64,000 nucleotides of DNA from Clostridiales bacterium (GTDB taxonomy: Bacteria > Bacillota > Clostridia > Lachnospirales > Lachnospiraceae). A program made the position numbers and the translations under genes. Each line of letters starts with the position of its first letter. The stretch's first letter is position 1. Positions 1-64,000 of this stretch are shown piece by piece. The notes beneath the pieces are model-generated. The model was not told the origin of the DNA. It ran no database searches and saw only the letters and a program-made list of their open reading frames with translations. Location of the stretch: assembly GCA_012839295.1 (NCBI GenBank), contig DUNO01000005.1:124001-188000 (forward strand), in the 5' to 3' direction.

Positions 1-22
1 TGGAACAGCCCCTTTTATATAT

Positions 23-86
23 TAGCCCGAAGGGCGCATTAGCTGAATGATTGACCGGAAGGGCGAATTGACCCGAAAGGCATATT
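23..86. repeat. Degenerate short repeat at the window start
   Basis: Three imperfect copies of a roughly 17-base unit containing CCGAAGGGCG start near 23, 53 and 70. The stretch 1-131 has no convincing gene and lies downstream of the minus-strand HD-GYP gene. Its function is unknown; it could be decayed repeat sequence. Confidence 0.35.
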
Positions 87-131
87 TGCGGAGAAAAGGA
101 TATTCTTCCAAAGGAGTATTGTTTGGCGTCC

Positions 132-1217
132 TTAGGCGAGGGACACAATCTGCAGATCCCGGTGCTTCATCAGGTTGATATAGTCGTCCCCGATTTTTAT
201 GGTGGGTCTTGATAATTCCAATTTATTTATCAGGATAATTTCACCGACCATACCATTGTTTAACTGGACGGTGTTGTGGATGTAGGTCTGCACAATGCCC
301 TCCAGGAAGGTTATGATATATTTGGGGTCATATTTTGTATAGCCCTCGGTCTCAAATAGGTGAATGACCTCAAAGGGACAAAGGGGACCACGGTAAACCC
401 TGGCGCAGGTCATGGCATCATACACATCTGCGATGGATACCAGCTTCGCGAAGGGGTCAATCTGATCGCTGTAGAAGCCATAGGGGTAACCGGTTCCGTC
501 ACAACGTTCGTGATGCATTAGCGCAGCATGCTTGATCCTCGGATCCAGGGAACAGCTTTTCAATATCTGATAGCCCCGTGTGGTATGTGTTTTGACCGTT
601 GAAAATTCTTCGGAGGTGAGCTTTGAAGGCTTGGTGATGATTTGGGATGGAATCGTTAGTTTGCCGATATCGTGGAGCAAGCCGCATAAGGTAATGACCT
701 CCAGGTCTTTTTTGCTAAAATGGAGCCACCTGCCTATAATGTTGCAGATAATAGCAACATTTAAGCTATGTATATAGGTGGCATCATCATAATTCCGCAT
801 ACAATGAAGCATGTCAAATAATTCAATGGTAGAACCGGAATTGGCGATAATATCAGTCGCTTCCTTCAGTAAATGATCCGTGTTGACCTCCTGGGGTGAG
901 GTGGGAATTTCATCCAGGGAGCTTTTTAACTGAAGCACGGTGTTTTGGTATGCCATATGGAACCGCTTAAAGGATTCCCGCTGCTTTATCTTCTCATAAT
1001 AGGTAGCCTGTTCGGGAAAGCTGTCTGTACCCTTCTTCCCGGACATAGAGTAAATTGAGAGCTCCAATACGGAGTAGAATTTAAGGCGGGTAATGATTTT
1101 GTCGGTTAATACGGTTTCCTTTGCGATTACGAGATGGTCATCCTTAGTGTAGATATCAGCTGCAGCAACCATGCCAGGAATCGCCTGGCTGATTAGAATT
1201 TTCACTTTATTCATCAT
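132..1217 (-). CDS. HD-GYP domain phosphodiesterase-like protein
   Basis: Soluble 361-residue protein with no membrane segment. An N-terminal region of about 130 residues is followed by an HD-GYP domain: the metal-binding HD pair is at residues 182-183 (LLHDIGK) and the family signature HHERCDGTGYP at about 235-245. HD-GYP proteins hydrolyse cyclic di-GMP, and the key motifs are intact, so catalytic activity is likely though not shown. There is no receiver or sensor domain I can name; the N-terminal region resembles the small beta-rich domain that often precedes HD-GYP. Two adjacent ATGs start the frame. A GGAG lies about 28 bases upstream, further than usual, and no better in-frame start is visible. 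It is divergent from metK and stands alone. Confidence 0.85.
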   Translation of the reverse strand: MMNKVKILISQAIPGMVAAADIYTKDDHLVIAKETVLTDKIITRLKFYSVLELSIYSMSGKKGTDSFPEQATYYEKIKQRESFKRFHMAYQNTVLQLKSSLDEIPTSPQEVNTDHLLKEATDIIANSGSTIELFDMLHCMRNYDDATYIHSLNVAIICNIIGRWLHFSKKDLEVITLCGLLHDIGKLTIPSQIITKPSKLTSEEFSTVKTHTTRGYQILKSCSLDPRIKHAALMHHERCDGTGYPYGFYSDQIDPFAKLVSIADVYDAMTCARVYRGPLCPFEVIHLFETEGYTKYDPKYIITFLEGIVQTYIHNTVQLNNGMVGEIILINKLELSRPTIKIGDDYINLMKHRDLQIVSLA

Positions 1218-1398
1218 CGTTACTAACCCGTGTAAATGAAGGGTTCTCCTTTCGTAGATACCTGATGTAGATTAAAAATCCGAGCCGTATTCCTATCTAA
1301 AAGTATAGGTAACATTTAGAAAAAAGTCAATCAATTTGCAAATAATAGGTATTTTGTAGGTATTTTGACGAAAAAACGCTGCTTCCTAAAAAATCTAC

Positions 1399-1427
1399 TT
1401 GACGAACGCAGGGTTTCGTTATATCCT
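1399..1427 (+). promoter_or_regulatory. Promoter of the metK leader
   Basis: TTGACG at 1399-1404 and TATCCT at 1422-1427 are separated by 17 bases. Transcription would begin about 35-40 bases before the first helix of the S-box aptamer. Weak -10, good -35 and correct spacing. Confidence 0.55.
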
Positions 1428-1473
1428 TATAGTACTTAATTTAGATGACAAATAATTGAATTTTTTAGCATTT

Positions 1474-1617
1474 CTCTTATTCAGAGTGACGGAGAGTAAG
1501 GCTCTATGAAGTCACGGCAACCCCGATAACGGAAGGTGCCAACCTGAGCGAGCAATCGAACAATAAGAGGATTTGATTATCTTTATGTACTCAAGTCCGC
1601 AGATTGCGGACTTTTTT
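1474..1617 (+). promoter_or_regulatory. SAM-I (S-box) riboswitch with terminator
   Basis: The aptamer is closed by CTCTTATT at 1474 and AATAAGAG at 1562-1569. Between them are the conserved S-box blocks: CAGAG then GGAGAG, GGCTCTATGAAG, CGGCAACC and GGTGCCAA. An intrinsic terminator follows (AGTCCGC at 1594-1600, GCGGACT, then a T-run to 1617). In this family SAM binding stabilises the closing helix, which favours the terminator, so metK would be shut off when SAM is plentiful. The downstream gene is SAM synthetase, which fits. Confidence 0.93.
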
Positions 1618-1674
1618 AAGTTTAAAAAGAATTGATTCAACCTGTATATAAAATAATAGAATTGGAGGATTATT

Positions 1675-2865
1675 ATGCAGAAACGTTTATTTACCTCAGA
1701 GTCAGTTACAGAGGGGCATCCAGATAAAATATGTGACCAGATTTCAGATGCCGTCCTTGATGCATTAATGGCCCAGGATCCCATGAGCCGGGTAGCATGT
1801 GAGACTGCAATTACGACAGGACTGGTGCTCGTCATGGGTGAGATCACCACCGAAGGATATGTAGATATCCAGAAGCTGGCCAGGGATACCATCCGTGAGA
1901 TCGGATACGACCATTCTGAATATGGGTTTGACGCAAATACCTGCGGGGTCATAGTTGCACTGGATGAACAGTCAAAGGATATTGCGATGGGCGTTGATAC
2001 GGCCTTCGAGGTACAGGAGCATCTTACGGAGGAAGAGGAATTATCAAAGACCGGGGCAGGCGACCAGGGTATGATGTTCGGCTACGCTTCCAATGAGACG
2101 GAGGAGTACATGCCTTACCCGATTTCCCTTGCCCATAAGCTGACAAAGCAGCTGACCAAGGTCAGGAAGGAAGGAACATTAAAATACCTGCGCCCGGATG
2201 GAAAGTCACAGGTTACGGTGGAGTATGATGACAATGGTAAGCCGATCCACCTGAACGCGGTTGTATTGTCAACCCAGCATGATGAGGAAGTGACAACCCA
2301 GCAGCTCCGCAAGGATATCAGGAAATATGTCCTGGATCCTGTGCTGCCCCAGGAATTAATCGATGAGAATACAAAGTTCTTTATCAATCCGACAGGCCGT
2401 TTCGTTATCGGCGGTCCCAACGGGGACAGCGGCTTAACTGGCAGAAAGATTATTGTAGATACCTATGGCGGCTATGCCAGACATGGCGGCGGAGCCTTCT
2501 CAGGCAAGGACTGCACCAAGGTTGACCGTTCCGCGGCTTATGCTGCACGTTATGTTGCAAAAAATATTGTTGCTGCAGGACTGGCTGACCGCTGCGAAAT
2601 CCAGCTGTCCTATGCCATCGGTGTGGCGGAGCCTACCTCCATCATGCTGGATACCTTTGGAACCGGGAAGCTTTCTGATGAAGAATTTGTAGCGATGATC
2701 CGCAAGCATTTTGACCTCCGTCCGGCGGGAATTATTAAAATGCTGGATTTAAGGAGACCGATCTACAAGCAGACAGCGGCTTACGGACATTTTGGCAGGA
2801 CGGATTTGGATCTTCCCTGGGAAAGAACGGATAAGGCGGAAGAGCTAAGGCAATACTTAAAATAA
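1675..2865 (+). CDS. metK: S-adenosylmethionine synthetase
   Basis: Makes S-adenosylmethionine from methionine and ATP in the cytoplasm. The 396-residue length is normal for bacterial MetK. Visible signatures are [13 protein letters not shown] at the N-terminus (ATP/metal-binding region), [12 protein letters not shown] near residue 122, and the glycine-rich GGGAFSGKD phosphate loop near residue 268. The ATG is preceded by TGGAGGA at the right distance. The gene is single and sits directly behind the S-box leader, which should repress it when SAM is high; a long-loop terminator follows. Confidence 0.97.
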
Positions 2866-2885
2866 GAAGGTTTTATTTGCATAAA

Positions 2886-2959
2886 AACCTACCCAACCGG
2901 ATTAAGGACATTTTATTGCTGGGAAAGCAGACCTTACTCGGGATTTGGGTAGGTTTTTT
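2886..2959 (+). terminator. Intrinsic terminator after metK
   Basis: An 11-bp perfect stem (AACCTACCCAA at 2886-2896 with TTGGGTAGGTT at 2945-2955) is followed by a T-run. The loop of about 48 bases is unusually long. Confidence 0.75.
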
Positions 2960-3034
2960 ATTAGGAATATCCTTTGTGTTAATGAAATCTTTAGAAAGGT
3001 CATAGTATTTTTCTGTGCATTTTTGGGACAATCA

Positions 3035-3043
3035 TGGTATAAT
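3035..3043 (+). promoter_or_regulatory. Extended -10 promoter of the histidine kinase
   Basis: TGGTATAAT (TATAAT at 3038-3043 with an upstream TG) is an extended -10; the -35 is weak. It lies inside the longest possible reading frame of the kinase and therefore supports the later start at 3090. Confidence 0.6.
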
Positions 3044-3089
3044 ATCGGCAGATATTATAGATTTATCTTGTATTTCCAGGGAAGCGAGG

Positions 3090-4589
3090 ATGTGGGCATT
3101 GAAGCTTAAGGACAGGATATTATATGGGTTTTTAATTATGATTACAATGCCGGTCTTGATGTTTTCGGTGGCAGCAAGCACGATTGTCGGCTTTCAGATG
3201 AACTCCATTCAGGAATCCTATCATGTGGAGGGGGATACGGTTCAGATTCTTACGAACCCGATCCAGATATTAAACCGGTTAACCAGGGGAACCTATAACG
3301 AGATTAAGCTGGCGGCACTGAAAACGCCGGAAAGGCTGGAGGATAGCAGATATATTGCGAAATTAGATGAGGAGCTTAAGAAAAAGTATTCCTTCATAGC
3401 GGTGCGTAAGAATGGGACATTCATCTTTACGGGAAATGAAGAGCAGCTGGCATTAATAGAGGATGACCTGCAAAACTTTGGCGTCTACAGCACGGAGGTG
3501 GACGGAGGAACCTATATTGAGGGGAAAAATCCATTCCTGGTAAAAGCGCAGGACTTTTATTTCTCTGATGGCGGGGAAGGAACCATTTTTGTTATTACGG
3601 ATTTGAATACCCTGGTTCCCCAGCTCAAAGCAGTTGTGATGCAATTTGCCATCTCCTTTTTCTTTATTTTGTTATTTACTGCGCTGATCCTGTCCTTTAT
3701 TATTTACCGGAGCATCCTAAGGCCGCTGAATGTCCTTCGGTTTGCCATGAACCAGATCAAGGAGGGTGACCTGGAGTATTCGGTACGTGCCGAGACCCAG
3801 GATGAGATCGGGCAGCTTTGCGAGGATTTTGAGGAGATGAGGATCCGGCTGAAGGAGCTGATTGACAGCAGGCTCGCCTATGAGGAGGACATCAAAGGGT
3901 TAATCAGTAACATATCCCACGATCTGAAGACGCCTTTAACGGCGATTAAAGGATATGCAGAGGGGCTTATTGACGGCGTGGCGGTGACACCGGATAAGCA
4001 GGAGAAATATTTGAGGACCATCATGACGAAAGCGAACGATATGTCGATCCTGGTGGACGAGCTGGCCTTCTATGCCAAGATTGATAGCAATACCATACCG
4101 TACAGCTTCAAGGAGATCAACCTCCATGATTATTTTGAGGACTGTATTGAGGATTTGGCCCTGGATCTGGAAATCGTGAATGTGGAGATACTTTATAAAA
4201 ATGATACGGATCCGGCGGTGGAGGTCGTGGCTGATGCAGAGCAGCTCAAGCGGGTGATTAGCAATATTGTCGGCAATGCGGTGAAATATAAGAAGGACGG
4301 GGAGACCCGGATCCAGATCCGCCTGCAGGATATTGGCGCCTTTATCCAGGTTGGGATTAAGGATAATGGCATGGGCATTCCAAAGGCAGACCTGCCCTAT
4401 ATCTTTGAACGGTTTTACCGGGCGGATGCCTCACGGAATTCACGTAAGGGCGGAAGCGGCCTGGGGCTGGCTATCTCCAAGAAGATCATTGAAGATCACG
4501 CAGGCAGGATATGGGCGGAAAGTGAGCTTGGCGAAGGGACCACGATTTTCTTTACCCTGAAGAAGAGCGATAAGAATATTGCTGGTTAA
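3090..4589 (+). CDS. Sensor histidine kinase (HAMP-HisKA-HATPase)
   Basis: A 499-residue membrane kinase. A first membrane helix (about 9-37) and a second (about 190-212) flank an extracellular sensor of about 150 residues of unknown ligand. Next come HAMP (about 213-265), the dimerisation domain with phospho-acceptor H277 in NISHDLKTPL, and the ATPase domain (N box NIVGNAVKYK, DNGMGIP, FERFYRA, GGSGLGLAI). The frame is open back to 3015, but ATG 3090 is preceded by a purine-rich GGGAAGCGAGG and a promoter lies between the two candidates. It pairs with the OmpR-type regulator at 4845; a large palindrome separates the two genes, which is unusual for such a pair. Confidence 0.92.
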   Translation: MWALKLKDRILYGFLIMITMPVLMFSVAASTIVGFQMNSIQESYHVEGDTVQILTNPIQILNRLTRGTYNEIKLAALKTPERLEDSRYIAKLDEELKKKYSFIAVRKNGTFIFTGNEEQLALIEDDLQNFGVYSTEVDGGTYIEGKNPFLVKAQDFYFSDGGEGTIFVITDLNTLVPQLKAVVMQFAISFFFILLFTALILSFIIYRSILRPLNVLRFAMNQIKEGDLEYSVRAETQDEIGQLCEDFEEMRIRLKELIDSRLAYEEDIKGLISNISHDLKTPLTAIKGYAEGLIDGVAVTPDKQEKYLRTIMTKANDMSILVDELAFYAKIDSNTIPYSFKEINLHDYFEDCIEDLALDLEIVNVEILYKNDTDPAVEVVADAEQLKRVISNIVGNAVKYKKDGETRIQIRLQDIGAFIQVGIKDNGMGIPKADLPYIFERFYRADASRNSRKGGSGLGLAISKKIIEDHAGRIWAESELGEGTTIFFTLKKSDKNIAG

Positions 4590-4605
4590 GGGATTTAGGC
4601 TGTGA

Positions 4606-4728
4606 GGTGGATCTGGGTGTCTATCCATCCACCTGGGCTTGCCTTTAACATCCCATGATTGCCAAGTGCAGGCAATCATGGGAGGCCCGGTCTGCGCCCA
4701 TATGGATGGATAGACACCCAGATCCACC
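4606..4728. repeat. Nested palindromic element between kinase and regulator
   Basis: Perfect 26-bp inverted arms (4606-4631 and 4703-4728) enclose a second perfect 13-bp hairpin (4651-4663 and 4671-4683, 7-base loop). The whole 123 bp can fold as one cruciform. No T-run follows, so it is not a simple terminator. The flank continues CGCGTTAG. A shortened relative lies at 42981-43016. It resembles a non-autonomous, MITE- or REP-like element and probably alters the kinase:regulator expression ratio. Confidence 0.8.
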
Positions 4729-4844
4729 GCGTTAGTTAGTATATAGAAGCTCTATGTTAAGTGAAATATGAAATGTATTAAATTGGGTTTGAAGTGATGG
4801 ACGAAGGCAGGAGGAGATTTTGCCGGATATAAGGAGGTTGCGTA

Positions 4845-5534
4845 GTGAGCAGGATATTAATAGTAGAGGATGAGATCGCGATTGCTGAGCTGGAAAAGGA
4901 TTACCTGGAGCTGAGTGGATTCGAAGTGGAGGTTGAGACAACGGGGGACCTGGGGCTGCAGAGGGCATTATCAGAGGAATATGACCTGGTTATTCTGGAT
5001 CTTATGCTTCCGGGTGTGGACGGCTTTGAGATCTGCAAGCGTATCCGTGAGGTAAAGAATATTCCGGTAATCATGGTATCGGCAAAGAGGGATGATATTG
5101 ATAAGATCCGCGGCCTAGGGCTTGGGGCGGATGATTATATGACGAAGCCCTTCAGCCCCAGCGAGCTGGTGGCAAGGGTAAAGGCGCATTTGGCAAGGTA
5201 TGAGAGGTTGATTGGCTCTGGCATGAAGGAGAATGAGGTACTGGAGATCCGCGGCCTTAAGATAGATAAGACAGCCAGGCGTGTGTTCTTGAATGGGGAG
5301 GAGAAGATATTTACCACGAAGGAATTCGATCTTCTTACCTTCCTTGCGGAAAATCCGAACAGGGTATATACGAAGGAGGAGCTGTTCCGCGAAATTTGGG
5401 ATATGGAATCTGTAGGTGATATTGCGACGGTGACGGTCCATATTAAGAAAATCAGGGAAAAGGTAGAGTATAATACCTCGAAGCCACAGTATATTGAGAC
5501 TATCTGGGGCGTTGGATACCGGTTTAAGGTGTGA
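4845..5534 (+). CDS. OmpR/PhoB-family response regulator
   Basis: Transcription factor of 229 residues. The receiver domain (about 1-115) has the acidic pocket ED at 8-9, phospho-acceptor D52 in VILDLMLPG and the conserved lysine in DDYMTKPF. A winged-helix DNA-binding domain follows (about 130-228, ending in the family motif TIWGVGYRFKV). The start is GTG at 4845 behind AAGGAGG (4831-4837). Its partner is the kinase at 3090. Target genes are not evident. Confidence 0.93.
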   Translation: MSRILIVEDEIAIAELEKDYLELSGFEVEVETTGDLGLQRALSEEYDLVILDLMLPGVDGFEICKRIREVKNIPVIMVSAKRDDIDKIRGLGLGADDYMTKPFSPSELVARVKAHLARYERLIGSGMKENEVLEIRGLKIDKTARRVFLNGEEKIFTTKEFDLLTFLAENPNRVYTKEELFREIWDMESVGDIATVTVHIKKIREKVEYNTSKPQYIETIWGVGYRFKV

Positions 5535-5561
5535 GGTATCGTATATCTGGTAGTGTAATAA

Positions 5562-5660
5562 GAAAGGTGTTGCAATAAGAAATTCCTATACTAGGTATTG
5601 CAGGATTTTTATCTGATAGCTGCAAATCCGGTAGGCTCTTTCTGCTTTGCAGCACCTTTC
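5562..5660. repeat. Dispersed GTGTTGCA palindromic repeat, copy 1
   Basis: Inverted ends GAAAGGTGTTGCA (5562-5574) and TGCAGCACCTTTC (5648-5660) bound about 99 bp. The interior shares ordered blocks (TATTGCAG, then TAGGCTCTT just before the right arm) with the copy at 37920-38017. It follows the response-regulator stop codon. It lacks coding capacity and is probably a small palindromic repeat family. Confidence 0.7.
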
Positions 5661-5694
5661 CTGGTTTAGGGTATGAATTGGGTATCCGCTTTCA

Positions 5695-6183
5695 TTAGAG
5701 GAACATCTTCCTGCATAAGGCGATCCCGCTGTTTGTTTTAAAAATTTTATTTAGCGCTGCTTCACAGGCGGCTTGGGGGAGATTATCCTCATAGAGGTTG
5801 ACCAGGAAATCTGCCTCCACAAGGATCTGATAATCAATCCCGTCGATTTGGGAATAGGTGTGATGGCGTCCGACCAGGTAGCATACCCGCTCTATTACCT
5901 CCTGGTCAAACCCAAGGCGTTCCAGCAGCTCTTTCGCAAGGGCTGGCCCTTCCTTTTCCTGAAGCTTCCCATTACAATCACCGTATTTTTCTTCGCACAG
6001 CTTAATGCCGATATCATGGACAAGGGCGGCAGCTTCAAGCAGGAATAAGGTGTGCTCGTCCAATTGCCCGCAGGTGCCAATTAGCTTTGCAAAGCTATGT
6101 ACCTTCATAAAGTGCTGGATCCGCTTTGGGTCGCCGCAGTAATAATTGATCATTTCGAGTTGTAGGGTTGTGATGAGATCCAT
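5695..6183 (-). CDS. HD-domain phosphohydrolase-like protein
   Basis: Small soluble protein of 162 residues with the HD-superfamily metal ligands: an early histidine near residue 29, the HD pair at 56-57 in ALVHDIG, and RHH in the C-terminal half. HD hydrolases of this size act on nucleotides or phosphorylated metabolites; the substrate cannot be told from sequence. The frame runs further upstream to 6279, but that extension is Tyr/Ile-rich and non-conserved in character; ATG 6183 (MDLITTL) is the better start, behind AAAGGCAGG. It stands alone between two plus-strand units. Confidence 0.75.
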   Translation of the reverse strand: MDLITTLQLEMINYYCGDPKRIQHFMKVHSFAKLIGTCGQLDEHTLFLLEAAALVHDIGIKLCEEKYGDCNGKLQEKEGPALAKELLERLGFDQEVIERVCYLVGRHHTYSQIDGIDYQILVEADFLVNLYEDNLPQAACEAALNKIFKTNSGIALCRKMFL

Positions 6184-6432
6184 GTGTTGCCTGCCTTTCT
6201 TGATGCGTGGGAGGGATGGATGGTAATTAACGGTGGTATAATATATATATATCGTATAGCGGATTGTTGGTTTTGGCAAGAGGTTTGTTCATGTGATTTT
6301 CAACGCAATTGCTGGTATGGGCCGGAGATATTAAGATATTTGCTTTAACAAAAAGTGAAGCCGCCGGATAAGGAATTTGATAAAGTACGCTTCGGATATT
6401 TTCAGAAACGGGTTAAAAATGGCGGGAAGTCA
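6184..6432. other. Intergenic stretch, nothing assigned
   Basis: No frame with a plausible start and ribosome site is visible here. The upstream region of the HD gene has an AT-rich run near 6239-6252. The remainder to 6612 holds the promoter and leader of the YwbE gene. Confidence 0.4.
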
Positions 6433-6461
6433 TTGAAAGGGATAGATATGGCTGGTATAAT
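6433..6461 (+). promoter_or_regulatory. Promoter of the ywbE-like gene
   Basis: TTGAAA (6433-6438), 17-base spacer, TATAAT (6456-6461), with an extended TGG just upstream of the -10. A near-consensus housekeeping promoter. The start point would be about 6468, giving an mRNA leader of about 145 bases. Confidence 0.75.
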
Positions 6462-6492
6462 GCACATGAAACCAAGTATAAGGCAGAGTTTA

Positions 6493-6548
6493 AATACAGC
6501 AAAGCTATGCCGGTGAGAGCAAATATATATAACTCTTACAGCTGTATT
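6493..6548 (+). promoter_or_regulatory. Hairpin in the ywbE-like mRNA leader
   Basis: Two nested helices: AATACAGC (6493-6500) with GCTGTATT (6541-6548), and inside it GTGAGAG (6513-6519) with CTCTTAC (6533-6539). It lies wholly within the predicted 5' leader and carries no T-run. The role is unknown. Confidence 0.45.
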
Positions 6549-6612
6549 GGGGCCGGAATAGATAATTAAAGAAACATATGTGGTTAAAATAGAAATGAGG
6601 GATTGTAGAAAG

Positions 6613-6834
6613 ATGGACACAACTGTAAGAAGTAATATAAAAATAGGCACTAAGGTGATGGTAGTACAAAAACAGGATCAGAGAAGCGGCAAATTAACGG
6701 AAGGTATTGTAATGAGAATTCTTACAAATTCGATGAACCATCCCAGAGGAATTAAGGTAATGCTGGAAGGCGGCATAGTAGGAAGGGTACAGAGCATATG
6801 TGAAAATGTTACTCCTGACAAAAAAGGTAATTAG
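6613..6834 (+). CDS. YwbE family protein
   Basis: A 73-residue protein that matches the uncharacterised YwbE family: KIGTKV near the start, QDQRSGKLTEGIV, LTNSMNHPRGIKVML and a final GRVQSI. The family is a small basic beta protein with no proven function. An upstream ATG at 6580 also opens the frame, but family members begin close to the NI..G motif, which favours ATG 6613. It is followed 18 bases later by the ArsC-like gene, so the two are probably co-transcribed. Confidence 0.85.
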   Translation: MDTTVRSNIKIGTKVMVVQKQDQRSGKLTEGIVMRILTNSMNHPRGIKVMLEGGIVGRVQSICENVTPDKKGN

Positions 6835-6852
6835 GGAAAGGACCAAAAGAAA

Positions 6853-7194
6853 ATGAATATACAGATATTTGGGACAAATAAGTGCTTTGAAACGAAGAAG
6901 GCACAGAGATATTTTAAGGAACGCGGTATTAAGTTCCAGTTCATTGATTTAAAGGAAAAGGGACTTAGTAAAGGGGAGTATAACAGTGTAAAACAGTCAG
7001 TAGGAGGACTTGAAAATATGCTGGATCCTGACTGCAAGGATAAAGATATATTGGCATTGATCCGCTACATTGCGGATGAAGATAGGGACCAAAAAGTATT
7101 AGAAAACCAGCAGGTACTGTTGAGTCCAATTGTGCGTAATGGAAAGAAGGCAACCGTTGGATATCAGCCTGATGTGTGGAATGGGTGGGATTAA
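6853..7194 (+). CDS. ArsC/Spx-type thioredoxin-fold protein
   Basis: A 113-residue protein with the ArsC-like fold: IQIFGTNKCFETKKAQRYF at the start carries one cysteine (C11) in the position of the ArsC/Spx active-site motif, but the CxxC of Spx is replaced by CFET. The family arginine region is hard to place. The conserved late segment with LLSPIVRNGKKATVGYQPD corresponds to the cis-proline loop. It may be a reductase or a regulatory relative rather than a true arsenate reductase; no arsenic genes are nearby. It sits directly after the YwbE gene. Confidence 0.75.
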   Translation: MNIQIFGTNKCFETKKAQRYFKERGIKFQFIDLKEKGLSKGEYNSVKQSVGGLENMLDPDCKDKDILALIRYIADEDRDQKVLENQQVLLSPIVRNGKKATVGYQPDVWNGWD

Positions 7195-7219
7195 AGAAGG
7201 AAACTACAAAAGGAACTCA

Positions 7220-7248
7220 TTGACAATGAATTAACAAAGTGCTAAGCT
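7220..7248 (+). promoter_or_regulatory. Promoter of the TM1266/ABC importer leader
   Basis: Consensus TTGACA at 7220-7225, exactly 17 bases, then TAAGCT at 7243-7248. Transcription would begin near 7255, just before the structured leader. Confidence 0.65.
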
Positions 7249-7254
7249 TATGGT

Positions 7255-7401
7255 AGCCGATTTAGAAGGAGATCCTGACAGAAAGGCATAGGCGGTTAAT
7301 ATGGCAAGAAATCATCCTGACCCGCAGCAAAGCTGGGGCGGTAAGGTGATGGATAGAAATGAGAAGCATATTCCCTATGTCGGTGCGGCATAGGGTTTTT
7401 T
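7255..7401 (+). promoter_or_regulatory. Unassigned riboswitch-like leader with switchable terminator
   Basis: About 147 bases between the promoter and an intrinsic terminator (CCCTATG 7373-7379, CATAGGG 7389-7395, T-run 7396-7401). The octamer GGCATAGG occurs twice, at 7285-7292 in the leader body and at 7387-7394 in the terminator, so the 5' terminator arm can pair with either copy. That is the classical layout of a transcription attenuator. A stable hairpin is seen at 7321-7338 (CCC-CAGC, AAA loop, GCTG-GGG). I could not match it to TPP, SAM, cobalamin, FMN, lysine, THF, Moco, guanidine or cyclic di-GMP aptamers by conserved blocks. Confidence 0.6.
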
Positions 7402-7460
7402 ATATGTTGCAAGGCTATCGGACCAATAATAAAAAATAGAACATTAGAAAGGAATACGGA

Positions 7461-7706
7461 ATGGAAACCAGGGTTGCATTGATTGGAATTATTGTGGAAG
7501 ACCTGTCAGCGGCTGAGCGGATTAATTCCCTGCTGCACGAATATAACCAGTATGTAATTGGAAGGATGGGACTGCCTTACCGCGAAAAGGGGATTAGCAT
7601 CATAAGCATTGTGGTAAATGCGGAAGCTGATGTCATCAGTACCTTGGCAGGCAAGCTTGGCATGGTCAAGGGGGTTAACGTAAAAACAATATATTCAAAG
7701 AAATAA
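7461..7706 (+). CDS. TM1266-type iron-only hydrogenase system regulator
   Basis: An 81-residue ACT-like/CopG-like small protein of the TM1266 family. Recognisable features are the opening ALIGIIVEDLSAAERINSLL, the central IGRMGLPYREKGISIISIV, and the end LAGKLGMVKGVNVKTIYSK. Family members are found next to [FeFe]-hydrogenase or HydE/F/G maturation genes and are presumed regulators; the mechanism is unknown. Here the neighbour is an ABC importer instead, starting 37 bases downstream. The gene follows the switchable leader, so the leader should control the whole unit. Confidence 0.82.
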   Translation: METRVALIGIIVEDLSAAERINSLLHEYNQYVIGRMGLPYREKGISIISIVVNAEADVISTLAGKLGMVKGVNVKTIYSKK

Positions 7707-7742
7707 GGCAGGATGAACTTAAAAATCCAGGAGGAGAATCAT

Positions 7743-8825
7743 ATGAGAAAAATAAGTACACTATTAATAATGTTATTATGCATGGCTGCATTTACCGCAT
7801 GCTCCAAGGAAACGGGCGATCCATCCAATACGGCGGAAGCAACTGTAACGGTGGCTCCGACCACAGCCCCAAGCGAGGCTGCAACCATAGAGGATGCCTC
7901 AGGGGCTTCCGATGAGAGTGAGAAGCCGGCAGAGAAAATTGGCATGAAGGTTGCGGCATTGAAAGGGCCGACAGCCATTGGTATGGTAAAGCTGATGGAT
8001 GATGCGGCAGCGGGGGTTACGGAGAATAACTATCAATTTACCATCGCAGGGACTGCTGATGAGATCAGCACAGGCCTGGTAAAGGGTGACGTTGATATCG
8101 CGGCAATCCCGTGTAATCTGGCTTCTGTGCTGTATAATAAGACACAGGGTGGGATTAAGCTGGCAGGAATTAATACCCTGGGTGTTCTTTATATTGTTGA
8201 AACGGGAAATAGCATCAAGTCTGTCCAGGATCTGAAGGGTAAGACAATCTATGCGACAGGCCTGGGAACAGTTCCCCAGTATACGCTAAATTACATCCTG
8301 CAGGCAAACGGAATTGATCCGGAGAAGGATCTCACGATAGAATATAAGACGGAGCCGACAGAGGTGGCAGCAATGCTCAGTAAATCGGAGGATGCAATAG
8401 CGATGCTGCCCCAGCCCTATGTTACGACAGTTATGCTTGGAAATGACAAGGTGCATATTGTCCTGGATATGGCAGAGGAATGGAACAGGGTGGCAACTGA
8501 CGGAAGTACGGTAGTCACAGGCGTAGTAGTTGTGCGGAGTGAATTTTTGGAGGATAACAGGGAAGCCTTTGACGCGTTTATGAAGGAATATGCTGCCTCA
8601 ACAGAATTTGTAAACGAAAAAGTGGATGCTGCAGCAACTCTGGTTGAGAAATTCGATATCTTTAAGGCAGCGCCGATGAAGAAGGCAATTCCGTATTGCA
8701 ATATTACCTTGATTCAAGGCAGTGAGATGAAGGATAAGGTGAACGGATACCTGTCAGCGTTATTTGGGCAAAAGCCGGATTCTGTTGGAGGTGCATTACC
8801 GGCAGAGGATTTTTACATCCAGTAA
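7743..8825 (+). CDS. SsuA/THI5-like ABC substrate-binding lipoprotein
   Basis: A 360-residue lipoprotein: signal peptide followed by the lipobox FTAC with the lipidated cysteine at residue 20, then a Thr/Ala/Glu-rich linker, then a periplasmic-binding-protein type II fold of the NMT1/THI5/SsuA kind (MKVAALKGPTAIGMVKL, DVDIAAIPCNLA, LKGKTIYATGLGTVPQYTL). The start ATG 7743 is behind AGGAGGA; an upstream in-frame ATG at 7713 lacks a site and would bury the signal peptide. Homologues bind sulfonates, nitrate or thiamine precursors; the ligand here is unknown. It is the receptor for the permease and ATPase downstream. Confidence 0.88.
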   Translation: MRKISTLLIMLLCMAAFTACSKETGDPSNTAEATVTVAPTTAPSEAATIEDASGASDESEKPAEKIGMKVAALKGPTAIGMVKLMDDAAAGVTENNYQFTIAGTADEISTGLVKGDVDIAAIPCNLASVLYNKTQGGIKLAGINTLGVLYIVETGNSIKSVQDLKGKTIYATGLGTVPQYTLNYILQANGIDPEKDLTIEYKTEPTEVAAMLSKSEDAIAMLPQPYVTTVMLGNDKVHIVLDMAEEWNRVATDGSTVVTGVVVVRSEFLEDNREAFDAFMKEYAASTEFVNEKVDAAATLVEKFDIFKAAPMKKAIPYCNITLIQGSEMKDKVNGYLSALFGQKPDSVGGALPAEDFYIQ

Positions 8826-9053
8826 TAGAGCCTTATCAGATGGACAGCGTAAAGGATAGGGAGCACGCAAGGAGAGGAATCGAAGAGAGACTTGCAGAGA
8901 GGCTGTGAAAGGGCGCAAGGGAGTTGTGGAGAGAAGCTACGAATAAACGCGATAAGAAGACGTGTGAGGGCATAAAGAGAGGCTACACATAGAGGGTGCG
9001 GGATGATGCAAAGAGAGGCTGAACAAAGAGGATGCAAGGGAGGAAGCCGGGAG
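8826..9053 (+). other. Purine-rich spacer with AGAGAGGCT repeats
   Basis: The 228 bases between the binding protein and the permease are strongly purine-rich on the + strand and repeat GAGAGGCT-like units near 8897, 8927, 8977 and 9013 at irregular intervals. No hairpin terminator and no supported gene is seen. It may be decayed coding sequence or simple repeat expansion within the operon. Confidence 0.5.
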
Positions 9054-9830
9054 ATGGAAGGCAAGGAAGTCGTAAAGAAGCCGATAAAAAAATATGGATT
9101 TAAAGTTATTGTAATATGCTTCTGGCTTCTTCTTTGGGAGGTGGCCAGCTGGCAGGATCCCCGGGAGATATTCATTGCATCGCCGGTATCTGTATTTGTA
9201 ACGCTAATTGGCCTTATTAAGGACGGAGGCTTCTGGGTGACAATTGCCTGGTCCTCCTTCCGCATTACAGCAGGCTTTGTAATGGCATTAGCGGCAGGAA
9301 TTATATTGGCAGCAGCGGCTTATAACAGCAGTGTTTTTCGGGAGCTGATCTCGCCGGTGATGAAAATCATGAAGACGATTCCCGTGGCCTCCTTTATTAT
9401 TCTGGCTCTTTTATGGATCAATAACAAGACGAACCTTTCCATCCTGATTTCTTTTATGATGGTGCTGCCACTGGTCTATACAAATGTATTGCAGGGGCTC
9501 CGGGCGACGGAGCGGGAGCTTCTGCAGATGGCGAAGGTATTCCGCATCAGCCGCTGGAAAAAGGTTGTGGCGATCTATGTTCCTGCGGCACTTCCGTATT
9601 TTATTTCTGCGGTTTCGGTTGGAATGGGCTTTTGCTGGAAGGCCGGGATTGCCGCAGAAGTGATTGGGATTCCCTCCGGCTCTATTGGTGAGCGTTTATA
9701 TGAAGCGAAGCTCTACATTATGACGAAGGAGCTATTTGCATGGACGTTGGTTATTATTGCAATCAGCATGCTGTTTGAAAAGCTGGTTTTGCGCCTGCTG
9801 GCATCGCTGCAAAAGAGCCCGAAAAATTAA
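9054..9830 (+). CDS. ABC importer permease (SsuC/TauC-like)
   Basis: A 258-residue inner-membrane protein with about six helices and the BPD permease signature around ATERELLQMAKVFRISRWKKV, which contacts the ATPase. The start ATG 9054 lies behind GGGAGGA (9038-9044); the earlier in-frame ATGs near 9003 fall in the purine-rich spacer and lack this site. It forms the channel for the lipoprotein receptor upstream and is followed 21 bases later by the ATPase gene. Confidence 0.88.
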   Translation: MEGKEVVKKPIKKYGFKVIVICFWLLLWEVASWQDPREIFIASPVSVFVTLIGLIKDGGFWVTIAWSSFRITAGFVMALAAGIILAAAAYNSSVFRELISPVMKIMKTIPVASFIILALLWINNKTNLSILISFMMVLPLVYTNVLQGLRATERELLQMAKVFRISRWKKVVAIYVPAALPYFISAVSVGMGFCWKAGIAAEVIGIPSGSIGERLYEAKLYIMTKELFAWTLVIIAISMLFEKLVLRLLASLQKSPKN

Positions 9831-9851
9831 CCTCTGGAAGGAGACGGTGGC

Positions 9852-10436
9852 ATGGATATCCAATTGCATAATGTTTCAAAAAGCTTTGAAGGGAAAAGCA
9901 TACTTAAGGATCTTAATATCACCTTTCCAGAGGGCAGGCTGAGCTGCCTGATGGGGGCTTCCGGTATTGGGAAGACAACGGTGGTTAATATTATTATGGG
10001 GCTGATAAAGCCTGACTCAGGAGAAGTGGCGGGAACAAAGCAGAAAAAGGTTGCGGCTGTCTTCCAGGAGGACCGCCTGATTGAGCATTGGGATGCAGTG
10101 AGGAATATTGGATTGGTTTGTGGGAAGGCTGTTACAGAAGAGGCAATTGTGCAGGAATTAAATAAGGTTGGTATCACAGATTGCAGGAATAAAGCAGTCA
10201 AGGACTTTAGCGGCGGTATGCGAAGGCGGGTTGCCCTGGTTCGGGCGGTTCTGGCAAAGAGTGATATTATCATTATGGATGAGCCCTTTAAGGGGCTTGA
10301 TGAAGGTTTAAAAGACCAGGTGATCGAATATGTGCGGGAGAATACGAAAGGGAAAACCGTCATTGTGATAACCCATGACCGGGAGGAAGTAGGCCGGCTA
10401 GGGGCTGGTTTGGTTCAGTTGGAAGGGCAGAGTTAA
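9852..10436 (+). CDS. ABC importer ATPase (SsuB/TauB-like)
   Basis: A 194-residue ATPase with all motifs: Walker A GASGIGKTT near residue 35, Q loop FQEDRL, signature FSGGMRRRV, Walker B IIIMDEP and the switch histidine ITHD. It is about 50 residues shorter than usual SsuB/TauB proteins because it ends just after the H loop. It powers the permease at 9054. With the binding protein this makes a complete importer. Confidence 0.9.
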   Translation: MDIQLHNVSKSFEGKSILKDLNITFPEGRLSCLMGASGIGKTTVVNIIMGLIKPDSGEVAGTKQKKVAAVFQEDRLIEHWDAVRNIGLVCGKAVTEEAIVQELNKVGITDCRNKAVKDFSGGMRRRVALVRAVLAKSDIIIMDEPFKGLDEGLKDQVIEYVRENTKGKTVIVITHDREEVGRLGAGLVQLEGQS

Positions 10437-10443
10437 GCTTTAA

Positions 10444-10468
10444 GGCAGGCTTGACCCTGCCCTATTAT
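10444..10468 (+). terminator. Hairpin after the ABC importer
   Basis: GGCAGG (10444-10449) and CCTGCC (10456-10461) form a short perfect stem just after the ATPase stop. The following sequence is only moderately T-rich, so termination may be weak. Confidence 0.45.
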
Positions 10469-10631
10469 AATAATGCCTGTCGCTTGTAAATCATATTATT
10501 TTTGTCTTTCTATCTATCATCTGTTTCTTCTTGGTACAATCCAAATATTTTGCTTGTGAGTGACCGTGAGAATAAAAATTAATTCAATTAAGATTTATTA
10601 TTATATAAAATATTTGTAAACAAAATGCAAG

Positions 10632-10661
10632 TTATTACATTAAAGTTGCATTTTATTACAT
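10632..10661 (+). promoter_or_regulatory. Direct-repeat operator of LytTR type
   Basis: TTATTACAT occurs at 10632-10640 and again at 10653-10661, 21 bases apart (two helical turns). This is the spacing used by AgrA/ComE-type LytTR regulators. The second copy ends just upstream of where the -35 of the following promoter would lie. It presumably binds the regulator at 10768, giving autoregulation. Confidence 0.6.
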
Positions 10662-10687
10662 CTGAAAATTTCAGAGGAAAAAAATGT

Positions 10688-10693
10688 TATAAT
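10688..10693 (+). promoter_or_regulatory. -10 element of the regulator promoter
   Basis: A perfect TATAAT at 10688-10693 has no recognisable -35 at 17 bases, consistent with dependence on an activator bound at the repeats at 10632-10661. A small palindrome (CTGAAAATTTCAG, 10662-10674) lies between them. Confidence 0.55.
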
Positions 10694-10767
10694 ACTATGG
10701 GTCAAAAGTAGGGTTATTTTATAGGTACAATTTGTAGCATAAATATAACTTGGGAGGGATGAATCAT

Positions 10768-11457
10768 TTGAAAATCGCTATATGTGATGATGAGGAGAAG
10801 TACAGAGAAATAGGGAGGTGGCTGTGCAGTCAGTATTTTTTGGATAAAAGGATATCTTTTGAGGTTATAGAGTTTTCTTCAGGAGAAGCTGTTATTGAAT
10901 ATACAGAAAAAATTGATTTAATCATATTGGATATTGAAATGCAGGGCATGAATGGAATAGAAGTGAAGGAGATTTTGACAAAACGGAATAGTAATGGTGC
11001 AATTATATATGTTACTAATCACGAAGAGTTGATGCAACCCGCCTTCGGAAAGAATGTATATGGATTTTTGTTAAAGCCTATATACGAGGAGGAATTGTAT
11101 CAAATTTTGGATGTGGTTTATAAGAATAGAATGGAACCACGGTTGATCCAGGTTACTGATAGTGTGTGGGTGAGAAGTACAGAAATCCGATATATTTTTG
11201 CAGAGGATAAATATTGCAGGATATATACGATGGATACAAATTATTTGATAAGAAGCAGAATTAGTGATTGGGAGGGGAAGCTTCCGGGTAGTGATTTCAT
11301 TAGGGTTCAGAAATCCTGTATTGTTAATTTCAAATTTATCAGGAGAATCGGACAGGATATTATCATGGAAGATAATACGGTGTTAACTTATTCAAGGAAT
11401 AAGAGGGAAGTGATTAAGAATAATTATAATACATATTTAATAGAGCATGCTTGGTAG
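10768..11457 (+). CDS. LytTR response regulator (AgrA/ComE-like) of the peptide locus
   Basis: A 229-residue regulator: receiver domain with the acidic pair DD at 7-8 and phospho-acceptor D55 (LIILDIEMQG), then a LytTR DNA-binding domain (about 130-228). The best start is TTG 10768, because GGGAGGG (10752-10758) is nine bases upstream of it; ATG 10759 abuts that site with no spacing. Such regulators activate bacteriocin or quorum genes through 9-bp direct repeats 21 bases apart, and repeats of that kind lie upstream of this gene and of the exporter at 12970. Its kinase follows after 14 bases. Confidence 0.9.
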   Translation: MKIAICDDEEKYREIGRWLCSQYFLDKRISFEVIEFSSGEAVIEYTEKIDLIILDIEMQGMNGIEVKEILTKRNSNGAIIYVTNHEELMQPAFGKNVYGFLLKPIYEEELYQILDVVYKNRMEPRLIQVTDSVWVRSTEIRYIFAEDKYCRIYTMDTNYLIRSRISDWEGKLPGSDFIRVQKSCIVNFKFIRRIGQDIIMEDNTVLTYSRNKREVIKNNYNTYLIEHAW

Positions 11458-11471
11458 AGAGGTAAGTATCA

Positions 11472-12806
11472 ATGGGAGCGTATCTTAATATAATCGTAAA
11501 GCAGATCATAGAAACAAGCGTGGTTTTTTATATCCTGTCATTATTGTTGAAAACCCGGATCATAGAGAGCCGATGGAGGGTAGTGGTGGCTGCTACAATT
11601 TTTTGTAGTGCATTTTTTCTGGCAGAAGTAATGGGAAACCACAGCGAAGGTGTTATTGGGCTGGTAGTCCAAGTCATTTGTGTTAACCTGTTATTTAAAG
11701 AGGGAGCACTAAAAAGAAATATTACCTATATTGCCGTATATTGTGGTACAGGTTTAATGGCAGCTATAGTCTATGGAAGTATAGGGAAGGTATCAGGGAT
11801 ACCTGCAGATCAAATCTTGGATAGTTCAATATGTGTGTTTATTGCATATTTTATGGCATTCTTTGCTGCGTTCATTAGTAGATGGCTTGTGGTTAGACAC
11901 CGGAAGATATTTCAGCTGCTGAGACATATGTCAGCAATTGATATTCTACTTTTTGCATCTGCAACGGTACTGTGGGCTTTTGGAATTACATATTATGGGG
12001 AGCTAAGGGATGGGATGGCAGGCTCTTCATGGGATGTGGCCATAATAGATGGCACTAAGCTATTATATAGCTTTAGTTTTTTGATTATAATAGGATATAT
12101 ATGGAAGAGCATTATGAGCCAGCGTTATAAAAAGGAAAGCCTGATGAATGCGGAATTGCTTGATCTGAGAGAAAAATATTATAAGAAATTAATTGAAAAC
12201 AACCGGGAGGTTAGGAGATTCAAGCATGATTTTCAGGCTCATATGACCTGTTTGAGGGAACTGTCCAATATGGAAAAGTTTGATGAAATAAAAGAATATT
12301 TAAATCGAATGGGAAATGACCTGGGTGAGGTGAGTAATAAGTTTAATGTAGGAAATGAAATTGCCAACATTGTCTTGAATGGGTTTTATGAAGAAATGGT
12401 GACAAATCATATTGAGCTGGTATGTACAGGAAAGTTCAGGGGAAATGTCAAGATTTCTTCCCATGAAATATGCGCGTTATTCTATAATATGATGAAAAAC
12501 GCCATAGAAGCATGCATGCAAGTAAATTCAGATAAAAGAGCAATTCATCTGAACATTAAATCTTATTATGATAGCATGGTTATTGAGATCAGTAATTCAG
12601 TTTCTGAACCGGTGGACATTGTTATGATAGGGAAGGGAGGAACGAGGAAAGAGGATAAGAAAAACCATGGATATGGGATGGATAATATGAAAAGAATCAT
12701 ACAAAGGTATGGCGGGGCTATAAAGTATAAGAATGATAGGGATCGGTTCGTTATAGAAATGGTATTGCATGATGTGTATGATGACTGGGAACATGAGCTC
12801 AGTTAG
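11472..12806 (+). CDS. GHKL sensor kinase (AgrC-like) of the peptide locus
   Basis: A 444-residue membrane kinase: about six membrane helices in the first 215 residues, a dimerisation helix with phospho-acceptor H252 in RFKHDFQAHM, then a GHKL ATPase domain (NMMKNAIEAC, and HGYGMDNMKRII as the G box). This is the AgrC/PlnB type that senses a secreted peptide. No separate pheromone gene is obvious, so one of the double-glycine peptides at 15270 or 15505 may be the signal. It ends at the direct-repeat promoter of the exporter. Confidence 0.9.
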   Translation: MGAYLNIIVKQIIETSVVFYILSLLLKTRIIESRWRVVVAATIFCSAFFLAEVMGNHSEGVIGLVVQVICVNLLFKEGALKRNITYIAVYCGTGLMAAIVYGSIGKVSGIPADQILDSSICVFIAYFMAFFAAFISRWLVVRHRKIFQLLRHMSAIDILLFASATVLWAFGITYYGELRDGMAGSSWDVAIIDGTKLLYSFSFLIIIGYIWKSIMSQRYKKESLMNAELLDLREKYYKKLIENNREVRRFKHDFQAHMTCLRELSNMEKFDEIKEYLNRMGNDLGEVSNKFNVGNEIANIVLNGFYEEMVTNHIELVCTGKFRGNVKISSHEICALFYNMMKNAIEACMQVNSDKRAIHLNIKSYYDSMVIEISNSVSEPVDIVMIGKGGTRKEDKKNHGYGMDNMKRIIQRYGGAIKYKNDRDRFVIEMVLHDVYDDWEHELS

Positions 12807-12837
12807 GCACGCTCCTTCCTTTATCCATCTGCTGCAT

Positions 12838-12869
12838 TTCACGACATTAATTTGTACTTCACGACATTA
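12838..12869 (+). promoter_or_regulatory. Direct-repeat operator before the exporter
   Basis: TTCACGACATTA is present at 12838-12849 and exactly repeated at 12858-12869 (20 bases apart). The ACATTA core is shared with the repeat at 10632-10661. The second copy ends three bases before the -35 of the exporter promoter, the expected position for a LytTR activator. Confidence 0.65.
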
Positions 12870-12872
12870 GAG

Positions 12873-12901
12873 TTGTAAAGCTTTCCAATAATTGTTATGC
12901 T
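12873..12901 (+). promoter_or_regulatory. Promoter of the exporter operon
   Basis: TTGTAA (12873-12878), 17 bases, TATGCT (12896-12901). Suboptimal hexamers immediately downstream of the direct repeats suggest activation by the regulator at 10768. Confidence 0.6.
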
Positions 12902-12969
12902 CAAAGCAAAGAAAGCCAAGCTTATTGCGGCATACGTACAGATTAAGAGATGCAGAAGGAAACAGAACT

Positions 12970-15156
12970 ATGCGAAACAAATACTATTGTGTCAGACAGC
13001 ATGATATCACTGACTGCGGGGCGGCATGTCTGGCTACCATATCAAAGCAGTATGGTTTTCATACATCCATAACCAAGATACGGGAGGCAGCAGGGACAGA
13101 TAAGCAGGGAACGAATGCTTATGGGATGATTAAAGCAGCAGAGCAGCTGGGGTTCTCCGCTAAGGGTGTAAAAGGGGATAAGAATGCTTTCTTTTCAGAA
13201 TTTCCGCTTCCCTGCATTGCCCATGTAATTGTTGACGGGGCTTTACTGCACTATGTTATTGTACATAAAATTACAAAAAAGCAGATTACGATTGCAGATC
13301 CGGCAAAGGGGATTGTGAAGCTAACCCCGGAAGAATTCTTTGGAGAAAAGGCAGAGCAGGGGAAGGCGCCTAAGTACCGTTGGAGCGGTGTACTGATTAT
13401 CATGGTACCTGACCGGGGATTTGAAAAAGGAGATGAGACCCAGGGGATTTTCCAGAGATTTTTTCATCTGCTATTGCCCCAGAAAAGGCTGCTGGTCAAT
13501 GTTTTTTTTGCATCATTGCTGATTACAATATTAGGTATCTTAGGGTCATTTTATTTTAAGGTATTGATTGATGATATATTATCGGCCGGTTTATTAAAGA
13601 CGTTGCATATTCTATCCATCGGGGTTATACTGCTGAATTTATTTAAGGTTTTATTATCTGCCATCCGTGCCCATTTTCTCTTGTATCTAAGTCAGAAGCT
13701 GGATATTGCATTGCTGCTGGGTTATTACCGCCATGTCTTGAAGCTCCCGATGAACTTTTTTGGAACCCGCAAGGTCGGTGAGATCATATCAAGGTTTAAT
13801 GATGCCTCCAAGGTACGGGATGCAATATCGGGTGCCACGCTTACAATTATGATAGATACGTTGATGGTAATTGCCGGTGGAATTATATTGTTTCTGCAGA
13901 ATGGGTATATGTTTGTTGTTACACTGATTGTGGCAGTCTTATATTTCGCAATTGTAGTGAGCTTTAACAAATGGTACAAAAAGCTAAACCAGGCCCAGAT
14001 GGAGAATAATGCACAGTTGACCTCATATATGGTTGAGTCATTGAATGGTATTCAGACAGTAAAGGCATATAATGCGGAGAGAAAAGTAAATCTGGAGACA
14101 GAAATAAAATTCATCCGTCTGCTGAAAAGTATATTCAGATTAAGCTGGGTCAGTAACTTACAGGGAACCTTTGTGGGCTTTGTGGAGCTTACAGGAGGAA
14201 TCGTAATCTTGTGGGTAGGTGCTTATAATGTAATTAAAGGAAATTTGAGCATTGGGCAGCTGATTACCTTCAACTCGTTACTGATGTATTTTCTTGATCC
14301 AGTCAAAAACTTGATTAATCTTCAGCCACAGATGCAGACGGCAATTGTAGCAGCAGACCGGCTTGGTGAAATCCTGGATCTGGAGCCGGAAAGAGTTGGT
14401 GGAGAGGATAAAAAATTAATACCCGAATCGCTGCGGGGGAATATCTGGTTTAAGGATGTGACCTTCCGTTATGGTACAAGAAGGACGGTACTGGAGCATA
14501 TCACGATGCACATCAAGAAGGGTGAGCGCATTGCATTGGTAGGTGAAAGTGGGTCGGGCAAGACAACGCTGGTAAAGCTTTTACTTAATCTTTATAGCCC
14601 GGAGGAAGGAGATGTCTTGATTAATGGAAATAATGTGAAAGATATCAACCTTGAAAGGCTGCGGGACAAGATAGCATATATCCCTCAGGAAACATTTCTG
14701 TTCAGCGGAAGTATTATGGATAATTTAACACTTGGGTTGGATGATGTAACAGTAGAAGATGCTATTGAAGCATCAAAGAAGGCTCGGGCTCACGACTTTA
14801 TTAATGATCTTCCACTCCGGTATGAGACAAGGCTGGAGGAAAATGGGACAAATTTTTCGGGGGGACAGAGGCAGAGGTTGGCGATAACGAGAGCAATTTT
14901 AAAAAAGCCGGATATCTTGATTCTGGATGAGGCTACCAGTAATCTGGACTCTATTACGGAGAGGGCAATTGAAAATACAATTGAGAATTATAGTAAAAAT
15001 ATAACAACAATAATCATTGCACATCGGCTCAGCACAATTAAGAGGTGTGACATGATATATGTGATGGAGAAAGGGAAAATAATTGAAGCGGGAAAACACG
15101 AGCAATTACTTGATATAAAAGGTGAGTATGCAAAGTTATGGAAGCAGCAGGTTTAA
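12970..15156 (+). CDS. Peptidase-containing ABC exporter (C39 family)
   Basis: A 728-residue exporter that should remove double-glycine leaders and export the mature peptide. The N-terminal C39 cysteine protease (about 1-140) has catalytic C16 in QHDITDCGAACL and the histidine region HYVIVHKI followed by ADPAKG. Membrane helices span about 165-450. The ATPase domain has Walker A GESGSGKTT, signature NFSGGQRQR, Walker B ILILDEATS and an H-loop histidine. ATG 12970 is preceded by AGAAGGAAA; an earlier in-frame ATG at 12892 overlaps the promoter. Substrates are probably the two peptides encoded directly downstream; the adaptor at 16780 is its likely partner. Confidence 0.95.
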   Translation: MRNKYYCVRQHDITDCGAACLATISKQYGFHTSITKIREAAGTDKQGTNAYGMIKAAEQLGFSAKGVKGDKNAFFSEFPLPCIAHVIVDGALLHYVIVHKITKKQITIADPAKGIVKLTPEEFFGEKAEQGKAPKYRWSGVLIIMVPDRGFEKGDETQGIFQRFFHLLLPQKRLLVNVFFASLLITILGILGSFYFKVLIDDILSAGLLKTLHILSIGVILLNLFKVLLSAIRAHFLLYLSQKLDIALLLGYYRHVLKLPMNFFGTRKVGEIISRFNDASKVRDAISGATLTIMIDTLMVIAGGIILFLQNGYMFVVTLIVAVLYFAIVVSFNKWYKKLNQAQMENNAQLTSYMVESLNGIQTVKAYNAERKVNLETEIKFIRLLKSIFRLSWVSNLQGTFVGFVELTGGIVILWVGAYNVIKGNLSIGQLITFNSLLMYFLDPVKNLINLQPQMQTAIVAADRLGEILDLEPERVGGEDKKLIPESLRGNIWFKDVTFRYGTRRTVLEHITMHIKKGERIALVGESGSGKTTLVKLLLNLYSPEEGDVLINGNNVKDINLERLRDKIAYIPQETFLFSGSIMDNLTLGLDDVTVEDAIEASKKARAHDFINDLPLRYETRLEENGTNFSGGQRQRLAITRAILKKPDILILDEATSNLDSITERAIENTIENYSKNITTIIIAHRLSTIKRCDMIYVMEKGKIIEAGKHEQLLDIKGEYAKLWKQQV

Positions 15157-15201
15157 TAGTTCTAAAGAACGAAAATCAAAAATGGTAGCTAAGATGTATA
15201 T

Positions 15202-15234
15202 AGTTTCTTAAGTAATATGCGCGCAAAAGAAACT
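15202..15234 (+). other. Hairpin between exporter and peptide genes
   Basis: AGTTTCTT (15202-15209) and AAGAAACT (15227-15234) form an 8-bp stem with a 17-base loop and no T-run. It may mark an mRNA processing or stability point so that peptide mRNA exceeds exporter mRNA. Confidence 0.35.
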
Positions 15235-15269
15235 AATTACATAAATAATATATGAGAGGAGAAATATGA

Positions 15270-15470
15270 ATGTCCGAATATGTTAATATGGGTAATTTGA
15301 CAGAAATGAGTATGGATGAAGCTATTATGGTTGCCGGTGGTGGAATAGTTACATTGTTTTTAGGATGCGTTGGTTTGGCGGTATCCCCGACAGTAGCTTG
15401 CCTTTGCGCCCCGGCAGGTATTGCATTGGCATTGACATCAGGTGGAGCAATTATTAATAATTTGCCATAA
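15270..15470 (+). CDS. Double-glycine leader peptide 1 (bacteriocin-like)
   Basis: A 66-residue precursor. The leader LTEMSMDEAIMVAGG matches the double-glycine type cut by C39 exporters; cleavage after G24 leaves a 42-residue, glycine/alanine-rich, hydrophobic peptide with three cysteines and a GG pair near the end. The ATG is behind GAGAGGAGA. It lies directly after the exporter and 34 bases before a second such peptide, so the two may act together as a two-peptide bacteriocin, or one may be the signal for the kinase at 11472. I do not recognise a named bacteriocin. Confidence 0.82.
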   Translation: MSEYVNMGNLTEMSMDEAIMVAGGGIVTLFLGCVGLAVSPTVACLCAPAGIALALTSGGAIINNLP

Positions 15471-15504
15471 TATCAATCAAAAGAATGAAAGGAGTTGAGT
15501 AGAA

Positions 15505-15690
15505 ATGAATTCAAATTGTTTTGTTGAGTTAACGAACAATGAAATGACTATCGTTGATGGTGGGAGTTGGCTTGGAAACACTTTGATGCTTGCTGGTGCA
15601 TTAGTTGGTATTTGTGCTACAGGACCGGTAGGAGTCGGTGTGGGCATAGCTTGTGCAGTTATTGGCTTCTGCGATTCGCAAGGCTGGTAG
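15505..15690 (+). CDS. Double-glycine leader peptide 2 (bacteriocin-like)
   Basis: A 61-residue precursor with leader VELTNNEMTIVDGG and cleavage expected after G20, leaving a 41-residue hydrophobic peptide. It carries GxxxG-type spacing (GALVG, then GPVGVGVG), the helix-packing motif of class IIb two-peptide bacteriocins, and two cysteines. The ribosome site GAAAGGAG is well placed. It is adjacent to peptide 1 and likely co-transcribed. Confidence 0.83.
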   Translation: MNSNCFVELTNNEMTIVDGGSWLGNTLMLAGALVGICATGPVGVGVGIACAVIGFCDSQGW

Positions 15691-15794
15691 CAAGTGATTA
15701 CGTATTATGGGGAGATGCTACAAATGCATCCCCCATAATATTATTATACTGAAATGAAGCCATAAGTATTGTATATGAGAGGAAGAAAATCCAT

Positions 15795-16325
15795 ATGGAG
15801 AAATTATCTTATTTTCTTTTAATTATAATTGCATCTATAATTTTTGTTTCATTTATTAGCTTTCACTTTTATTCATACCTAAAATTTAAATTATTATTAA
15901 GGAGGAATAGTGCGGTATTGCTGATGGATCGCATATATGAAGTTGCTATTTGGATTGTTGGCATTTTATACTTGGGAATATACGTTTCTGATATTGTGGA
16001 TACGGTTGTTTTGGGACAATATGGAGATTGGAAGTTCCCATTTGTGGTTTACGCAATGCCGCTTATGATAATTACATTTAATATCATGATAAGTGAGGGT
16101 TCCTACGCATATAATAGTGATAAATTATTTGTAGGAAGTAAGAAAACTTTTGATAAAGAAAAGGTAAAAATTATCCAAGTCCATAAACAAGACTTTACAA
16201 AGCGAGCGAAAATTATTGTAACAATTGATCATGATAATGACATGATTCGAACGAAAAGTACAAGACTGGTAATCAGAACATCCATAAAAGAGCTACAGTC
16301 CTTTATAGAGTTATATGGAGGATAA
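15795..16325 (+). CDS. Membrane protein, candidate bacteriocin immunity protein
   Basis: I do not recognise a named family. The 176 residues have a membrane helix at about 5-28, two more at about 48-72 and 83-102, and a C-terminal cytoplasmic part rich in basic residues with beta character. The layout and several positions resemble the 168-residue protein at 20616 (a charged loop, a LLMDRIYEVAIW-like segment versus FMIDKVFLFGTS, then a similar C-terminal half). Placement directly after the two peptides suggests immunity, by analogy only. Confidence 0.55.
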   Translation: MEKLSYFLLIIIASIIFVSFISFHFYSYLKFKLLLRRNSAVLLMDRIYEVAIWIVGILYLGIYVSDIVDTVVLGQYGDWKFPFVVYAMPLMIITFNIMISEGSYAYNSDKLFVGSKKTFDKEKVKIIQVHKQDFTKRAKIIVTIDHDNDMIRTKSTRLVIRTSIKELQSFIELYGG

Positions 16326-16452
16326 ACGCCCTGAGAATAGGGCATAGAGTCAGACATAAAATGATGATTTGCACTAAATGTGATAGGTGATTTGGCTGAT
16401 TATCTGGGGGAAGATAGAATAGTATTAATGAATTTAACGGGAGATAAATAAA

Positions 16453-16632
16453 ATGGACAAAACATTTATTCAAGAAAAAGACAATAAAGGCAAAGCAATA
16501 GCTCCACTGATGCTTGGGCTAGTAAGTATAATCGTCTAGTTTATACCCTTATTTGGACTATCAGTTACTGTAGTGGGTTTGGTTATTAGGGGTGTATCTT
16601 ATGCTTCAAAGAATGAGTTTAATATAATATGA
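16453..16632 (+). pseudogene. Small DUF4190-like membrane protein with in-frame stop
   Basis: A frame starting ATG 16453 (behind GGGAGA) encodes MDKTFIQEKDNKGK, then APLMLGLVSIIV, a TAG stop at 16537-16539, and then FIPLFGLSVTVVGLVIRG to a final stop at 16630. The two halves together read like one small two-helix membrane protein of the DUF4190 kind, in which a Trp codon would fit the stop position. One base change would explain it. Either a recent pseudogene or a read error. Confidence 0.6.
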
Positions 16633-16779
16633 GAACATTATCATAATTATATCCTTTATAGCATTTTTTAAAATGCTTGCAAATAAAAATAAAAAGGCAA
16701 GTTAAAAGTGATCTAAGAGATGTGCTTAAAATAGGGTTATATCCTATTCTGTTAAGAAAAATAAAATTTGGAGTTACAT

Positions 16780-18654
16780 ATGAAACCAATCCTCGTTAAT
16801 ATCAATGAAATATCAGACAGCAGAGAGGTTTATGAATCAAAACCAAATATCTTCTTTAGTATTTTTATATATACAGTTCTTACACTATTTATCGTAGCCC
16901 TTCTATGGATGTACATTGGGCGCATTGATGTAGTGGTAAAATCAGAGGGGATGCTCCGGCCGAATGACCAGGTGGCTACCATAATAAACAGCTCCAGCGG
17001 TACTCTGGAAGAGGTAAATGTAGAGGATGGTATACCTGTGGTTCAGGGGGATGTACTTTACATAATCGAGCATGGAGATTTGTTAACAGAACAGGAATAT
17101 TATATGGAGCAGTTGGCAGATACTCAATATAAATTAACAATGCTCAAAAAATACAAAAAATCAATTGAAGATGGTATAAACCATTTCACCCAAGAGGAAG
17201 GTGAAGGGGAGTATTATCTGAAATATCAGGCTTATGAGCTAAATTATAACCTGATGAAAAATGACTATTCCTATAGTGAAAAGGAAAGGATACTGAATCT
17301 GGATTCAACGCTGGAACAACTGGCGATCTTAAACCAAAAGCTTTCCTACTCAAAGCAGTTAAAAAAGGCAGTTGCTTCAGGAAAGAATGTCTTTGCAAAT
17401 ACGGGGGAGCAGAAGGAGTATTATAACCTATTCCTAAAATACCGGAATGATTATGATTCTATCCTAACCCAGTATAGCAATGCAAAAAAGGACATAGACA
17501 ATTCCACAACGGAACAGGGGCTGGTCGATTCCCTGGAATATTATCAGTCTGTTTTAGAAGGGATGCAGCAGCTAAAATTAAGCATTAATGAGGGAAGCAG
17601 TGTTTTCCGAGAGAAGAGTACATACAGCCTCCAGTATGATGAATACGTGAACAAGATAGCCGATTTAACAGCGGCATATGAGCAGGCAAAGGAAAACTAT
17701 GAAATTAACAATGAACTGAAAGGACTGTCTGTAACAGAATGGGAGGTACAGCAGTCTGAGACAGCCATGGAGGAAGCAGGGAGGGCAGTCAGCACCTACC
17801 AGGTAAATTTTCTTTCGGCTCTTTCCTCCAATATTACCGACATGGAAAAGAAGATAGAGGAAACGGCTCTTGCAAAGGACAATACCGTGAGCAAGGATGT
17901 ATTGTACCGTGAAAATGAGGATGAACGAAAGGCTGCATTAGACAATTACAAGTTAAAATACCTGGTTGAACTTGATAATACGATTACAACGCTGGAAGAA
18001 AATATCAGTACGCTTGAAACAAACAGGGACAGGTTGAAGTTACAAGGGGAAAAGAACTTAATGATGGATAACGGTGATGAGGAAGCTAAACTGGTGGAAT
18101 ACCGTAACAGTGAGTTACGCAGTACCATTGCCAGCATTGATTCGTATTCAGATAAGGCTGGTGAGTTAAGGACTACCTTGGACAAGCTCAATACCCAGAT
18201 TGACCAGGCGGTTGTAAAAGCGACCAGGACGGGGATCGTAAACAGCAATGTTGAGCTTGTAAAAGGAGATATCCTATCAAGCGGCACGGAGGTTCTTACG
18301 ATAATACCCCAGGACAACAATAAATTTAAGGTAAATATCTATGTCAGCAATGAAAACATTGGCAAGCTGAGGCCTGGAATGGAGGCAAAATTCAATATCT
18401 ATGCCTTGCCGAACAGAGAATATGGATATATGACAGGGACAATTACAAGCATCTCAAAGGATCTTAAGGTAGACCCAAGCAGTGGTTCGGGGTATTATCT
18501 TGTAGAAGCGAGCCTGGGCAATAAGACGTTATATGACTCCAAGGGGAATAAAGGCGAGTTAAAAGCTGGTATGAGCTGCCAAGCGCAGATGATTACAGAG
18601 AGAAAACGAATTCTGACTTATGTATTAGAAAAAATAGACCTATGGAATGATTGA
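16780..18654 (+). CDS. HlyD-like adaptor of the peptide exporter, long coiled coil
   Basis: A 624-residue membrane-fusion-type protein. One membrane helix at about 24-46 anchors it; the lipoyl-like half motif LRPNDQVATIINSSSGTLEEV (about 60-85) and its second half (about 470-510, VKATRTGIVNSN) flank a very long helical coiled coil of roughly 370 residues, far longer than usual HlyD/ComB-type adaptors. A beta-barrel end domain follows. ATG 16780 has TTGGAG seven bases upstream; the frame also opens at TTG 16768 without a site. It is expected to couple the exporter at 12970 to the exterior, and may dock on the TolC-like protein at 19223. Confidence 0.85.
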   Translation: MKPILVNINEISDSREVYESKPNIFFSIFIYTVLTLFIVALLWMYIGRIDVVVKSEGMLRPNDQVATIINSSSGTLEEVNVEDGIPVVQGDVLYIIEHGDLLTEQEYYMEQLADTQYKLTMLKKYKKSIEDGINHFTQEEGEGEYYLKYQAYELNYNLMKNDYSYSEKERILNLDSTLEQLAILNQKLSYSKQLKKAVASGKNVFANTGEQKEYYNLFLKYRNDYDSILTQYSNAKKDIDNSTTEQGLVDSLEYYQSVLEGMQQLKLSINEGSSVFREKSTYSLQYDEYVNKIADLTAAYEQAKENYEINNELKGLSVTEWEVQQSETAMEEAGRAVSTYQVNFLSALSSNITDMEKKIEETALAKDNTVSKDVLYRENEDERKAALDNYKLKYLVELDNTITTLEENISTLETNRDRLKLQGEKNLMMDNGDEEAKLVEYRNSELRSTIASIDSYSDKAGELRTTLDKLNTQIDQAVVKATRTGIVNSNVELVKGDILSSGTEVLTIIPQDNNKFKVNIYVSNENIGKLRPGMEAKFNIYALPNREYGYMTGTITSISKDLKVDPSSGSGYYLVEASLGNKTLYDSKGNKGELKAGMSCQAQMITERKRILTYVLEKIDLWND

Positions 18655-18683
18655 AAATATATACAAAAGAATGGAGAAAAATT

Positions 18684-19136
18684 ATGGAAGTTATATTAAA
18701 CCAGGAATATGAAATGAATCATTTAATCACCCGCTCAGGACGTTTTACAGTAGCTGAGTTTCAAAAAAATCTAATGGAGATGGCAAATTCCTATAAAGAC
18801 TTTGCAGTAAACAACGGGGAATATATGATAACAACTACAAAAGCAGTTGAATTTATTGCCGGTGAACAGGTGATGGATGTTGAGATACTGATGCCTGTGG
18901 ACTACCGCATGCCGGTAGAGGAGCCTTATCAGTTTAAGGAAAAGGTTAGGCTTGTCAATGCCCTATATGTAAAGGTTACTGATCCTGCACTGTTGCAGGA
19001 AACCTTGAACCAGGTAAATGGATATATCACAGAAAACAAGCTCCAGCCAATTACCCCCGCATATCTTGTACAGACAAAGCAGGACAGCAAATCATGCATA
19101 GAGGTTTATGTGGGCATGAATCCGAATGTTTTGTAA
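18684..19136 (+). CDS. Hypothetical protein, GyrI-like fold suspected
   Basis: A soluble 150-residue protein. Two halves of similar design can be seen (ITRSGRFTVAEFQKNLMEM ... VDVEILMPVDYRMP and LVNALYVKVTDPALLQETLNQVNGYI ... IEVYVGMNPN), which suggests the two-repeat GyrI/effector-binding fold, with the caution that this is fold-level guesswork. ATG 18684 has TGGAG at the right distance; the frame opens earlier at 18651, overlapping the adaptor stop. Location between adaptor and TolC-like gene suggests a role in the secretion locus, unknown in kind. Confidence 0.5.
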   Translation: MEVILNQEYEMNHLITRSGRFTVAEFQKNLMEMANSYKDFAVNNGEYMITTTKAVEFIAGEQVMDVEILMPVDYRMPVEEPYQFKEKVRLVNALYVKVTDPALLQETLNQVNGYITENKLQPITPAYLVQTKQDSKSCIEVYVGMNPNVL

Positions 19137-19222
19137 TTTTGAAACAGTACAGAACAGGTCAGGGATTTTGTACATAGGAAATCATTTTTTGCAATGGAAA
19201 AACAAAAGACAGGGGCATTAGG

Positions 19223-20497
19223 ATGTACAACAAAAAGCATAATTCATATTGGTTAAAGTGGATGTTGTTCCTTATATCGGTCATCCTGTATTGCGGTATC
19301 GTAGGAAAACAGGTATCCGCAGCGGAAGCTGCCTATGAAATAGGGACAGGCACCATAAGCAGCCAGTACAGTGACTTAGTAAATAAATATAAATCCAACA
19401 GCGCGGACTACGCCCAGAATATGCTTAGCTATCAGATAGAAGCGCTGAATCATAACCTTACCGTGGAAAGCCGTGCCGGTATTAACAGTCGGTTTGAGGA
19501 GGCCGTTAATAAATGCGCCCAGCTAAAGGAATTGAAGGAGAAATATATTGAGTACCGTGCAACAGTGACGGATGAGGCGGAGATTGAGGGGATTGATGCC
19601 CAGATCCAGTCACTTACAGAACAGATCGACCAATATAACAGTACAATCAGCAGCTACCAGACCAGCCTGGCTGAAACAAGCCTGCAGGCAGAAATCGAAA
19701 GCTTTTATGTGATTTACCAGGGCTTGCTTGTTCAGGAAGCTCAGGATAAATTATTAAATAACTTTATGAAAAAATGCTATGGGTTAATCCTGCTTCAGGA
19801 GCAGGAGGATTATTATGCCAGCTGCAATGATTATCTTTCGGTTGTGCAGAAAGTAGAGGAGATAAAGTTTAAGAATGGGGTCAGTACCCAATTATCCGTA
19901 GATTTGGCAGATGCCAACCTGTTTAAGAATAACCTCGCATTACAGAATAATACCAAGTCCTTCTACCTAACTTATACGGAAATAAAAACAGAGACCGGGG
20001 GATCGGATCAGACCCGGATTATGTTGCCGATAGCGGTCAGTAAGAAGCAATACAGCCTTGAAAATACGGCTTCCCAGTTTGAATATAGAAATGTCACTTT
20101 GGCACAATATAAGCATCTGGAGCGATGTTATCAAAGCTACCTGTCTTCGAACAACGGTACCGGAACCTTGCAGCATCAAATCGAACTGAAGATCCGGGAC
20201 TACCAGCTCCGGTATAATGCACTGAAAAACAATATCAGGACATATGTTACAGATGCCATTTATACATATGATAATGAGTTCCAGAACCTCGCTCTGGCAG
20301 ATAAGGAATTCCAGATTGCCCAGAAAAATTATAATACGATGGACACAAAAAAGAAATATAAGAAAGCAACTGAGTTGGACGTGGCTAAGGCAAAGAGTGA
20401 AATGGAGTCTGCGGAGATGGCTTATTATCAATGTATTTATAATATTATCATATGGCAGAATATTCTTGACAATGGAGTCTATGGGGCAACGCCATAG
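19223..20497 (+). CDS. TolC-like coiled-coil exported protein
   Basis: A 424-residue secreted or envelope protein with a signal peptide (hydrophobic core about 10-28, likely cleavage after VSAAEA). The rest is almost entirely helical coiled coil. It shows the internal duplication of the TolC helical domain: EEIKFKNGVSTQLSVDLADANLFKNN and later KKYKKATELDVAKAKSEMESAEM each match the repeat K..G..T.LDV..A....N. No beta-barrel strands are evident, as expected for a monoderm. It follows the adaptor and exporter genes, so it may extend the export conduit through the cell wall. Confident on the fold, unsure on the function. Confidence 0.65.
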   Translation: MYNKKHNSYWLKWMLFLISVILYCGIVGKQVSAAEAAYEIGTGTISSQYSDLVNKYKSNSADYAQNMLSYQIEALNHNLTVESRAGINSRFEEAVNKCAQLKELKEKYIEYRATVTDEAEIEGIDAQIQSLTEQIDQYNSTISSYQTSLAETSLQAEIESFYVIYQGLLVQEAQDKLLNNFMKKCYGLILLQEQEDYYASCNDYLSVVQKVEEIKFKNGVSTQLSVDLADANLFKNNLALQNNTKSFYLTYTEIKTETGGSDQTRIMLPIAVSKKQYSLENTASQFEYRNVTLAQYKHLERCYQSYLSSNNGTGTLQHQIELKIRDYQLRYNALKNNIRTYVTDAIYTYDNEFQNLALADKEFQIAQKNYNTMDTKKKYKKATELDVAKAKSEMESAEMAYYQCIYNIIIWQNILDNGVYGATP

Positions 20498-20615
20498 GCA
20501 AGCTCTTATCTGGATCCCTGATTATGATGATAAAAAATTCGGGATATGATAAAATTTTTTTAAGCAATTATAATTATTTATTTTAAAGAGTATTGATGAA
20601 TACGGAGGGTAGTAT

Positions 20616-21122
20616 ATGGAAGGGATTATGAGAGGAATTATGTTGGTAGTATTTGTTGCATGCGCTATCTTTATAATCTATACTTCAAGGCATGTCCTGA
20701 AGTTTTATAAGGAAGCAAAGGATAGAGACACATCTTTCATGATAGATAAAGTGTTTTTGTTTGGTACTTCTGTAGTGGGAATCGTGTTTGTAGGGTATTT
20801 CTTTTGTGCAGTTACAGAGTATATTAATTTGATGGCAGCGAATCAGAGTGTGAAAGCGATCATGTATTATGGTTATATATTTGGAATTCTATTTTTTTCT
20901 ATAGATAATTTACTGCAACAAAGTATGCTTGCTATTGGTAAGGAGCATTTTATTATCTACAGAAATATATTTCAGCTTAGTAGCGTATCACTCACTGGAA
21001 GTAAGAAATATTTATTTAGAGTAACAGCCGATGTTGCTTCTTGTGGTAAAAAGTACAGAATTAGATTAAGTAAGGATAATTACAATAAAATGGTAGATAA
21101 GTTAACCGGATTAGTTATGTAA
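20616..21122 (+). CDS. Membrane protein, paralogue of the protein at 15795
   Basis: Not assignable to a named family. The 168 residues have membrane helices at about 5-27, 45-68 and 82-105, and a C-terminal soluble half (about 108-168) ending RLSKDNYNKMVDKLTGLVM. Overall organisation parallels the protein at 15795. It has its own site GGAGGG before ATG 20616. Being the second membrane protein of this type in a locus with two peptides, it may be the second immunity factor, which is inference. Confidence 0.55.
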   Translation: MEGIMRGIMLVVFVACAIFIIYTSRHVLKFYKEAKDRDTSFMIDKVFLFGTSVVGIVFVGYFFCAVTEYINLMAANQSVKAIMYYGYIFGILFFSIDNLLQQSMLAIGKEHFIIYRNIFQLSSVSLTGSKKYLFRVTADVASCGKKYRIRLSKDNYNKMVDKLTGLVM

Positions 21123-21185
21123 GTATTAAGGGGTGAGGCAATCAAGCATGTTTTTGCGGGAGGAAACATAGTTATAAAAAATAAA

Positions 21186-21356
21186 TTGAGCTTCTATAAA
21201 GCGTACATTTTTCTTTATTTAATATTATCAATAAATTTTGGTATAAATTTTTTACGTTGGTTAAGGCTTGTTTCTGGATTGGGATTTATAATAACGTCAA
21301 TATTATGTATTACGTTTATCGTATTACACATAAAGGAAAAAAATCCGGGTAAGTAA
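21186..21356 (+). CDS. Doubtful small hydrophobic ORF
   Basis: A frame open from 21138 to a stop at 21354-21356 encodes about 56 residues from TTG 21186, with two hydrophobic stretches (AYIFLYLILSINFGI and SGLGFIITSILCITFIVLHI). It looks like a small membrane protein, but no ATG exists and the only ribosome site, GGGAGGA at 21159-21165, is too far away. It is either started oddly, or broken at its 5' end. Confidence 0.3.
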   Translation: MSFYKAYIFLYLILSINFGINFLRWLRLVSGLGFIITSILCITFIVLHIKEKNPGK

Positions 21357-21399
21357 AAAAATCGTTGTTAAATAATAAAACTAAGCGAGGTGTAAAGCA

Positions 21400-21594
21400 T
21401 TGATTTGCCCTAATTGTAATGCGTCCATGAAAAAGATAAGGATGGTAGGTGATATAACCGGGATGGGTGTATATTTAGTAAATAAAGAAAAAGGACTTCT
21501 GGGAATGGAACGAAGGAGCAATATCAACACATTCGTATGCCCAAAATGCGGTAAGCTGGAGCTTGTTGCTGAAAACCCGGATGTATTTAGCTGA
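21400..21594 (+). CDS. Small zinc-ribbon protein
   Basis: A 64-residue protein with two cysteine pairs, CPNC near the start and CPKC near residue 49, spaced as a zinc ribbon. The start is TTG 21400, eight bases after GCGAGGTG. Function unknown; small zinc ribbons of this kind occur in bacteriocin and conjugative clusters alike. Confidence 0.65.
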   Translation: MICPNCNASMKKIRMVGDITGMGVYLVNKEKGLLGMERRSNINTFVCPKCGKLELVAENPDVFS

Positions 21595-21670
21595 CTATTT
21601 GTATTAATGTAAACAAATATGCTGTTGAGGCTATTGATTGATATAGTCATATAGTAAAAGGGGAAAAAAT

Positions 21671-21811
21671 ATGGATGATAAAAAACAACGAACCCTCATT
21701 ATGATGATTATCTTGCTTGGTGTAGGTTTGATTTTCATGATTATTTGCTGGAAATCCGGGTTATCGGTAAGGAAGGAATTAGGGGAATTAATTTATAATC
21801 TTAAACATTAA
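21671..21811 (+). CDS. Small single-helix membrane protein
   Basis: A 46-residue frame starting ATG 21671 behind AGGGGAAAA. One hydrophobic helix (RTLIMMIILLGVGLIFMIICW) lies between a charged N-terminus and a mixed C-terminus. No family recognised. Part of the tail of small ORFs in the peptide locus. Confidence 0.5.
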   Translation: MDDKKQRTLIMMIILLGVGLIFMIICWKSGLSVRKELGELIYNLKH

Positions 21812-21891
21812 TTAAAACACACAAGGGATTACGTATATAAAACTTTTGACCTTAGTAAAAGCTTTAGCAAAAAAATTGAGGCGGTGTTAGT

Positions 21892-22014
21892 ATAGATAAA
21901 AACAGGTTTGAACTGCAAATAAACTTGTTAGAAAACAAATATGAGAAGCTCATTTATGACTGGTATAGGCAGATATGTAGTATCTTTTTGATATCATTAT
22001 TCGTTTTTTTATAA
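21892..22014 (+). CDS. Possible small ORF with ATA start
   Basis: A well-placed ribosome site (GAGGCGG, 21879-21885) is followed seven bases later by ATA GAT AAA, which opens a 40-codon frame (DKNRFELQINLLENKYEKL then a hydrophobic end SIFLISLFVFL). If ATA is a start it would be rare; if it is a mutated ATG the gene is crippled. No family recognised. Confidence 0.3.
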   Translation: MDKNRFELQINLLENKYEKLIYDWYRQICSIFLISLFVFL

Positions 22015-22040
22015 ATTTATAATAAATGCCTTTTAACTTA

Positions 22041-22108
22041 GCACAACCAACCGATATAATCCGGATTTTTCGGATCCGTTTTACATTGGGGTGTTGTGCT
22101 ATTTTTTA
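22041..22108 (+). terminator. Terminator at the end of the peptide locus
   Basis: GCACAAC (22041-22047) pairs with GTTGTGC (22093-22099), followed by a T-rich tract. An inner hairpin (ATCCGG and CGGAT near 22060-22075) lies in the loop. It closes the run of small genes. Confidence 0.7.
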
Positions 22109-22201
22109 TCTTATGCTATATTCAAAAGCAAATGAGGATTCGGGAGCTATGCCAAAAATATGCTTCACCACAGGCAAGCGGTTTGGGGAAGGGGTAAGTC
22201 T

Positions 22202-22912
22202 ATGGTTAATATTGCATTGGTTGAGGATGACAAAGCCTACGCGGAAACACTGAAAAGTTACTTAAAGCAATTTGAGCAGGAACGGGGGGAAAGGCTCCGG
22301 GTAACGGTTTTTTCTGACGGGGAGGATATTATAGAAAACTATAAGGCAGATTATGATATTATCCTGATGGATATAGAGATGATGTTCATGGATGGAATGA
22401 CGGCAGCAGAGGAGATCCGTAAGATGGATACGGAGGTAGTGATTATCTTCATCACAAACATGCCCCAGTATGCCATCAAGGGTTACACGGTTGATGCCCT
22501 GGATTATGTATTAAAGCCCATCTCTTATTTTGCACTGTCCCAGCGCCTGGACCGTGCCTTAACCAGAATGAAGAAGCGCTCTAAGAAATTCCTGACCATT
22601 GCCTTCAAAGGCGGGGCTAAAAAGCTGGATATCTCTGAGATCTGTTATGTCGAGGTTCAAAACCATGACCTGATTTTCCACACCATGGGTGGGGATTATA
22701 CCACCAAGGGGTCCATGAGGAATATTGAGAACAGCCTGGATAAGAATAAGTTCTTCCGCTGCAACAAATGCTATCTGATTAACTTGGATTATGTGGAGAG
22801 CTTTCATAATTATGACGTGGTTGTAGGCAGGGATACGGTTCAGGTGAGCCGTGCCCGGAAAAAGGAATTTCTTGATATGCTCAATAATAATATGAACGAG
22901 GTGAGCAAGTGA
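22202..22912 (+). CDS. LytTR response regulator, glycosidase locus 1
   Basis: A 236-residue regulator with receiver (acidic ED at 8-9, phospho-acceptor D57 in DIILMDIEM) and a LytTR DNA-binding domain (about 135-232, KGSMRNIENSL, FFRCNKCYLINLDYV). The start ATG 22202 is preceded by AAGGGGTAAG; the frame also opens at 22160. It is closely related to the regulator at 46694 (same length, same D57 context). The kinase gene overlaps its 3' end by four bases. Confidence 0.9.
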   Translation: MVNIALVEDDKAYAETLKSYLKQFEQERGERLRVTVFSDGEDIIENYKADYDIILMDIEMMFMDGMTAAEEIRKMDTEVVIIFITNMPQYAIKGYTVDALDYVLKPISYFALSQRLDRALTRMKKRSKKFLTIAFKGGAKKLDISEICYVEVQNHDLIFHTMGGDYTTKGSMRNIENSLDKNKFFRCNKCYLINLDYVESFHNYDVVVGRDTVQVSRARKKEFLDMLNNNMNEVSK

Positions 22913-24231
22913 ATTTTGCTGATATAACCAACACACCCGGAGAATATTATGCGGTAGCCTATGGACTGGCCTGTATGCTGTTCATAGGCCAGTCGAAAAA
23001 GCGGGTTTCCTTGTGGAAATGCTATGGGGCACAGCTCCTGTTCTTTGTCGCCATCATTACCTTTATGGAGCTTACGGCGGATGTGTCCGGCCTCTTGTTT
23101 ATTCCCTGCATTTTGCTGGATGTGCTGATGATCTTTGCCGTGATTTATTTCTGTTGTGATATGCCCGTCCTTAAGGCGGGGTATTATTGTGCAAGGGCTT
23201 TTATCCTGGGTGAGTTTGTAGCCTCCCTGACCTGGCAGATTTATTATTACTCCGTGCTGCGGCTCGGCCTGTCCACTCATCTTCTGGTGAACATTTTGTT
23301 TGTGGGGCTGGTTTATTTGATTATCTACAGCTTCATGTATTACTTGGAAAAGCAGCATTACGAGGAAAACCGGAACCTGCAGGTAGCCGGGCGTGAGTTT
23401 CTGTCCGTGGTGATTATAAGCCTCCTCGTATTCATGATGAGTAATTTAAGCTATGTTTATGAAAATACACCCTTTAGCAGCAAGCTGGCGTCCGATATCT
23501 TTAATATCCGTACCCTGGTAGACCTGGGAGGGGTGGCAATCCTTCATGCTTACAATGTACAGCTGGGTGAGCTGCAGATGAAATTTGAGGTGAAGACGCT
23601 CCAGAATATGCTGAACTGGCAATATGCCAATTACCAGATTGCACAGCAAAGCATTGATATGGTGAACCAGAAATACCATGATTTAAAGCATCAGATTGCC
23701 ATCCTCCGGGCTGAGGTGGATTCCAAGGAAAGCATGGCCTACCTGGAGCAGATGGAAAATGAGATAAAAATTTATGAGGCCCAGAATAAAACGGGAAATA
23801 AAATTCTGGACACTGTGCTGACGGGAAAAAATATCTATTGCCAAAGTAGCGGGATTAACCTGACGGTGGTGGCAGATGGCCTGGCCCTGGATTTTATGGA
23901 GCCTATGGATATCAGCACCCTTTTTGGAAATGCCCTGGATAACGCCATTGAAAGTGTCAGAAAGCTTCCAGAGGAAGAAAAACGCCTGATCCATGTTGCT
24001 GTAACAAGGCAGAGGGACTTCTTAAGAATCCGGGTTGAGAATTATTATGAAGGCAATCTGGTATTTGAAAACGGCCTTCCGGCTACGACGAAGGAGGACA
24101 AGGAATATCACGGCTATGGGCTGAAAAGTATCCGGAATACAGTTAAAAAGTACAATGGCTCCGTGACAATCGATGCCAAGGAGAAGTGGTTTGAGCTGAG
24201 AATACTGATTCCGCTACCAAGAACGAAATAA
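22909..24231 (+). CDS. GHKL sensor kinase, glycosidase locus 1
   Basis: A 440-residue membrane kinase with about six helices in residues 1-190, a HDLKHQ motif (H257 or H261) as phospho-acceptor region, and a GHKL ATPase domain (FGNALDNAIESV, EYHGYGLKSIRNTVKKY). It starts at GTG 22909, overlapping the regulator stop, so translation is coupled. It resembles the kinase at 47401. The ligand is unknown; the downstream membrane glycosidase suggests a saccharide or glycoside cue, which is inference. Confidence 0.9.
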   Translation: MNFADITNTPGEYYAVAYGLACMLFIGQSKKRVSLWKCYGAQLLFFVAIITFMELTADVSGLLFIPCILLDVLMIFAVIYFCCDMPVLKAGYYCARAFILGEFVASLTWQIYYYSVLRLGLSTHLLVNILFVGLVYLIIYSFMYYLEKQHYEENRNLQVAGREFLSVVIISLLVFMMSNLSYVYENTPFSSKLASDIFNIRTLVDLGGVAILHAYNVQLGELQMKFEVKTLQNMLNWQYANYQIAQQSIDMVNQKYHDLKHQIAILRAEVDSKESMAYLEQMENEIKIYEAQNKTGNKILDTVLTGKNIYCQSSGINLTVVADGLALDFMEPMDISTLFGNALDNAIESVRKLPEEEKRLIHVAVTRQRDFLRIRVENYYEGNLVFENGLPATTKEDKEYHGYGLKSIRNTVKKYNGSVTIDAKEKWFELRILIPLPRTK

Positions 24232-24253
24232 AAGACAGATCCAGCTATCCTTA

Positions 24254-24296
24254 ACACCTTGCCAATAGGAATAAACAACCGGCAGGGTGTTTTTAT
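24254..24296 (+). terminator. Terminator after the locus-1 kinase
   Basis: ACACCTTGCC (about 24254-24263) pairs with GGCAGGGTGT (24281-24290), including a wobble pair, followed by TTTTT. Between here and 24528 I see no further gene; a TATACT at 24411 has no matching -35, so the next promoter may need an activator. Confidence 0.65.
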
Positions 24297-24528
24297 TACT
24301 TTATTGCTTAAATATCAGTGGACATCCCGGCAATAGTACTAAAAAAATTACCGAACACGATTCAAAATTGACTGTTTGCGCTAAAAGCATTTTTGCCCTC
24401 AAATTTATTGTATACTGACAATGACCATAAATGATAATCTTCCTCCCCAAAGTCCAAAAGAGGATTGGCTATGGGAAGGAGGGTTATATAGGGATCAAAT
24501 AAATCAAGGGAGATAGGAGAAAAGAAAA

Positions 24529-27500
24529 ATGAAAAAGAAATCACTTCAAGTATGGCGCGGTCTTTTGACAATATTTCTTTCTTTGTCATTGGCTTTGTCG
24601 GGACTCTCCGGTGTGGCGGACACCTGGAGAAGCGTTATCGACCAGGCTTTGGGGACAGCCAGCACTAGGACAACGAATGATGATAAGTTTACATCGGATT
24701 ACGCCACTACGGATGAACTTATTGAGGCCCATGTTGATCTTGGCGAGCGGGTTGCAGAAGAGGGTGTTGTTTTGCTTAAAAACGATAATGGCGCGCTTCC
24801 TCTTGCCGGTGCAAACCCAAGGGTAACCCTGCTGGGGATGGGCAGTGTGTATCCGTTTATGGGAGGCACCATGGGAAGCACTATATCCGGCGCATCACAG
24901 AGAAATCTGGTGCAGGCACTGGAGGAAAAAGGATATGAAGTGAATCCCACAATGTTGAATATCTATGAATACCTTGGTAATATTGTAACAGGTGAAGTAG
25001 AGAGCTGGGGAGGCAAGAAACCGGTATACGGCTTCAGGCCGGCGAATTTTGCAACCCCTTATGAGCCCTCCGAGCCTGCCTTGGAGAGCTACACCGCTTC
25101 CACGGAAAATGGCGGCGCAGGCGCTGACCCTAACTATGCAGACAGCTTTAAGGAATATAGTGATGCTGCAATTATTGTATTCTCCCGTCCCGGTTCTGAA
25201 GGAAGTGATTACTATCCGGGAGAAAAGGGAATTGATCAGGGAACATATGGAACAAAGAATCCACTTGGTCTTACCAACAATGAAAAAGCTCTTCTTGAAC
25301 TTGCGAAAGCAAATTTTAATAAAGTGATTGTACTGATTAACAGCGGCTCTACGATGGAAGTTGAAGACCTGAAAAGGGATGAGGGAGTTAGCGCCCTTCT
25401 GTATATTGGCTTCCCCGGTGCCTATGGCTTCCTTGGAATTGCCGATATCCTGTCTGGAAATGTGAATCCGTCAGGACACCTTTCGGATACCTATGCTGTT
25501 GATACGGCAAATTCTCCCGCTGCACAGAACTTTGGTAAGCTTGCCCTTGGGGATCTTAGTCCCATTGCTTATCCGGGATCCTTAATGGGAGATATTCCGG
25601 CTACCTCCCCTCTTGGCAGCTTTGGAGGTGAGGCATCCATGTCGGCGGACCACTACCTGGTTGAGGCAGAGGGAATTTATATAGGCTACAAATACTATGA
25701 GACAAGATATTATGACAGTGTTGTGGGGAACGGCAATGCGTCAAGCGCCGTAGGTGCTTCGGGTGGTGCGGCTTCCTGGGAGTATGGGAATGAGGTTTCC
25801 TATCCATTTGGCTACGGTCTGTCCTATACCACCTTCAGCCAGGCATTAAATGGTGTTGAAGTGGATATGGATGACAAGACCATCACTGCATCTGTTACTG
25901 TCAGGAATACAGGCAGCGTCAGCGGAAAATCAGTGGCACAGCTGTATGTGCAGGCACCATATACCGAGTATGACATAGCCCACCAGGTGGAAAAATCCGC
26001 AATTGAGTTCCTGGGTATGGAAAAGACAAAGCTTCTTGAGCCTGGTGCGGAAGAAACGGTTACCATTACTGTCGACATGAAGTACCTGGCCAGCTGGGAT
26101 TCTACCGCAAAGGACGGCAAGGGCGGCTATATCCTGGACGGAGGCGATTATTATTTCACCCTCGGAAATGGAGCGCATGAGGCAGTAAATAACGTACTCG
26201 CAGCACAGGGAAACAGTTTGGCAGGAGGGGACGTGGCTCTCGTGGTGATAAAGAAAATAGGCAAGGCAGGTTCTGTTGATGAAGCCACCTTTGCTTATTC
26301 TGAAAATGGTACAGAGGTAGTAAACCAGCTTCAGGATGCTGATATTAATTATTATAAGCCCGGTTATGCGACCTATCTGAGCAGAAGTGACTGGGAGGGC
26401 ACCTTCCCAAGAACCTACGATGACCTTACCATCGATGGTGATAAGGTGGATGAATGGGTTACCAAGCTTACCAATGAAATTTACCAGATAACGGGCAATG
26501 GGGAAGTAGAGGCTGGCGGCTCCGGTGGAACCTTAAAGCTTGCGGATCTTGCCGGCAATGACAACCTGGAGGATATGCGCTGGGAAGAGCTGGTGAGACA
26601 GATCCCGGTCAATACCCTCATGGCAAAGATTATTAAGGGCGGAAATGTCAGTGATGCCATTGAAGAAATTGGATCCCCGCTGGTATACCAGAACGACGGC
26701 CCCAACGGCTTTAGCGGCAACCTCAGTGGCAGAGGCCTGAATGCGGAGGATGAGAATGCAGATTTTACCATGGCTACCATGGCAAATGAAGTGCTGCTTG
26801 CATGTACCTTCAACAAGGAGCTGCTGCTTGAATGGGGCGGGCTTGTGGGAAATGACGGTCTCTGGAGCGGCAACTGGCTGATCTGGGGTGTTGCAGCCAA
26901 CCTGCACCGCTCCCCTTATAACGGAAGAAACTTTGAATACTATTCAGAGGATGCAATGCTCTCAAACTATATGGCAGCGGCAACGGTTAAAGGTGCCCTT
27001 AAGTTTGGCATTATCATCGGGCCAAAGCATTTTGCATTCAATGACCAGGAAACCCAGAGAAGCGGTGTGGCTCCTTATATGACGGAGCAAAAGGCCCGAG
27101 AGGGAGAGCTCCGGGCATTCCAGGGCGCATTCGAGGATGCAGGGGCACTGGGTGCCATGACTTCCTTTAGCCGCATCGGTGCAACACCGGTTAACGGCTC
27201 CTGGGCACTGTTAAAGAACATCCTCCGCGGGGAATGGGGCTTTAAGGGGCTGCTTTCCACGGATATGGTAAACAACACAGGTTATTTCCGCCCGGAAATG
27301 TGTATCTATGCAGGTGTTACCATGATGGCGGATTTCAGTACCGATGAAACTATGGAACAGGTAACGGAGTCCTGGCCTTATATGACCATGGACCGCATCT
27401 CACAGGATGGGCAGCTTGTTACCTACGCAAGGGAGAACATGAAATATCAGCTCTACGCTTTTGCACACAGTGCGGCACAGAATGTCGCTACTATAAAAAT

Positions 27501-27618
27501 TACTCCTTGGTGGGAAACAGCCCTGGATGGAGCAATTTATGTAAGCATGGCTCTCACTGTAATATGCTTGGGATTATATATCGTATGCTTCGTAAGAGGT
27601 AAAAAGGAGGAAGAATAA
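24529..27618 (+). CDS. Membrane-anchored, domain-permuted GH3 glycosidase, locus 1
   Basis: A 1029-residue glycoside hydrolase family 3 enzyme in which the alpha/beta sandwich domain (about 60-330) and an FnIII-like domain (about 430-570) come before the TIM barrel (about 640-990), the reverse of the common order; this order is known from some rumen Clostridia. The candidate acid/base is E224 (RPGSEGSD), the barrel has PKH at about 832-834 (FNDQETQRSG follows), and the nucleophile is D912 (GLLSTDMV). An N-terminal signal-anchor helix and a C-terminal helix followed by RGKKEEE place the enzyme outside, tethered at both ends. Linkage specificity is unknown. The next gene begins on its stop codon. 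Confidence 0.88.
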   Translation: MKKKSLQVWRGLLTIFLSLSLALSGLSGVADTWRSVIDQALGTASTRTTNDDKFTSDYATTDELIEAHVDLGERVAEEGVVLLKNDNGALPLAGANPRVTLLGMGSVYPFMGGTMGSTISGASQRNLVQALEEKGYEVNPTMLNIYEYLGNIVTGEVESWGGKKPVYGFRPANFATPYEPSEPALESYTASTENGGAGADPNYADSFKEYSDAAIIVFSRPGSEGSDYYPGEKGIDQGTYGTKNPLGLTNNEKALLELAKANFNKVIVLINSGSTMEVEDLKRDEGVSALLYIGFPGAYGFLGIADILSGNVNPSGHLSDTYAVDTANSPAAQNFGKLALGDLSPIAYPGSLMGDIPATSPLGSFGGEASMSADHYLVEAEGIYIGYKYYETRYYDSVVGNGNASSAVGASGGAASWEYGNEVSYPFGYGLSYTTFSQALNGVEVDMDDKTITASVTVRNTGSVSGKSVAQLYVQAPYTEYDIAHQVEKSAIEFLGMEKTKLLEPGAEETVTITVDMKYLASWDSTAKDGKGGYILDGGDYYFTLGNGAHEAVNNVLAAQGNSLAGGDVALVVIKKIGKAGSVDEATFAYSENGTEVVNQLQDADINYYKPGYATYLSRSDWEGTFPRTYDDLTIDGDKVDEWVTKLTNEIYQITGNGEVEAGGSGGTLKLADLAGNDNLEDMRWEELVRQIPVNTLMAKIIKGGNVSDAIEEIGSPLVYQNDGPNGFSGNLSGRGLNAEDENADFTMATMANEVLLACTFNKELLLEWGGLVGNDGLWSGNWLIWGVAANLHRSPYNGRNFEYYSEDAMLSNYMAAATVKGALKFGIIIGPKHFAFNDQETQRSGVAPYMTEQKAREGELRAFQGAFEDAGALGAMTSFSRIGATPVNGSWALLKNILRGEWGFKGLLSTDMVNNTGYFRPEMCIYAGVTMMADFSTDETMEQVTESWPYMTMDRISQDGQLVTYARENMKYQLYAFAHSAAQNVATIKITPWWETALDGAIYVSMALTVICLGLYIVCFVRGKKEEE

Positions 27619-28067
27619 TGGAGTTCATGAAAAAGCAGAAGAAAGGTTTTGTGGCATATGTGATTGTTGCCGTTATGGCGGTTATTTCGTTTATCGTCTA
27701 TGTCTCCAATGTTTCTACAGCCTATTATCAGGATATGAATACCAGTGTGGTGATAATGATGGTTTGTGCATTGGCCCTAATCGCTGCAACACTTGTTCTT
27801 CCACAGCTGGCAAAAGGGAGGCTGGTTACTGTTGTAGTTGATGTGCTCCGTGTAGCGTCAGCGGTATTAATTATTCTGTCAGGCGTTACGTTTATTGGCA
27901 TGCGCGTTGAATCCTTTGGATACATCTTTGGTTCGAACCTTGAGCTTGGAAATGAAGCCGCATTCCGTGCAGGCTCCCAGGCAATTACCGGGATTGTGCT
28001 CTTTGTAGTGACCTGGATTCTTTCCCTTGCTGCATCCTTTTTTGAGGTTGGAAAAAAGAATGCATAA
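27618..28067 (+). CDS. Four-helix membrane partner of the GH3 enzyme, locus 1
   Basis: A 149-residue protein with four hydrophobic helices (about 12-32, 42-62, 68-90, 115-140). It has no named family that I can recall. It starts on the last base of the GH3 stop codon, behind AAGGAGG. An analogous 132-residue four-helix protein follows the second GH3 gene at 55246, so the pairing is conserved within this window and the protein is probably a membrane partner of the enzyme. Confidence 0.7.
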   Translation: MEFMKKQKKGFVAYVIVAVMAVISFIVYVSNVSTAYYQDMNTSVVIMMVCALALIAATLVLPQLAKGRLVTVVVDVLRVASAVLIILSGVTFIGMRVESFGYIFGSNLELGNEAAFRAGSQAITGIVLFVVTWILSLAASFFEVGKKNA

Positions 28068-28158
28068 TTCGTTTCATCATTCAGGAAAAGCCACGGTATC
28101 TTGTTTGGATGATCCGGACAAATCAGTTTAAGCCCCTTGTGGCGGTAGGGAGATTGTT

Positions 28159-30711
28159 ATGCTCAAGATTACGAGATTTACTTGTGAAAATCTAAGGAAT
28201 GGCTGTGTGACGGATGAAAGGAAGCCCTGTTTTTCCTTCTCCCTGGAAAGCGACAGGGAAAATACGGCCCTGGAGGTTGCGGAGGTGTCGGTAAATGGCT
28301 GGAAGGCACGGACAAAAAGTCAGATTGCCATACCCTATGAGGGAGCTCCATTACAGCCGTTCACTGCTTATACCGCCAAGGTAACCGCTACGGATACGGC
28401 AGGGGATTCTGCAAGGGCAAGTGTCAGCTTTGAGACAGGGCGTCTTGGTACGCCCTGGCAGGGGCAATGGATTAGTGACGGAGCCTATTCCTTCACAGAA
28501 AAAAGGATTTCACCGAAACCAATGACCTTCCGGAAGATATTTTCACTGGAAAAAAGGATTGTAAGTGCCAAAATATATGCTACGGCAATGGGAATCTATG
28601 AGCTGGTGCTTAACGGGGAAAAGGTTGGCAATGAGTATTTTGCGCCCGGTTTTACCTCCTATAAAACCCACTTACAATATCAGACCTACGATGTTACAGA
28701 TATGCTCCTGCAGGAAAATACCCTGGTCGCAGCCGTAGGGGGAGGCTGGGCTGTTGGTGCCTTTGTCTTTACCAGAAAAAACCGCATCAGTGCCAAGCGC
28801 CAGGCACTGCTCCTGGAGCTCCGTGTAACCTACGCCGATGGAACTGAGCAGGTGATCGGGACGGACGAAAGCTGGGAGGTTACGGAGGAAGGCAATTATC
28901 GTGAAGCGGACATCTATGATGGGGAGACCTATGATGCGACAGTGGACCTAAGCCGTATTGCCTGGCGTCCGGCGGCTTTGGAAAAGCTTCGTATTTCACC
29001 GGATATCGTGGCGGCGTACGGTGCGCCGGTCCGTGCCCAGGAGCAGCTGGATCCGGTATCCTGCAACGAGGTTTCCGGGGGATTGATTTACGATTTTGGC
29101 CAAAACTTTGCTGGTGTGGTAAATCTGAGGATTAGAGGAAGGGCGGGGCAGCTGATTACGGTAAAGCATGCTGAAATACTGAACCCGGACGGCACCCTTA
29201 ACACGACCTTCCTTCGCACGGCAAAGGCCTGTGCTACTTATATCTGCCGTGACGGGGAGCAGGTGTATTCACCACGTCTTACCTATATGGGCTTTCGTTA
29301 TGTCTGCATTACGGGGATTGGGAAGGAGGAGCTCCAGGTGTCTGCATGGGCACTTTATTCGGAGATTGAAAAAACCGGCGAATTCTTCTGTTCCAATGAG
29401 CTGGTTAACCGTCTGCAGGACAATATTCTTTGGAGCTCCAAATCAAATTTTATAGATATTCCCACGGATTGTCCCCAGAGGGATGAGCGCATGGGCTGGA
29501 CAGGTGACATTGCAATATTTGCCCCCACGGCATGCTACAATTTCGACATGAGCCGATTCCTGGGAAAATGGCTCCTGGATGTTGCGGCAGAGCAAAGACC
29601 TACCGGCGGGATCCCGAATACGGTTCCGGCACAGGGCTATGGCTTTCCGGCGACCATGCCCACCATGGCAGTTGATTTCTGGGGCGATGCATGTGTCCTG
29701 GTACCCTGGGCGGAGTATTGTGCCAGGGGTGATAAAAGGCTCCTAAAGAAATGCTATCCGATGATGAAAAAGTACGTGGATGCCTGCAAATTCTGGGCAG
29801 GGCTACTTAGTATAGGGAAGCACCGGTACATCTGGATCACGCCCTATATGCTGCATTTTGGGGACTGGGTGGCTCCGGATGTGCCAAAGATGTCAGAATG
29901 GCAGAAACGCAGTAAGTGGACCGCAACGGCAAGCCTAAGGAATACCAGCGGCCTTGTCGCCAAAATTGCGGATATCCTTGGGGAGAAGGAGGATGCCAAA
30001 AGGTATGCCTCCCTCAGTGAAAAGGTAGCCGGGGCATACCGTGCCCTGCTTTCGGACGGCAATGGAAGGATGAAGAAAGAATTCCAGACAGCCTATGTGC
30101 TCCCCCTCCAGTTTGGCATTTTTAAGGGCAGGGAAAAAGAGGAGGCTGTAAAGAACCTGGTGAGGCTGGTGAAAAAGTCGGATTACTGTATCGGGACAGG
30201 ATTTCCGGGAACACCTTATGTCCTCTTTGCGCTTGCGGATAACGGCTATGCGGAGGTTGCCTACAGGATGCTTCTGAATACAAAATGTCCCTCCTGGCTG
30301 TATGAGGTCAGGATGGGAGCCACAACCATCTGGGAGCGCTGGGATGGACTGGATGAGGACGGTGTCTGCCCCATTGGTGAGGACGGGACGGATCTTATGA
30401 TATCCTACAACCATTATGCCAGCGGTGCGGTGGGAGATTTCCTATACCGCCGCATTGCAGGTATTGAGGCTATGGAGGCAGGCTATAAGAAGTTTCGCAT
30501 CTCGCCGGTGCCCGGAGGGGATATCCGGTATGCAAGGGGAAGTGTGGAAACCCCCTATGGCAGGGTATCCTCGGATTGGAGGCTCGAAAAGGACAGCTTT
30601 TATATTACGGTGGAGGTTCCGGTTGGAACGGCCTGCGAACTGAAGCTGCCGGATGGTAATGTCCATATACTTCCAAGCGGGAAATATTCGTTTGAAGCAA
30701 AGCTATCATAG
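28159..30711 (+). CDS. GH78 alpha-L-rhamnosidase-like enzyme
   Basis: An 850-residue family 78 enzyme: N-terminal beta domains (a concanavalin-like part with GFTSYKTHLQYQTYDVT near 170), a linker (IYDFGQNFAGVV, HAEILNPDGTL), an (alpha/alpha)6 barrel beginning about 400 with DCPQRDERMGW at about 437-447, where D442/E443 are the expected acid residues, and a C-terminal beta domain. It would remove terminal alpha-L-rhamnose, common in plant flavonoid glycosides. No signal peptide, so it acts in the cytoplasm on imported material, matching the symporter downstream. Confidence 0.9.
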   Translation: MLKITRFTCENLRNGCVTDERKPCFSFSLESDRENTALEVAEVSVNGWKARTKSQIAIPYEGAPLQPFTAYTAKVTATDTAGDSARASVSFETGRLGTPWQGQWISDGAYSFTEKRISPKPMTFRKIFSLEKRIVSAKIYATAMGIYELVLNGEKVGNEYFAPGFTSYKTHLQYQTYDVTDMLLQENTLVAAVGGGWAVGAFVFTRKNRISAKRQALLLELRVTYADGTEQVIGTDESWEVTEEGNYREADIYDGETYDATVDLSRIAWRPAALEKLRISPDIVAAYGAPVRAQEQLDPVSCNEVSGGLIYDFGQNFAGVVNLRIRGRAGQLITVKHAEILNPDGTLNTTFLRTAKACATYICRDGEQVYSPRLTYMGFRYVCITGIGKEELQVSAWALYSEIEKTGEFFCSNELVNRLQDNILWSSKSNFIDIPTDCPQRDERMGWTGDIAIFAPTACYNFDMSRFLGKWLLDVAAEQRPTGGIPNTVPAQGYGFPATMPTMAVDFWGDACVLVPWAEYCARGDKRLLKKCYPMMKKYVDACKFWAGLLSIGKHRYIWITPYMLHFGDWVAPDVPKMSEWQKRSKWTATASLRNTSGLVAKIADILGEKEDAKRYASLSEKVAGAYRALLSDGNGRMKKEFQTAYVLPLQFGIFKGREKEEAVKNLVRLVKKSDYCIGTGFPGTPYVLFALADNGYAEVAYRMLLNTKCPSWLYEVRMGATTIWERWDGLDEDGVCPIGEDGTDLMISYNHYASGAVGDFLYRRIAGIEAMEAGYKKFRISPVPGGDIRYARGSVETPYGRVSSDWRLEKDSFYITVEVPVGTACELKLPDGNVHILPSGKYSFEAKLS

Positions 30712-30831
30712 TAGCTTTCATGGATAAATTGTTATTAGGTAATTGCGAAAGTAGCACCAATGATATCAAAAATTTCACTGGCTATACAGCTTTGCAATTA
30801 CCTGTTAATTGTTATAAGAAGGAGAAGCAAC

Positions 30832-32499
30832 ATGGAAAAAGGATTTTTTGACAATCCTATTATGCGTACAAAAGTCACCTCTGCAAATGTAAAGGCGAAG
30901 GAAGCGCTGCTTGGGTATTTCATTGGACCGTTTATTGCATTTATTTCCAATGCAATTTTTAGTTCTTATCTGAACCGTTACTATACGGACGTGATCGGCC
31001 TTACCAGCTGGGCACCCCGCTTTGCCATGCTTATGCCGATGGTCTCGGTTATTTTCGTTATTATTGGAAACCTGGCAATCGGCAGGCTGATTGATATGAC
31101 GCGCACCCCCCAGGGGAAGGCGAGGCCTTACCTGCTCCTTTCCGCACCTTTGGTTGTGCTTGCAATTGTGTTGCTTTTTCTGGCTCCAAGGGATGGATCC
31201 CTGATGACCCTTGTATGGATCATGGTTTCATATAACCTTTATTATGCTGTGGCATATCCCTTCTTTTATACGAGCCACAGCTCCATGGTGGCGCTCTCTA
31301 CGCGCAATTCAAAGCATAGGGGGCTTCTGGCGACATTTTCAAATGCCGCCGGTGTTGCTGCCGTGGGCATTGGTGCAAGCATTGTGTTCCCGCTCTTTCA
31401 GGGCCTGCTTTTTGTGACAAGGGACGGGGGCGTTGATGCGGCGGCCAGTTATAATGCCTGGCGTTCTTTTGTGATTGTGCTTTGTATTATTACATTTTTG
31501 GGTATTGTTTTGGAGTATTATTTTACCCGTGAGAGGATCACGGAGGAGAACAGGAAGCTGAATATCAGGGAAGAGAAGCTGTCCATGATGAAGCAATTAA
31601 AGGCAGTGGTTTCCAGCCGTTATTGGTGGCTTATCATGCTGTACTTTTTGCTGTTCCAGTTTGGGGGGCTGATTAAAAACGGTTCCATGACTTATTATTG
31701 CCGCTGGATGTTTGGTGCAGTGGATGAGGCGGCTGCCGGAGGCTACCAGGCAACCTTGGGACTGATCGGCGGCCTGCCTACTGCTGTTGGCATGATCCTT
31801 GCCTGGCCCATTGCCGATAAGCTTGGCAAGCAGCGCGCTGTTGTGGCAGGTATGTTTATCTCAGTCTTAGGCGGCCTTGTCAGCTTTATTGATGTGCACA
31901 GCTTTATATTGGTATGTGCAGGCGTTGTCCTGAAAGGGGTCGGTTCCATTCCGGCCATGTATGTGACATTGGCGCTTCTTTCTGATGTACTTGACCATCT
32001 GGAGGCGAAGAACGGTTTTCGTTCCGATGGGTTTACCATGTCGGTCTATGGTGCGGTCATGGTCGGTATGACCGGTCTTGGAAGCGGTATCATCAATGCA
32101 TTCCTTGGCATAGGAGGCTACAATGCTTCCCTGGCGGTGCAGAGTGAGGCAACGCAGAATGCCCTGATTATCTGTTATCTTGTAATTGAGCTGGTCTGCT
32201 ATGCAGTGATCGCAGTTATGCTTATCTTCCTGACGGTAGAAAAGCATGTTGCCAGGGATCAGGAGGCGATTTTGGAGCATCAAAGAAAAATGGTCCTTGC
32301 AGCCGGAGGGGAGTGGATTGAGCCCGCGAAAAGGCTTCTCTTAGAACAGGAGGAGGCTGACAGACAGGCGGAGGAGGCGAGAATCACGGAGCTTAAAGCG
32401 CGTTGCGCCAGAAAAGGGCTTTCCTTTGAGGAAGAGGAAGAAAAATATCAGGCAAAGCGTGCAGCAAGGAAGGAAAAAGCAGAGCGGAGGAAGAAATAA
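30832..32499 (+). CDS. GPH-family sugar/glycoside symporter
   Basis: A 555-residue, twelve-helix transporter of the glycoside-pentoside-hexuronide:cation symporter family (GYFIGPFIAFISNAIFSSYLNRYY opening, a GRLIDMTRTPQGKARPYLL loop, then MFGAV and NGFRSDGFTMSVYG segments). A hydrophilic C-terminal extension of about 75 residues is very rich in Glu, Lys and Arg and probably forms a helix; such tails are unusual in this family. ATG 30832 follows AAGGAGA; the frame also opens at 30760. It likely imports the products of the surface GH3 enzyme for the rhamnosidase. Confidence 0.88.
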   Translation: MEKGFFDNPIMRTKVTSANVKAKEALLGYFIGPFIAFISNAIFSSYLNRYYTDVIGLTSWAPRFAMLMPMVSVIFVIIGNLAIGRLIDMTRTPQGKARPYLLLSAPLVVLAIVLLFLAPRDGSLMTLVWIMVSYNLYYAVAYPFFYTSHSSMVALSTRNSKHRGLLATFSNAAGVAAVGIGASIVFPLFQGLLFVTRDGGVDAAASYNAWRSFVIVLCIITFLGIVLEYYFTRERITEENRKLNIREEKLSMMKQLKAVVSSRYWWLIMLYFLLFQFGGLIKNGSMTYYCRWMFGAVDEAAAGGYQATLGLIGGLPTAVGMILAWPIADKLGKQRAVVAGMFISVLGGLVSFIDVHSFILVCAGVVLKGVGSIPAMYVTLALLSDVLDHLEAKNGFRSDGFTMSVYGAVMVGMTGLGSGIINAFLGIGGYNASLAVQSEATQNALIICYLVIELVCYAVIAVMLIFLTVEKHVARDQEAILEHQRKMVLAAGGEWIEPAKRLLLEQEEADRQAEEARITELKARCARKGLSFEEEEEKYQAKRAARKEKAERRKK

Positions 32500-32777
32500 G
32501 AAGAGTCTGGAAAGAAATAGGAAGGGTATCGGAAGAAATAAAGAAGAGGATAAAAATAAAAAAATAAAAAGAATAAAAAGAAGTGGAAGATCCCCCACCT
32601 TGATAGCTGGAGCCGTAGAGGATAGCTTGCGGATAAATCAGCGGATTCCTATTCTTGACGGTTGTATTTTTGTGTGGAATCGTCTATAATACGAATTAAT
32701 ATTAAAACGCTATCAGTGGTTGCCTTTTATTTTCTGGTAAAAGGCGCTGTATTTACATCATGTGTCTTGATTATAGG
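32500..32777 (+). other. A/G-rich low-complexity stretch, no gene
   Basis: The first 90 bases after the symporter stop are almost all purine (AAGAAATAAAGAAGAGG-like) and continue the composition of the symporter tail. A second reading frame stays open here but encodes only Lys/Arg/Asn-rich sequence, which I attribute to composition. The rest, up to the terminator at 32778, shows nothing clear. Confidence 0.5.
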
Positions 32778-32813
32778 AGCCTGATTTTGTTCTAGGTAAA
32801 AACAGGCTTTTTA
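32778..32813 (+). terminator. Intrinsic terminator before the kinase-like gene
   Basis: AGCCTG (32778-32783) pairs with CAGGCT (32803-32808), extended by AT-rich pairs, followed by TTTTTAT. Confidence 0.6.
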
Positions 32814-32873
32814 TAATCCCTGATAAGCGTTTACAAATTTTGGTCAGAGGGTAGAAGGAGAGAGGGAAGATCC

Positions 32874-33674
32874 ATGCATATAACGATTACAGGTAATTTA
32901 GGAAGTGGGAAATCCACCGTCTGTAAAATATTAAGTGAAAGATATAATTTTGAAATTTACTCCACGGGTAAGGTTCAGCGGGAGCTTGCAAGCCAGATGA
33001 ATATGACGACGCTGGAGCTGAACCAGTTAATGTGCAGTGATAAAAAATATGATACCATGATTGATGATGCGACCACGAGGATTTCCAGGGAAAAGAAGGA
33101 TCAGGATATTATTTTTGATTCCCGTCTGGCCTGGCACTTCGTGGATTATTCCTTTAAGGTATTTGTTGCGGTAAAATTAAGCGTGGCAGCAGAGCGGGTT
33201 ATGAACGACCAAAGAGGTGAGGTGGAGAAATACTCTTCCCTTGAGGAGGCAAAGCAGCTGCTTTCAGAACGGGCCTCGACGGAGCGTATGCGTTATAAGG
33301 ATATTTATAATTTAAGCTATATGGATTTCTCCAACTACAATCTTATAATCGACAGCACTTATTGTACTCCGGATAAGATTGCGGAGATTATTGTAAGGGA
33401 AGCGAAGGCATTTTATGCTGAGGGTGATAGGGCGCATGCTACGAAAATGCTGGTATCCCCAAGGCGGCTGGTAAGGGAAGCGGATATTTCCCAGGAAGAC
33501 AGGGACAGGCTCCAGGGCTTAGTGAAAGAATATGAGGGCGTGGAGGATGTTATAGCTGCTGTTATTAAAGTAAAAATGGCTGGAGAGGATTACGAGGTAA
33601 TCGAAGGAACCGACCAGGCTAAGGCGGCTTTTCTGGCAGATGTACCTTATGCCAAAATTGAAGTGATAGAATAG
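32874..33674 (+). CDS. Cytidylate-kinase-like P-loop protein
   Basis: A 266-residue protein. The N-terminal part (about 1-185) is a P-loop nucleotide-kinase fold of the cytidylate-kinase-like group: Walker A GNLGSGKST at 7-15, STGKVQRELASQM, and an RASTERMRYKDIYN lid segment. The last 75 residues (from SPRRLVREADIS) form a separate small domain with YEGVEDVIAAVIKV that I do not recognise. It may phosphorylate a nucleotide or act as a regulatory ATPase; the true substrate is unknown. A single gene with its own terminator. Confidence 0.72.
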   Translation: MHITITGNLGSGKSTVCKILSERYNFEIYSTGKVQRELASQMNMTTLELNQLMCSDKKYDTMIDDATTRISREKKDQDIIFDSRLAWHFVDYSFKVFVAVKLSVAAERVMNDQRGEVEKYSSLEEAKQLLSERASTERMRYKDIYNLSYMDFSNYNLIIDSTYCTPDKIAEIIVREAKAFYAEGDRAHATKMLVSPRRLVREADISQEDRDRLQGLVKEYEGVEDVIAAVIKVKMAGEDYEVIEGTDQAKAAFLADVPYAKIEVIE

Positions 33675-33733
33675 GAAGGAACTGTCCGGAAGGACGGATA
33701 GTTGATCATATACGAGCTGTATCAGTGTGGAAG

Positions 33734-33777
33734 ACAGCCTGCCATTTCATGTTTTCATTGGATGGGAGGCTGTTTTA
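33734..33777 (+). terminator. Terminator after the kinase-like gene
   Basis: ACAGCCTGCCAT (33734 on) pairs with GATGGGAGGCTGT ending near 33772, followed by TTTTAT. Confidence 0.65.
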
Positions 33778-33822
33778 TGATATAATGCGGGTATACAGTC
33801 GATATAGTAACTGGAGGTTGTT

Positions 33823-34653
33823 ATGGGAAAAATACTGATCTTTGAGCATACGAGCGTTTTGGGCTATAAGATGAAGCGGATATTGGAGCAGAACGGATTC
33901 CAGAATGTTGAGCTCATAAAAGATTATAACAGGACGAATTTAAATCAAAGCCAGCCGGGACAGCGCCCGGATTGTGTCATTGTTGACCTGGATAACAGGA
34001 AGCAGGACATGATCCAGTTGATTAGGAAAATCAAAAAAGAAACCTATGACGCACCGGTGATCTCGATTAGCGGAGCCTCAGACCTTTCCACCTTGAAGAA
34101 GGCGATTGGAGCAGGCTGCCGGGAGTTCGTGCTAAAGCCCTTTGAATCAGAAACGCTGGTCAGCAAAGTATATAAGGTATATTACGAGGGACAGAGGGTT
34201 ACTGACAATAACGAAAGCTTTAAGATGGGGGAATTTTTTAAGGGGAATGCCATATCCCTAAAGTGGAGTGATGACTTTGCCATAGGTATTGAACAGATTG
34301 ATTCGGAGCATAAGCAGATTTTTGAGCATTTTAACAGGCTCTATTCCATGATGAGGGAAGGGCATGGGCATGAATATTATCAGGAGCTGCTGGGATTTTT
34401 AGCCGATTATGTGAATACGCACTTTGAACATGAAGAGGAGTATCAATTAAGTGTATCCTTTCAGGAATATCAGAAACATAAGGAGCATCATGATAAATTC
34501 AGGGAGCGCATCAAGGAAATTATGGAAAGCCATACCGACCAGGATATCAGTGATAATGACCTGATCAGCATCAGTCTGTTTATCAAGGATTGGCTGATCC
34601 ACCATATTCTGTTGGAGGATATGAAATTAAAGGAAATTGTTAAATTTGTTTGA
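33823..34653 (+). CDS. Receiver-hemerythrin fusion protein
   Basis: A 276-residue two-domain protein. Residues about 1-125 resemble a receiver (VIVDLDNRKQDMI with D52-like position, and VLKPFES), though the acidic pocket at the start is weak (LIFEHTSV), so phosphorylation is uncertain. Residues about 140-275 are a bacteriohemerythrin: WSDDFAIGIEQIDSEHKQIFEHF, then HFEHEEEYQ, HKEHHDKF, and HHILLEDMKL, the di-iron ligands of the family. Hemerythrins bind oxygen at a di-iron site, so this may link oxygen or redox sensing to phosphotransfer. Start ATG behind ACTGGAGG. Confidence 0.88.
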   Translation: MGKILIFEHTSVLGYKMKRILEQNGFQNVELIKDYNRTNLNQSQPGQRPDCVIVDLDNRKQDMIQLIRKIKKETYDAPVISISGASDLSTLKKAIGAGCREFVLKPFESETLVSKVYKVYYEGQRVTDNNESFKMGEFFKGNAISLKWSDDFAIGIEQIDSEHKQIFEHFNRLYSMMREGHGHEYYQELLGFLADYVNTHFEHEEEYQLSVSFQEYQKHKEHHDKFRERIKEIMESHTDQDISDNDLISISLFIKDWLIHHILLEDMKLKEIVKFV

Positions 34654-34941
34654 AAGCGGGCTATAAAAGCGAGTTATAAGAGCGGGCAAAGGAATCTAAT
34701 TAGAAAATGCGGTTAATGAGGAAGGAAGTAAGCTTACAAAATTTGCTTGATTCGGAAATTACCGCTGTTTTTTTGGACGTTATTGTAAGTAAAATTAACA
34801 TAGAATAACGCATTTAGCATATTCCAGTTAAATTACATAATATTAGCTAAATAATTAGAAATTATCCCCGAGGATATAAATTTATGTTTGGCGAACAATA
34901 AAGATAAGAGGATTTATAGTGCATAGATCCTTTTTTTGATA
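34654..34941. other. Intergenic stretch, nothing assigned
   Basis: AT-rich sequence after the hemerythrin gene, with short AGCGGGC/AGCGAG repeats near 34656-34690 and a weak hairpin-plus-T-run near 34900-34937. No gene with a supported start is seen. Confidence 0.4.
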
Positions 34942-34976
34942 ACAAGTGGACCAGCCTGCTGGTTCACTTGTATTTT
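34942..34976 (+). terminator. Intrinsic hairpin before the AI-2E gene
   Basis: ACAAGTGGACCAG (34942-34954) pairs with CTGGTTCACTTGT (34959-34971), with one wobble, then TATTTT. Confidence 0.6.
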
Positions 34977-35056
34977 AAATCTGATAACTGTTAGCAGGTT
35001 ATGTCCTGACAGTTTTTCTTTATAAACTTTATAAATCTAAACTTGGGGGTGATGGC

Positions 35057-36145
35057 ATGAAGGTGAAAGGGACTAATTCATTTAATATGAGGGCGATTCT
35101 GCTGCTTATCGGAATCACAGTCGGAGTTTATCTCGGATTCAAATATTTGTTGCCCCTGATATTGCCCTTTGTCTTTGCTTATTTTTTAGCGTGGATTGTC
35201 AGGCCTGTTACTGAGTCTTTATATAATAAATTTAAAATACCCAGGATTATTGGGGGTTCCGCTTCCTTATTGCTATTAATTGCAGTGTTCGGAACCTGCA
35301 TCTGCCTGTTAATCAATGTCCTAATAAAGCAGGCAATTTTATTTATCCGGAACATGCCTATTTATCTGGATCTTTTAGCGGGTAAGCTGGACAAGATCTG
35401 CAGCCATTGTGACAAAATGTTCGGACTGGATGGGGGAACCATGAGATCTACCATGGATGAAAACCTCCTTCAGACGGTAAACCGTGTAAAAACCCAGGTA
35501 ATCCCGGAGCTAACACAGCACTCCATATCTATAACAATCCAGATGGTCGCCATCGTTGGTATTATGCTGATTATCCTTGTGGCCGCCATCCTGATTGTCA
35601 AGGATCTGCCGGACTACCGGAAGAAGCTTGAGAATAACAGCTTATACCAGGATATCCACAAAGTAACGGAGAAGCTGTCCGAGGCGGGAACCGCCTACCT
35701 GCGTTCCCAGCTAATTATCATGGTAACCATTGCCGGGATCTGCATCCTTGGCTTATCCTTGATTAAAAATGAATATGCAGCTCTTGCCGGAATAGGTATT
35801 GCACTTATGGATGCCCTGCCTGTCTTAGGGAGCGGCCTCATTTTGGTTCCCTGGGCCATTATTATGCTGATTACAGGCAGAATATATTCTGCCGCTATAC
35901 TCATCACCACCTTTCTCGCCTGCCAGATCGTCCGGGAGGTGCTGGAGCCGAAGCTGATTGGCAACCGGATTGGTATAAAGCCCTTATTTACGCTTATAGC
36001 AATGTACGTGGGATTGAAGCTGTTTGGGGTAGTAGGATTTATCCTTGGGCCCGTTGGGCTTATCATCATCCAAACAGTTTATCAGGCAATCCTTGAGCGG
36101 GAAGAGAGGGTTGCGGTAAAGGATGAGGTGCATCTTAATGAATAG
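35057..36145 (+). CDS. AI-2E/PerM family membrane protein
   Basis: A 362-residue protein with about seven to eight helices: the opening LPLILPFVFAYFLAWIVRPV, a soluble insertion of about 60 residues rich in Cys and Met (KICSHCDKMFGLDGG), then the conserved C-terminal half with ALMDALPVLGSGLILVPWA and GNRIGIKPLFTLIAMYVGLKLFGVVGFILGP. This family includes efflux proteins and sporulation protein YtvI; the length and motif make YtvI-like possible in a spore former. The substrate is unknown. Preceded by GGGGGTG. Confidence 0.85.
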   Translation: MKVKGTNSFNMRAILLLIGITVGVYLGFKYLLPLILPFVFAYFLAWIVRPVTESLYNKFKIPRIIGGSASLLLLIAVFGTCICLLINVLIKQAILFIRNMPIYLDLLAGKLDKICSHCDKMFGLDGGTMRSTMDENLLQTVNRVKTQVIPELTQHSISITIQMVAIVGIMLIILVAAILIVKDLPDYRKKLENNSLYQDIHKVTEKLSEAGTAYLRSQLIIMVTIAGICILGLSLIKNEYAALAGIGIALMDALPVLGSGLILVPWAIIMLITGRIYSAAILITTFLACQIVREVLEPKLIGNRIGIKPLFTLIAMYVGLKLFGVVGFILGPVGLIIIQTVYQAILEREERVAVKDEVHLNE

Positions 36146-36215
36146 CAGGGCGGACTTGCGCACAAAAGGGAAGAATTAAGAGTTGGATATTATAACAAAG
36201 CTATATAACAGTTAA

Positions 36216-36257
36216 AAAAGCTCACAAGTCGGGTAAATTTGGCTTGCGGGCTTTTTT
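36216..36257 (+). terminator. Terminator after the AI-2E gene
   Basis: AGCTCACAAGTC pairs with GGCTTGCGGGCT, including G-U pairs, followed by TTTTTT. Confidence 0.65.
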
Positions 36258-36412
36258 CATTGCCCGGAGCGGATGCATGCTGATATTAACATTTAAGATT
36301 AGTATCAAATGCAACTTTGGTGTTGTATAGCCATGCCTGTAAATAATTGGTAAAAATTAACAAAGATAAAGACAAATTTCAAGGCATAAGAAAGAAAAGT
36401 TGTTAAAAAGGA

Positions 36413-36456
36413 TGAAATTAAATTTCTAAATAATATTGTATTGAAATTAACTTTCA
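36413..36456 (+). promoter_or_regulatory. Twin palindromes, probable operator of the sugar operon
   Basis: TGAAATTAAATTTCT (36413-36427) and TGAAATTAACTTTCA (36442-36456) are near-identical palindromes 29 bases apart (about three helical turns). The second overlaps the promoter -35. RpiR-family regulators commonly use palindromes of this TGAAA...TTTCA type, and an RpiR gene (43087) ends this operon, so it is the likely ligand. Confidence 0.6.
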
Positions 36457-36469
36457 AAAATGATAATAT
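36441..36469 (+). promoter_or_regulatory. Promoter of the sugar operon
   Basis: TTGAAA (36441-36446), 17 bases, TAATAT (36464-36469). The -35 is embedded in the downstream palindrome of the probable operator. Confidence 0.55.
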
Positions 36470-36507
36470 GGCAACATAATTGAACAATACCTAAAGGGAG
36501 GTAAATT

Positions 36508-37872
36508 ATGAAAATGAAAGGATTATTTAAAAAGCTGGCTGCGCTATCTTTAGTGGGCGTGATGTCTATTGGAGTCACGGCTTGCGGCTCTGGTACAGAC
36601 AGCAGCAGTACTTCGTCCAAAAATACGGCAGAAGGTACAGCAGAGAGTACGGCAGCTGCTGAAAAAGGTGGAAAGGACACAGGAGTTACTATTAAGTTCC
36701 AGCAGTGGTGGGGAGTTGAATGCCCGGAAGGCTATGTGCAGAACATTTGTGACCAGTTCTATAAAGATACCGGTATTACGGTAGAACTTCTGAATGCTCC
36801 GTTTGCTGATACAAAGACGGCAATTGAATCCGGTGCGGCGACAGGAACAGTGGCGGATCTGGTAAGCGTTGACAGCAGCTGGGTTTATGATTTTGCAGAT
36901 TCCGGTTTATTGACAAACATGAGTGATCTGCTTGCTGCTGACGGATTTGACCAAAGCATCTTCGCAAGCACATGGGATGTGAATGGAAGCATCTATGCGG
37001 TGCCGGTTGTAAATTATGCCTATCCCCTGTTCTACAATAAGGATATCCTGGATAAAGCAGGTGTTACAGAGCTTCCCAAAACATGGTCAAAATTCAAGGA
37101 AGCATGTCAGAAAATCAAGGATGCGGGCTATTATTCCTTTGCCCTGAATCTGGATGCATCTTCCCCATCCGGTATCCAGAACGTTTACATGGGGTTTGCA
37201 TGGGCGTCCGGTATTCATTTCAAAAAAGACGATGGCAGCATTAATGTAGCAGGAAACGGAGACCTGAAAACCTTTGCCGAATATTACAAAGAACTGTTTG
37301 ATGCAGGTTATATTTATCCGGGGATGGCCTCTTTGACAGAGGCTGACATGACCTCCAAGTTTGCCAGCGGCGAAATTGCGTTCATAGTTAACTCTGCGGC
37401 AGCTATTACGGCGTGGAACAAAGATTATCCTGATTTGAACCTTGGTGCTGCGGCTATTCCCGTGAAAGATGACTATACAGGGAAAAGTGGAAATTGCGTA
37501 GCAAGCTGGGCGGTTGGTATAACAGAAAACAGCAGGCACAAAGAAGAAGCGCTGAAATTCTTTGAGTATTTGATGGCAGGATTGAATGGCGATGATGCAT
37601 CCATTAATGCAGACCTTGCCGTAACCCAGTCGGCATTCCCGGGCAGTACCCTTGCAAAGCCGGATTACAGCGCCTCCAGCGAGGTATTCCAGGATATTTA
37701 TGCGAATTATAATGCCGGTTATCCGATTAACGAGTTCACGGGCATGAAGGAAGCTAACACCATTATGGTTGATTGGATTAACGAGCTGATCCCTTATATG
37801 GATGGTGATACGGATGTTGATACATATTTGAATAATGTTCAGGCGGCTATTGAAGACATTTATGGTAACTAG
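36508..37872 (+). CDS. Sugar ABC transporter substrate-binding lipoprotein
   Basis: A 454-residue family 1 extracellular solute-binding protein. Signal peptide with lipobox VTAC, lipidated at C26, then a Ser/Thr-rich linker, then the two-lobed binding fold (TIKFQQWWGVECPEG, YPLFYNKDILDKAGV, GEIAFIVNSAAA). Start behind AAAGGGAGG. The many aromatic residues fit a sugar or glycoside ligand. It is the first gene of the operon and is separated from the permeases by a palindromic repeat; in such operons this raises binding-protein mRNA over permease mRNA. Confidence 0.9.
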   Translation: MKMKGLFKKLAALSLVGVMSIGVTACGSGTDSSSTSSKNTAEGTAESTAAAEKGGKDTGVTIKFQQWWGVECPEGYVQNICDQFYKDTGITVELLNAPFADTKTAIESGAATGTVADLVSVDSSWVYDFADSGLLTNMSDLLAADGFDQSIFASTWDVNGSIYAVPVVNYAYPLFYNKDILDKAGVTELPKTWSKFKEACQKIKDAGYYSFALNLDASSPSGIQNVYMGFAWASGIHFKKDDGSINVAGNGDLKTFAEYYKELFDAGYIYPGMASLTEADMTSKFASGEIAFIVNSAAAITAWNKDYPDLNLGAAAIPVKDDYTGKSGNCVASWAVGITENSRHKEEALKFFEYLMAGLNGDDASINADLAVTQSAFPGSTLAKPDYSASSEVFQDIYANYNAGYPINEFTGMKEANTIMVDWINELIPYMDGDTDVDTYLNNVQAAIEDIYGN

Positions 37873-37919
37873 TAGGTTTTTATTCAATTGATAGCTGTAT
37901 CGGCAGAGCTTCATAAATG

Positions 37920-38017
37920 GAGGGTGTTGCAAAATAGAAGAAAGGTACCGGATATTGCAGATATCAGAGGATAATCCTGCAATATATAGTATAGGCTCTT
38001 ATTTTTGCAACACCCTC
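37920..38017. repeat. Dispersed GTGTTGCA palindromic repeat, copy 2
   Basis: Perfect 15-bp arms GAGGGTGTTGCAAAA (37920-37934) and TTTTGCAACACCCTC (38003-38017). Its 98-bp length and its ordered interior match copy 1 at 5562-5660. It lies between the binding-protein stop and the permease start, where a stable RNA hairpin would shorten or protect transcripts. Confidence 0.75.
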
Positions 38018-38051
38018 TGCTTTATAAATCGACAAGTGGGGTTATTTGAGA

Positions 38052-38957
38052 ATGGATAATGTATATAAAAAAATTAAAGCTGCCATTAAAAATAAAGCAA
38101 CACCTTATTTATTTCTTTCACCTACAGTAATTTTAATGCTTGTTTTGCTCGTTCTGCCTATCATCATGGTTATTTATTATTCATTTTTAAATAATGCGGT
38201 TGTCGTCAAAGAACCACATTTAGTCGGCCTTTCTAATTATAAGAGCATTTTCTCAGACAAGGAGTTTTGGGGGGCGATTAAAAACACGGTTTTTTTTGTT
38301 ACGGTCAGTGTGGCGGCCCACATTGCAATTGGGATGGGTTTTGCATTGTTGCTGAATTCTAACTATTTTAAAAGGGGAACAAAAACAATAGCACGTGTTA
38401 TTTATGTACTCCCCTGGGTTTTTACAGCATCAGTAATCGCTATTTTATGGAAGCTGATGCTTCAGCCGTCAGGAATCATAGATTATTTGTTATCTTTTGT
38501 ACAATTGGCAACAAAGGACACGGAATGGTTAAGTAACAGAAAGATATCCCTGGCGGTCATAACCTTCGTGAATATCTGGTGCGGATATCCATTTTACATG
38601 ATTAGTATTCTGGCAGGGCTTCAAGGAATTTCACAGGATTTGTATGAGAGCTCGGCTCTTGACGGAGCGACTGCATTCAAACGGTTCTTATATATCACGG
38701 TTCCACAGCTGAAACCAATTTTGCTTAGTATCATGATGCTGGATTTTGTTTGGACGATTCAATCTTTTTCCGTCATCTGGATGCTGACCGGCGGCGGTCC
38801 GGTTAATTCTACACAGACGCTCAGTATCTATATCTATAAACTGGCATTCCACAGCAGTAAATATGCTAAAGCGTCCACAGCTGCAGTTTTCGCATTGGTT
38901 GTATGCATTATTATATCCATCTTTTATGTGAAGCAGCAGAAGAAAGTGAGGGAGTAA
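38052..38957 (+). CDS. Sugar ABC transporter permease 1
   Basis: A 301-residue permease with six helices and the MalF-type signature LYESSALDGATAFKRFLYITVPQLKP contacting the ATPase. ATG 38052 is 10 bases after AGTGGGG; a TTG at 38046 is also possible but less well placed. It pairs with the permease that begins two bases after its stop. No ATPase gene is present in the operon, as is usual for Firmicutes that use a shared MsmK/MsmX-type ATPase. Confidence 0.88.
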   Translation: MDNVYKKIKAAIKNKATPYLFLSPTVILMLVLLVLPIIMVIYYSFLNNAVVVKEPHLVGLSNYKSIFSDKEFWGAIKNTVFFVTVSVAAHIAIGMGFALLLNSNYFKRGTKTIARVIYVLPWVFTASVIAILWKLMLQPSGIIDYLLSFVQLATKDTEWLSNRKISLAVITFVNIWCGYPFYMISILAGLQGISQDLYESSALDGATAFKRFLYITVPQLKPILLSIMMLDFVWTIQSFSVIWMLTGGGPVNSTQTLSIYIYKLAFHSSKYAKASTAAVFALVVCIIISIFYVKQQKKVRE

Positions 38958-38958
38958 A

Positions 38959-39795
38959 ATGGTTGGAGGATATAAAAGGTCAACAAAAGTTATTTTATCA
39001 ATACTGCTTATCCTTGGCGGCATATTTGCGGGATTCCCGGTGCTGTGGATGTTTGTGAGCTCTTTAAAGCCTAATAACAGGATTTTTTCCTGGCCGCCCC
39101 GTTTTTTTGAGATGACGATGTCCCTTGATTCCTATTTTAAAGTACTGACGGATCCTGTTAAAATCAGATATTTTTTAAACAGCTATTTTGTTTCGGCATC
39201 TGTCGTTATTCTGACGCTGATTTTGGGCGTTATGGCAGCTTATGCTTTCAGCCGGTTTGATTTTCCGCTGAAAAATCTTATCAACACAATGATAGTCAGC
39301 GTACAGGCGATTCCTCCCATTGTGCTTCTGATCCCATACATGAGCCTGATTGTGTTTTTTAAGCTGTTTAATACATATTTTGCATTGCTGCTGACCTATC
39401 TGGTCATTACACTTCCTTATTGTATCCTGATGATGACGGGATACTTTAATACCTTGTCCATGGAACTGGATGAGGCGGTGATGATCGACGGAGGCTCCAG
39501 ATGGACGGCACTTTGGAAAATACTTGTTCCGATTTCAATACCGGGCTTGGTGTCCGTCGGGATGTATACCTTCATGCAGGCATGGAATGAATATCTTTTT
39601 GCTCTGGTGCTGACACAGACCACAGAAATGAGAACGGTCCCGGTGGGGATTAACCTGCTGATGGGACAGCATGCCTATGATTGGGGTCAGATGATGGCTA
39701 TGAGTGTAATCGGCTCCATTCCGGTACTTATTTTATTCATCCTGTTCCAGAAATATTTTATTGCCGGAATGTCATCCGGAGGCGTAAAGGGTTAG
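38959..39795 (+). CDS. Sugar ABC transporter permease 2
   Basis: A 278-residue MalG-like permease with six helices and the signature MELDEAVMIDGGSRWTALWKI. It starts one base after the stop of the first permease. The C-terminal IAGMSSGGVKG ending is typical of MalG relatives. Confidence 0.9.
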   Translation: MVGGYKRSTKVILSILLILGGIFAGFPVLWMFVSSLKPNNRIFSWPPRFFEMTMSLDSYFKVLTDPVKIRYFLNSYFVSASVVILTLILGVMAAYAFSRFDFPLKNLINTMIVSVQAIPPIVLLIPYMSLIVFFKLFNTYFALLLTYLVITLPYCILMMTGYFNTLSMELDEAVMIDGGSRWTALWKILVPISIPGLVSVGMYTFMQAWNEYLFALVLTQTTEMRTVPVGINLLMGQHAYDWGQMMAMSVIGSIPVLILFILFQKYFIAGMSSGGVKG

Positions 39796-39871
39796 CAGGT
39801 ATGTGGATTCCAAGTGAAAAATTCATTTGCAGTCTAAATAAAAATCAAATAACGGAAGGGAATGATATAAA

Positions 39872-40783
39872 ATGCTAGTTAACATGAAAGAGCTGCTTGC
39901 AGTAGCAGACCAAAACGATTTCGCGGTTCCTGCGTTTAACATTAGCTCTTATGCAATGTTTAATGGAATTATGGATATCAGCGAACAAAAAAATGCCCCG
40001 GTAATTATTGAGATTCATCCGGATGAGCTAAAGCACATTGGAACAGCCGCTGTTTCAGGAATGATAAAAAGAGCTTATGAATCAGCAATTCCGGTAGTGG
40101 TTCATTTGGACCATGGCGCATCCCTGGAAGATGTAATGGTGGCGATCCGCGCAGGATTTACCTCTGTTATGATTGACGGCTCTTCCTTGCCGTACGAGGA
40201 AAATGCCGCACTTTGTAAGAAAGTGGCAGAGGCAGCACATGCAGCAAGCAGTAATACAAATTACGCTGCTTCAAAATATGCCCGGAATGTTTCTGTTGAA
40301 GGTGAGCTTGGAAATATAGGCACGACGGACGCGGATAAAGCGTTTACACAGGTGATCCATTATACACAGCCCGATGAGGCGGTTAAGTTCATTAAGGAAA
40401 CAGGTGTAGATACTCTGGCCATTGCAATTGGCACATGCCACGGCCTGTATCCAAAGGGATATAAGCCGGAGCTTAAATTGGACCTTCTGGGGGAAATCAA
40501 AAAAGCAATAAAAGCTGCGGGCCTGGATACAAAGCTGGTTCTGCATGGCGGTTCAAATAACCCGGATGAGGAGATTGCAGCTGCGGCTAAGGCAGGGATT
40601 AGTAAAATCAATATTTCCAGCGATATCAAAGTAGCTTTTTATCAGAAGATGAGAGAAGTTCTTAAGGATGAGAGCCTGCGTGAGCCCAGTGAGATTGAGC
40701 CTGATTGTATCGCGTCAATGCAGGAGGTGGCAACGCAGAAGTTTGATTTGTTCGGGGCGGCAGAAAAAGCTTCCTTATATTAA
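39872..40783 (+). CDS. Class II aldolase 1 (fructose/tagatose-bisphosphate type)
   Basis: A 303-residue zinc-dependent class II aldolase. Visible sites are the zinc histidine in VVHLDHGAS, GELGNIGTTDADK, GTCHGLYPKGYKPELKLD, and HGGSNNPDEEI. Cleavage of a ketose bisphosphate to two trioses is the family reaction; the exact sugar (fructose, tagatose or another) is not determinable. A related second aldolase lies at 42118; between them lies an ADP-dependent kinase. Confidence 0.85.
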   Translation: MLVNMKELLAVADQNDFAVPAFNISSYAMFNGIMDISEQKNAPVIIEIHPDELKHIGTAAVSGMIKRAYESAIPVVVHLDHGASLEDVMVAIRAGFTSVMIDGSSLPYEENAALCKKVAEAAHAASSNTNYAASKYARNVSVEGELGNIGTTDADKAFTQVIHYTQPDEAVKFIKETGVDTLAIAIGTCHGLYPKGYKPELKLDLLGEIKKAIKAAGLDTKLVLHGGSNNPDEEIAAAAKAGISKINISSDIKVAFYQKMREVLKDESLREPSEIEPDCIASMQEVATQKFDLFGAAEKASLY

Positions 40784-40824
40784 AATAATAATAACGAAAT
40801 TAAAATATCGGATGGGGAATTGCC

Positions 40825-42027
40825 ATGGGAGAAAAAGTAACTATGGGATTCCACTCAGCAGTCGATTTCGAATTAAAGTGGGATGCCAGCATTATAGAAG
40901 GGCTGGCATCCAAATATGATATTCGCAGAAATGAGCTGAGGACGGATTTCCCTGTAAAAACAGAAAGAGATATTATCATAGCAATATTGGGACACCTGAC
41001 GGAAGGCACGGGCGGAGAATATGTTCCTGAGACAAATAGATTATGCAAAGAGTTTGCGTCCCATTTTGAGTATAGGCAAACAATAGGCGGAACAGCCACC
41101 CGTGCGGCAATTGCAATCAGTAAACTTGGATTTAGGAGTACGCTTTCCATGTGCTGCTACAATGATGCCATAAGGACATTTCTTCCTGAAGAAATTCATC
41201 AGTTTCCAAATGTTAAAGAGATTGACAATGAGATATATCCACATGTAATTCTGTCATATCCCGGTAAAACCAGAATTCAGGTAAATGATATGGATATTAT
41301 CACTCCCAGGGAGAACAGGGTGATGTTTTCCAATGATGCCACAGCGCTTAATATGGAGGTTTCCAGGGATTTTGCAGCTGAGCTGGCTGATGCCAGGGTA
41401 TTCCTGCTGGGGTGTTTCAGTGAGGTGCTGGATTTTGATATTTTGAAGGACCGCATGGAAAAAACAGAATATCTGCTGGAGAATCTGGCGCCTGAGGCAT
41501 GGGCAATCCTTGAGGATGGCTGTTATATTAACAAGGACTTCAGATATTATGTGCATAAAAAATTGAAAAAACGTCTGAATGTATTGAGTATGAATGAAGA
41601 TGAAATACAGGAGTATATCGGAAGAAAAATTGATATCCTTGATCCTCAGTCGATGCAGGAGGCCCTGCAGTATGTTTATAAGAAAATTGATATTCCGATT
41701 CTGGTGGTGCATTCAGCAGCTTGGGCACTTGCGTATGGAGTAAGGCCTGAAAAACTGGAGCAGGCTCTCCATGGAGGTATTTGTCTTTCCGCCACCAGAT
41801 TCCGCTATGGTGACAGCTTTGGAAAAGAGGAATATAAGGAAACGGAAGAACTGCCTGATAAAGAGGCAGGTGTTAGGTTTTGCCGTGAAATAAAGGATAA
41901 ACTGGGCAAGCATATATTCTGTCTCCCGGCCAAAGAGCTAAGCTTTGTAGAAAATCCGACGGTCGTTGGTTTAGGAGACTTCTTTGCAGGGGGGCTTCTT
42001 CCGGGGATGCTGCATACATCACCTTAA
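40825..42027 (+). CDS. ADP-dependent sugar kinase family protein
   Basis: A 400-residue protein of the ADP-dependent glucokinase/phosphofructokinase family in the ribokinase fold. The C-terminal signature NPTVVGLGDFFAGGLLPG carries the catalytic aspartate D385, and QTIGGTATRAAIAISKLGF near residue 80 is the sugar-side loop. Members use ADP rather than ATP to phosphorylate glucose or fructose 6-phosphate; in archaea they replace ATP kinases. In a bacterium with two aldolases alongside, phosphorylation of a sugar phosphate before aldol cleavage is a reasonable guess. Confidence 0.78.
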   Translation: MGEKVTMGFHSAVDFELKWDASIIEGLASKYDIRRNELRTDFPVKTERDIIIAILGHLTEGTGGEYVPETNRLCKEFASHFEYRQTIGGTATRAAIAISKLGFRSTLSMCCYNDAIRTFLPEEIHQFPNVKEIDNEIYPHVILSYPGKTRIQVNDMDIITPRENRVMFSNDATALNMEVSRDFAAELADARVFLLGCFSEVLDFDILKDRMEKTEYLLENLAPEAWAILEDGCYINKDFRYYVHKKLKKRLNVLSMNEDEIQEYIGRKIDILDPQSMQEALQYVYKKIDIPILVVHSAAWALAYGVRPEKLEQALHGGICLSATRFRYGDSFGKEEYKETEELPDKEAGVRFCREIKDKLGKHIFCLPAKELSFVENPTVVGLGDFFAGGLLPGMLHTSP

Positions 42028-42117
42028 TGCTTATAGCTGCTCATCACATTAGAGATAAAAAGAAAACTATTGTATCAAAATTATGAAACACGTATAATAA
42101 ATGGAGGATATAAAGGG

Positions 42118-42972
42118 ATGTATACGCATGTTAGAGATATTTTGTTAATGGCAAAGGAAAGCAACACTTCCGCAATTGGTTTCGTCTGCATGGATTATAT
42201 TATGGCAAGAGCAGTTGTTTATGCTGCTGAAGCTACTAATACGCCGGCTATTGTTATGCTTTATCCTGAACATGTAACGATACAGAAGGCTACAGGCAGA
42301 GCCGGCTATGCCGAAGGGCTGAAAGAATTGGCAAATGAAGTAAAGGTACCGGTGGGGCTTCACCAGGATCATGATTATACCCTGGAATCTATCAGAAAAG
42401 CAATGGACGCAGGCTTTGAGTCTGTAATGATGGATGGTTCCCTGAATGACTTAGATAAGAACATTCAGGAAACCAGGGTGGTGGTGGAAGCTGCGCATGC
42501 CAGAAACGTCCTGGTGGAAGGAGAAATTGGGCATGTGGGTCTGGCTGCCGATATAGATAATGACAATGATGACCTGTATACAAAACCGGATGCTGCGGAA
42601 AGATTCTGCAGGGAGTCCGGAGTTGATTCGCTGGCTGTTTCTATTGGAAATGCACATGGCGAATATAAGCAGACTCCGCATCTTGATATCGAACGGTTGG
42701 AGAATATCAAAGCGGCTGCAGACGTACCCCTGGTTCTCCATGGAGGAAGCGGTATTCCTGATGACCAGCTTTTGGTGGCGTTCTCCAAAGGAATCCGAAA
42801 ATTCAATCTTGGAACAGATTATTTTAGAAGATATTACGCAGCAGTCAGGGCATTTATTGAGGAAAATAATAATAACCCTGATCCTGTAAAAATAATTAAT
42901 ATGCCGGAGTATGTACAGGCGAGGCTGCAGCCATATGTGGAAGAAAGGATGAAAACTCTTTGTAAATTTTAA
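42118..42972 (+). CDS. Class II aldolase 2
   Basis: A 284-residue class II aldolase. Metal ligands sit in GLHQDHDYT, VEGEIGHVG, GNAHGEYK and LHGGSGIPDD. ATG 42118 is preceded by TGGAGGATAT; the frame is open further upstream. Its differences from the first aldolase suggest a different sugar bisphosphate, so the operon may process two sugars or two epimers. Confidence 0.85.
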   Translation: MYTHVRDILLMAKESNTSAIGFVCMDYIMARAVVYAAEATNTPAIVMLYPEHVTIQKATGRAGYAEGLKELANEVKVPVGLHQDHDYTLESIRKAMDAGFESVMMDGSLNDLDKNIQETRVVVEAAHARNVLVEGEIGHVGLAADIDNDNDDLYTKPDAAERFCRESGVDSLAVSIGNAHGEYKQTPHLDIERLENIKAAADVPLVLHGGSGIPDDQLLVAFSKGIRKFNLGTDYFRRYYAAVRAFIEENNNNPDPVKIINMPEYVQARLQPYVEERMKTLCKF

Positions 42973-42980
42973 AACCTACC

Positions 42981-43016
42981 ATGTGGATCTGTCTACGTCC
43001 ATAGTCACCGCGTTAG
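42981..43016. repeat. Deletion derivative of the 4606-4728 palindrome
   Basis: GTGGATCT, GTCTA, TCCAT and CACCGCGTTAG occur in the same order as the left arm and right outer edge of the element at 4606-4728, with the interior missing. It lies between the second aldolase and the RpiR gene. Confidence 0.5.
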
Positions 43017-43086
43017 CATTGTGGAGCCTTTTGCTGGGCTAATCATACATATATATATTTAGTATTTAACTTAAAGGGGGAATATT

Positions 43087-43920
43087 GTGGCAAACATTGC
43101 GCCCATCGATAAAATTCAGAATAATTACAATTCATTGTCCTCTGCTGAAAAAACGGTTGCAAATTATATATTGAAAAATCCTGATGAAGTAGTGAAATGT
43201 ACGATTAAGGAACTAGCTACTGCCAGTAATGTCAGTGAGGCTACTGTAGTCAGAATGTGCCAGCATTTAGGCTATAAGGGATATTGGTCATTTCGTATTT
43301 CACTGGCGGCGGAGAGAAATGACAGTGAAGCGAAGGTGAACCGGAACGAGGATGGCAGTTTTAACACGATTCTTCTGCGCTATGCAAAGATGATTGAAAA
43401 TCTGGCAGGCAATATTGATGAGAATAGTATGCGGATATGCAGTGAATTATTGCTTAATTGTGGATATGTACACATTATAGCAGGAGGAAACACAGGAACC
43501 CTTGGAGCCCATCTGGCTTTTCGCCTGGGACGTCTCGGAATAAGCTGCACACAGAATAATGTACCCGAGTACTATGTTAATAATATTAATTCGGCTAAAC
43601 CTGAGGATGTGGTGTTTGCAATCTCGAGGTCCGGTATAACAAAAGATGTGCTGAAAGGTATCGAGATGGCCAAGGAAAGAAATTTAAAAGTGGTGGCAAT
43701 AACAGCATATAAGGATTCCAGCATTGCCGAGCAGGCAGATATCGTCCTGGAATCAAAAGGGGATTTTACGCGCTTTGATTTTTACAAGGATTACAGCCAT
43801 GTGTGTGAGATGGCTGTGATTGATGCGCTTTGCGAGCTGATGCAGCAGTATGTGAATGAAAGGCCGGATAAGAAAGAACTTAATATGCTGGAATTTATAC
43901 TGTCAGATTCAAAAATTTAA
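43087..43920 (+). CDS. RpiR-family transcriptional regulator
   Basis: A 277-residue regulator: N-terminal HTH (about 1-77, KELATASNVSEATVVRMCQHLGYKGY) and a SIS domain (about 110-255, IIAGGNTGTLGAHLAFRLG) that binds a sugar phosphate. Start GTG 43087 after AAAGGGGG. It is the last gene of the sugar operon and its probable regulator through the palindromes at 36413-36456. The SIS ligand may be a substrate of the kinase or aldolases. Confidence 0.9.
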   Translation: MANIAPIDKIQNNYNSLSSAEKTVANYILKNPDEVVKCTIKELATASNVSEATVVRMCQHLGYKGYWSFRISLAAERNDSEAKVNRNEDGSFNTILLRYAKMIENLAGNIDENSMRICSELLLNCGYVHIIAGGNTGTLGAHLAFRLGRLGISCTQNNVPEYYVNNINSAKPEDVVFAISRSGITKDVLKGIEMAKERNLKVVAITAYKDSSIAEQADIVLESKGDFTRFDFYKDYSHVCEMAVIDALCELMQQYVNERPDKKELNMLEFILSDSKI

Positions 43921-43994
43921 ATAGGAGGCAGCAAAGTAAAGAGAATCCTTTGGTATTCTTTTTGCAATTCATTTAACGATTCTTTCTGCATAGG

Positions 43995-44020
43995 AATAAC
44001 CGCTTGACAAAGCGGTTATT
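43995..44020 (+). terminator. Hairpin after the RpiR gene, overlapping the proS promoter
   Basis: AATAACCGCTT (43995-44005) and AAGCGGTTATT (44010-44020) form a perfect 11-bp stem with a 4-base loop, with little T-run. It also contains the TTGACA of the T-box promoter at 44004. Confidence 0.55.
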
Positions 44021-44032
44021 CTAGCATAAAAT
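44004..44032 (+). promoter_or_regulatory. Promoter of the proS T-box
   Basis: Consensus TTGACA (44004-44009), exactly 17 bases, TAAAAT (44027-44032). Transcription would begin near 44039. Confidence 0.8.
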
Positions 44033-44038
44033 AAGGAC

Positions 44039-44320
44039 ATTATTCAAGTTAAAATAGTTCATTACAAATAGCGATGAAGAGAAATAGTAGGTAAACATCT
44101 TATCACAGAGAGAGAAGTCATGGTGGAAGCTTCTTATGTAGATTTTATCGAACCGGTCTTGGAGCCTTGTATGAAAGGATAGCAGGTTTTTAATGAGAGC
44201 CTTCCCCGAAATACAACGTAGAACCGGCGTTAACGGTAGTAAGAGAGCTGTCAGAGGACAGTTAATTAGGGTGGTACCGCCGAAGCGTTTCGGTCCCTTG
44301 TGGATCCGGAGGGCTTTTTT
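44039..44320 (+). promoter_or_regulatory. T-box riboswitch (proline) upstream of proS
   Basis: A tRNA-sensing leader. Stem I shows AGAGAGA at the AG bulge region and GGTGGAAGC in the distal loop. The 3' side of the specifier loop reads GAA-CCG, giving CCG (proline) at 44153-44155 as the probable specifier. The T-box itself, AATTAGGGTGGTACCGC, is at 44264-44280, and a terminator follows (44292-44320, with T-run 44315-44320). Uncharged tRNA-Pro would favour read-through into proS. Confidence 0.93.
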
Positions 44321-44366
44321 GTTGTCCAAAAACACACCGTATCGCCCTGCAAATAACTAGATGATA

Positions 44367-44475
44367 CTAGTGTATAACCAAATTGATAGCTGATCATGCC
44401 AACTTGGAATACAGAGCCAATGCCGCCGTAATCCAAATATAGTTTTGAGCAGTTATCAATTTGGAACCACACTAG
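44367..44475. repeat. Inverted-repeat element between T-box and proS
   Basis: Arms of 26 bp (44367-44392 and 44450-44475) pair with about five mismatches; CTAGTGT and CCAAATTGATA are the matched cores. The 109-bp unit has no coding capacity and lies after the T-box terminator and before the proS ribosome site. It is probably a non-autonomous insertion, and would fold in the proS leader. Confidence 0.6.
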
Positions 44476-44513
44476 AACCGGTTTATTAATTAAAAATAAA
44501 GGAGAATGATGTT

Positions 44514-45947
44514 ATGGCACAGGATAAGAAGTTAGTAGAGCAGATTACTTCCATGGACGTGGATTTTGCCCAGTGGTATACTGATGTTGTAAAAAAAGCA
44601 GAGCTGATTGATTACTCCAGCATCAGGGGATGTATGATCCTTAGACCGCTGGGCTATGCAATCTGGGAGAACATCCAGAGACAGATGGATGATAGATTTA
44701 AAGAGACAGGGGTAGAGAATGTATATCTGCCAATGTTCATTCCGGAGAGCTTACTGCAGAAGGAAAAGGATCATGTGGAAGGCTTTGCGCCGGAGGTTGC
44801 CTGGGTGACCCATGGCGGCGGGGAGAAGCTGCAGGAGAGAATGTGTGTCAGACCTACTTCCGAGACCCTGTTCTGTGACTTGTATTCAAAGATCATCCAG
44901 TCCCACAGGGATCTTCCAAAGCTGTATAACCAGTGGTGTTCCGTTGTCCGTTGGGAAAAGACCACAAGGCCTTTCCTGCGTTCTATGGAATTCTTATGGC
45001 AGGAGGGGCATACCGCCCATGCCACTGCTGAGGATGCAGAGGAAAGAACAATCCAGATGTTAAATGTGTATGCAGATTTCTGTGAACAGGTACTCGCGAT
45101 CCCTATGATCAAAGGGCGTAAATCTGAGAAAGAAAAGTTTGCAGGTGCCCATGCAACCTATACCATTGAAGCCTTAATGCATGACGGTAAAGCGCTTCAG
45201 TCCGGTACCAGCCATAACTTTGGTGACGGCTTTGCGAAGGCTTTCGGAATCCAATATACGGATAAGAATAATACACTCCAGTATGTCCATCAGACTTCCT
45301 GGGGTATGTCCACAAGAATCATCGGTGCCATTATCATGGTACATGGTGATGACAGCGGTCTGGTACTGCCTCCAAGAATTGCACCTACCCAGATTATGAT
45401 TATTCCTATTAACCAGAATAAAGATGGTGTGCTTGATAAAGCCTTTGAATTAAAGGAAAAATTAAGCGGCTTCAAGGTAAAAGTGGATAACTCCGACAAG
45501 AGTCCGGGCTGGAAGTTCAGCGAGCAGGAGATGCGCGGTGTTCCGGTCCGTATTGAAATCGGGCCGAAGGACATCGAAGCAAACCAGGCAGTTATCGTCC
45601 GCAGGGATACCCGCGAGAAGCTTGTCGTATCTCTTGACGATATCGTGGCAAAGGCCGGGGAAGTACTGGAAACCATGCAGTCCGATATGCTGGAAAGAGC
45701 AAGGAAGCATCGTGATTCCCATACCTATGTTGCTACCAGCATGGAGGAATTTGAGAAGATCATCGCTGAGAAGCCGGGCTTCGTTAAGGCTATGTGGTGC
45801 CAGGATGAGGCCTGCGAGAAGGAAATCAAGGAAAAGACCGGCGCAACCTCCCGCTGTATGCCGTTCGAGCAGGAACAGCTCGCAGAAACCTGCGTGTGCT
45901 GCGGAAAGCCTGCGAAGGTAATGACTTATTGGGGTAAGGCGTACTAA
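44514..45947 (+). CDS. proS: Prolyl-tRNA synthetase, short archaeal/eukaryote type
   Basis: A 477-residue class II synthetase that charges tRNA-Pro. It lacks the editing insertion of the longer bacterial form and carries the C-terminal zinc-like segment with CQDEAC, then C and CVCC (about 430-465). Motif 2 region [27 protein letters not shown] and motif 3 [17 protein letters not shown] are clear. ATG 44514 is preceded by AAAGGAGAATG. The proline T-box upstream matches the specificity. Confidence 0.95.
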
Positions 45948-46030
45948 TAGTAGGGAAATAGAAAGTGGCCAGGTAGTTTGCTGGTTATACTAATGCCGGA
46001 ACTAATAGAAAATATAATATTACTATAACA

Positions 46031-46088
46031 ATATAGAGGTACTGACAATACGTGGATCTGGTGAAGGGTATTGTCAGTGCCTCTATAT
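46031..46088 (+). terminator. Long hairpin after proS
   Basis: Arms of 21 bp (46031-46051 and 46068-46088) pair with one wobble and a 16-base loop. There is no clear T-run, so it may stabilise the 3' end rather than terminate. Confidence 0.5.
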
Positions 46089-46159
46089 ATTTGCACATAG
46101 AATTACTAGGTGCCAAACCCGGTTTTTCCCATATAAGGTATATTTCGGGTTTGTATAAG

Positions 46160-46188
46160 TTGTCAGGTATATTGTAGTATGTTAAAAT
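46160..46188 (+). promoter_or_regulatory. Promoter of the putative toxin mRNA
   Basis: TTGTCA (46160-46165), exactly 17 bases, TAAAAT (46183-46188). Confidence 0.6.
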
Positions 46189-46255
46189 GACTTCATGGAA
46201 CAATCGTGTTATAGGGTGTGTTGACCTTCATTCTTTAGGAATGGGGGTGGTGCCT

Positions 46256-46345
46256 ATGAAAAATCATTTTGATTTTAAGGATTTATTGACCTTTGGTCTT
46301 TTCCTTTTGGCATTGCTTACATTCGTTTTTACGTTTTGTAAGTAG
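46256..46345 (+). CDS. Putative holin-like type I toxin
   Basis: A 29-residue peptide: a charged start (MKNHFDFKDLL), one hydrophobic helix (TFGLFLLALLTFVFTF) and a final CK. Length and FGLFLLALLTF-like core match the putative holin-like toxin family found in Firmicutes. ATG 46256 is behind GGGGGTGG. A divergent promoter and shared hairpin downstream provide an antisense RNA, the expected antitoxin of a type I system. Membrane damage is the family's presumed action; nothing here shows activity. Confidence 0.68.
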   Translation: MKNHFDFKDLLTFGLFLLALLTFVFTFCK

Positions 46346-46359
46346 CTATACATAGCAAA

Positions 46360-46456
46360 ACCACCCTGATACTTTGACCGGTAGCGGGTGGCTCTTTGCT
46401 TTTCGTTTAAATTGATATATGGTCAACTCACCTGTGTGGGCGGTTGTTCCTTTTCT
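46360..46456 (-). ncRNA. Predicted antisense RNA antitoxin
   Basis: A minus-strand promoter (TTGATT, read from plus positions 46486-46491; 17 bases; TATAAT from 46463-46468) would start an RNA near 46456 that runs towards the toxin. The hairpin at 46361-46391 (CCACCC with GGGTGG) can end transcripts in both directions, so the two RNAs overlap at their 3' ends, as in type I toxin-antitoxin pairs. Confidence 0.6.
46361..46400. terminator. Bidirectional terminator of the toxin pair
   Basis: CCACCC (46361-46366) pairs with GGGTGG (46386-46391) with further pairs inside. T-rich sequence follows on the + side (TCTTTGCTTTT) and TTTTGC on the - side. Confidence 0.6.
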
Positions 46457-46590
46457 AATCGTATTATAGCATGTCGTACATGTAAAATCAATATTTGTTT
46501 TAGTGTAAAACTTAAGCGTACAACTTAAAGATAATGATTAGTGGGGGGTAAGACATACTAATTTAACATAATATTATCGATATGGGCAAT

Positions 46591-46638
46591 GCATTCATGA
46601 TACTCAGGCAAAAAGCTTGTTATCGTGGGTGCTTTTTT
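46591..46638 (+). terminator. Intrinsic terminator before regulator of locus 2
   Basis: GCATTCATGATA (46591-46602) pairs with TATCGTGGGTGC (46621-46632) with wobbles, followed by TTTTTT (46633-46638). No gene ends just upstream, so it may end an unseen short transcript or attenuate the regulator gene. Confidence 0.6.
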
Positions 46639-46693
46639 ATAATTGCAATGAAATTAATGAAGTGTTAGGATATATTGTGGAAGGAGGATGGCA

Positions 46694-47401
46694 ATGGTTC
46701 GGATTGCAATTGTTGAAGATGATAAAAATTATCAGGAACAAATAGTAGAATATTTAAACAGATATCAAAAAGAATTTTCCGTCCAGATTGAAAGCTCCTC
46801 CTTTGAAGACGGGAAAATGCTTATTGAAAACTATAGACCCTACTACGACATCATACTGATGGACATCGAGATGCCAAATATGGACGGGATGACTGCTGCA
46901 AAAAAAATCCGTGGAATTGATTCGGAGGTAATTATCATATTCATAACCAATATGGCCAAATATGCAATCAAGGGCTATGAGGTAAATGCCCTGGATTTTG
47001 TATTAAAGCCCATTAATTATTTTCTCTTCTCTTTAAAAATGGACAACGCACTAAAGATGATTAAGCGTAAAGAGGGAAAAAGTATTCTGCTTACTGCGGA
47101 GAATGCCATTAAAAAGGTAAGCACATCGGATATTTACTATATTGAGGTTATGAGGCATGATCTGTATTACCACACGATTGACGGATTAATAAAACAGCAG
47201 GGTACCCTAAAGGACGTTGAAAAGATTTTAACCGGGGAACCATTTAAACGGTGCAACAACTGCTACCTGGTTAATTTAAAATACGTGTCAGGCATTATGC
47301 AAAATACAGTAATAGTAGCCGGTGAAGCCTTGCAGATGAGCCGCCCGAAGAAGAAGGAATTCATGCAGGCAGTCGCGGATTATATAGGAGGAATCAGATA
47401 A
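46694..47401 (+). CDS. LytTR response regulator, glycosidase locus 2
   Basis: A 235-residue regulator closely related to the one at 22202: acidic ED at 8-9, phospho-acceptor D57 in DIILMDIEM, then a LytTR domain (about 135-230, FKRCNNCYLVNLKYV). ATG 46694 is six bases behind AAGGAGG; the ATG at 46688 abuts that site. The kinase gene starts on its stop codon. It is a candidate binder of the 48-bp sequences at 48713 and 52094. Confidence 0.9.
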   Translation: MVRIAIVEDDKNYQEQIVEYLNRYQKEFSVQIESSSFEDGKMLIENYRPYYDIILMDIEMPNMDGMTAAKKIRGIDSEVIIIFITNMAKYAIKGYEVNALDFVLKPINYFLFSLKMDNALKMIKRKEGKSILLTAENAIKKVSTSDIYYIEVMRHDLYYHTIDGLIKQQGTLKDVEKILTGEPFKRCNNCYLVNLKYVSGIMQNTVIVAGEALQMSRPKKKEFMQAVADYIGGIR

Positions 47402-48687
47402 TGTTTGGATATGAGTTTTTGGAAGGGGCTAATTACATGCTTGAGCTTTTTGCTGCCTGCAGCATGTTTATCTTTCTCCTGGAGAAAAGGCCTAAATTCT
47501 GGCTCCGTTATATTGGCGCGACAAGCTTTGGCCTGGTGTTGGCAGGACTCATATGGGAGAAATTCCAATTACCCACCTTAACAGCCTTTTCATTCCTTTT
47601 TTGGGCAGTCTTCTTTGTCTTTTGCATACCGTACCTATGGTTTTGCAGCTCCTTGACCTTATCGGAAGCCGTATACTGTGCGATCTGTGGATTTGCGGTA
47701 CAGCACTTTGCCTCAGAGGGCTGCCTGCTTTTTAAGCTGGTGTTTGGTAACGTGAAATGGATCCTGGTTGCCTATGCCCTGATTTATGTAGCAGTTTACG
47801 TACTATTTTATCATGTAGCAGTTAAAAGGCTGGTGGAGAATGGAAAGGTTGACTTTAGGGTAAAGAAATCAGCCCTGTCCTTGATCTCAATTATACTGAT
47901 TGTCCTGATCCTCAGCGTGATTAAGAAGCATTTTTATACCGAGGGAACAAAATATCTTGGCATGGTATGCCAAATTTATGATATGTTCAGCTGTGCCTTT
48001 ATCCTCTGGGTGCAGGTAAGCCAGAAGGAAGCCCTACATTTGCAGCATGAGCTGGATTTTATGGATTATATGTGGCACCAGCAGCAGGACCAGTATCAGC
48101 TTACCCAGGAAAATATCGATATCATCAACAGGAAATGCCACGACTTAAAGCATCAGGTCAGGGCATTGGGCAAAATGCAGAACGGCGCCCAGAAGGAGGC
48201 TTTCATCAGCAATATTGAGGACGCAATCATGATATATGATTCCTCCGTGGATACAGGGAATAAGGCACTTGATACGGTAATCATGGAAAAGAGCCTGTTC
48301 TGTAAGGAGCATGGGATTACCCTATCCTGTATTGCGGACGGCTCAAAGCTGGATTTTATGGATATTATTGATCTGTACACTGTATTCGGCAATGCGCTGG
48401 ACAACGCCATTGAAGGCGTGGATAAGCTTTTGGATGCTGAGAAGAAGGTAATTGTCGTAAAAGTATTTACGAAGGATGAGCTGCTGATGATCCAGGTTGA
48501 GAATTATTTTGACAGCGAGCTGGTTTTCCAAAATGACCTTCCCCTTACGACGAAGGAGGAGAAATATTTCCACGGATATGGTATGAAGAGTATCCAGTAT
48601 ACGGTCCATAAATATAATGGATGTATTACTATTAACTCAGAGCGGGGGCTGTTCCGGCTCCAGATTCTAATCCCCCTGCAGAAATGA
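47401..48687 (+). CDS. GHKL sensor kinase, glycosidase locus 2
   Basis: A 428-residue kinase with about six helices (1-200), H247 in NRKCHDLKHQ, and a GHKL domain (VFGNALDNAIEGV, KYFHGYGMKSIQYTVHKY). It overlaps the regulator by one base. It is the counterpart of the kinase at 22909. Confidence 0.9.
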   Translation: MFGYEFLEGANYMLELFAACSMFIFLLEKRPKFWLRYIGATSFGLVLAGLIWEKFQLPTLTAFSFLFWAVFFVFCIPYLWFCSSLTLSEAVYCAICGFAVQHFASEGCLLFKLVFGNVKWILVAYALIYVAVYVLFYHVAVKRLVENGKVDFRVKKSALSLISIILIVLILSVIKKHFYTEGTKYLGMVCQIYDMFSCAFILWVQVSQKEALHLQHELDFMDYMWHQQQDQYQLTQENIDIINRKCHDLKHQVRALGKMQNGAQKEAFISNIEDAIMIYDSSVDTGNKALDTVIMEKSLFCKEHGITLSCIADGSKLDFMDIIDLYTVFGNALDNAIEGVDKLLDAEKKVIVVKVFTKDELLMIQVENYFDSELVFQNDLPLTTKEEKYFHGYGMKSIQYTVHKYNGCITINSERGLFRLQILIPLQK

Positions 48688-48712
48688 TAGCTGCCGGTAC
48701 CGGGGGTGAGCT

Positions 48713-48760
48713 GCAGGTTATGTAGCCTAAAATGACAGCCTGTGCTCAGGCTATAGAAAA
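48713..48760 (+). promoter_or_regulatory. Conserved 48-bp element, copy A
   Basis: Begins GCAGGTTATGTAGCC and continues AAAATGACAG to GCTAT. It is about 85 percent identical to copy B at 52094-52141. It lies upstream of the GH2 gene as copy B lies upstream of the GH3 gene. Probably a regulator binding site, with the LytTR regulator at 46694 the first suspect; the consensus LytTR repeat is not clearly present. Confidence 0.55.
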
Positions 48761-48779
48761 AAAATAATGGTTATTATAT

Positions 48780-48829
48780 ACTTTCACCAACAGCCGCTGA
48801 TCCATAGCCGCTGACGGTGGAAGTTTTTT
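48780..48829 (+). terminator. Terminator after the locus-2 kinase
   Basis: ACTTTCACC (48780-48788) pairs with GGTGGAAGT (48816-48824) and CAGC with GCTG inside; TTTTTT follows. It lies between element A and the GH2 gene. Confidence 0.75.
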
Positions 48830-48891
48830 ATTCATGACAGAATGGGCCAGTTTATTGATTCATCCTGTTTAAATAGGATTAGGAGAATGAG

Positions 48892-51372
48892 ATGAAGTGC
48901 ATTGATTTTAATGAGAAATGGAGATTTAGACGTTTAGATCAGGAAATAATAGAGCAGAAAGCAGCACAGGAACCGATAAAGCAGGAATTGATAAAACAAA
49001 AATTACAAAACCAGGAGTTAAAAGGGCAGGAGGTGAACCTCCCCCATGATGCCATGCTGTCAGAAAGCCGCTCTGAGGCAAATCCGGGGGGAGGTAACAT
49101 CTGCTATTTTGATGGCGGGGATTACCTTTACTCAAAAGCTTTTTTTGTACCGGAGGACTATAGGGATAAGGCGGTGATCTTTGAATTTGAGGGCGTTTAC
49201 CGCAATGCGGAGATTTTTATTAACCAGGAAAAAGCGGCCTACCGTCCTTATGGATATACGAATTTCTATGTCGGGGCTGACAGGTTCCTAAAGTATGGGG
49301 AGGAGAATATAATCCAGGTTATCGCCCATAATTTAGACCAGCCAAACAGCCGCTGGTATACCGGATCAGGAATTTACCGGCCGGTGCATATGTATGTTGC
49401 AGATAAGGAGCACCTTCTGCTGAATGGTGTCAAAATTAATACCCTTAGCATAGAGCCGGCAGTTATTTCAGTTGAGGTAGGAACATCAGCGGCCGGGGAA
49501 GTTAAAGCTGAGATCTTTGATGGGAGCAGGCTGGTTGCGGCCATGGCTGCCGGGACAAAGGGCAAGACCACTATGAAGCTTGAGGTTCCCCAGGCTAAGC
49601 TATGGAGCCCGGAACAGCCGAACCTATATCAATGCAGGATTACCTTTGGCACGGATACGGTAGAGGAGACCTTCGGGATCCGTACTTTGGGCTGGAATGA
49701 TAAGGAGGGCTTTTCCATCAACGGCAAAAGGGTAATCCTGCGTGGAGCCTGTATCCACCATGATAATGGCCTCCTTGGAGCCTGCTGTTATCCGGAAGCG
49801 GAGGAAAGGAAAGTGAGGCTCCTGAAGGAAAATGGGTATAATGCAATCCGTTCAGCCCATAACCCATGCTCAAAGGCGCTGTTAAATGCCTGCGACAGGC
49901 TGGGAATGCTGGTCATGGACGAATATGTTGATGTTTGGTACATCCATAAGACGGAATATGATTACGCCGGCTACCTCGCCGACTGGTGGCGTGAGGATTT
50001 AAAGGACATGGTGGAGAAGGATTATAACCATCCCTGTGTCGTGATGTATTCCACCGGTAACGAGGTATCGGAGACAGCCCAGGAGCGCGGTATCAGGTTC
50101 ACAGGCCAGATGACGGACTATCTGCATCAGATGGATCCTTCCCGTCCCGTAACCTGTGGGGTAAATATTTTCTTTAACTTCCTAAGCTCCATCGGTTTTG
50201 GGGTTTACAGTGATGAAAAGGCAAAGAAAAATGCCCAAAAAGTGGTAAAGAAGGGCGAAGAGCTCCGCAAGGGGAAAAAGAAGCATAAGCCGGTGGGCAG
50301 TGAGTTCTACAACACCTTGGCAGGCCTGCTCGGAGATAAGACGATGAAAATAGGAGCTACCTTTTATGGCTGTGATGTCAAGACCCGGGATGCCTATGCC
50401 AATATGGATATCGCAGGCTATAACTATGGAATTCTAAGATATAGGCACGACCTGAAAAAATATCCGGGTAGACTGATCCTTGGCAGTGAGACCTTTTGTA
50501 AGGATGCTTATACCTTCTGGGAGCTGGCAAAGAAAAACCCGAGGATCATCGGGGATTTTGTATGGGCAGGAATGGACTATCTGGGGGAGGTAGGTATTGG
50601 AGCCTGGGTCTATGAGGACTATGCGCCAAAGGCCGCGCCCCGGGAAGGATGGCTGACTGCAGGCAGCGGAAGGATAGATATCACAGGAAAACCCCTCGGG
50701 GAGGCTGCTTATACGAAGACGGCCTTTGGACTTACAGACCGGCCAACCATAGCGGTACGTCCGGTATATGGGAAGGGGAAGCACTCACCCTCTGCATGGA
50801 AGATGACTGACGCAATGGAAAGCTGGTCCTGGGAGGGCAGGGAAGGGGAGAAGGCTGTTATCGAAGTGTATGCGAGGGCCTATGGGGCCGCCCTGTTCCT
50901 TAACGGGAAATGCATAGGGAGGAAGAAATTCAGAAAGGACTGCGCAGTACATTTCCAAACAAAATATGAACCCGGTGAATTAACGGCAGTCGCATATGAC
51001 GCGGAAGGAAATGAAATGTCACGCTCATCCCTGAGGACGGCGGGAAAGGAGACGCTTATAAGCATTATTCCGGAAACGGAAGCCGTAAAGAAAAAGGGGC
51101 TTTGCTATGTGAGGCTCCAATACACCGACCGGGAAGGAATATTAAAGCCAACGCAAAGAAACCGGCTTCATGTGGCTGTTAGCGGAGGAGCACTTTTGGG
51201 TCTGGGAAATGCATGCTCCTATAATCCGGAGGGATATTTAAAAGAAACTACGGATACGTATTACGGGGAAGCCCTTGCTGTTATTAAAGCAGGAAACGCT
51301 GGTTCCGTAGCTATCCAGGTTACGGATGGAAAATACAGCAACAGCATAAAAATCCCGATCGTGGAGAATTAA
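48892..51372 (+). CDS. GH2 glycoside hydrolase
   Basis: An 826-residue family 2 enzyme (beta-galactosidase/glucuronidase/mannosidase superfamily): sugar-binding domain, immunoglobulin-like domain, TIM barrel with acid/base E391 in STGNEV and nucleophile E533 in LGSETF, then C-terminal beta domains. There is no signal peptide, so it is cytoplasmic. Residues about 17-47 are an unusual Gln/Glu/Lys-rich insertion (repeated QE, KQEL and QEL units) just before the conserved LPHDAM motif. Exact specificity is open. The adjacent surface GH3 may supply its substrate. Confidence 0.85.
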   Translation: MKCIDFNEKWRFRRLDQEIIEQKAAQEPIKQELIKQKLQNQELKGQEVNLPHDAMLSESRSEANPGGGNICYFDGGDYLYSKAFFVPEDYRDKAVIFEFEGVYRNAEIFINQEKAAYRPYGYTNFYVGADRFLKYGEENIIQVIAHNLDQPNSRWYTGSGIYRPVHMYVADKEHLLLNGVKINTLSIEPAVISVEVGTSAAGEVKAEIFDGSRLVAAMAAGTKGKTTMKLEVPQAKLWSPEQPNLYQCRITFGTDTVEETFGIRTLGWNDKEGFSINGKRVILRGACIHHDNGLLGACCYPEAEERKVRLLKENGYNAIRSAHNPCSKALLNACDRLGMLVMDEYVDVWYIHKTEYDYAGYLADWWREDLKDMVEKDYNHPCVVMYSTGNEVSETAQERGIRFTGQMTDYLHQMDPSRPVTCGVNIFFNFLSSIGFGVYSDEKAKKNAQKVVKKGEELRKGKKKHKPVGSEFYNTLAGLLGDKTMKIGATFYGCDVKTRDAYANMDIAGYNYGILRYRHDLKKYPGRLILGSETFCKDAYTFWELAKKNPRIIGDFVWAGMDYLGEVGIGAWVYEDYAPKAAPREGWLTAGSGRIDITGKPLGEAAYTKTAFGLTDRPTIAVRPVYGKGKHSPSAWKMTDAMESWSWEGREGEKAVIEVYARAYGAALFLNGKCIGRKKFRKDCAVHFQTKYEPGELTAVAYDAEGNEMSRSSLRTAGKETLISIIPETEAVKKKGLCYVRLQYTDREGILKPTQRNRLHVAVSGGALLGLGNACSYNPEGYLKETTDTYYGEALAVIKAGNAGSVAIQVTDGKYSNSIKIPIVEN

Positions 51373-51435
51373 CAGGCAGAATTGTTAGTATAAAGAAACA
51401 GCCTGGTTCCTAATATTAATTATGAGGAGGAAGAG

Positions 51436-51486
51436 ATGGTAAAGATGAAAAGAAAAATTGTATCTAAAAGCGGTGCGGAAAAATGA
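51436..51486 (+). CDS. 16-residue ORF overlapping the GtrA-like gene
   Basis: ATG 51436, behind a strong GAGGAGGAAGAG, encodes MVKMKRKIVSKSGAEK and stops at 51484-51486, overlapping the next start by ATGA. The larger gene has no good site of its own, so reinitiation after this small ORF is the likely way it is translated. Confidence 0.45.
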   Translation: MVKMKRKIVSKSGAEK

Positions 51487-52079
51487 ACATAAATATCAAA
51501 ATAAAAAAACTGTGGCAGCAATTCGAGAAAAAGCATCCATCTGTGGCTGAATTCATTGTTTTCTTTGTACTATCCAATGCCATAACAGTGGTACAGCTGG
51601 TGCTTATGCCGGTATTTAAAGGGATTTTTGTAAAGACAAGGCTTGTTGATATCAGTTTCCAGGTATTGCAGGCAGGACATAATTTTGGAGGAAGCCCCTA
51701 TTATATCTTCGATTATCCGGCGGGAGCCCTGGGGGAGGGCGGCGGAGGCGGGCTGGCATATTTTCTGGCAGTACAGCTGACGCTGGCGATTGCCCAGGTA
51801 ATTAATTTCTTTGCACAAAGAAATGTAACCTTCAAATCCAATGGAGATATAAAAAAGGCCGCCTTTTGGTATGTTATTGCATTTGTCCTCATTACCTTGG
51901 GTGCAGCAGCCCTGCAGGGAGTTTATAAAGCCCCTGTCTACCGTCTGCTGATCAATACCTGGGGTATGGGAAAGGCAGGGGAAACAATAGCGGATGTGGT
52001 ATCGATGCTCATCAACTGTGCCCTTTCCTTCTGGGTGTACTTTCCGATCCTGAAGATTATTTTTAAGAAGCAGGAATAA
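51483..52079 (+). CDS. GtrA-like membrane protein
   Basis: A 198-residue protein with four helices. NFFAQRNVTFKSN matches the loop signature of the GtrA family, which includes flippase-like proteins for lipid-linked sugars. A long glycine-rich loop (GALGEGGGGGLAY) is unusual. Located between the GH2 and GH3 genes; its role there is unknown. Its start overlaps a tiny ORF. Confidence 0.7.
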   Translation: MNINIKIKKLWQQFEKKHPSVAEFIVFFVLSNAITVVQLVLMPVFKGIFVKTRLVDISFQVLQAGHNFGGSPYYIFDYPAGALGEGGGGGLAYFLAVQLTLAIAQVINFFAQRNVTFKSNGDIKKAAFWYVIAFVLITLGAAALQGVYKAPVYRLLINTWGMGKAGETIADVVSMLINCALSFWVYFPILKIIFKKQE

Positions 52080-52093
52080 GGACAAGGCAAGCA

Positions 52094-52141
52094 GCAGGTT
52101 ATGTAGCCCAAAATGACAGGATATGCTTAAGCTATGGAAAA
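52094..52141 (+). promoter_or_regulatory. Conserved 48-bp element, copy B
   Basis: Matches copy A at 48713-48760 (GCAGGTTATGTAGCC, AAAATGACAG, then GCTAT with a few changes). It sits about 88 bases before the GH3 start, with only a weak hairpin (AACCAA/TTGGTT near 52176) between. The likely promoter lies just downstream but has no clear -35. Confidence 0.55.
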
Positions 52142-52228
52142 CACAATCAGAAATATGTTAACATCCTTCTACGAACCAATTTCTTTGGTTAATATTTATA
52201 ATTTATCATGAAAGGGGAAAGGAAAATT

Positions 52229-55200
52229 ATGAAAAAGAACAAATTGTGGACCGGTTTGTCCTCTGTCTTTTCATTCCTGTTGTGCTTTGCAATTATCGGG
52301 ACGAACTGCGCCCTGGGTTATGCCAGCACAATCAACGGTGCGCTTGGTATCACTACCAGTAAGCTCGTCAGTACAGGTGATGGGGATACGGAGGATACCG
52401 AATACTACAAGAGCGGGTACGGTGAATTAAATGGGGATAACCTAAAAAAATTGATTGCCGATACCCATGCACAGACGGTTACAGAAGAGGAAGAAGGAGC
52501 CGTGCTTCTTAAGAATGATAATAATGCGCTGCCATTGTCCCCAGATGAGCTCCATGTGACCTTGTTTGGCCATGCAGTAGTCCAGCCTTTATTCAGAAAT
52601 AGCTCGGCTGGTTCCAATGCGTCCACAGGAGAAGAAGGTATTGACCTGTACCATGGACTAAAAAATGTAGGCTTTAGCATCAACGATACCTTATTCAATG
52701 CCTATGCAAACAGCCCCACCAAGCGTGGAGTAGCGGGATTTAATTTTGTTACCCAGGAAACAACTACCTGGGACTTTGGCGAGGAGGACATTTCCTTCTA
52801 TACGGATGAGCTGAAGGCCTCCTGGGAAAATGATTATAATGATGTGGCAATTGTAATGCTGGCCCGGCAGGGCGGCGAAGGAAGTGAATTATTCATGGAG
52901 GATCCGGAGGAGGGCATCAGCCAGCTGGCCCTGCACAAAAAGGAAAAGGATCTGCTAAATATGATCAAGGCTTCCGGTAAGTTTAAGAAAACCATAGTGT
53001 TGGTTAACAGCGGCAATCCCATGGAGCTGGGATGGCTGGAGGAATATGGTGTGGATGCATGCCTTTGGATTGGCTGTCCCGGTGAAAAGGGCTTTGAGGG
53101 TGTAGCAAACATCCTGACGGGAGCGGCAAACCCGTCCGGCCGCCTGGCAGAAACCTATGCTGTGAATTCATTATCCGCGCCGGCTTGTGTGAACAATAGC
53201 TTTAACAACCAGACCTGGACGAATCTGGAGGAAGTACTGAAAAATACAGGGGATTCAGAGGAGGAAGCTTCCTATTATGCTGTCCAGGCGGAAGGTATTT
53301 ATATAGGCTATAAATATTATGAAACCAGATATGAAGACCTGGTTCTTGGCCGCTACAATGCAAATGGGGCAGCAGGCTCTTCTACGGGAAATGCCTGGAA
53401 TTATACGGAGGAGGTTACCTATCCCTTTGGGTACGGATTATCCTATACAACCTTTGAACAGAGGTTAGACAGTGTAGAGGTTGGCGAGGATACGGTCAAG
53501 GTCCAGATTACGGTTACCAATACCGGCTCCGTTGCAGGGAAGTCTGCTGTCCAGGTTTATGCGCAGACACCCTATGGTGAATATGAACAGAAGAACTTCG
53601 TTGAGAAATCCGCGATCCAGCTGCTGGACTTTGGAAAGACTGGCCTGCTTCAGCCCGGTGAATCGGAAACCCTGACAATCCAGTGTGATAAATATCTGCT
53701 TGCAAGTTATGATTATGTTGGCGCAAAGGGGTATATTTTAAGTGAGGGTGCTTATTATATCTCCATCGGTGACGATGCACATGATGCACTGAATAATATT
53801 CTTGCAGCAAAGGGTGCCCAGGGTATGGTTGACCTATCAGGAGCGGCTGCTTCAGGCAGCCCGGAGAAGACCTATACCTGGACAGGGAAATTCGATGATG
53901 AAAAATACAGTACTTCATCCACCGGCGTTAGGGTTACGAACCAGTTTGATGATGCTAATCTAAATCATTGGATCGAGGGTGCGGTTACATACCTGTCCAG
54001 AAGTGACTGGCAGGGCACCTACCCGGCAGCTGTCCAGGTGGCATTAACAGATGAAATGATGCAAATCTTTAACGGGGAGCTTTATGAAAAGCCTGCGGAT
54101 GCACCGTCCGTCAGTGATTTCACCCAGGGTGATAACCAGGGGATTCCGCTGGTAACAATGCTCGGGGTGGATTACCATGATTCCTTATGGGAAACCTTTC
54201 TTAACCAGATGACCATCGGGGAAATGGCAACCCTCATAGCGGACAGCTTCGGTACCAAGGAGGTTACGTCCATTGACAAGCCGGCAGTAGCCGTTGGTGA
54301 CGGTCCTGACGGTATCGGCGGTATGGTATCAGCCTTTGACGAAGCGAAATACGGCTTTACAGCACCGACAAATTGCTATACCAATGAGAGCATCCTGGCC
54401 TCCACCTTTAATAAGGAGCTTATGGAACGCCGCGGTGCCCTGATGGGAGAGGAAGGCCTTTTTCTTAGCATTATGGAAAACTGGGGGCCGGGGGCGGATC
54501 TCCACAGGACACCCTTTGGCGGACGTAACTTTGAATATTTTTCAGAGGATGCGAACATGAATTACCTGTGTGAGATACCATATGTGACAGCAATGCAGTC
54601 TAAGGGTGTCAATGCAGGACCAAAGCACATTACTGGAAATGACCAGGAGAATAACAGGGAAGGTGTTGCCTGCTTCTTCAATGAACAGGCCTTCCGTGAG
54701 GGCTCCTTAAGAGGCTTTGAAGGAGCGGTGGTAAAAGGGAATGCCCATGCCTTAATGCAGGGCTTTAACCGTCTGGGACTGATAGGCTGTTCCTCCAGTA
54801 CGGCTCTTAATACCCAGGTGATCCGTAATGAATGGGGCTTCATAGGGCATATTGAGACAGATGCGACGGCAGGTGCGGCAGAGGGGTACAAAGCCCATTA
54901 TACGACAAATATCACTGCCGGTACCGATTCCTATTGCCTGGATTTCTCAGGAACCAGTACGAAGGTCATTACAGAAGCGATTACCTCAAATGATGACGGA
55001 TATCTTCTTGGCAGCTTAAGAAGGGCGGCACACAATATTCTCTATGTTACAGTAAACAGCAATATAATGAATGGCTACAGTACAAATTCGAAGGTTGTGG
55101 CAATCACACCCTGGTGGCAGCCGACCATGTACGGGCTAATTGCTTTCTTTGCAGCGTTGAGTTTATTAAGCCTTGTAATGCTGACATTATCAATGCTCAA

Positions 55201-55249
55201 GGAAAAGAAAGGAAACCGTGACAGGAAAGAAGGAGGGCAGGCAGCATGA
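52229..55249 (+). CDS. Membrane-anchored, domain-permuted GH3 glycosidase, locus 2
   Basis: A 1006-residue relative of the enzyme at 24529 with the same reversed domain order. Candidate acid/base E217 (GGEGSELF), barrel GPKHITGNDQENNREG, nucleophile D878 (IETDATAG). N-terminal signal-anchor helix and C-terminal helix (about 955-980) followed by Lys/Arg-rich KEKKGNRDRKEGG place it outside, tethered at both ends. ATG 52229 follows GGAAAGGAA; an ATG at 52208 lacks a site. The next gene overlaps its stop. Confidence 0.88.
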   Translation: MKKNKLWTGLSSVFSFLLCFAIIGTNCALGYASTINGALGITTSKLVSTGDGDTEDTEYYKSGYGELNGDNLKKLIADTHAQTVTEEEEGAVLLKNDNNALPLSPDELHVTLFGHAVVQPLFRNSSAGSNASTGEEGIDLYHGLKNVGFSINDTLFNAYANSPTKRGVAGFNFVTQETTTWDFGEEDISFYTDELKASWENDYNDVAIVMLARQGGEGSELFMEDPEEGISQLALHKKEKDLLNMIKASGKFKKTIVLVNSGNPMELGWLEEYGVDACLWIGCPGEKGFEGVANILTGAANPSGRLAETYAVNSLSAPACVNNSFNNQTWTNLEEVLKNTGDSEEEASYYAVQAEGIYIGYKYYETRYEDLVLGRYNANGAAGSSTGNAWNYTEEVTYPFGYGLSYTTFEQRLDSVEVGEDTVKVQITVTNTGSVAGKSAVQVYAQTPYGEYEQKNFVEKSAIQLLDFGKTGLLQPGESETLTIQCDKYLLASYDYVGAKGYILSEGAYYISIGDDAHDALNNILAAKGAQGMVDLSGAAASGSPEKTYTWTGKFDDEKYSTSSTGVRVTNQFDDANLNHWIEGAVTYLSRSDWQGTYPAAVQVALTDEMMQIFNGELYEKPADAPSVSDFTQGDNQGIPLVTMLGVDYHDSLWETFLNQMTIGEMATLIADSFGTKEVTSIDKPAVAVGDGPDGIGGMVSAFDEAKYGFTAPTNCYTNESILASTFNKELMERRGALMGEEGLFLSIMENWGPGADLHRTPFGGRNFEYFSEDANMNYLCEIPYVTAMQSKGVNAGPKHITGNDQENNREGVACFFNEQAFREGSLRGFEGAVVKGNAHALMQGFNRLGLIGCSSSTALNTQVIRNEWGFIGHIETDATAGAAEGYKAHYTTNITAGTDSYCLDFSGTSTKVITEAITSNDDGYLLGSLRRAAHNILYVTVNSNIMNGYSTNSKVVAITPWWQPTMYGLIAFFAALSLLSLVMLTLSMLKEKKGNRDRKEGGQAA

Positions 55250-55644
55250 AGGAAATTTTAAGTAAAAAAGCAGCAGGCTTTTATTTTGCAGCCCTTGCCG
55301 GCTTGGTGGCAATTGTAGCAATTATCCGCTATGTGGCATGGGCACCGGCGCATAATGCCATGAATTCGCTTATTCTGGTTGCGCTGGTTCTTGGTCTCGT
55401 AATTGATATTGTATTAATCTTTTACGACAACAATTATCTTATAGTTGCAGCTACGGCATGCTATAGTGTCGCGCTGTTCCAGCTCCTTGCGGATTCAGTC
55501 GGTTCCTTTGTAGATTTATTTCAGGGGATCGTTATGTTTGGCGATTCCACACAGGTGGGCACCATTATTTCAATCAGCTGCTTTATTGCGGTCAGTATCC
55601 TGGCGTCGGTCGTTGCCAGCTTTATGAAAAGAGTAAGGGCCTGA
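55246..55644 (+). CDS. Four-helix membrane partner of the GH3 enzyme, locus 2
   Basis: A 132-residue protein with four helices (about 10-30, 38-58, 65-85, 105-128). Overlaps the GH3 stop by four bases (ATGA), so translation is coupled. Parallels the 149-residue protein at 27618, although sequence identity is low by eye. Confidence 0.7.
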   Translation: MKEILSKKAAGFYFAALAGLVAIVAIIRYVAWAPAHNAMNSLILVALVLGLVIDIVLIFYDNNYLIVAATACYSVALFQLLADSVGSFVDLFQGIVMFGDSTQVGTIISISCFIAVSILASVVASFMKRVRA

Positions 55645-55699
55645 TAGGTTCGGCATCAGGCTATGAGTTGACAGGAGGACCTGAGAGGGAAAGAACTGC

Positions 55700-57061
55700 T
55701 TAAGCGGTTCTTTCCCTTGCCATATCTAATAAAGTATCCCTATCATTCAATCCTGGATTCTCCAAGACCTGCTCCAGCAAATAAGCCAGTATTTCGCCAA
55801 CCTGCCGTCCCGGCTTCATACCTATGGCAATCAGGTCATTTCCGTTGACATTTAGTTCCTTCAGGCTCACGCATTCCCTCCGGTTAAGGATACCCTGGTA
55901 AAGCCCTCTGGCCTTCTCCAGCTGCCCTAGCTTTTCCCCGGTATAATCCGGGTGCTTCGCCGAAGCATCAGCACGGCACACCTCGAATAACAGGGGCATG
56001 TATTCCTTGCCAACCTTGCACATGGTTTTTCGCATACCCGCCGGGGTCAGTTCAAAGGAATGGTCATGCCAGCGGATTAAGTGGACAACCGCATCAATGG
56101 TATCATTATCAAATTTCAAGCGCCTGAGAATGCGCTTTGCGGTGAGGGCGCCTTTTTCCTGGTGCCCGTAGAAATGGCGCTGTCCGTTCCTGCCGATGCT
56201 GATGCAGCTGGGCTTTTCAATATCATGCAGCAGCAGGGTCCATTTAAGGATTGTCCGTTCCCGCACATCAAAGCCGGAAGCCTCCTGCCTGCCTGCTTCT
56301 TCAACGGCCCGCAGGGTATGCTCCCCAACGGAGTAGATATGGTGGGCATTGTTATGCTCTGTTACCATCAGTTGGTCAAATTCCGGCAGTACCACCCTGG
56401 TAATCCCGGTCTCATACAGGTCGCGCAGGCGGTCAGGGTAGTCTGACAATAATAGCTTGGTCAGCTCCACACGGATGCGCTCCGCGCTGATATTGTTCAA
56501 ATTAGCCGCCTTGGCCTTTACTGCAGCCAAGGTCTTTTCTTCTATGGAAAATCCCAGCTGGGCGGAAAAACGGACGGCCCTAAGGATTCGGAGCGCATCT
56601 TCATTGAACCGCTCCTCGGCACTGCCGACACACCGTACCAGCTTCCTCCTAAGATCCTCCATCCCACCGAAGAGGTCAATAAAGCCCTCCTTTTCATTGA
56701 AGGCCATAGCATTAATGGTAAAGTCCCTGCGCTTTAAGTCCTCCGCCAGGCTGGAGGTAAAGGAGACCTCCTTCGGATGTCGGTTGTCCTCATATTCCCC
56801 GTCAAGCCGGTAAGTGGTCACCTCAAAATGCTCCTTATCTATAAGAACCGTTACGGTTCCATGCTGGATCCCCGTATCAACGGTGCGCCGGAAAATCCTT
56901 TTCACCTCCTGGGGTGTGGCAGAGGTGGTGATATCCCAATCCTCCGGTTCCCGCCCAAGAACCATGTCGCGGACGCAGCCGCCTACGGCATAGGCCTCAT
57001 AGCCCTGCTGCATCAGTTCTTCTATGATCATGTTTACTTTTTGGGGAATACGAAAAGTCAT
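55700..57061 (-). CDS. cca: CCA-adding tRNA nucleotidyltransferase
   Basis: A 453-residue enzyme that adds or repairs CCA at tRNA 3' ends. The head domain has AVGGCVRDMVLGREPEDWDIT with the catalytic DxD, followed by the class II neck. A C-terminal HD domain (LLHDIEKPSC, GHQEKGA) is present, as in many bacterial CCA enzymes. ATG 57061 follows AAGGAGG on the minus strand. Convergent with the locus-2 GH3 unit. Confidence 0.93.
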   Translation of the reverse strand: MTFRIPQKVNMIIEELMQQGYEAYAVGGCVRDMVLGREPEDWDITTSATPQEVKRIFRRTVDTGIQHGTVTVLIDKEHFEVTTYRLDGEYEDNRHPKEVSFTSSLAEDLKRRDFTINAMAFNEKEGFIDLFGGMEDLRRKLVRCVGSAEERFNEDALRILRAVRFSAQLGFSIEEKTLAAVKAKAANLNNISAERIRVELTKLLLSDYPDRLRDLYETGITRVVLPEFDQLMVTEHNNAHHIYSVGEHTLRAVEEAGRQEASGFDVRERTILKWTLLLHDIEKPSCISIGRNGQRHFYGHQEKGALTAKRILRRLKFDNDTIDAVVHLIRWHDHSFELTPAGMRKTMCKVGKEYMPLLFEVCRADASAKHPDYTGEKLGQLEKARGLYQGILNRRECVSLKELNVNGNDLIAIGMKPGRQVGEILAYLLEQVLENPGLNDRDTLLDMARERTA

Positions 57062-57279
57062 GGAAAACCTCCTTGGATAAGTTCACAACGATTATAGCAA
57101 AGCGTGGGAAAATAATCAAGGAAGCAGATGATAAGATAAGGGAAAAATGATTTTCCACAAATTCCTCAATCCCTAATCATGAATTCTTATTTACCAACAT
57201 AATATTAGTAGACGGGTTTTTTACCCGTATTTAAATGACTGTTTCTTGTAATCATAATGTATCGTTGGGAGGATTCGCA

Positions 57280-58365
57280 GTGGAGGATAGGAGCCAGGAA
57301 GCATTAAAAAAATACCGCCTTAAGATTTACAATATATATAGAGCAAGGGGAGCTTTTTTGCTGGAGACAGATCTTGGACTGAAGCTTTATAAATGCTTTG
57401 AAGGCTCTAAGAATCGGGCAGTGTTTGAGCATAAAGTAAAGGAGCATCTGTTGGACCAGGGCTATGCCAATACGGATTTGTTTGTCAAGACGATGGAGGA
57501 TGAGCTTCTGGCAGAGGATGGGGCAGGCTGCCAGTATATTATGAAGAACTGGTTCTGGGGTGAAGAGTGCAATCTGAAGGAATTGTCACAGATTGAAACC
57601 GCATCTGCAAATCTGGCCAGGCTTCATAACCTTCTAAAGGATGTGGACTTTACAAAGGAGCAGCTGGAGCACAATATCTCTCCTAACCTGGTGGAGACCT
57701 TTGATAAACGCAACCGCGAGCTGAAGCGTGTTAAGGCATATATCCGTGAGAAAAAGCAGAAAAATGAATTTGAGCTGTCTTATTTGAATTACTATGATGA
57801 ATTTTATGAGCAGGGGCAGACAGCAGCCCGCCGGCTGACAAGCTCGGCATACCACTCCCTGTTAGAGGAAGCGGTCCGTGAGCGCAGAGTCTGTCACGGC
57901 AATTATACATACCACAACCTGATTATGTTAAAAGAAAGGTCCCAGGCAATTACAAAGACCTATGTGCCGCCAGGGTGGATTAACACCCAACCGATTTATG
58001 CGGCTTCCCTCCCTTCCGGTGAGGACATGATCGCAACCACTAACTTCGAGAAATCCTATATCGGGCTGCAGATTAGTGACCTCTATCAGTTTGTGCGCAA
58101 GGTTATGGAGAAAAATGACTGGGATATCCTGTACGGCAGCAATATGATCGAGGCTTATGACCGCATTAGGCATATTTCCAAGGAAGAGCTGAACATCCTA
58201 TACCTGCTGCTGCTTTACCCGGAGAAATTCTGGAAGATTACGAACTTCTATTATAATGGAAAAAAATCCTGGGTATCCGGCAGGAATATCCAGAAGCTTA
58301 ATATCATTGGTGAGCAGAATACGAAGAAGGAAATGTTCCTGCGTAAGCTGGAGAGCATCCTGTAG
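57280..58365 (+). CDS. CotS-family spore coat protein
   Basis: A 361-residue protein of the CotS/CotI group, which share a kinase-like fold (ARLHNLL, RVCHGNYTYHNLIML, TTNFEKSYIGLQISDLYQFVRKVMEKN). These are spore-coat proteins in Bacillus; kinase activity is uncertain. Start GTG 57280 lies seven bases after GGGAGG; an ATG at 57235 has no such site. It implies the host can sporulate. Confidence 0.85.
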   Translation: MEDRSQEALKKYRLKIYNIYRARGAFLLETDLGLKLYKCFEGSKNRAVFEHKVKEHLLDQGYANTDLFVKTMEDELLAEDGAGCQYIMKNWFWGEECNLKELSQIETASANLARLHNLLKDVDFTKEQLEHNISPNLVETFDKRNRELKRVKAYIREKKQKNEFELSYLNYYDEFYEQGQTAARRLTSSAYHSLLEEAVRERRVCHGNYTYHNLIMLKERSQAITKTYVPPGWINTQPIYAASLPSGEDMIATTNFEKSYIGLQISDLYQFVRKVMEKNDWDILYGSNMIEAYDRIRHISKEELNILYLLLLYPEKFWKITNFYYNGKKSWVSGRNIQKLNIIGEQNTKKEMFLRKLESIL

Positions 58366-58787
58366 AAATGCTGGAAAAGGAGCCTATGGAGGCCATAAGA
58401 AAAGAATGCCATTAGAATAGCCTGCAAAAGATTTTTATGGGATCATAAGCGATGGGATCCATAGGAAGGCGGGACAAAAGTCTTGCGCAGTCATGGGTAA
58501 AATATCCTATGTGTATGGCTGGAAAAGTGCTGGATAGGCATAATCTGTGATTGAATCCTCGGCAAAGGTGGGCTATAATGATCTAGAGTGGAGCAGGTAT
58601 TCCACATGCTTAAGGAAATGTTTCTTTGATAATAACAATAACTATAAAGAGAAAGCATATCGAAACTAGATTGAAATGAAGATCATTTCAATCTGACATT
58701 GAGTGGCCTGATGGCCAAATGACCGTTAGTGTATTATTTTACTCAGTGGGACAGTACACGGAAATTATATATTAGAGGTACATTAAG
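58366..58787. other. Intergenic stretch with a perfect hairpin
   Basis: No gene recognised in these 422 bases. A perfect 12-bp hairpin with a 3-base loop (AGATTGAAATGA, AGA, TCATTTCAATCT) spans 58668-58694. It is not followed by T. The last 60 bases carry the leader of the next gene (TTAGAGG before ATG 58788). Confidence 0.5.
58668..58694. repeat. Perfect 12-bp palindrome
   Basis: Arms 58668-58679 and 58683-58694 with AGA between. Located about 95 bases before the PEGA gene. Could be an operator or a processing stem; nothing else identifies it. Confidence 0.5.
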
Positions 58788-60263
58788 ATGGCGTATAGTA
58801 AAGCACCGAAGAAGCGGTTAGGTATTAACACAAGGCCCATACTCAGCCTTGTGATAGGGCTCAGTCTTTTTTCCATTGTGATAATAGCTACGATGATGTC
58901 TAACACCAGGGCTATGAATACAAAGATCACAAGGAATAATAGCCATAATTCACAGGAAGAAGTGGCAGCGGCAACGGGTGGGCAGGCAGATAAGGTGCTT
59001 GCGGTTGTTAAAGCCATTGACACGGAGTTAAAGACGGTTACCCTGTATGATATCAACAAAAAGGAGCTGCTGGAATTGAGCTATACCAGCGGTACTAATA
59101 TTACAGATAAATATGATAAGGCAATTACAATTAACCGGATTGAAGTTGGGGAAATGGTGGATATAGACTACCAGAAATATAAGGCTAAGCTGACGGACAT
59201 GAAGATATCAACCAGGGCGTGGAGATATGCCAAGGTGAGCAATTTAGGGATTGACCGGGGTGAAAATAGGATGAAGATCGTCTCCAGGCTGTATAAATAT
59301 GATGACGATATTTTTATCCTTAATGGAGAGGAAGCCATTCCAGTTACCGACCTGGCGGAGCAGGATGAGCTCACCGTCAGGGGTTATGAGGATACCATTT
59401 ATTCCATCGTGGTAACCAGGGGCCACGGCACCGTTATCCTTGAGAACTATGATAATTTCCTGGGGGACTATATCACAATCGGTTATGAAGCCATACAGCG
59501 GATAACGAAGGATATGGAGATTACGGTCAGGGAAGGCAATTTTAACCTGACGGTGGAAAATGGGGCTTATAGTGCAACCAAAAATATAACCGTAAAACGC
59601 AATGAGACATCCTATGTTTCCTTAAGCGACTTAGGGCCCGGAGGCGGGCGGATAGGCCGGATAACCTTCCAGATCTCACCCTTTGGGGCGGATTTATTCG
59701 TTGACGGAGAACGGCTTTCCTATTCGGATCCTCTGGAGCTGGATTATGGGGAGCATAAATTAAAGGTTTCGATGAAGGGCTATACCTCCTACCAAGGAGT
59801 TTTAACAGTGGACGCAGCCAGCAAGACCGTTAAGGTTGACCTGCCGGAGGCATCCAGTGACCAGGAGGCAACGGCAACGGAATCAAATACCTCCTCAGGA
59901 AATACAGGCTCATCATCAGGCTCCGGAACGGGAAGCGGGGGAAATACCTCCCAGGGAAATAGTAACCAGAACGGCGGCCAGAATGGAAATCAAAACGGTA
60001 ACCAGATTAATAACCCGGGCAACTCCACGGAGGAGGATGTGGATGGAAACCATTTAATCTATATCCAGGCTCCCTCGGGCGCTTCGGTATATCTGGACGG
60101 AAATTATAAATGTACGGCACCGGGCAGCTTCCCGAAGGTAATCGGCACCCATGTCCTCACCTTTATCAAAGAGGGCTATGAGACGACAAGCTATACGGTT
60201 GAAGTGTCGGATGATGGGTTGGATTCTTATTATACCTTCCCGGAGCTGGCGAAAAAGGATTAA
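58788..60263 (+). CDS. PEGA-domain membrane-anchored protein
   Basis: A 491-residue protein: one membrane helix (about 18-38), a beta-rich extracellular region with several repeats of the pattern KAIDTELKTVTLYDIN, PEGA-type domain 1 (about 290-350, PFGADLFVDGERLSYSDPLEL), a long Ser/Gly/Asn/Gln-rich linker (about 360-420), and PEGA domain 2 (about 425-485, APSGASVYLDGNYKCTAPGSF). PEGA domains are thought to act in cell-surface assembly. No function can be assigned. Its last stretch is followed by the promoter-in-terminator described at 60348. Confidence 0.8.
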   Translation: MAYSKAPKKRLGINTRPILSLVIGLSLFSIVIIATMMSNTRAMNTKITRNNSHNSQEEVAAATGGQADKVLAVVKAIDTELKTVTLYDINKKELLELSYTSGTNITDKYDKAITINRIEVGEMVDIDYQKYKAKLTDMKISTRAWRYAKVSNLGIDRGENRMKIVSRLYKYDDDIFILNGEEAIPVTDLAEQDELTVRGYEDTIYSIVVTRGHGTVILENYDNFLGDYITIGYEAIQRITKDMEITVREGNFNLTVENGAYSATKNITVKRNETSYVSLSDLGPGGGRIGRITFQISPFGADLFVDGERLSYSDPLELDYGEHKLKVSMKGYTSYQGVLTVDAASKTVKVDLPEASSDQEATATESNTSSGNTGSSSGSGTGSGGNTSQGNSNQNGGQNGNQNGNQINNPGNSTEEDVDGNHLIYIQAPSGASVYLDGNYKCTAPGSFPKVIGTHVLTFIKEGYETTSYTVEVSDDGLDSYYTFPELAKKD

Positions 60264-60347
60264 TCGCATCCTGTCAGATGCTTTGGCTTCTCAGATAATT
60301 AAATAATTTTTTGTGGCATTGGATAGAATCCTGTCAATCGATTTTTT

Positions 60348-60420
60348 AACCTCTCTCTTTTCAGAATAGCTTTTGTAAGCTATAATAAATGTAAATTTAT
60401 GGAAAAGAGAGGGGTTTTTT
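60348..60420 (+). terminator. Terminator with a promoter in its loop
   Basis: A 15-bp stem (60348-60362 with 60402-60416) ends in TTTTTT immediately before ATG 60421. TTTTCA (60358-60363), 17 bases and TATAAT (60381-60386) form a promoter inside the structure. Read-through RNA would fold the hairpin, sequestering the ribosome site GAGAGGGG in the stem; RNA starting inside the loop lacks the left arm and keeps that site free. Confidence 0.7.
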
Positions 60421-61635
60421 ATGCTGCAAAACTTGTATGACAACAATATCGTAATTTATACCTTCGCGGGACTGGGAGGCTTCGGGTTATTACTGCGCCT
60501 TATCGTGAATCTGGTATATAAGCATCTGATGAAAGAGTCCGACCAATTGGGTGAGACGAAAAATAAGATGCTCAAACATATTAAACTGAAATTCTCCACC
60601 TGCTACAAACTGAAAATCGGTGTGAATAATGTGGATACATTTGTGGATAAGAATCTTTTGAAGTACCGTTTTTGTGGACTTCTATTATCCACATGGGAGA
60701 ATCTGTGTGGACAAGTTCTGTACCTTATCCTCCTGATGGTGCCTATTATCACGGTTTTCGCGGTTTTGGAAGATTGTGGACAAGACCAAATTTTGATGAC
60801 GGGAACAGTGGGTATCCTGTCAGCGGCAGTATTGATACTTGTGGATAAAAGTATTAACCTGCCGGGTAAAAAGAAAGTAATACGTTTAAATTTGCTGGAT
60901 TATTTAGAGAATTTCTGTAAAGTAAGGCTGGAGCAGGAAACAGCAAATCCTGAGTTGATAGAACAATACCGCCGGGAGTATTTTCAAGTGGCAGAGCTAC
61001 ATAATAAGAAAGCAAAGTCTGGAGTTTTCCGGGATAAGAGGTCGGAGACCGCGGCAGCCTTAGAGACGGAGGCGGACAGCACGAGGGATGAATTAAGCCG
61101 CCGGAGAGAGGCAAAGCTGAGAAAGCAGGAGGAAAAGAGGCTTCAAGCGGCACGCCGGGAGGAGGAGCAGCGCAGGCTCCAGGAGCAAAGAAGGGCAGAG
61201 GAGCAGCGCAGGCTGGAAGAGAGAAGGGAACAGGCAGCAAGGCGCCGGGAGGAAGAGCGCCTGAAGCTGGAGGAAGAAAGGGAGGCTTTGGAGGCCAGAA
61301 GAGCCCAGCTGAAGAAGAAGGCGGAACAAAAGCATACAGTAAAGGAAGAAAAACAGAAACAGCAGGAAGAGAAGGAGCTGATCCTGCATAGCATGGAGGA
61401 GGATTTAAAGCCTGTACGCAACCATTCCAGTATGGAGGATATACTTCAGGGGGCAGAGGAGATTGCTGCCGCGCAGGAGCTGGGTACAAAGGCCCGGACC
61501 GAGCTGAAGGGAGAGCAGGAGAAGCTGGAAAGCAGCAGGCTGGCTAAGAGCCAGGCAGATAAGCCAAAGCTCCATACCATGGATCCGCAGGAGGAAAAAT
61601 TAATAGAGGACGTACTCAGGGAATTCTTTGCATAA
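60421..61635 (+). CDS. Membrane protein with long charged coiled coil
   Basis: A 404-residue protein with hydrophobic helices at about 12-33, 92-115 and 120-140, then a long Arg/Glu/Gln/Lys-rich region (about 205-320) with repeated REEEQRRL, EEQRRLEE and REEERLK units, typical of a single alpha helix or coiled coil. I do not recognise the family, though such proteins are common in Lachnospiraceae genomes. Role unknown; structural or scaffolding functions are possible. Confidence 0.7.
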   Translation: MLQNLYDNNIVIYTFAGLGGFGLLLRLIVNLVYKHLMKESDQLGETKNKMLKHIKLKFSTCYKLKIGVNNVDTFVDKNLLKYRFCGLLLSTWENLCGQVLYLILLMVPIITVFAVLEDCGQDQILMTGTVGILSAAVLILVDKSINLPGKKKVIRLNLLDYLENFCKVRLEQETANPELIEQYRREYFQVAELHNKKAKSGVFRDKRSETAAALETEADSTRDELSRRREAKLRKQEEKRLQAARREEEQRRLQEQRRAEEQRRLEERREQAARRREEERLKLEEEREALEARRAQLKKKAEQKHTVKEEKQKQQEEKELILHSMEEDLKPVRNHSSMEDILQGAEEIAAAQELGTKARTELKGEQEKLESSRLAKSQADKPKLHTMDPQEEKLIEDVLREFFA

Positions 61636-61702
61636 AGTCCTTTCAATAAAAACATGAAAAAAATTCCTTTGGACAAAGCCAGAAGGACTTAGCAGAAAAA
61701 TA

Positions 61703-61731
61703 TTGAATAATTACTTGGCCTTTGTTAAAAT
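61703..61731 (+). promoter_or_regulatory. Promoter of pgi
   Basis: TTGAAT (61703-61708), exactly 17 bases, TAAAAT (61726-61731). Confidence 0.65.
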
Positions 61732-61759
61732 ATAAAGAAAAAAGAAAGGGAGTAAGACA

Positions 61760-63109
61760 ATGGCGAGTAAAGTATCTTTTGATTTTTCCGTTGCAAAGAA
61801 ATTCATCTCTGAGACTGAGATTGGCATGATAAAAACCTCCGCAGAAGCAGCGAAAGGGCAGCTTGTCGGCAGGGCAGGAGCTGGAAATGACTTTTTAGGC
61901 TGGATTGACCTGCCGGTAGACTATGATAAGGAGGAATTTGCCCGTATCCAGAAGGCTGCGGCAAAGATCCAGGGCGATTCTGAGGTCCTCCTGGTAATTG
62001 GTATCGGCGGTTCCTACCTGGGAGCCAGGGCAGCAATTGAGTTCTTAAGGCACAGCTTCTATAATTCCGTGTCTAAGGAAATCAGAAAAACGCCTGAGAT
62101 TTATTTCTGCGGGAATAATATCAGCAGTAATTATATGAACCATCTAAAAGAGGTTATTGGTGACAGGGATTTCTCCATCAATATCATCAGTAAGTCCGGT
62201 ACAACAACAGAACCGGCAATTGCATTCCGTGTCTTTAAAAAGCTTCTGAATGAGAAATATGGCAAGAGGGAAGCGGCAAAGAGAATCTATGCAACGACGG
62301 ATAAGGCAAGAGGCGCATTAAAGAGCCTTGCGACGGAGGAAGGCTATGAAAGCTTTGTGGTTCCGGACGATGTGGGCGGACGCTTCTCCGTACTGACTGC
62401 AGTGGGTCTGCTGCCTATCGCAGCCAGCGGTGCTGACATCACGAAGCTGATGGAAGGCGCGGCAAGCATGAGAAATTATTGCCTGAATAATAGCTATGAG
62501 GAGAATGATGCAGTTCTTTACGCGGCAGTCCGCAATATTTTGCTGAGAAAGGGCAAGAGCATTGAGATCCTGGCAAATTATGAGCCAAGCCTCCACTTTG
62601 TATCCGAATGGTGGAAACAGCTTTACGGTGAGAGCGAGGGCAAGGACCAGAAGGGCATCTATCCGGCAAGCGTTGACCTTACAACGGATCTGCATTCCAT
62701 GGGTCAGTTCATCCAGGATGGACAAAGAACGCTGTTCGAGACCGTAATCAATGTGGAGACATCACCTTCCGAGATTATTCTTGAGGAAGAAGAAGTAGAC
62801 CTGGATGGCCTGAATTATCTTGCGGGAAAGAGCGTTGATTTTGTAAACAAGAGTGCAATGAAGGGTACCCTGCTTGCACATACGGACGGTAATGTTCCTA
62901 ATTTGGTAGTTAATGTTCCGGAGCAGAACGAATTTTATCTTGGTGAGCTGTTCTATTTCTTTGAGTTTGCCTGCGGCGTAAGCGGATACCTGCTTGGTGT
63001 TAATCCATTTGACCAGCCGGGCGTGGAAAGCTATAAGAAGAATATGTTCGCCCTGCTTGGAAAGCCAGGCTTTGAAGCCCAGAGGGAAGAATTATTAAAG
63101 AGGCTGTAA
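61760..63109 (+). CDS. pgi: Glucose-6-phosphate isomerase
   Basis: A 449-residue glycolytic isomerase (glucose 6-phosphate to fructose 6-phosphate), of the usual short bacterial length. It has the SIS-type sugar-phosphate loops ([31 protein letters not shown]) and the PGI signatures [16 protein letters not shown] and [17 protein letters not shown]. The ribosome site is AAAGGGAG. Fed by, and feeding, the sugar catabolism genes of this window. Confidence 0.96.
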
Positions 63110-63169
63110 TAGCTCCCTGGATTTTGTTTTACTCTTTTGTAACAAGAAATTATTTTATGAGTATAATAT

Positions 63170-63360
63170 AGTAATGATGTAAGTAGCAGGACAGTTTAGC
63201 CGGGATAGGGTACATATCTTTGAGCACTCGCAACCGAATCCCTTTTACAATTAAGGAAGAGAGATCTATACTGCCTTGTTACCTTACCAGAACTATTCGG
63301 CTGCTTAACATAGATATGACTCACCGCCCCTGATCCTATAAGGAAGGGGCGGTGTTGTTT
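63170..63360 (+). ncRNA. Candidate structured RNA after pgi
   Basis: A TATAAT at 63162-63167 precedes a structured stretch of about 180 bases ending at a strong terminator (CACCGCCCCT 63322-63331 with AGGGGCGGTG 63345-63354, then TTGTTT). Pairings inside include AGCCG (63198-63202) with CGGCT (63298-63302), GGAT with ATCC (63203/63238), AAGG with CCTT, and an alternative helix ATATCT/AGATAT. No plus-strand gene follows. I cannot match it to a known family; 6S RNA was considered but not supported. Confidence 0.45.
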
Positions 63361-63379
63361 GTATCAGCTTTACAGCCGT

Positions 63380-64000
63380 CTATGGCATAATTGCAATGTA
63401 TTGGTACATCAGCATGAAGTGGCAGAAGGTGCCACCCATTACGAAGAGGTGGAAGATTTCATGGGAACCGAAGTTCTTATGCTTATTATTAAAAATGGGA
63501 AGCTTAAGTGCGTAGATGATGCCGCCCAGGGTGTAGATGATTCCTCCGGCAAGCAGCCATCCAAAGGCCGCTGCTGGCAAAGCGTTGATGATCTGTGTAA
63601 AGGCCAGCACACAGGTCCAGCCCATTGCAATATAGACAATGGAGGAGAACCATTTCGGGCAATGAACCCAGATTCCAGTAACGACGATGCCAATGATGGC
63701 AAGGCTCCATACAAGGGCAAGCAGGGTATAGCCAGTCCGTCCGCCCAGCGCAATGGCACAGATGGGGGTGTAAGTGCCGGCAATTAATACATAGATGGCC
63801 ATATGGTCAAATTTCTTCAAACGGACATGGACCTTTTCCGTCTTTCCGAAGGTATGGTAAACCGTACTTGCAGCATATAATAAAATCATGCTGAGGACAA
63901 AGATTCCCAGCGAGATCAGGTGGATGCGGCTAGGTCCGTTTGCAGCCTTAATTAATAAAGGCGTGGAGGCGAATACTGCCATCAGGGCTCCAATAAAATG
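63380..64000 (-). CDS. Hemolysin III/PAQR-family membrane protein (partial)
   Basis: The minus-strand frame is open to the window edge, where HFIGAL precedes the first internal Met, so the N-terminus is missing. Visible are about seven helices and the family motifs YAASTVYHTF, DHMAIYVLIAGTYTP and HEIFHLFVMGGTFCHFM, whose histidines and aspartate form the PAQR metal site. Cytolytic function should not be assumed. Confidence 0.85.
   Translation of the reverse strand, partial: HFIGALMAVFASTPLLIKAANGPSRIHLISLGIFVLSMILLYAASTVYHTFGKTEKVHVRLKKFDHMAIYVLIAGTYTPICAIALGGRTGYTLLALVWSLAIIGIVVTGIWVHCPKWFSSIVYIAMGWTCVLAFTQIINALPAAAFGWLLAGGIIYTLGGIIYALKLPIFNNKHKNFGSHEIFHLFVMGGTFCHFMLMYQYIAIMP

Follow-up and report, generated by a model that had tools for sequence, protein, structure and literature searches.

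In diderms, TolC acts as an outer-membrane conduit, and the colicin V system (CvaB-CvaA-TolC) performs type I secretion of a double-glycine microcin. TolC-like proteins were also reported in 2022 from tripartite operons of monoderm Firmicutes, with omission of the barrel (PMC8809574). These are secreted proteins of the OEP family found in one-membrane species devoid of BAM, and many share an operon with the two remaining pump components; the barrel part is absent from the C. difficile model, and anchoring to the S-layer was proposed. Other close relatives are the two-part systems of the MesD/MesE and ComA/ComB type, which associate a C39-ABC exporter and a HlyD-like accessory protein with a very large hairpin, under two-component regulation, with double-glycine peptides (PMC4446572 and, in part, general knowledge). 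PMC4446572 discusses a folding role for the large hairpins of Gram-positive adaptors, and regards these hairpins as difficult to account for should their sole function be to bridge to an outer-membrane factor (OMF).

The locus described here lies in a window of 64,000 nucleotides from a Herbinix-like member of the Lachnospiraceae, which carries a class II bacteriocin-type locus. It encodes the same three families as the colicin V system, namely a C39-ABC exporter, an adaptor and a TolC fold, and as expected for type I secretion the ABC exporter, adaptor and OMF-type genes are found together. However, while the TolC of colicin V export spans the outer membrane by a beta-barrel, here the predicted model is barrel-less and the outer-membrane crossing typical of type I secretion is not indicated, no Omp85 being found in the host or in the other genomes with this triad. 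In contrast to the two-part MesD/MesE and ComA/ComB type, a third, TolC-like part follows. Like the proteins of PMC8809574, among which the C. difficile model is short of a barrel part, it is a putative secreted OEP-family protein of a monoderm, but those proteins are presented as efflux pumps, whereas here the partners are a C39 double-glycine exporter and a lengthened HlyD-type adaptor. In the literature searched, we found no report of such a pairing, although the 12 operons of PMC8809574 might include a C39 case. The first-pass annotation was right on the TolC relation, seen by both HMM and fold, and the lack of co-occurrence that it named as a refutation did not come about, but its term ‘undescribed system’ was too strong, since TolC-like proteins in pump operons of monoderm Firmicutes are already in print; the general idea is not new.

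All genes of the locus lie on the forward strand. It opens with an AgrA-like LytTR response regulator (10750..11457; Pfam Response_reg 1.4e-16, LytTR 3.4e-16) and an AgrC-like GHKL sensor kinase with six hydrophobic segments (11472..12806; HATPase_c_5 4.3e-20). A perfect 12-bp direct repeat, TTCACGACATTA, with a period of 20, precedes the exporter (12838..12869, + strand) and is a candidate regulator site; taken singly and allowing two mismatches at most, the motif occurs 4 times in the window for 4.48 expected by chance, and the repeat has no exact match among 124 loci. The exporter itself (12970..15156, ATG start in a frame opening with TTG at 12892; Peptidase_C39 7e-37) reaches 685.7 bits with TIGR01193 against a cut-off of 523.85, which makes it a PCAT-type class II bacteriocin exporter. 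Two double-glycine peptides follow, recognised by their leader pattern: peptide A (15270..15470), with a 24-aa leader and a 42-aa product, and peptide B (15505..15690), with a 20-aa leader and a 41-aa product. Both leaders, read by eye, display hydrophobic, E and hydrophobic residues at -12, -8 and -7, and they are the only two matches to the pattern within 9000-24500, the window as a whole containing 5. The exporter and the peptide pair announced by the first-pass annotation are thus well founded. Peptide A matches no Pfam family, and peptide B stays below the cut-offs of Bacteriocin_IIc (PF10439, 20.6 bits) and TIGR03949 (17.2 bits), so that no curated bacteriocin family backs an assignment to the class IIb two-peptide bacteriocins. 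The leader scan, which covered the loci other than L131, found double-glycine pairs in the window and in L042, L043 and L092.

Downstream, a small membrane protein with hydrophobic segments (15795..16325), with a 44% identical relative in L044, is a candidate immunity protein, as is the small membrane protein encoded at 20616..21122, which weakly resembles it (22.7% over 66 aa, E 1.7e-4). Between them lie the genes of the 624-aa adaptor (16780..18654), of a conserved small protein (18684..19136) and of the 424-aa TolC-like protein (19223..20497), assigned to the OEP family by Pfam, predicted fold and alignment. The conserved small protein is 51-57% identical in four relatives of the genus and scores 15.0 bits with DUF5085, under the cut-off of 30. 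We considered it as a factor specific to the third part and rejected this, because a relative (34% over 156 aa) occurs in L095, from a genome that gave no TolC-like match. A terminator-like stem located by stem search (22062..22078, + strand) may mark the end of the cluster; 11 such stems were found in the region versus a mean of 6.2 in shuffled sequences.

We suppose that these genes equip a monoderm with a tripartite, type I-like machinery for peptide export, with a duct leading partly or wholly through the wall or S-layer, a reading to which we give a probability of about 0.5. The regulators would switch the locus on, and the C39 exporter, judging from its family and those of the peptides, would cut the two leaders and pump out a two-peptide class II bacteriocin. 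The adaptor would sit on the exporter with its long coil reaching outward, and the TolC-like protein, probably secreted by Sec, would cap the adaptor tips through the conserved helical tips of its barrel-less alpha-barrel, adaptor and cap then forming a duct for the peptides that would cross the wall or S-layer entirely or in part. The trimer, the docking, the duct and the cargo are what we infer; the gene content, the TolC family and fold, a model with no barrel, the lack of Omp85, the recurrent gene order and the longer coil of the clade are observed. More tentatively, and with chances somewhat short of even, some Clostridia would possess a dedicated type I-like machine, in which the coil of a C39 exporter's adaptor lengthened with the gain of a barrel-stripped TolC fold and a closed duct takes bacteriocins beyond the wall or S-layer.

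The adaptor matches HlyD_3 (1.9e-14, 54.7 bits), carries one N-terminal hydrophobic segment and starts at an ATG in a frame opening with TTG at 16768; it remains under the cut-offs of the HlyD model TIGR01843 (140.7 bits for 208.65) and of the accessory-protein model TIGR01000 (116.5 bits for 258.85). Its predicted model, with a helical region at about residues 104-484, is of low confidence (pLDDT 57.6) and too poor for measuring the hairpin. By alignment columns the coil comprises 357 residues, in line with the long coil reported in the first-pass annotation. Coils span 356-361 residues in all eight compared adaptors that accompany a TolC-like gene and 227-286 residues in nine of the ten compared without one, the coil here being about 70-130 residues longer than in these nine. 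The tenth, in L093, has 376 residues, yet its genome contains no TolC-like match, and L101, with an adaptor split into two pieces summing to about 614 residues, might be another case of this kind. The comparison covers 8 of the 10 loci with the gene, leaving aside L122, where the contig end truncates the adaptor, and L131 (adaptor of 629 aa), and, as does the tree, 10 of the 14 gene-less adaptor loci, the others being L098 (347-aa frame), L100 (contig start), and L101 and L106, both split in two frames. A lengthened coil thus accompanies the TolC-like gene in the clade having it; on the adaptor tree, just two changes of the TolC-gene label suffice, and coil length and gene may reflect one evolutionary event.

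Alternatively, the TolC-like protein could dock on the adaptor without forming any wall duct, being anchored to the S-layer or serving as a cap, a folding cage or a self-protection device that keeps the peptides off the producer membrane. This is possible, though clearly less probable than the duct. Small peptides can pass through the pores of cell walls, and SLH domains occur in the host genome (8 matches) and in 28 of the 34 genomes of the genus. Both the S-layer anchoring proposed for TolC-like proteins of monoderm Firmicutes (PMC8809574) and the folding role discussed for large Gram-positive hairpins (PMC4446572) would fit it. Against this, SLH does not track the gene and does not separate genus genomes with the triad from those without, being present in 4 of 5 with an intact triad (the exception, G225, is 81% complete) and 24 of 29 without, and the Pfam matches of the protein include no wall-binding domain.

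All 10 loci with an intact TolC-like gene, from 9 genomes and two families of Clostridia, have an adaptor gene upstream of it, and the C39 exporter lies further upstream in 8 of them (in pieces in L044), the contig ending first in the other two; the co-occurrence that the first-pass annotation proposed to survey is therefore recurrent. Within the genus, the 5 of 34 genomes with a full-length adaptor are those with a full-length TolC-like gene. A related adaptor is present in 16 genomes of the family, 14 of which lack the TolC-like gene, so peptides can be exported without the third part; related exporter-adaptor pairs without it occur in 14 of 397 family genomes. A search of the order with the single sequence returned its own genome as the sole match among 196, and a scan of contigs yielded four loci on contigs equal in length to those of genus genomes found before. 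A relic TolC gene devoid of present function, kept after loss of the outer membrane or taken from a diderm, would explain the patchy spread (some piece of the gene in 8 of the 34 genomes of the genus, and 4 of 391 in the sample of the class) as well as the decaying relatives, the exporter being broken in L044 and L046 while L047 retains a fused remnant. We regard this as improbable, in view of the intact frames, the N-terminal hydrophobic segment and the tips conserved across two families, and of the gene order, which recurs in another family, with two copies in a single genome (L121, L131); nor would a matching long adaptor be expected of a relic. More distant TolC-like matches occur in two f31 genomes (G988, G989) as stand-alone tandem pairs without exporter. 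When the family was searched with Pfam OEP, matches at E<=0.01 came from 103 of 397 genomes, 66 over the cut-off; these were sorted in part, and frames of more than 650 aa look like unrelated coiled coils.

The TolC-like protein itself reaches 29.7 bits with Pfam OEP (PF02321) for a cut-off of 22 (E 7e-7), and 6 of 9 aligned family members match at E<=0.1. A lone hydrophobic segment at residues 10-28 is consistent with the signal peptide claimed earlier. The single-chain model (pLDDT 81.8) is predicted to adopt the TolC arrangement of two repeats of long antiparallel helices, with just three short strands (37-40, 45-48 and 264-269) in place of a beta-barrel, as the first-pass annotation had anticipated, and the second barrel site measures 9-11 residues in nine aligned members. 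Among PDB folds, the best 44 matches are all outer-membrane factors, the next having a probability of 0.33; their TM-scores of 0.25-0.46 indicate that the likeness is one of topology rather than of exact shape. In the nine-row alignment A5, which leaves out L131, the helical tips rank with the best conserved segments, and conservation at the barrel sites is among the lowest. The two-fold repeat noticed from the sequence stands in the model and in the tip motifs of both halves, of the kind G..(S/T)..(D/E)(V/L)..A, but a profile comparison of repeat 1 with repeat 2 is weak (21 columns, probability 6.8).

By profile, the protein matches the tandem TolC-like proteins of other Lachnospiraceae (L051-L060; E 8e-10, 320 columns, probability 96.5), OEP-type proteins of similar length and the same family. 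These usually come as two genes per locus, with no C39 exporter seen; their partner pump, read by eye, is of the RND type in L051-L059 and none is adjacent in L060, whereas here it is a C39 exporter. Controls gave probabilities of 42.9 and 0.75 for two adaptor alignments and 0.04 for the conserved small protein, and the first, at E 2.5e-4, shows that a coiled-coil background exists. This background, the weak Pfam matches to other coiled-coil families, the weak repeat comparison and the non-significant match to the single sequence of E. coli TolC (E 0.19) would also suit an unrelated wall or peptide-binding protein resembling TolC as a generic coiled coil. Chance similarity of this kind is very unlikely given the curated OEP cut-off passed, the 44 of 44 top fold matches, the profile controls and the conserved tip motif in both halves, and sequence and model together identify an OEP/TolC-family protein without outer-membrane barrel.

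Lachnospiraceae are monoderm, as assumed from the start for this host and corroborated by its own genome, which has no Omp85 match. That it has an outer membrane after all and that the locus, as its gene set would allow, is an ordinary type I secretion system is hardly conceivable: a diderm host was rejected because Omp85 is missing from it, from all nine triad genomes (host and eight others with the locus) and from 33 of 34 genus genomes, in a search whose control was positive in 7 of 14 named genomes, and the TolC-like model offers no barrel for insertion.

In monoderms, the membrane is usually regarded as the end point of peptide export, with diffusion carrying the product across the wall. 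With a barrel-less TolC fold tied to a class II bacteriocin exporter, one can test why the hairpins of Gram-positive adaptors are so large and what became of TolC in the absence of an outer membrane. The presence of such a TolC relative beside a peptide exporter suggests that peptides may exit the wall via a three-part duct.

The locus lies in G000:C2:124001-188000 of a 6.36-Mb host genome (G- and L-numbers denote genomes and fetched loci), with all its genes on the + strand from 10750 to about 21600. They encode, in order, a LytTR regulator, a GHKL kinase, a C39-ABC exporter (12970-15156), two double-glycine peptides (A, 15270-15470; B, 15505-15690), a small membrane protein (15795-16325), a HlyD-type adaptor (16780-18654), a small conserved protein (18684-19136), the TolC-like protein (19223-20497) and a second small membrane protein (20616-21122). 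The peptides would form a two-peptide bacteriocin, with the small membrane proteins conferring immunity. Upstream of the exporter is a perfect 12-bp direct repeat of period 20, as a LytTR-type site would be expected to have; taken singly with up to 2 mismatches, its motif does not exceed chance frequency in the window, and no exact copy occurs in 124 fetched loci. Just 3' of the locus, 22160-24231 reads by eye as another LytTR-type regulator and GHKL-type kinase pair.

The TolC relation of 19223-20497, already read by the first-pass annotation, is found by Pfam OEP (PF02321; E 7e-7, 29.7 bits for a cut-off of 22), the best stretch covering residues 319-413, i.e. profile positions 86-180 of 187. 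It is the sole OEP match of its genome at E<=0.01, and 6 of the 9 aligned family members, the window's included, match at E<=0.1 (best 1.2e-11). A profile of these nine members matches two sets of tandem TolC-like proteins from other Lachnospiraceae, the first with E 3.9e-8 (probability 95.0, 260 columns) and the second with E 8e-10 (96.5, 320 columns), while control profiles give probabilities of 42.9 (E 2.5e-4) and 0.75 for adaptors and 0.04 for the small conserved protein. Two results count against the relation: the profile misses E. coli TolC taken as a single sequence (E 0.19), and the two halves of the protein match one another weakly in profile comparison.

An AlphaFold2 model, built from an alignment with four relatives (mean pLDDT 81.8), contains helices of 100 (118-217), 65 (314-378) and 34 residues (384-417), and only three short strands; it has no beta-barrel. 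In Foldseek against the PDB, places 1-44 are TolC, OprM, CusC, VceC, MtrE and kin, counting a few generic titles that we take to be outer-membrane factors; 22 matches reach E<=0.001 (top 2.7e-6), and place 45 is an unrelated structure (probability 0.33). With TM-scores of 0.25-0.46 and a large rmsd, chain topology agrees better than exact curvature. In our reading of the alignment, a poorly conserved helical hairpin, 38 to 99 residues long, takes the place of the first TolC barrel site, and a 9-11-residue turn that of the second. Adaptors in TolC pumps dock at the two helical tips, and both tips rank among the best conserved parts of the protein: with segment limits set by us, mean pair identity among the nine members reaches 0.38 and 0.35 at the tips and 0.35 in the last helix, against 0.22 and 0.15 at the barrel sites.

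An intact TolC-like gene of this family with the adaptor upstream occurs at 10 loci in 9 genomes, the two genes being directly adjacent in 8; they are separated by the small conserved protein in the window, and by this protein plus a TraB-family gene in L042. C39 lies upstream in 8 of the 10, fragmented in one (L044), and the contigs of L045 and L122 stop before reaching that far. Double-glycine peptide pairs are present in 4 of 9 scanned loci with the gene (window, L042, L043, L092), and L044 has a 45-residue stretch with 76% identity to peptide B. The scan found none in L045, L121, L122 and L123, where contigs stop before or inside the exporter.

The adaptor is longer in the clade with the gene. 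From 14 related C39-adaptor loci without a TolC-like gene, 10 were used for comparison: coil columns hold 356-361 residues in 8/8 adaptors with the gene versus 227-286 in 9/10 without (Fisher's exact p = 0.0004, relatives being treated as independent). The exception, L093, has a coil of 376 residues in a genome without a TolC-like match. Adaptors with the gene cluster together with L093, whose placement is unsure because of its long branch, and the midpoint-rooted tree requires two changes of the gene label. As a single hairpin at 1.5 Angstrom per residue, the longer coil would add about 50-100 Angstrom of reach, for a total of up to about 270 Angstrom; these are upper bounds, since the poor adaptor model (pLDDT 57.6) cannot reveal a single hairpin.

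Omp85, the outer-membrane marker, has no match in any of the 9 genomes with exporter, adaptor and TolC-like gene, nor in 33 of 34 genus genomes, the search being positive in 7 of 14 named control genomes. The sole match in the genus (L066, G201:C18; E 5.4e-31; genome 87% complete) is contamination or something unusual. An S-layer role has been proposed for monoderm TolC-like proteins (PMC8809574). The protein could dock without forming a duct, serving at the S-layer or as a cap or folding cage, which we hold possible though doubtful. SLH domains give 8 matches in the own genome and occur in 28/34 genus genomes, 4/5 with the intact triad versus 24/29 without, so that the S-layer idea neither gains nor loses support.

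A single-sequence search matches 8 of 34 genus genomes, and in the order sample 1 of 196, the own genome. Copies are intact in G000, G225, G209, G198 and G222, which are exactly the genus genomes with full-length adaptors; G206 keeps a 56-residue adaptor piece. Gene pieces remain in G211 and, where a contig stops, in G228; an 822-aa C39 frame of G196 terminates in the TolC-like gene tail. That the TolC-like gene is a relic seems improbable.

At E<=1e-30, the adaptor profile matches 16/397 family genomes, the own one counted, and one of the 15 others, G280, carries the TolC-like gene; a hit in G419 was rejected as a second such gene, falling within the adaptor frame itself. The class sample gives 4/391, the own genome and three from f31, another family of Clostridia, where 5/32 match; two of these five, G988 and G989, carry a tandem pair of another kind that stands alone, with no exporter. 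Tandem pairs with neither exporter nor adaptor seen adjoining lie at L132:2747-5042, L133:1636-3931 and L060:7031-9396, and G969 carries two exporter-adaptor-TolC-like loci (L131, L121). In the genus, decayed loci show a fragmented exporter (L044:13058-13991, L046:3228-4996) or an exporter frame terminating in the TolC-like gene tail (L047:9541-12009).

Monoderms have a further class of TolC-like system, seen in seven other Lachnospiraceae genomes (L051-L059): TolC-like genes, mostly a tandem pair, with frames of about 380-510 aa, adjoin an adaptor and a ~1000-aa pump read by eye as RND (in two frames in L056), and a TetR-like regulator is often present. In two Lachnospiraceae genomes, OEP proteins with two strong OEP repeats adjoining MacAB-looking genes (L049:2954-4309, L050:3455-4738) may, at a guess, reflect diderm contamination of the assemblies.

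The locus was first put forward as a candidate undescribed system. TolC-like proteins are already known in monoderm Firmicutes: PMC8809574 shows 12 examples in five families, and reports many genes that share an operon with both remaining pump components, hosts lacking BAM, and a C. difficile model omitting the barrel. PMC4446572 considers Gram-positive adaptors whose hairpins are extremely large, PMC4137172 reports that surface extracts of Gram-positive Desulfotomaculum reducens contain HlyD-family and OEP proteins, PMC4793230 reports that monoderms yielded no diderm-like secretion loci, the passages considered of PMC8277102 name no case of this kind, and the main text of PMC5007114 does not name TolC. 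Among the titles listed from open-licence literature, none pairs a TolC-like protein with a C39 double-glycine exporter in a monoderm, so an earlier report may still exist.

We give the duct a probability of roughly one half. The TolC-like protein would trimerise and cap the adaptor, and the capped adaptor would lead the two peptides outward.
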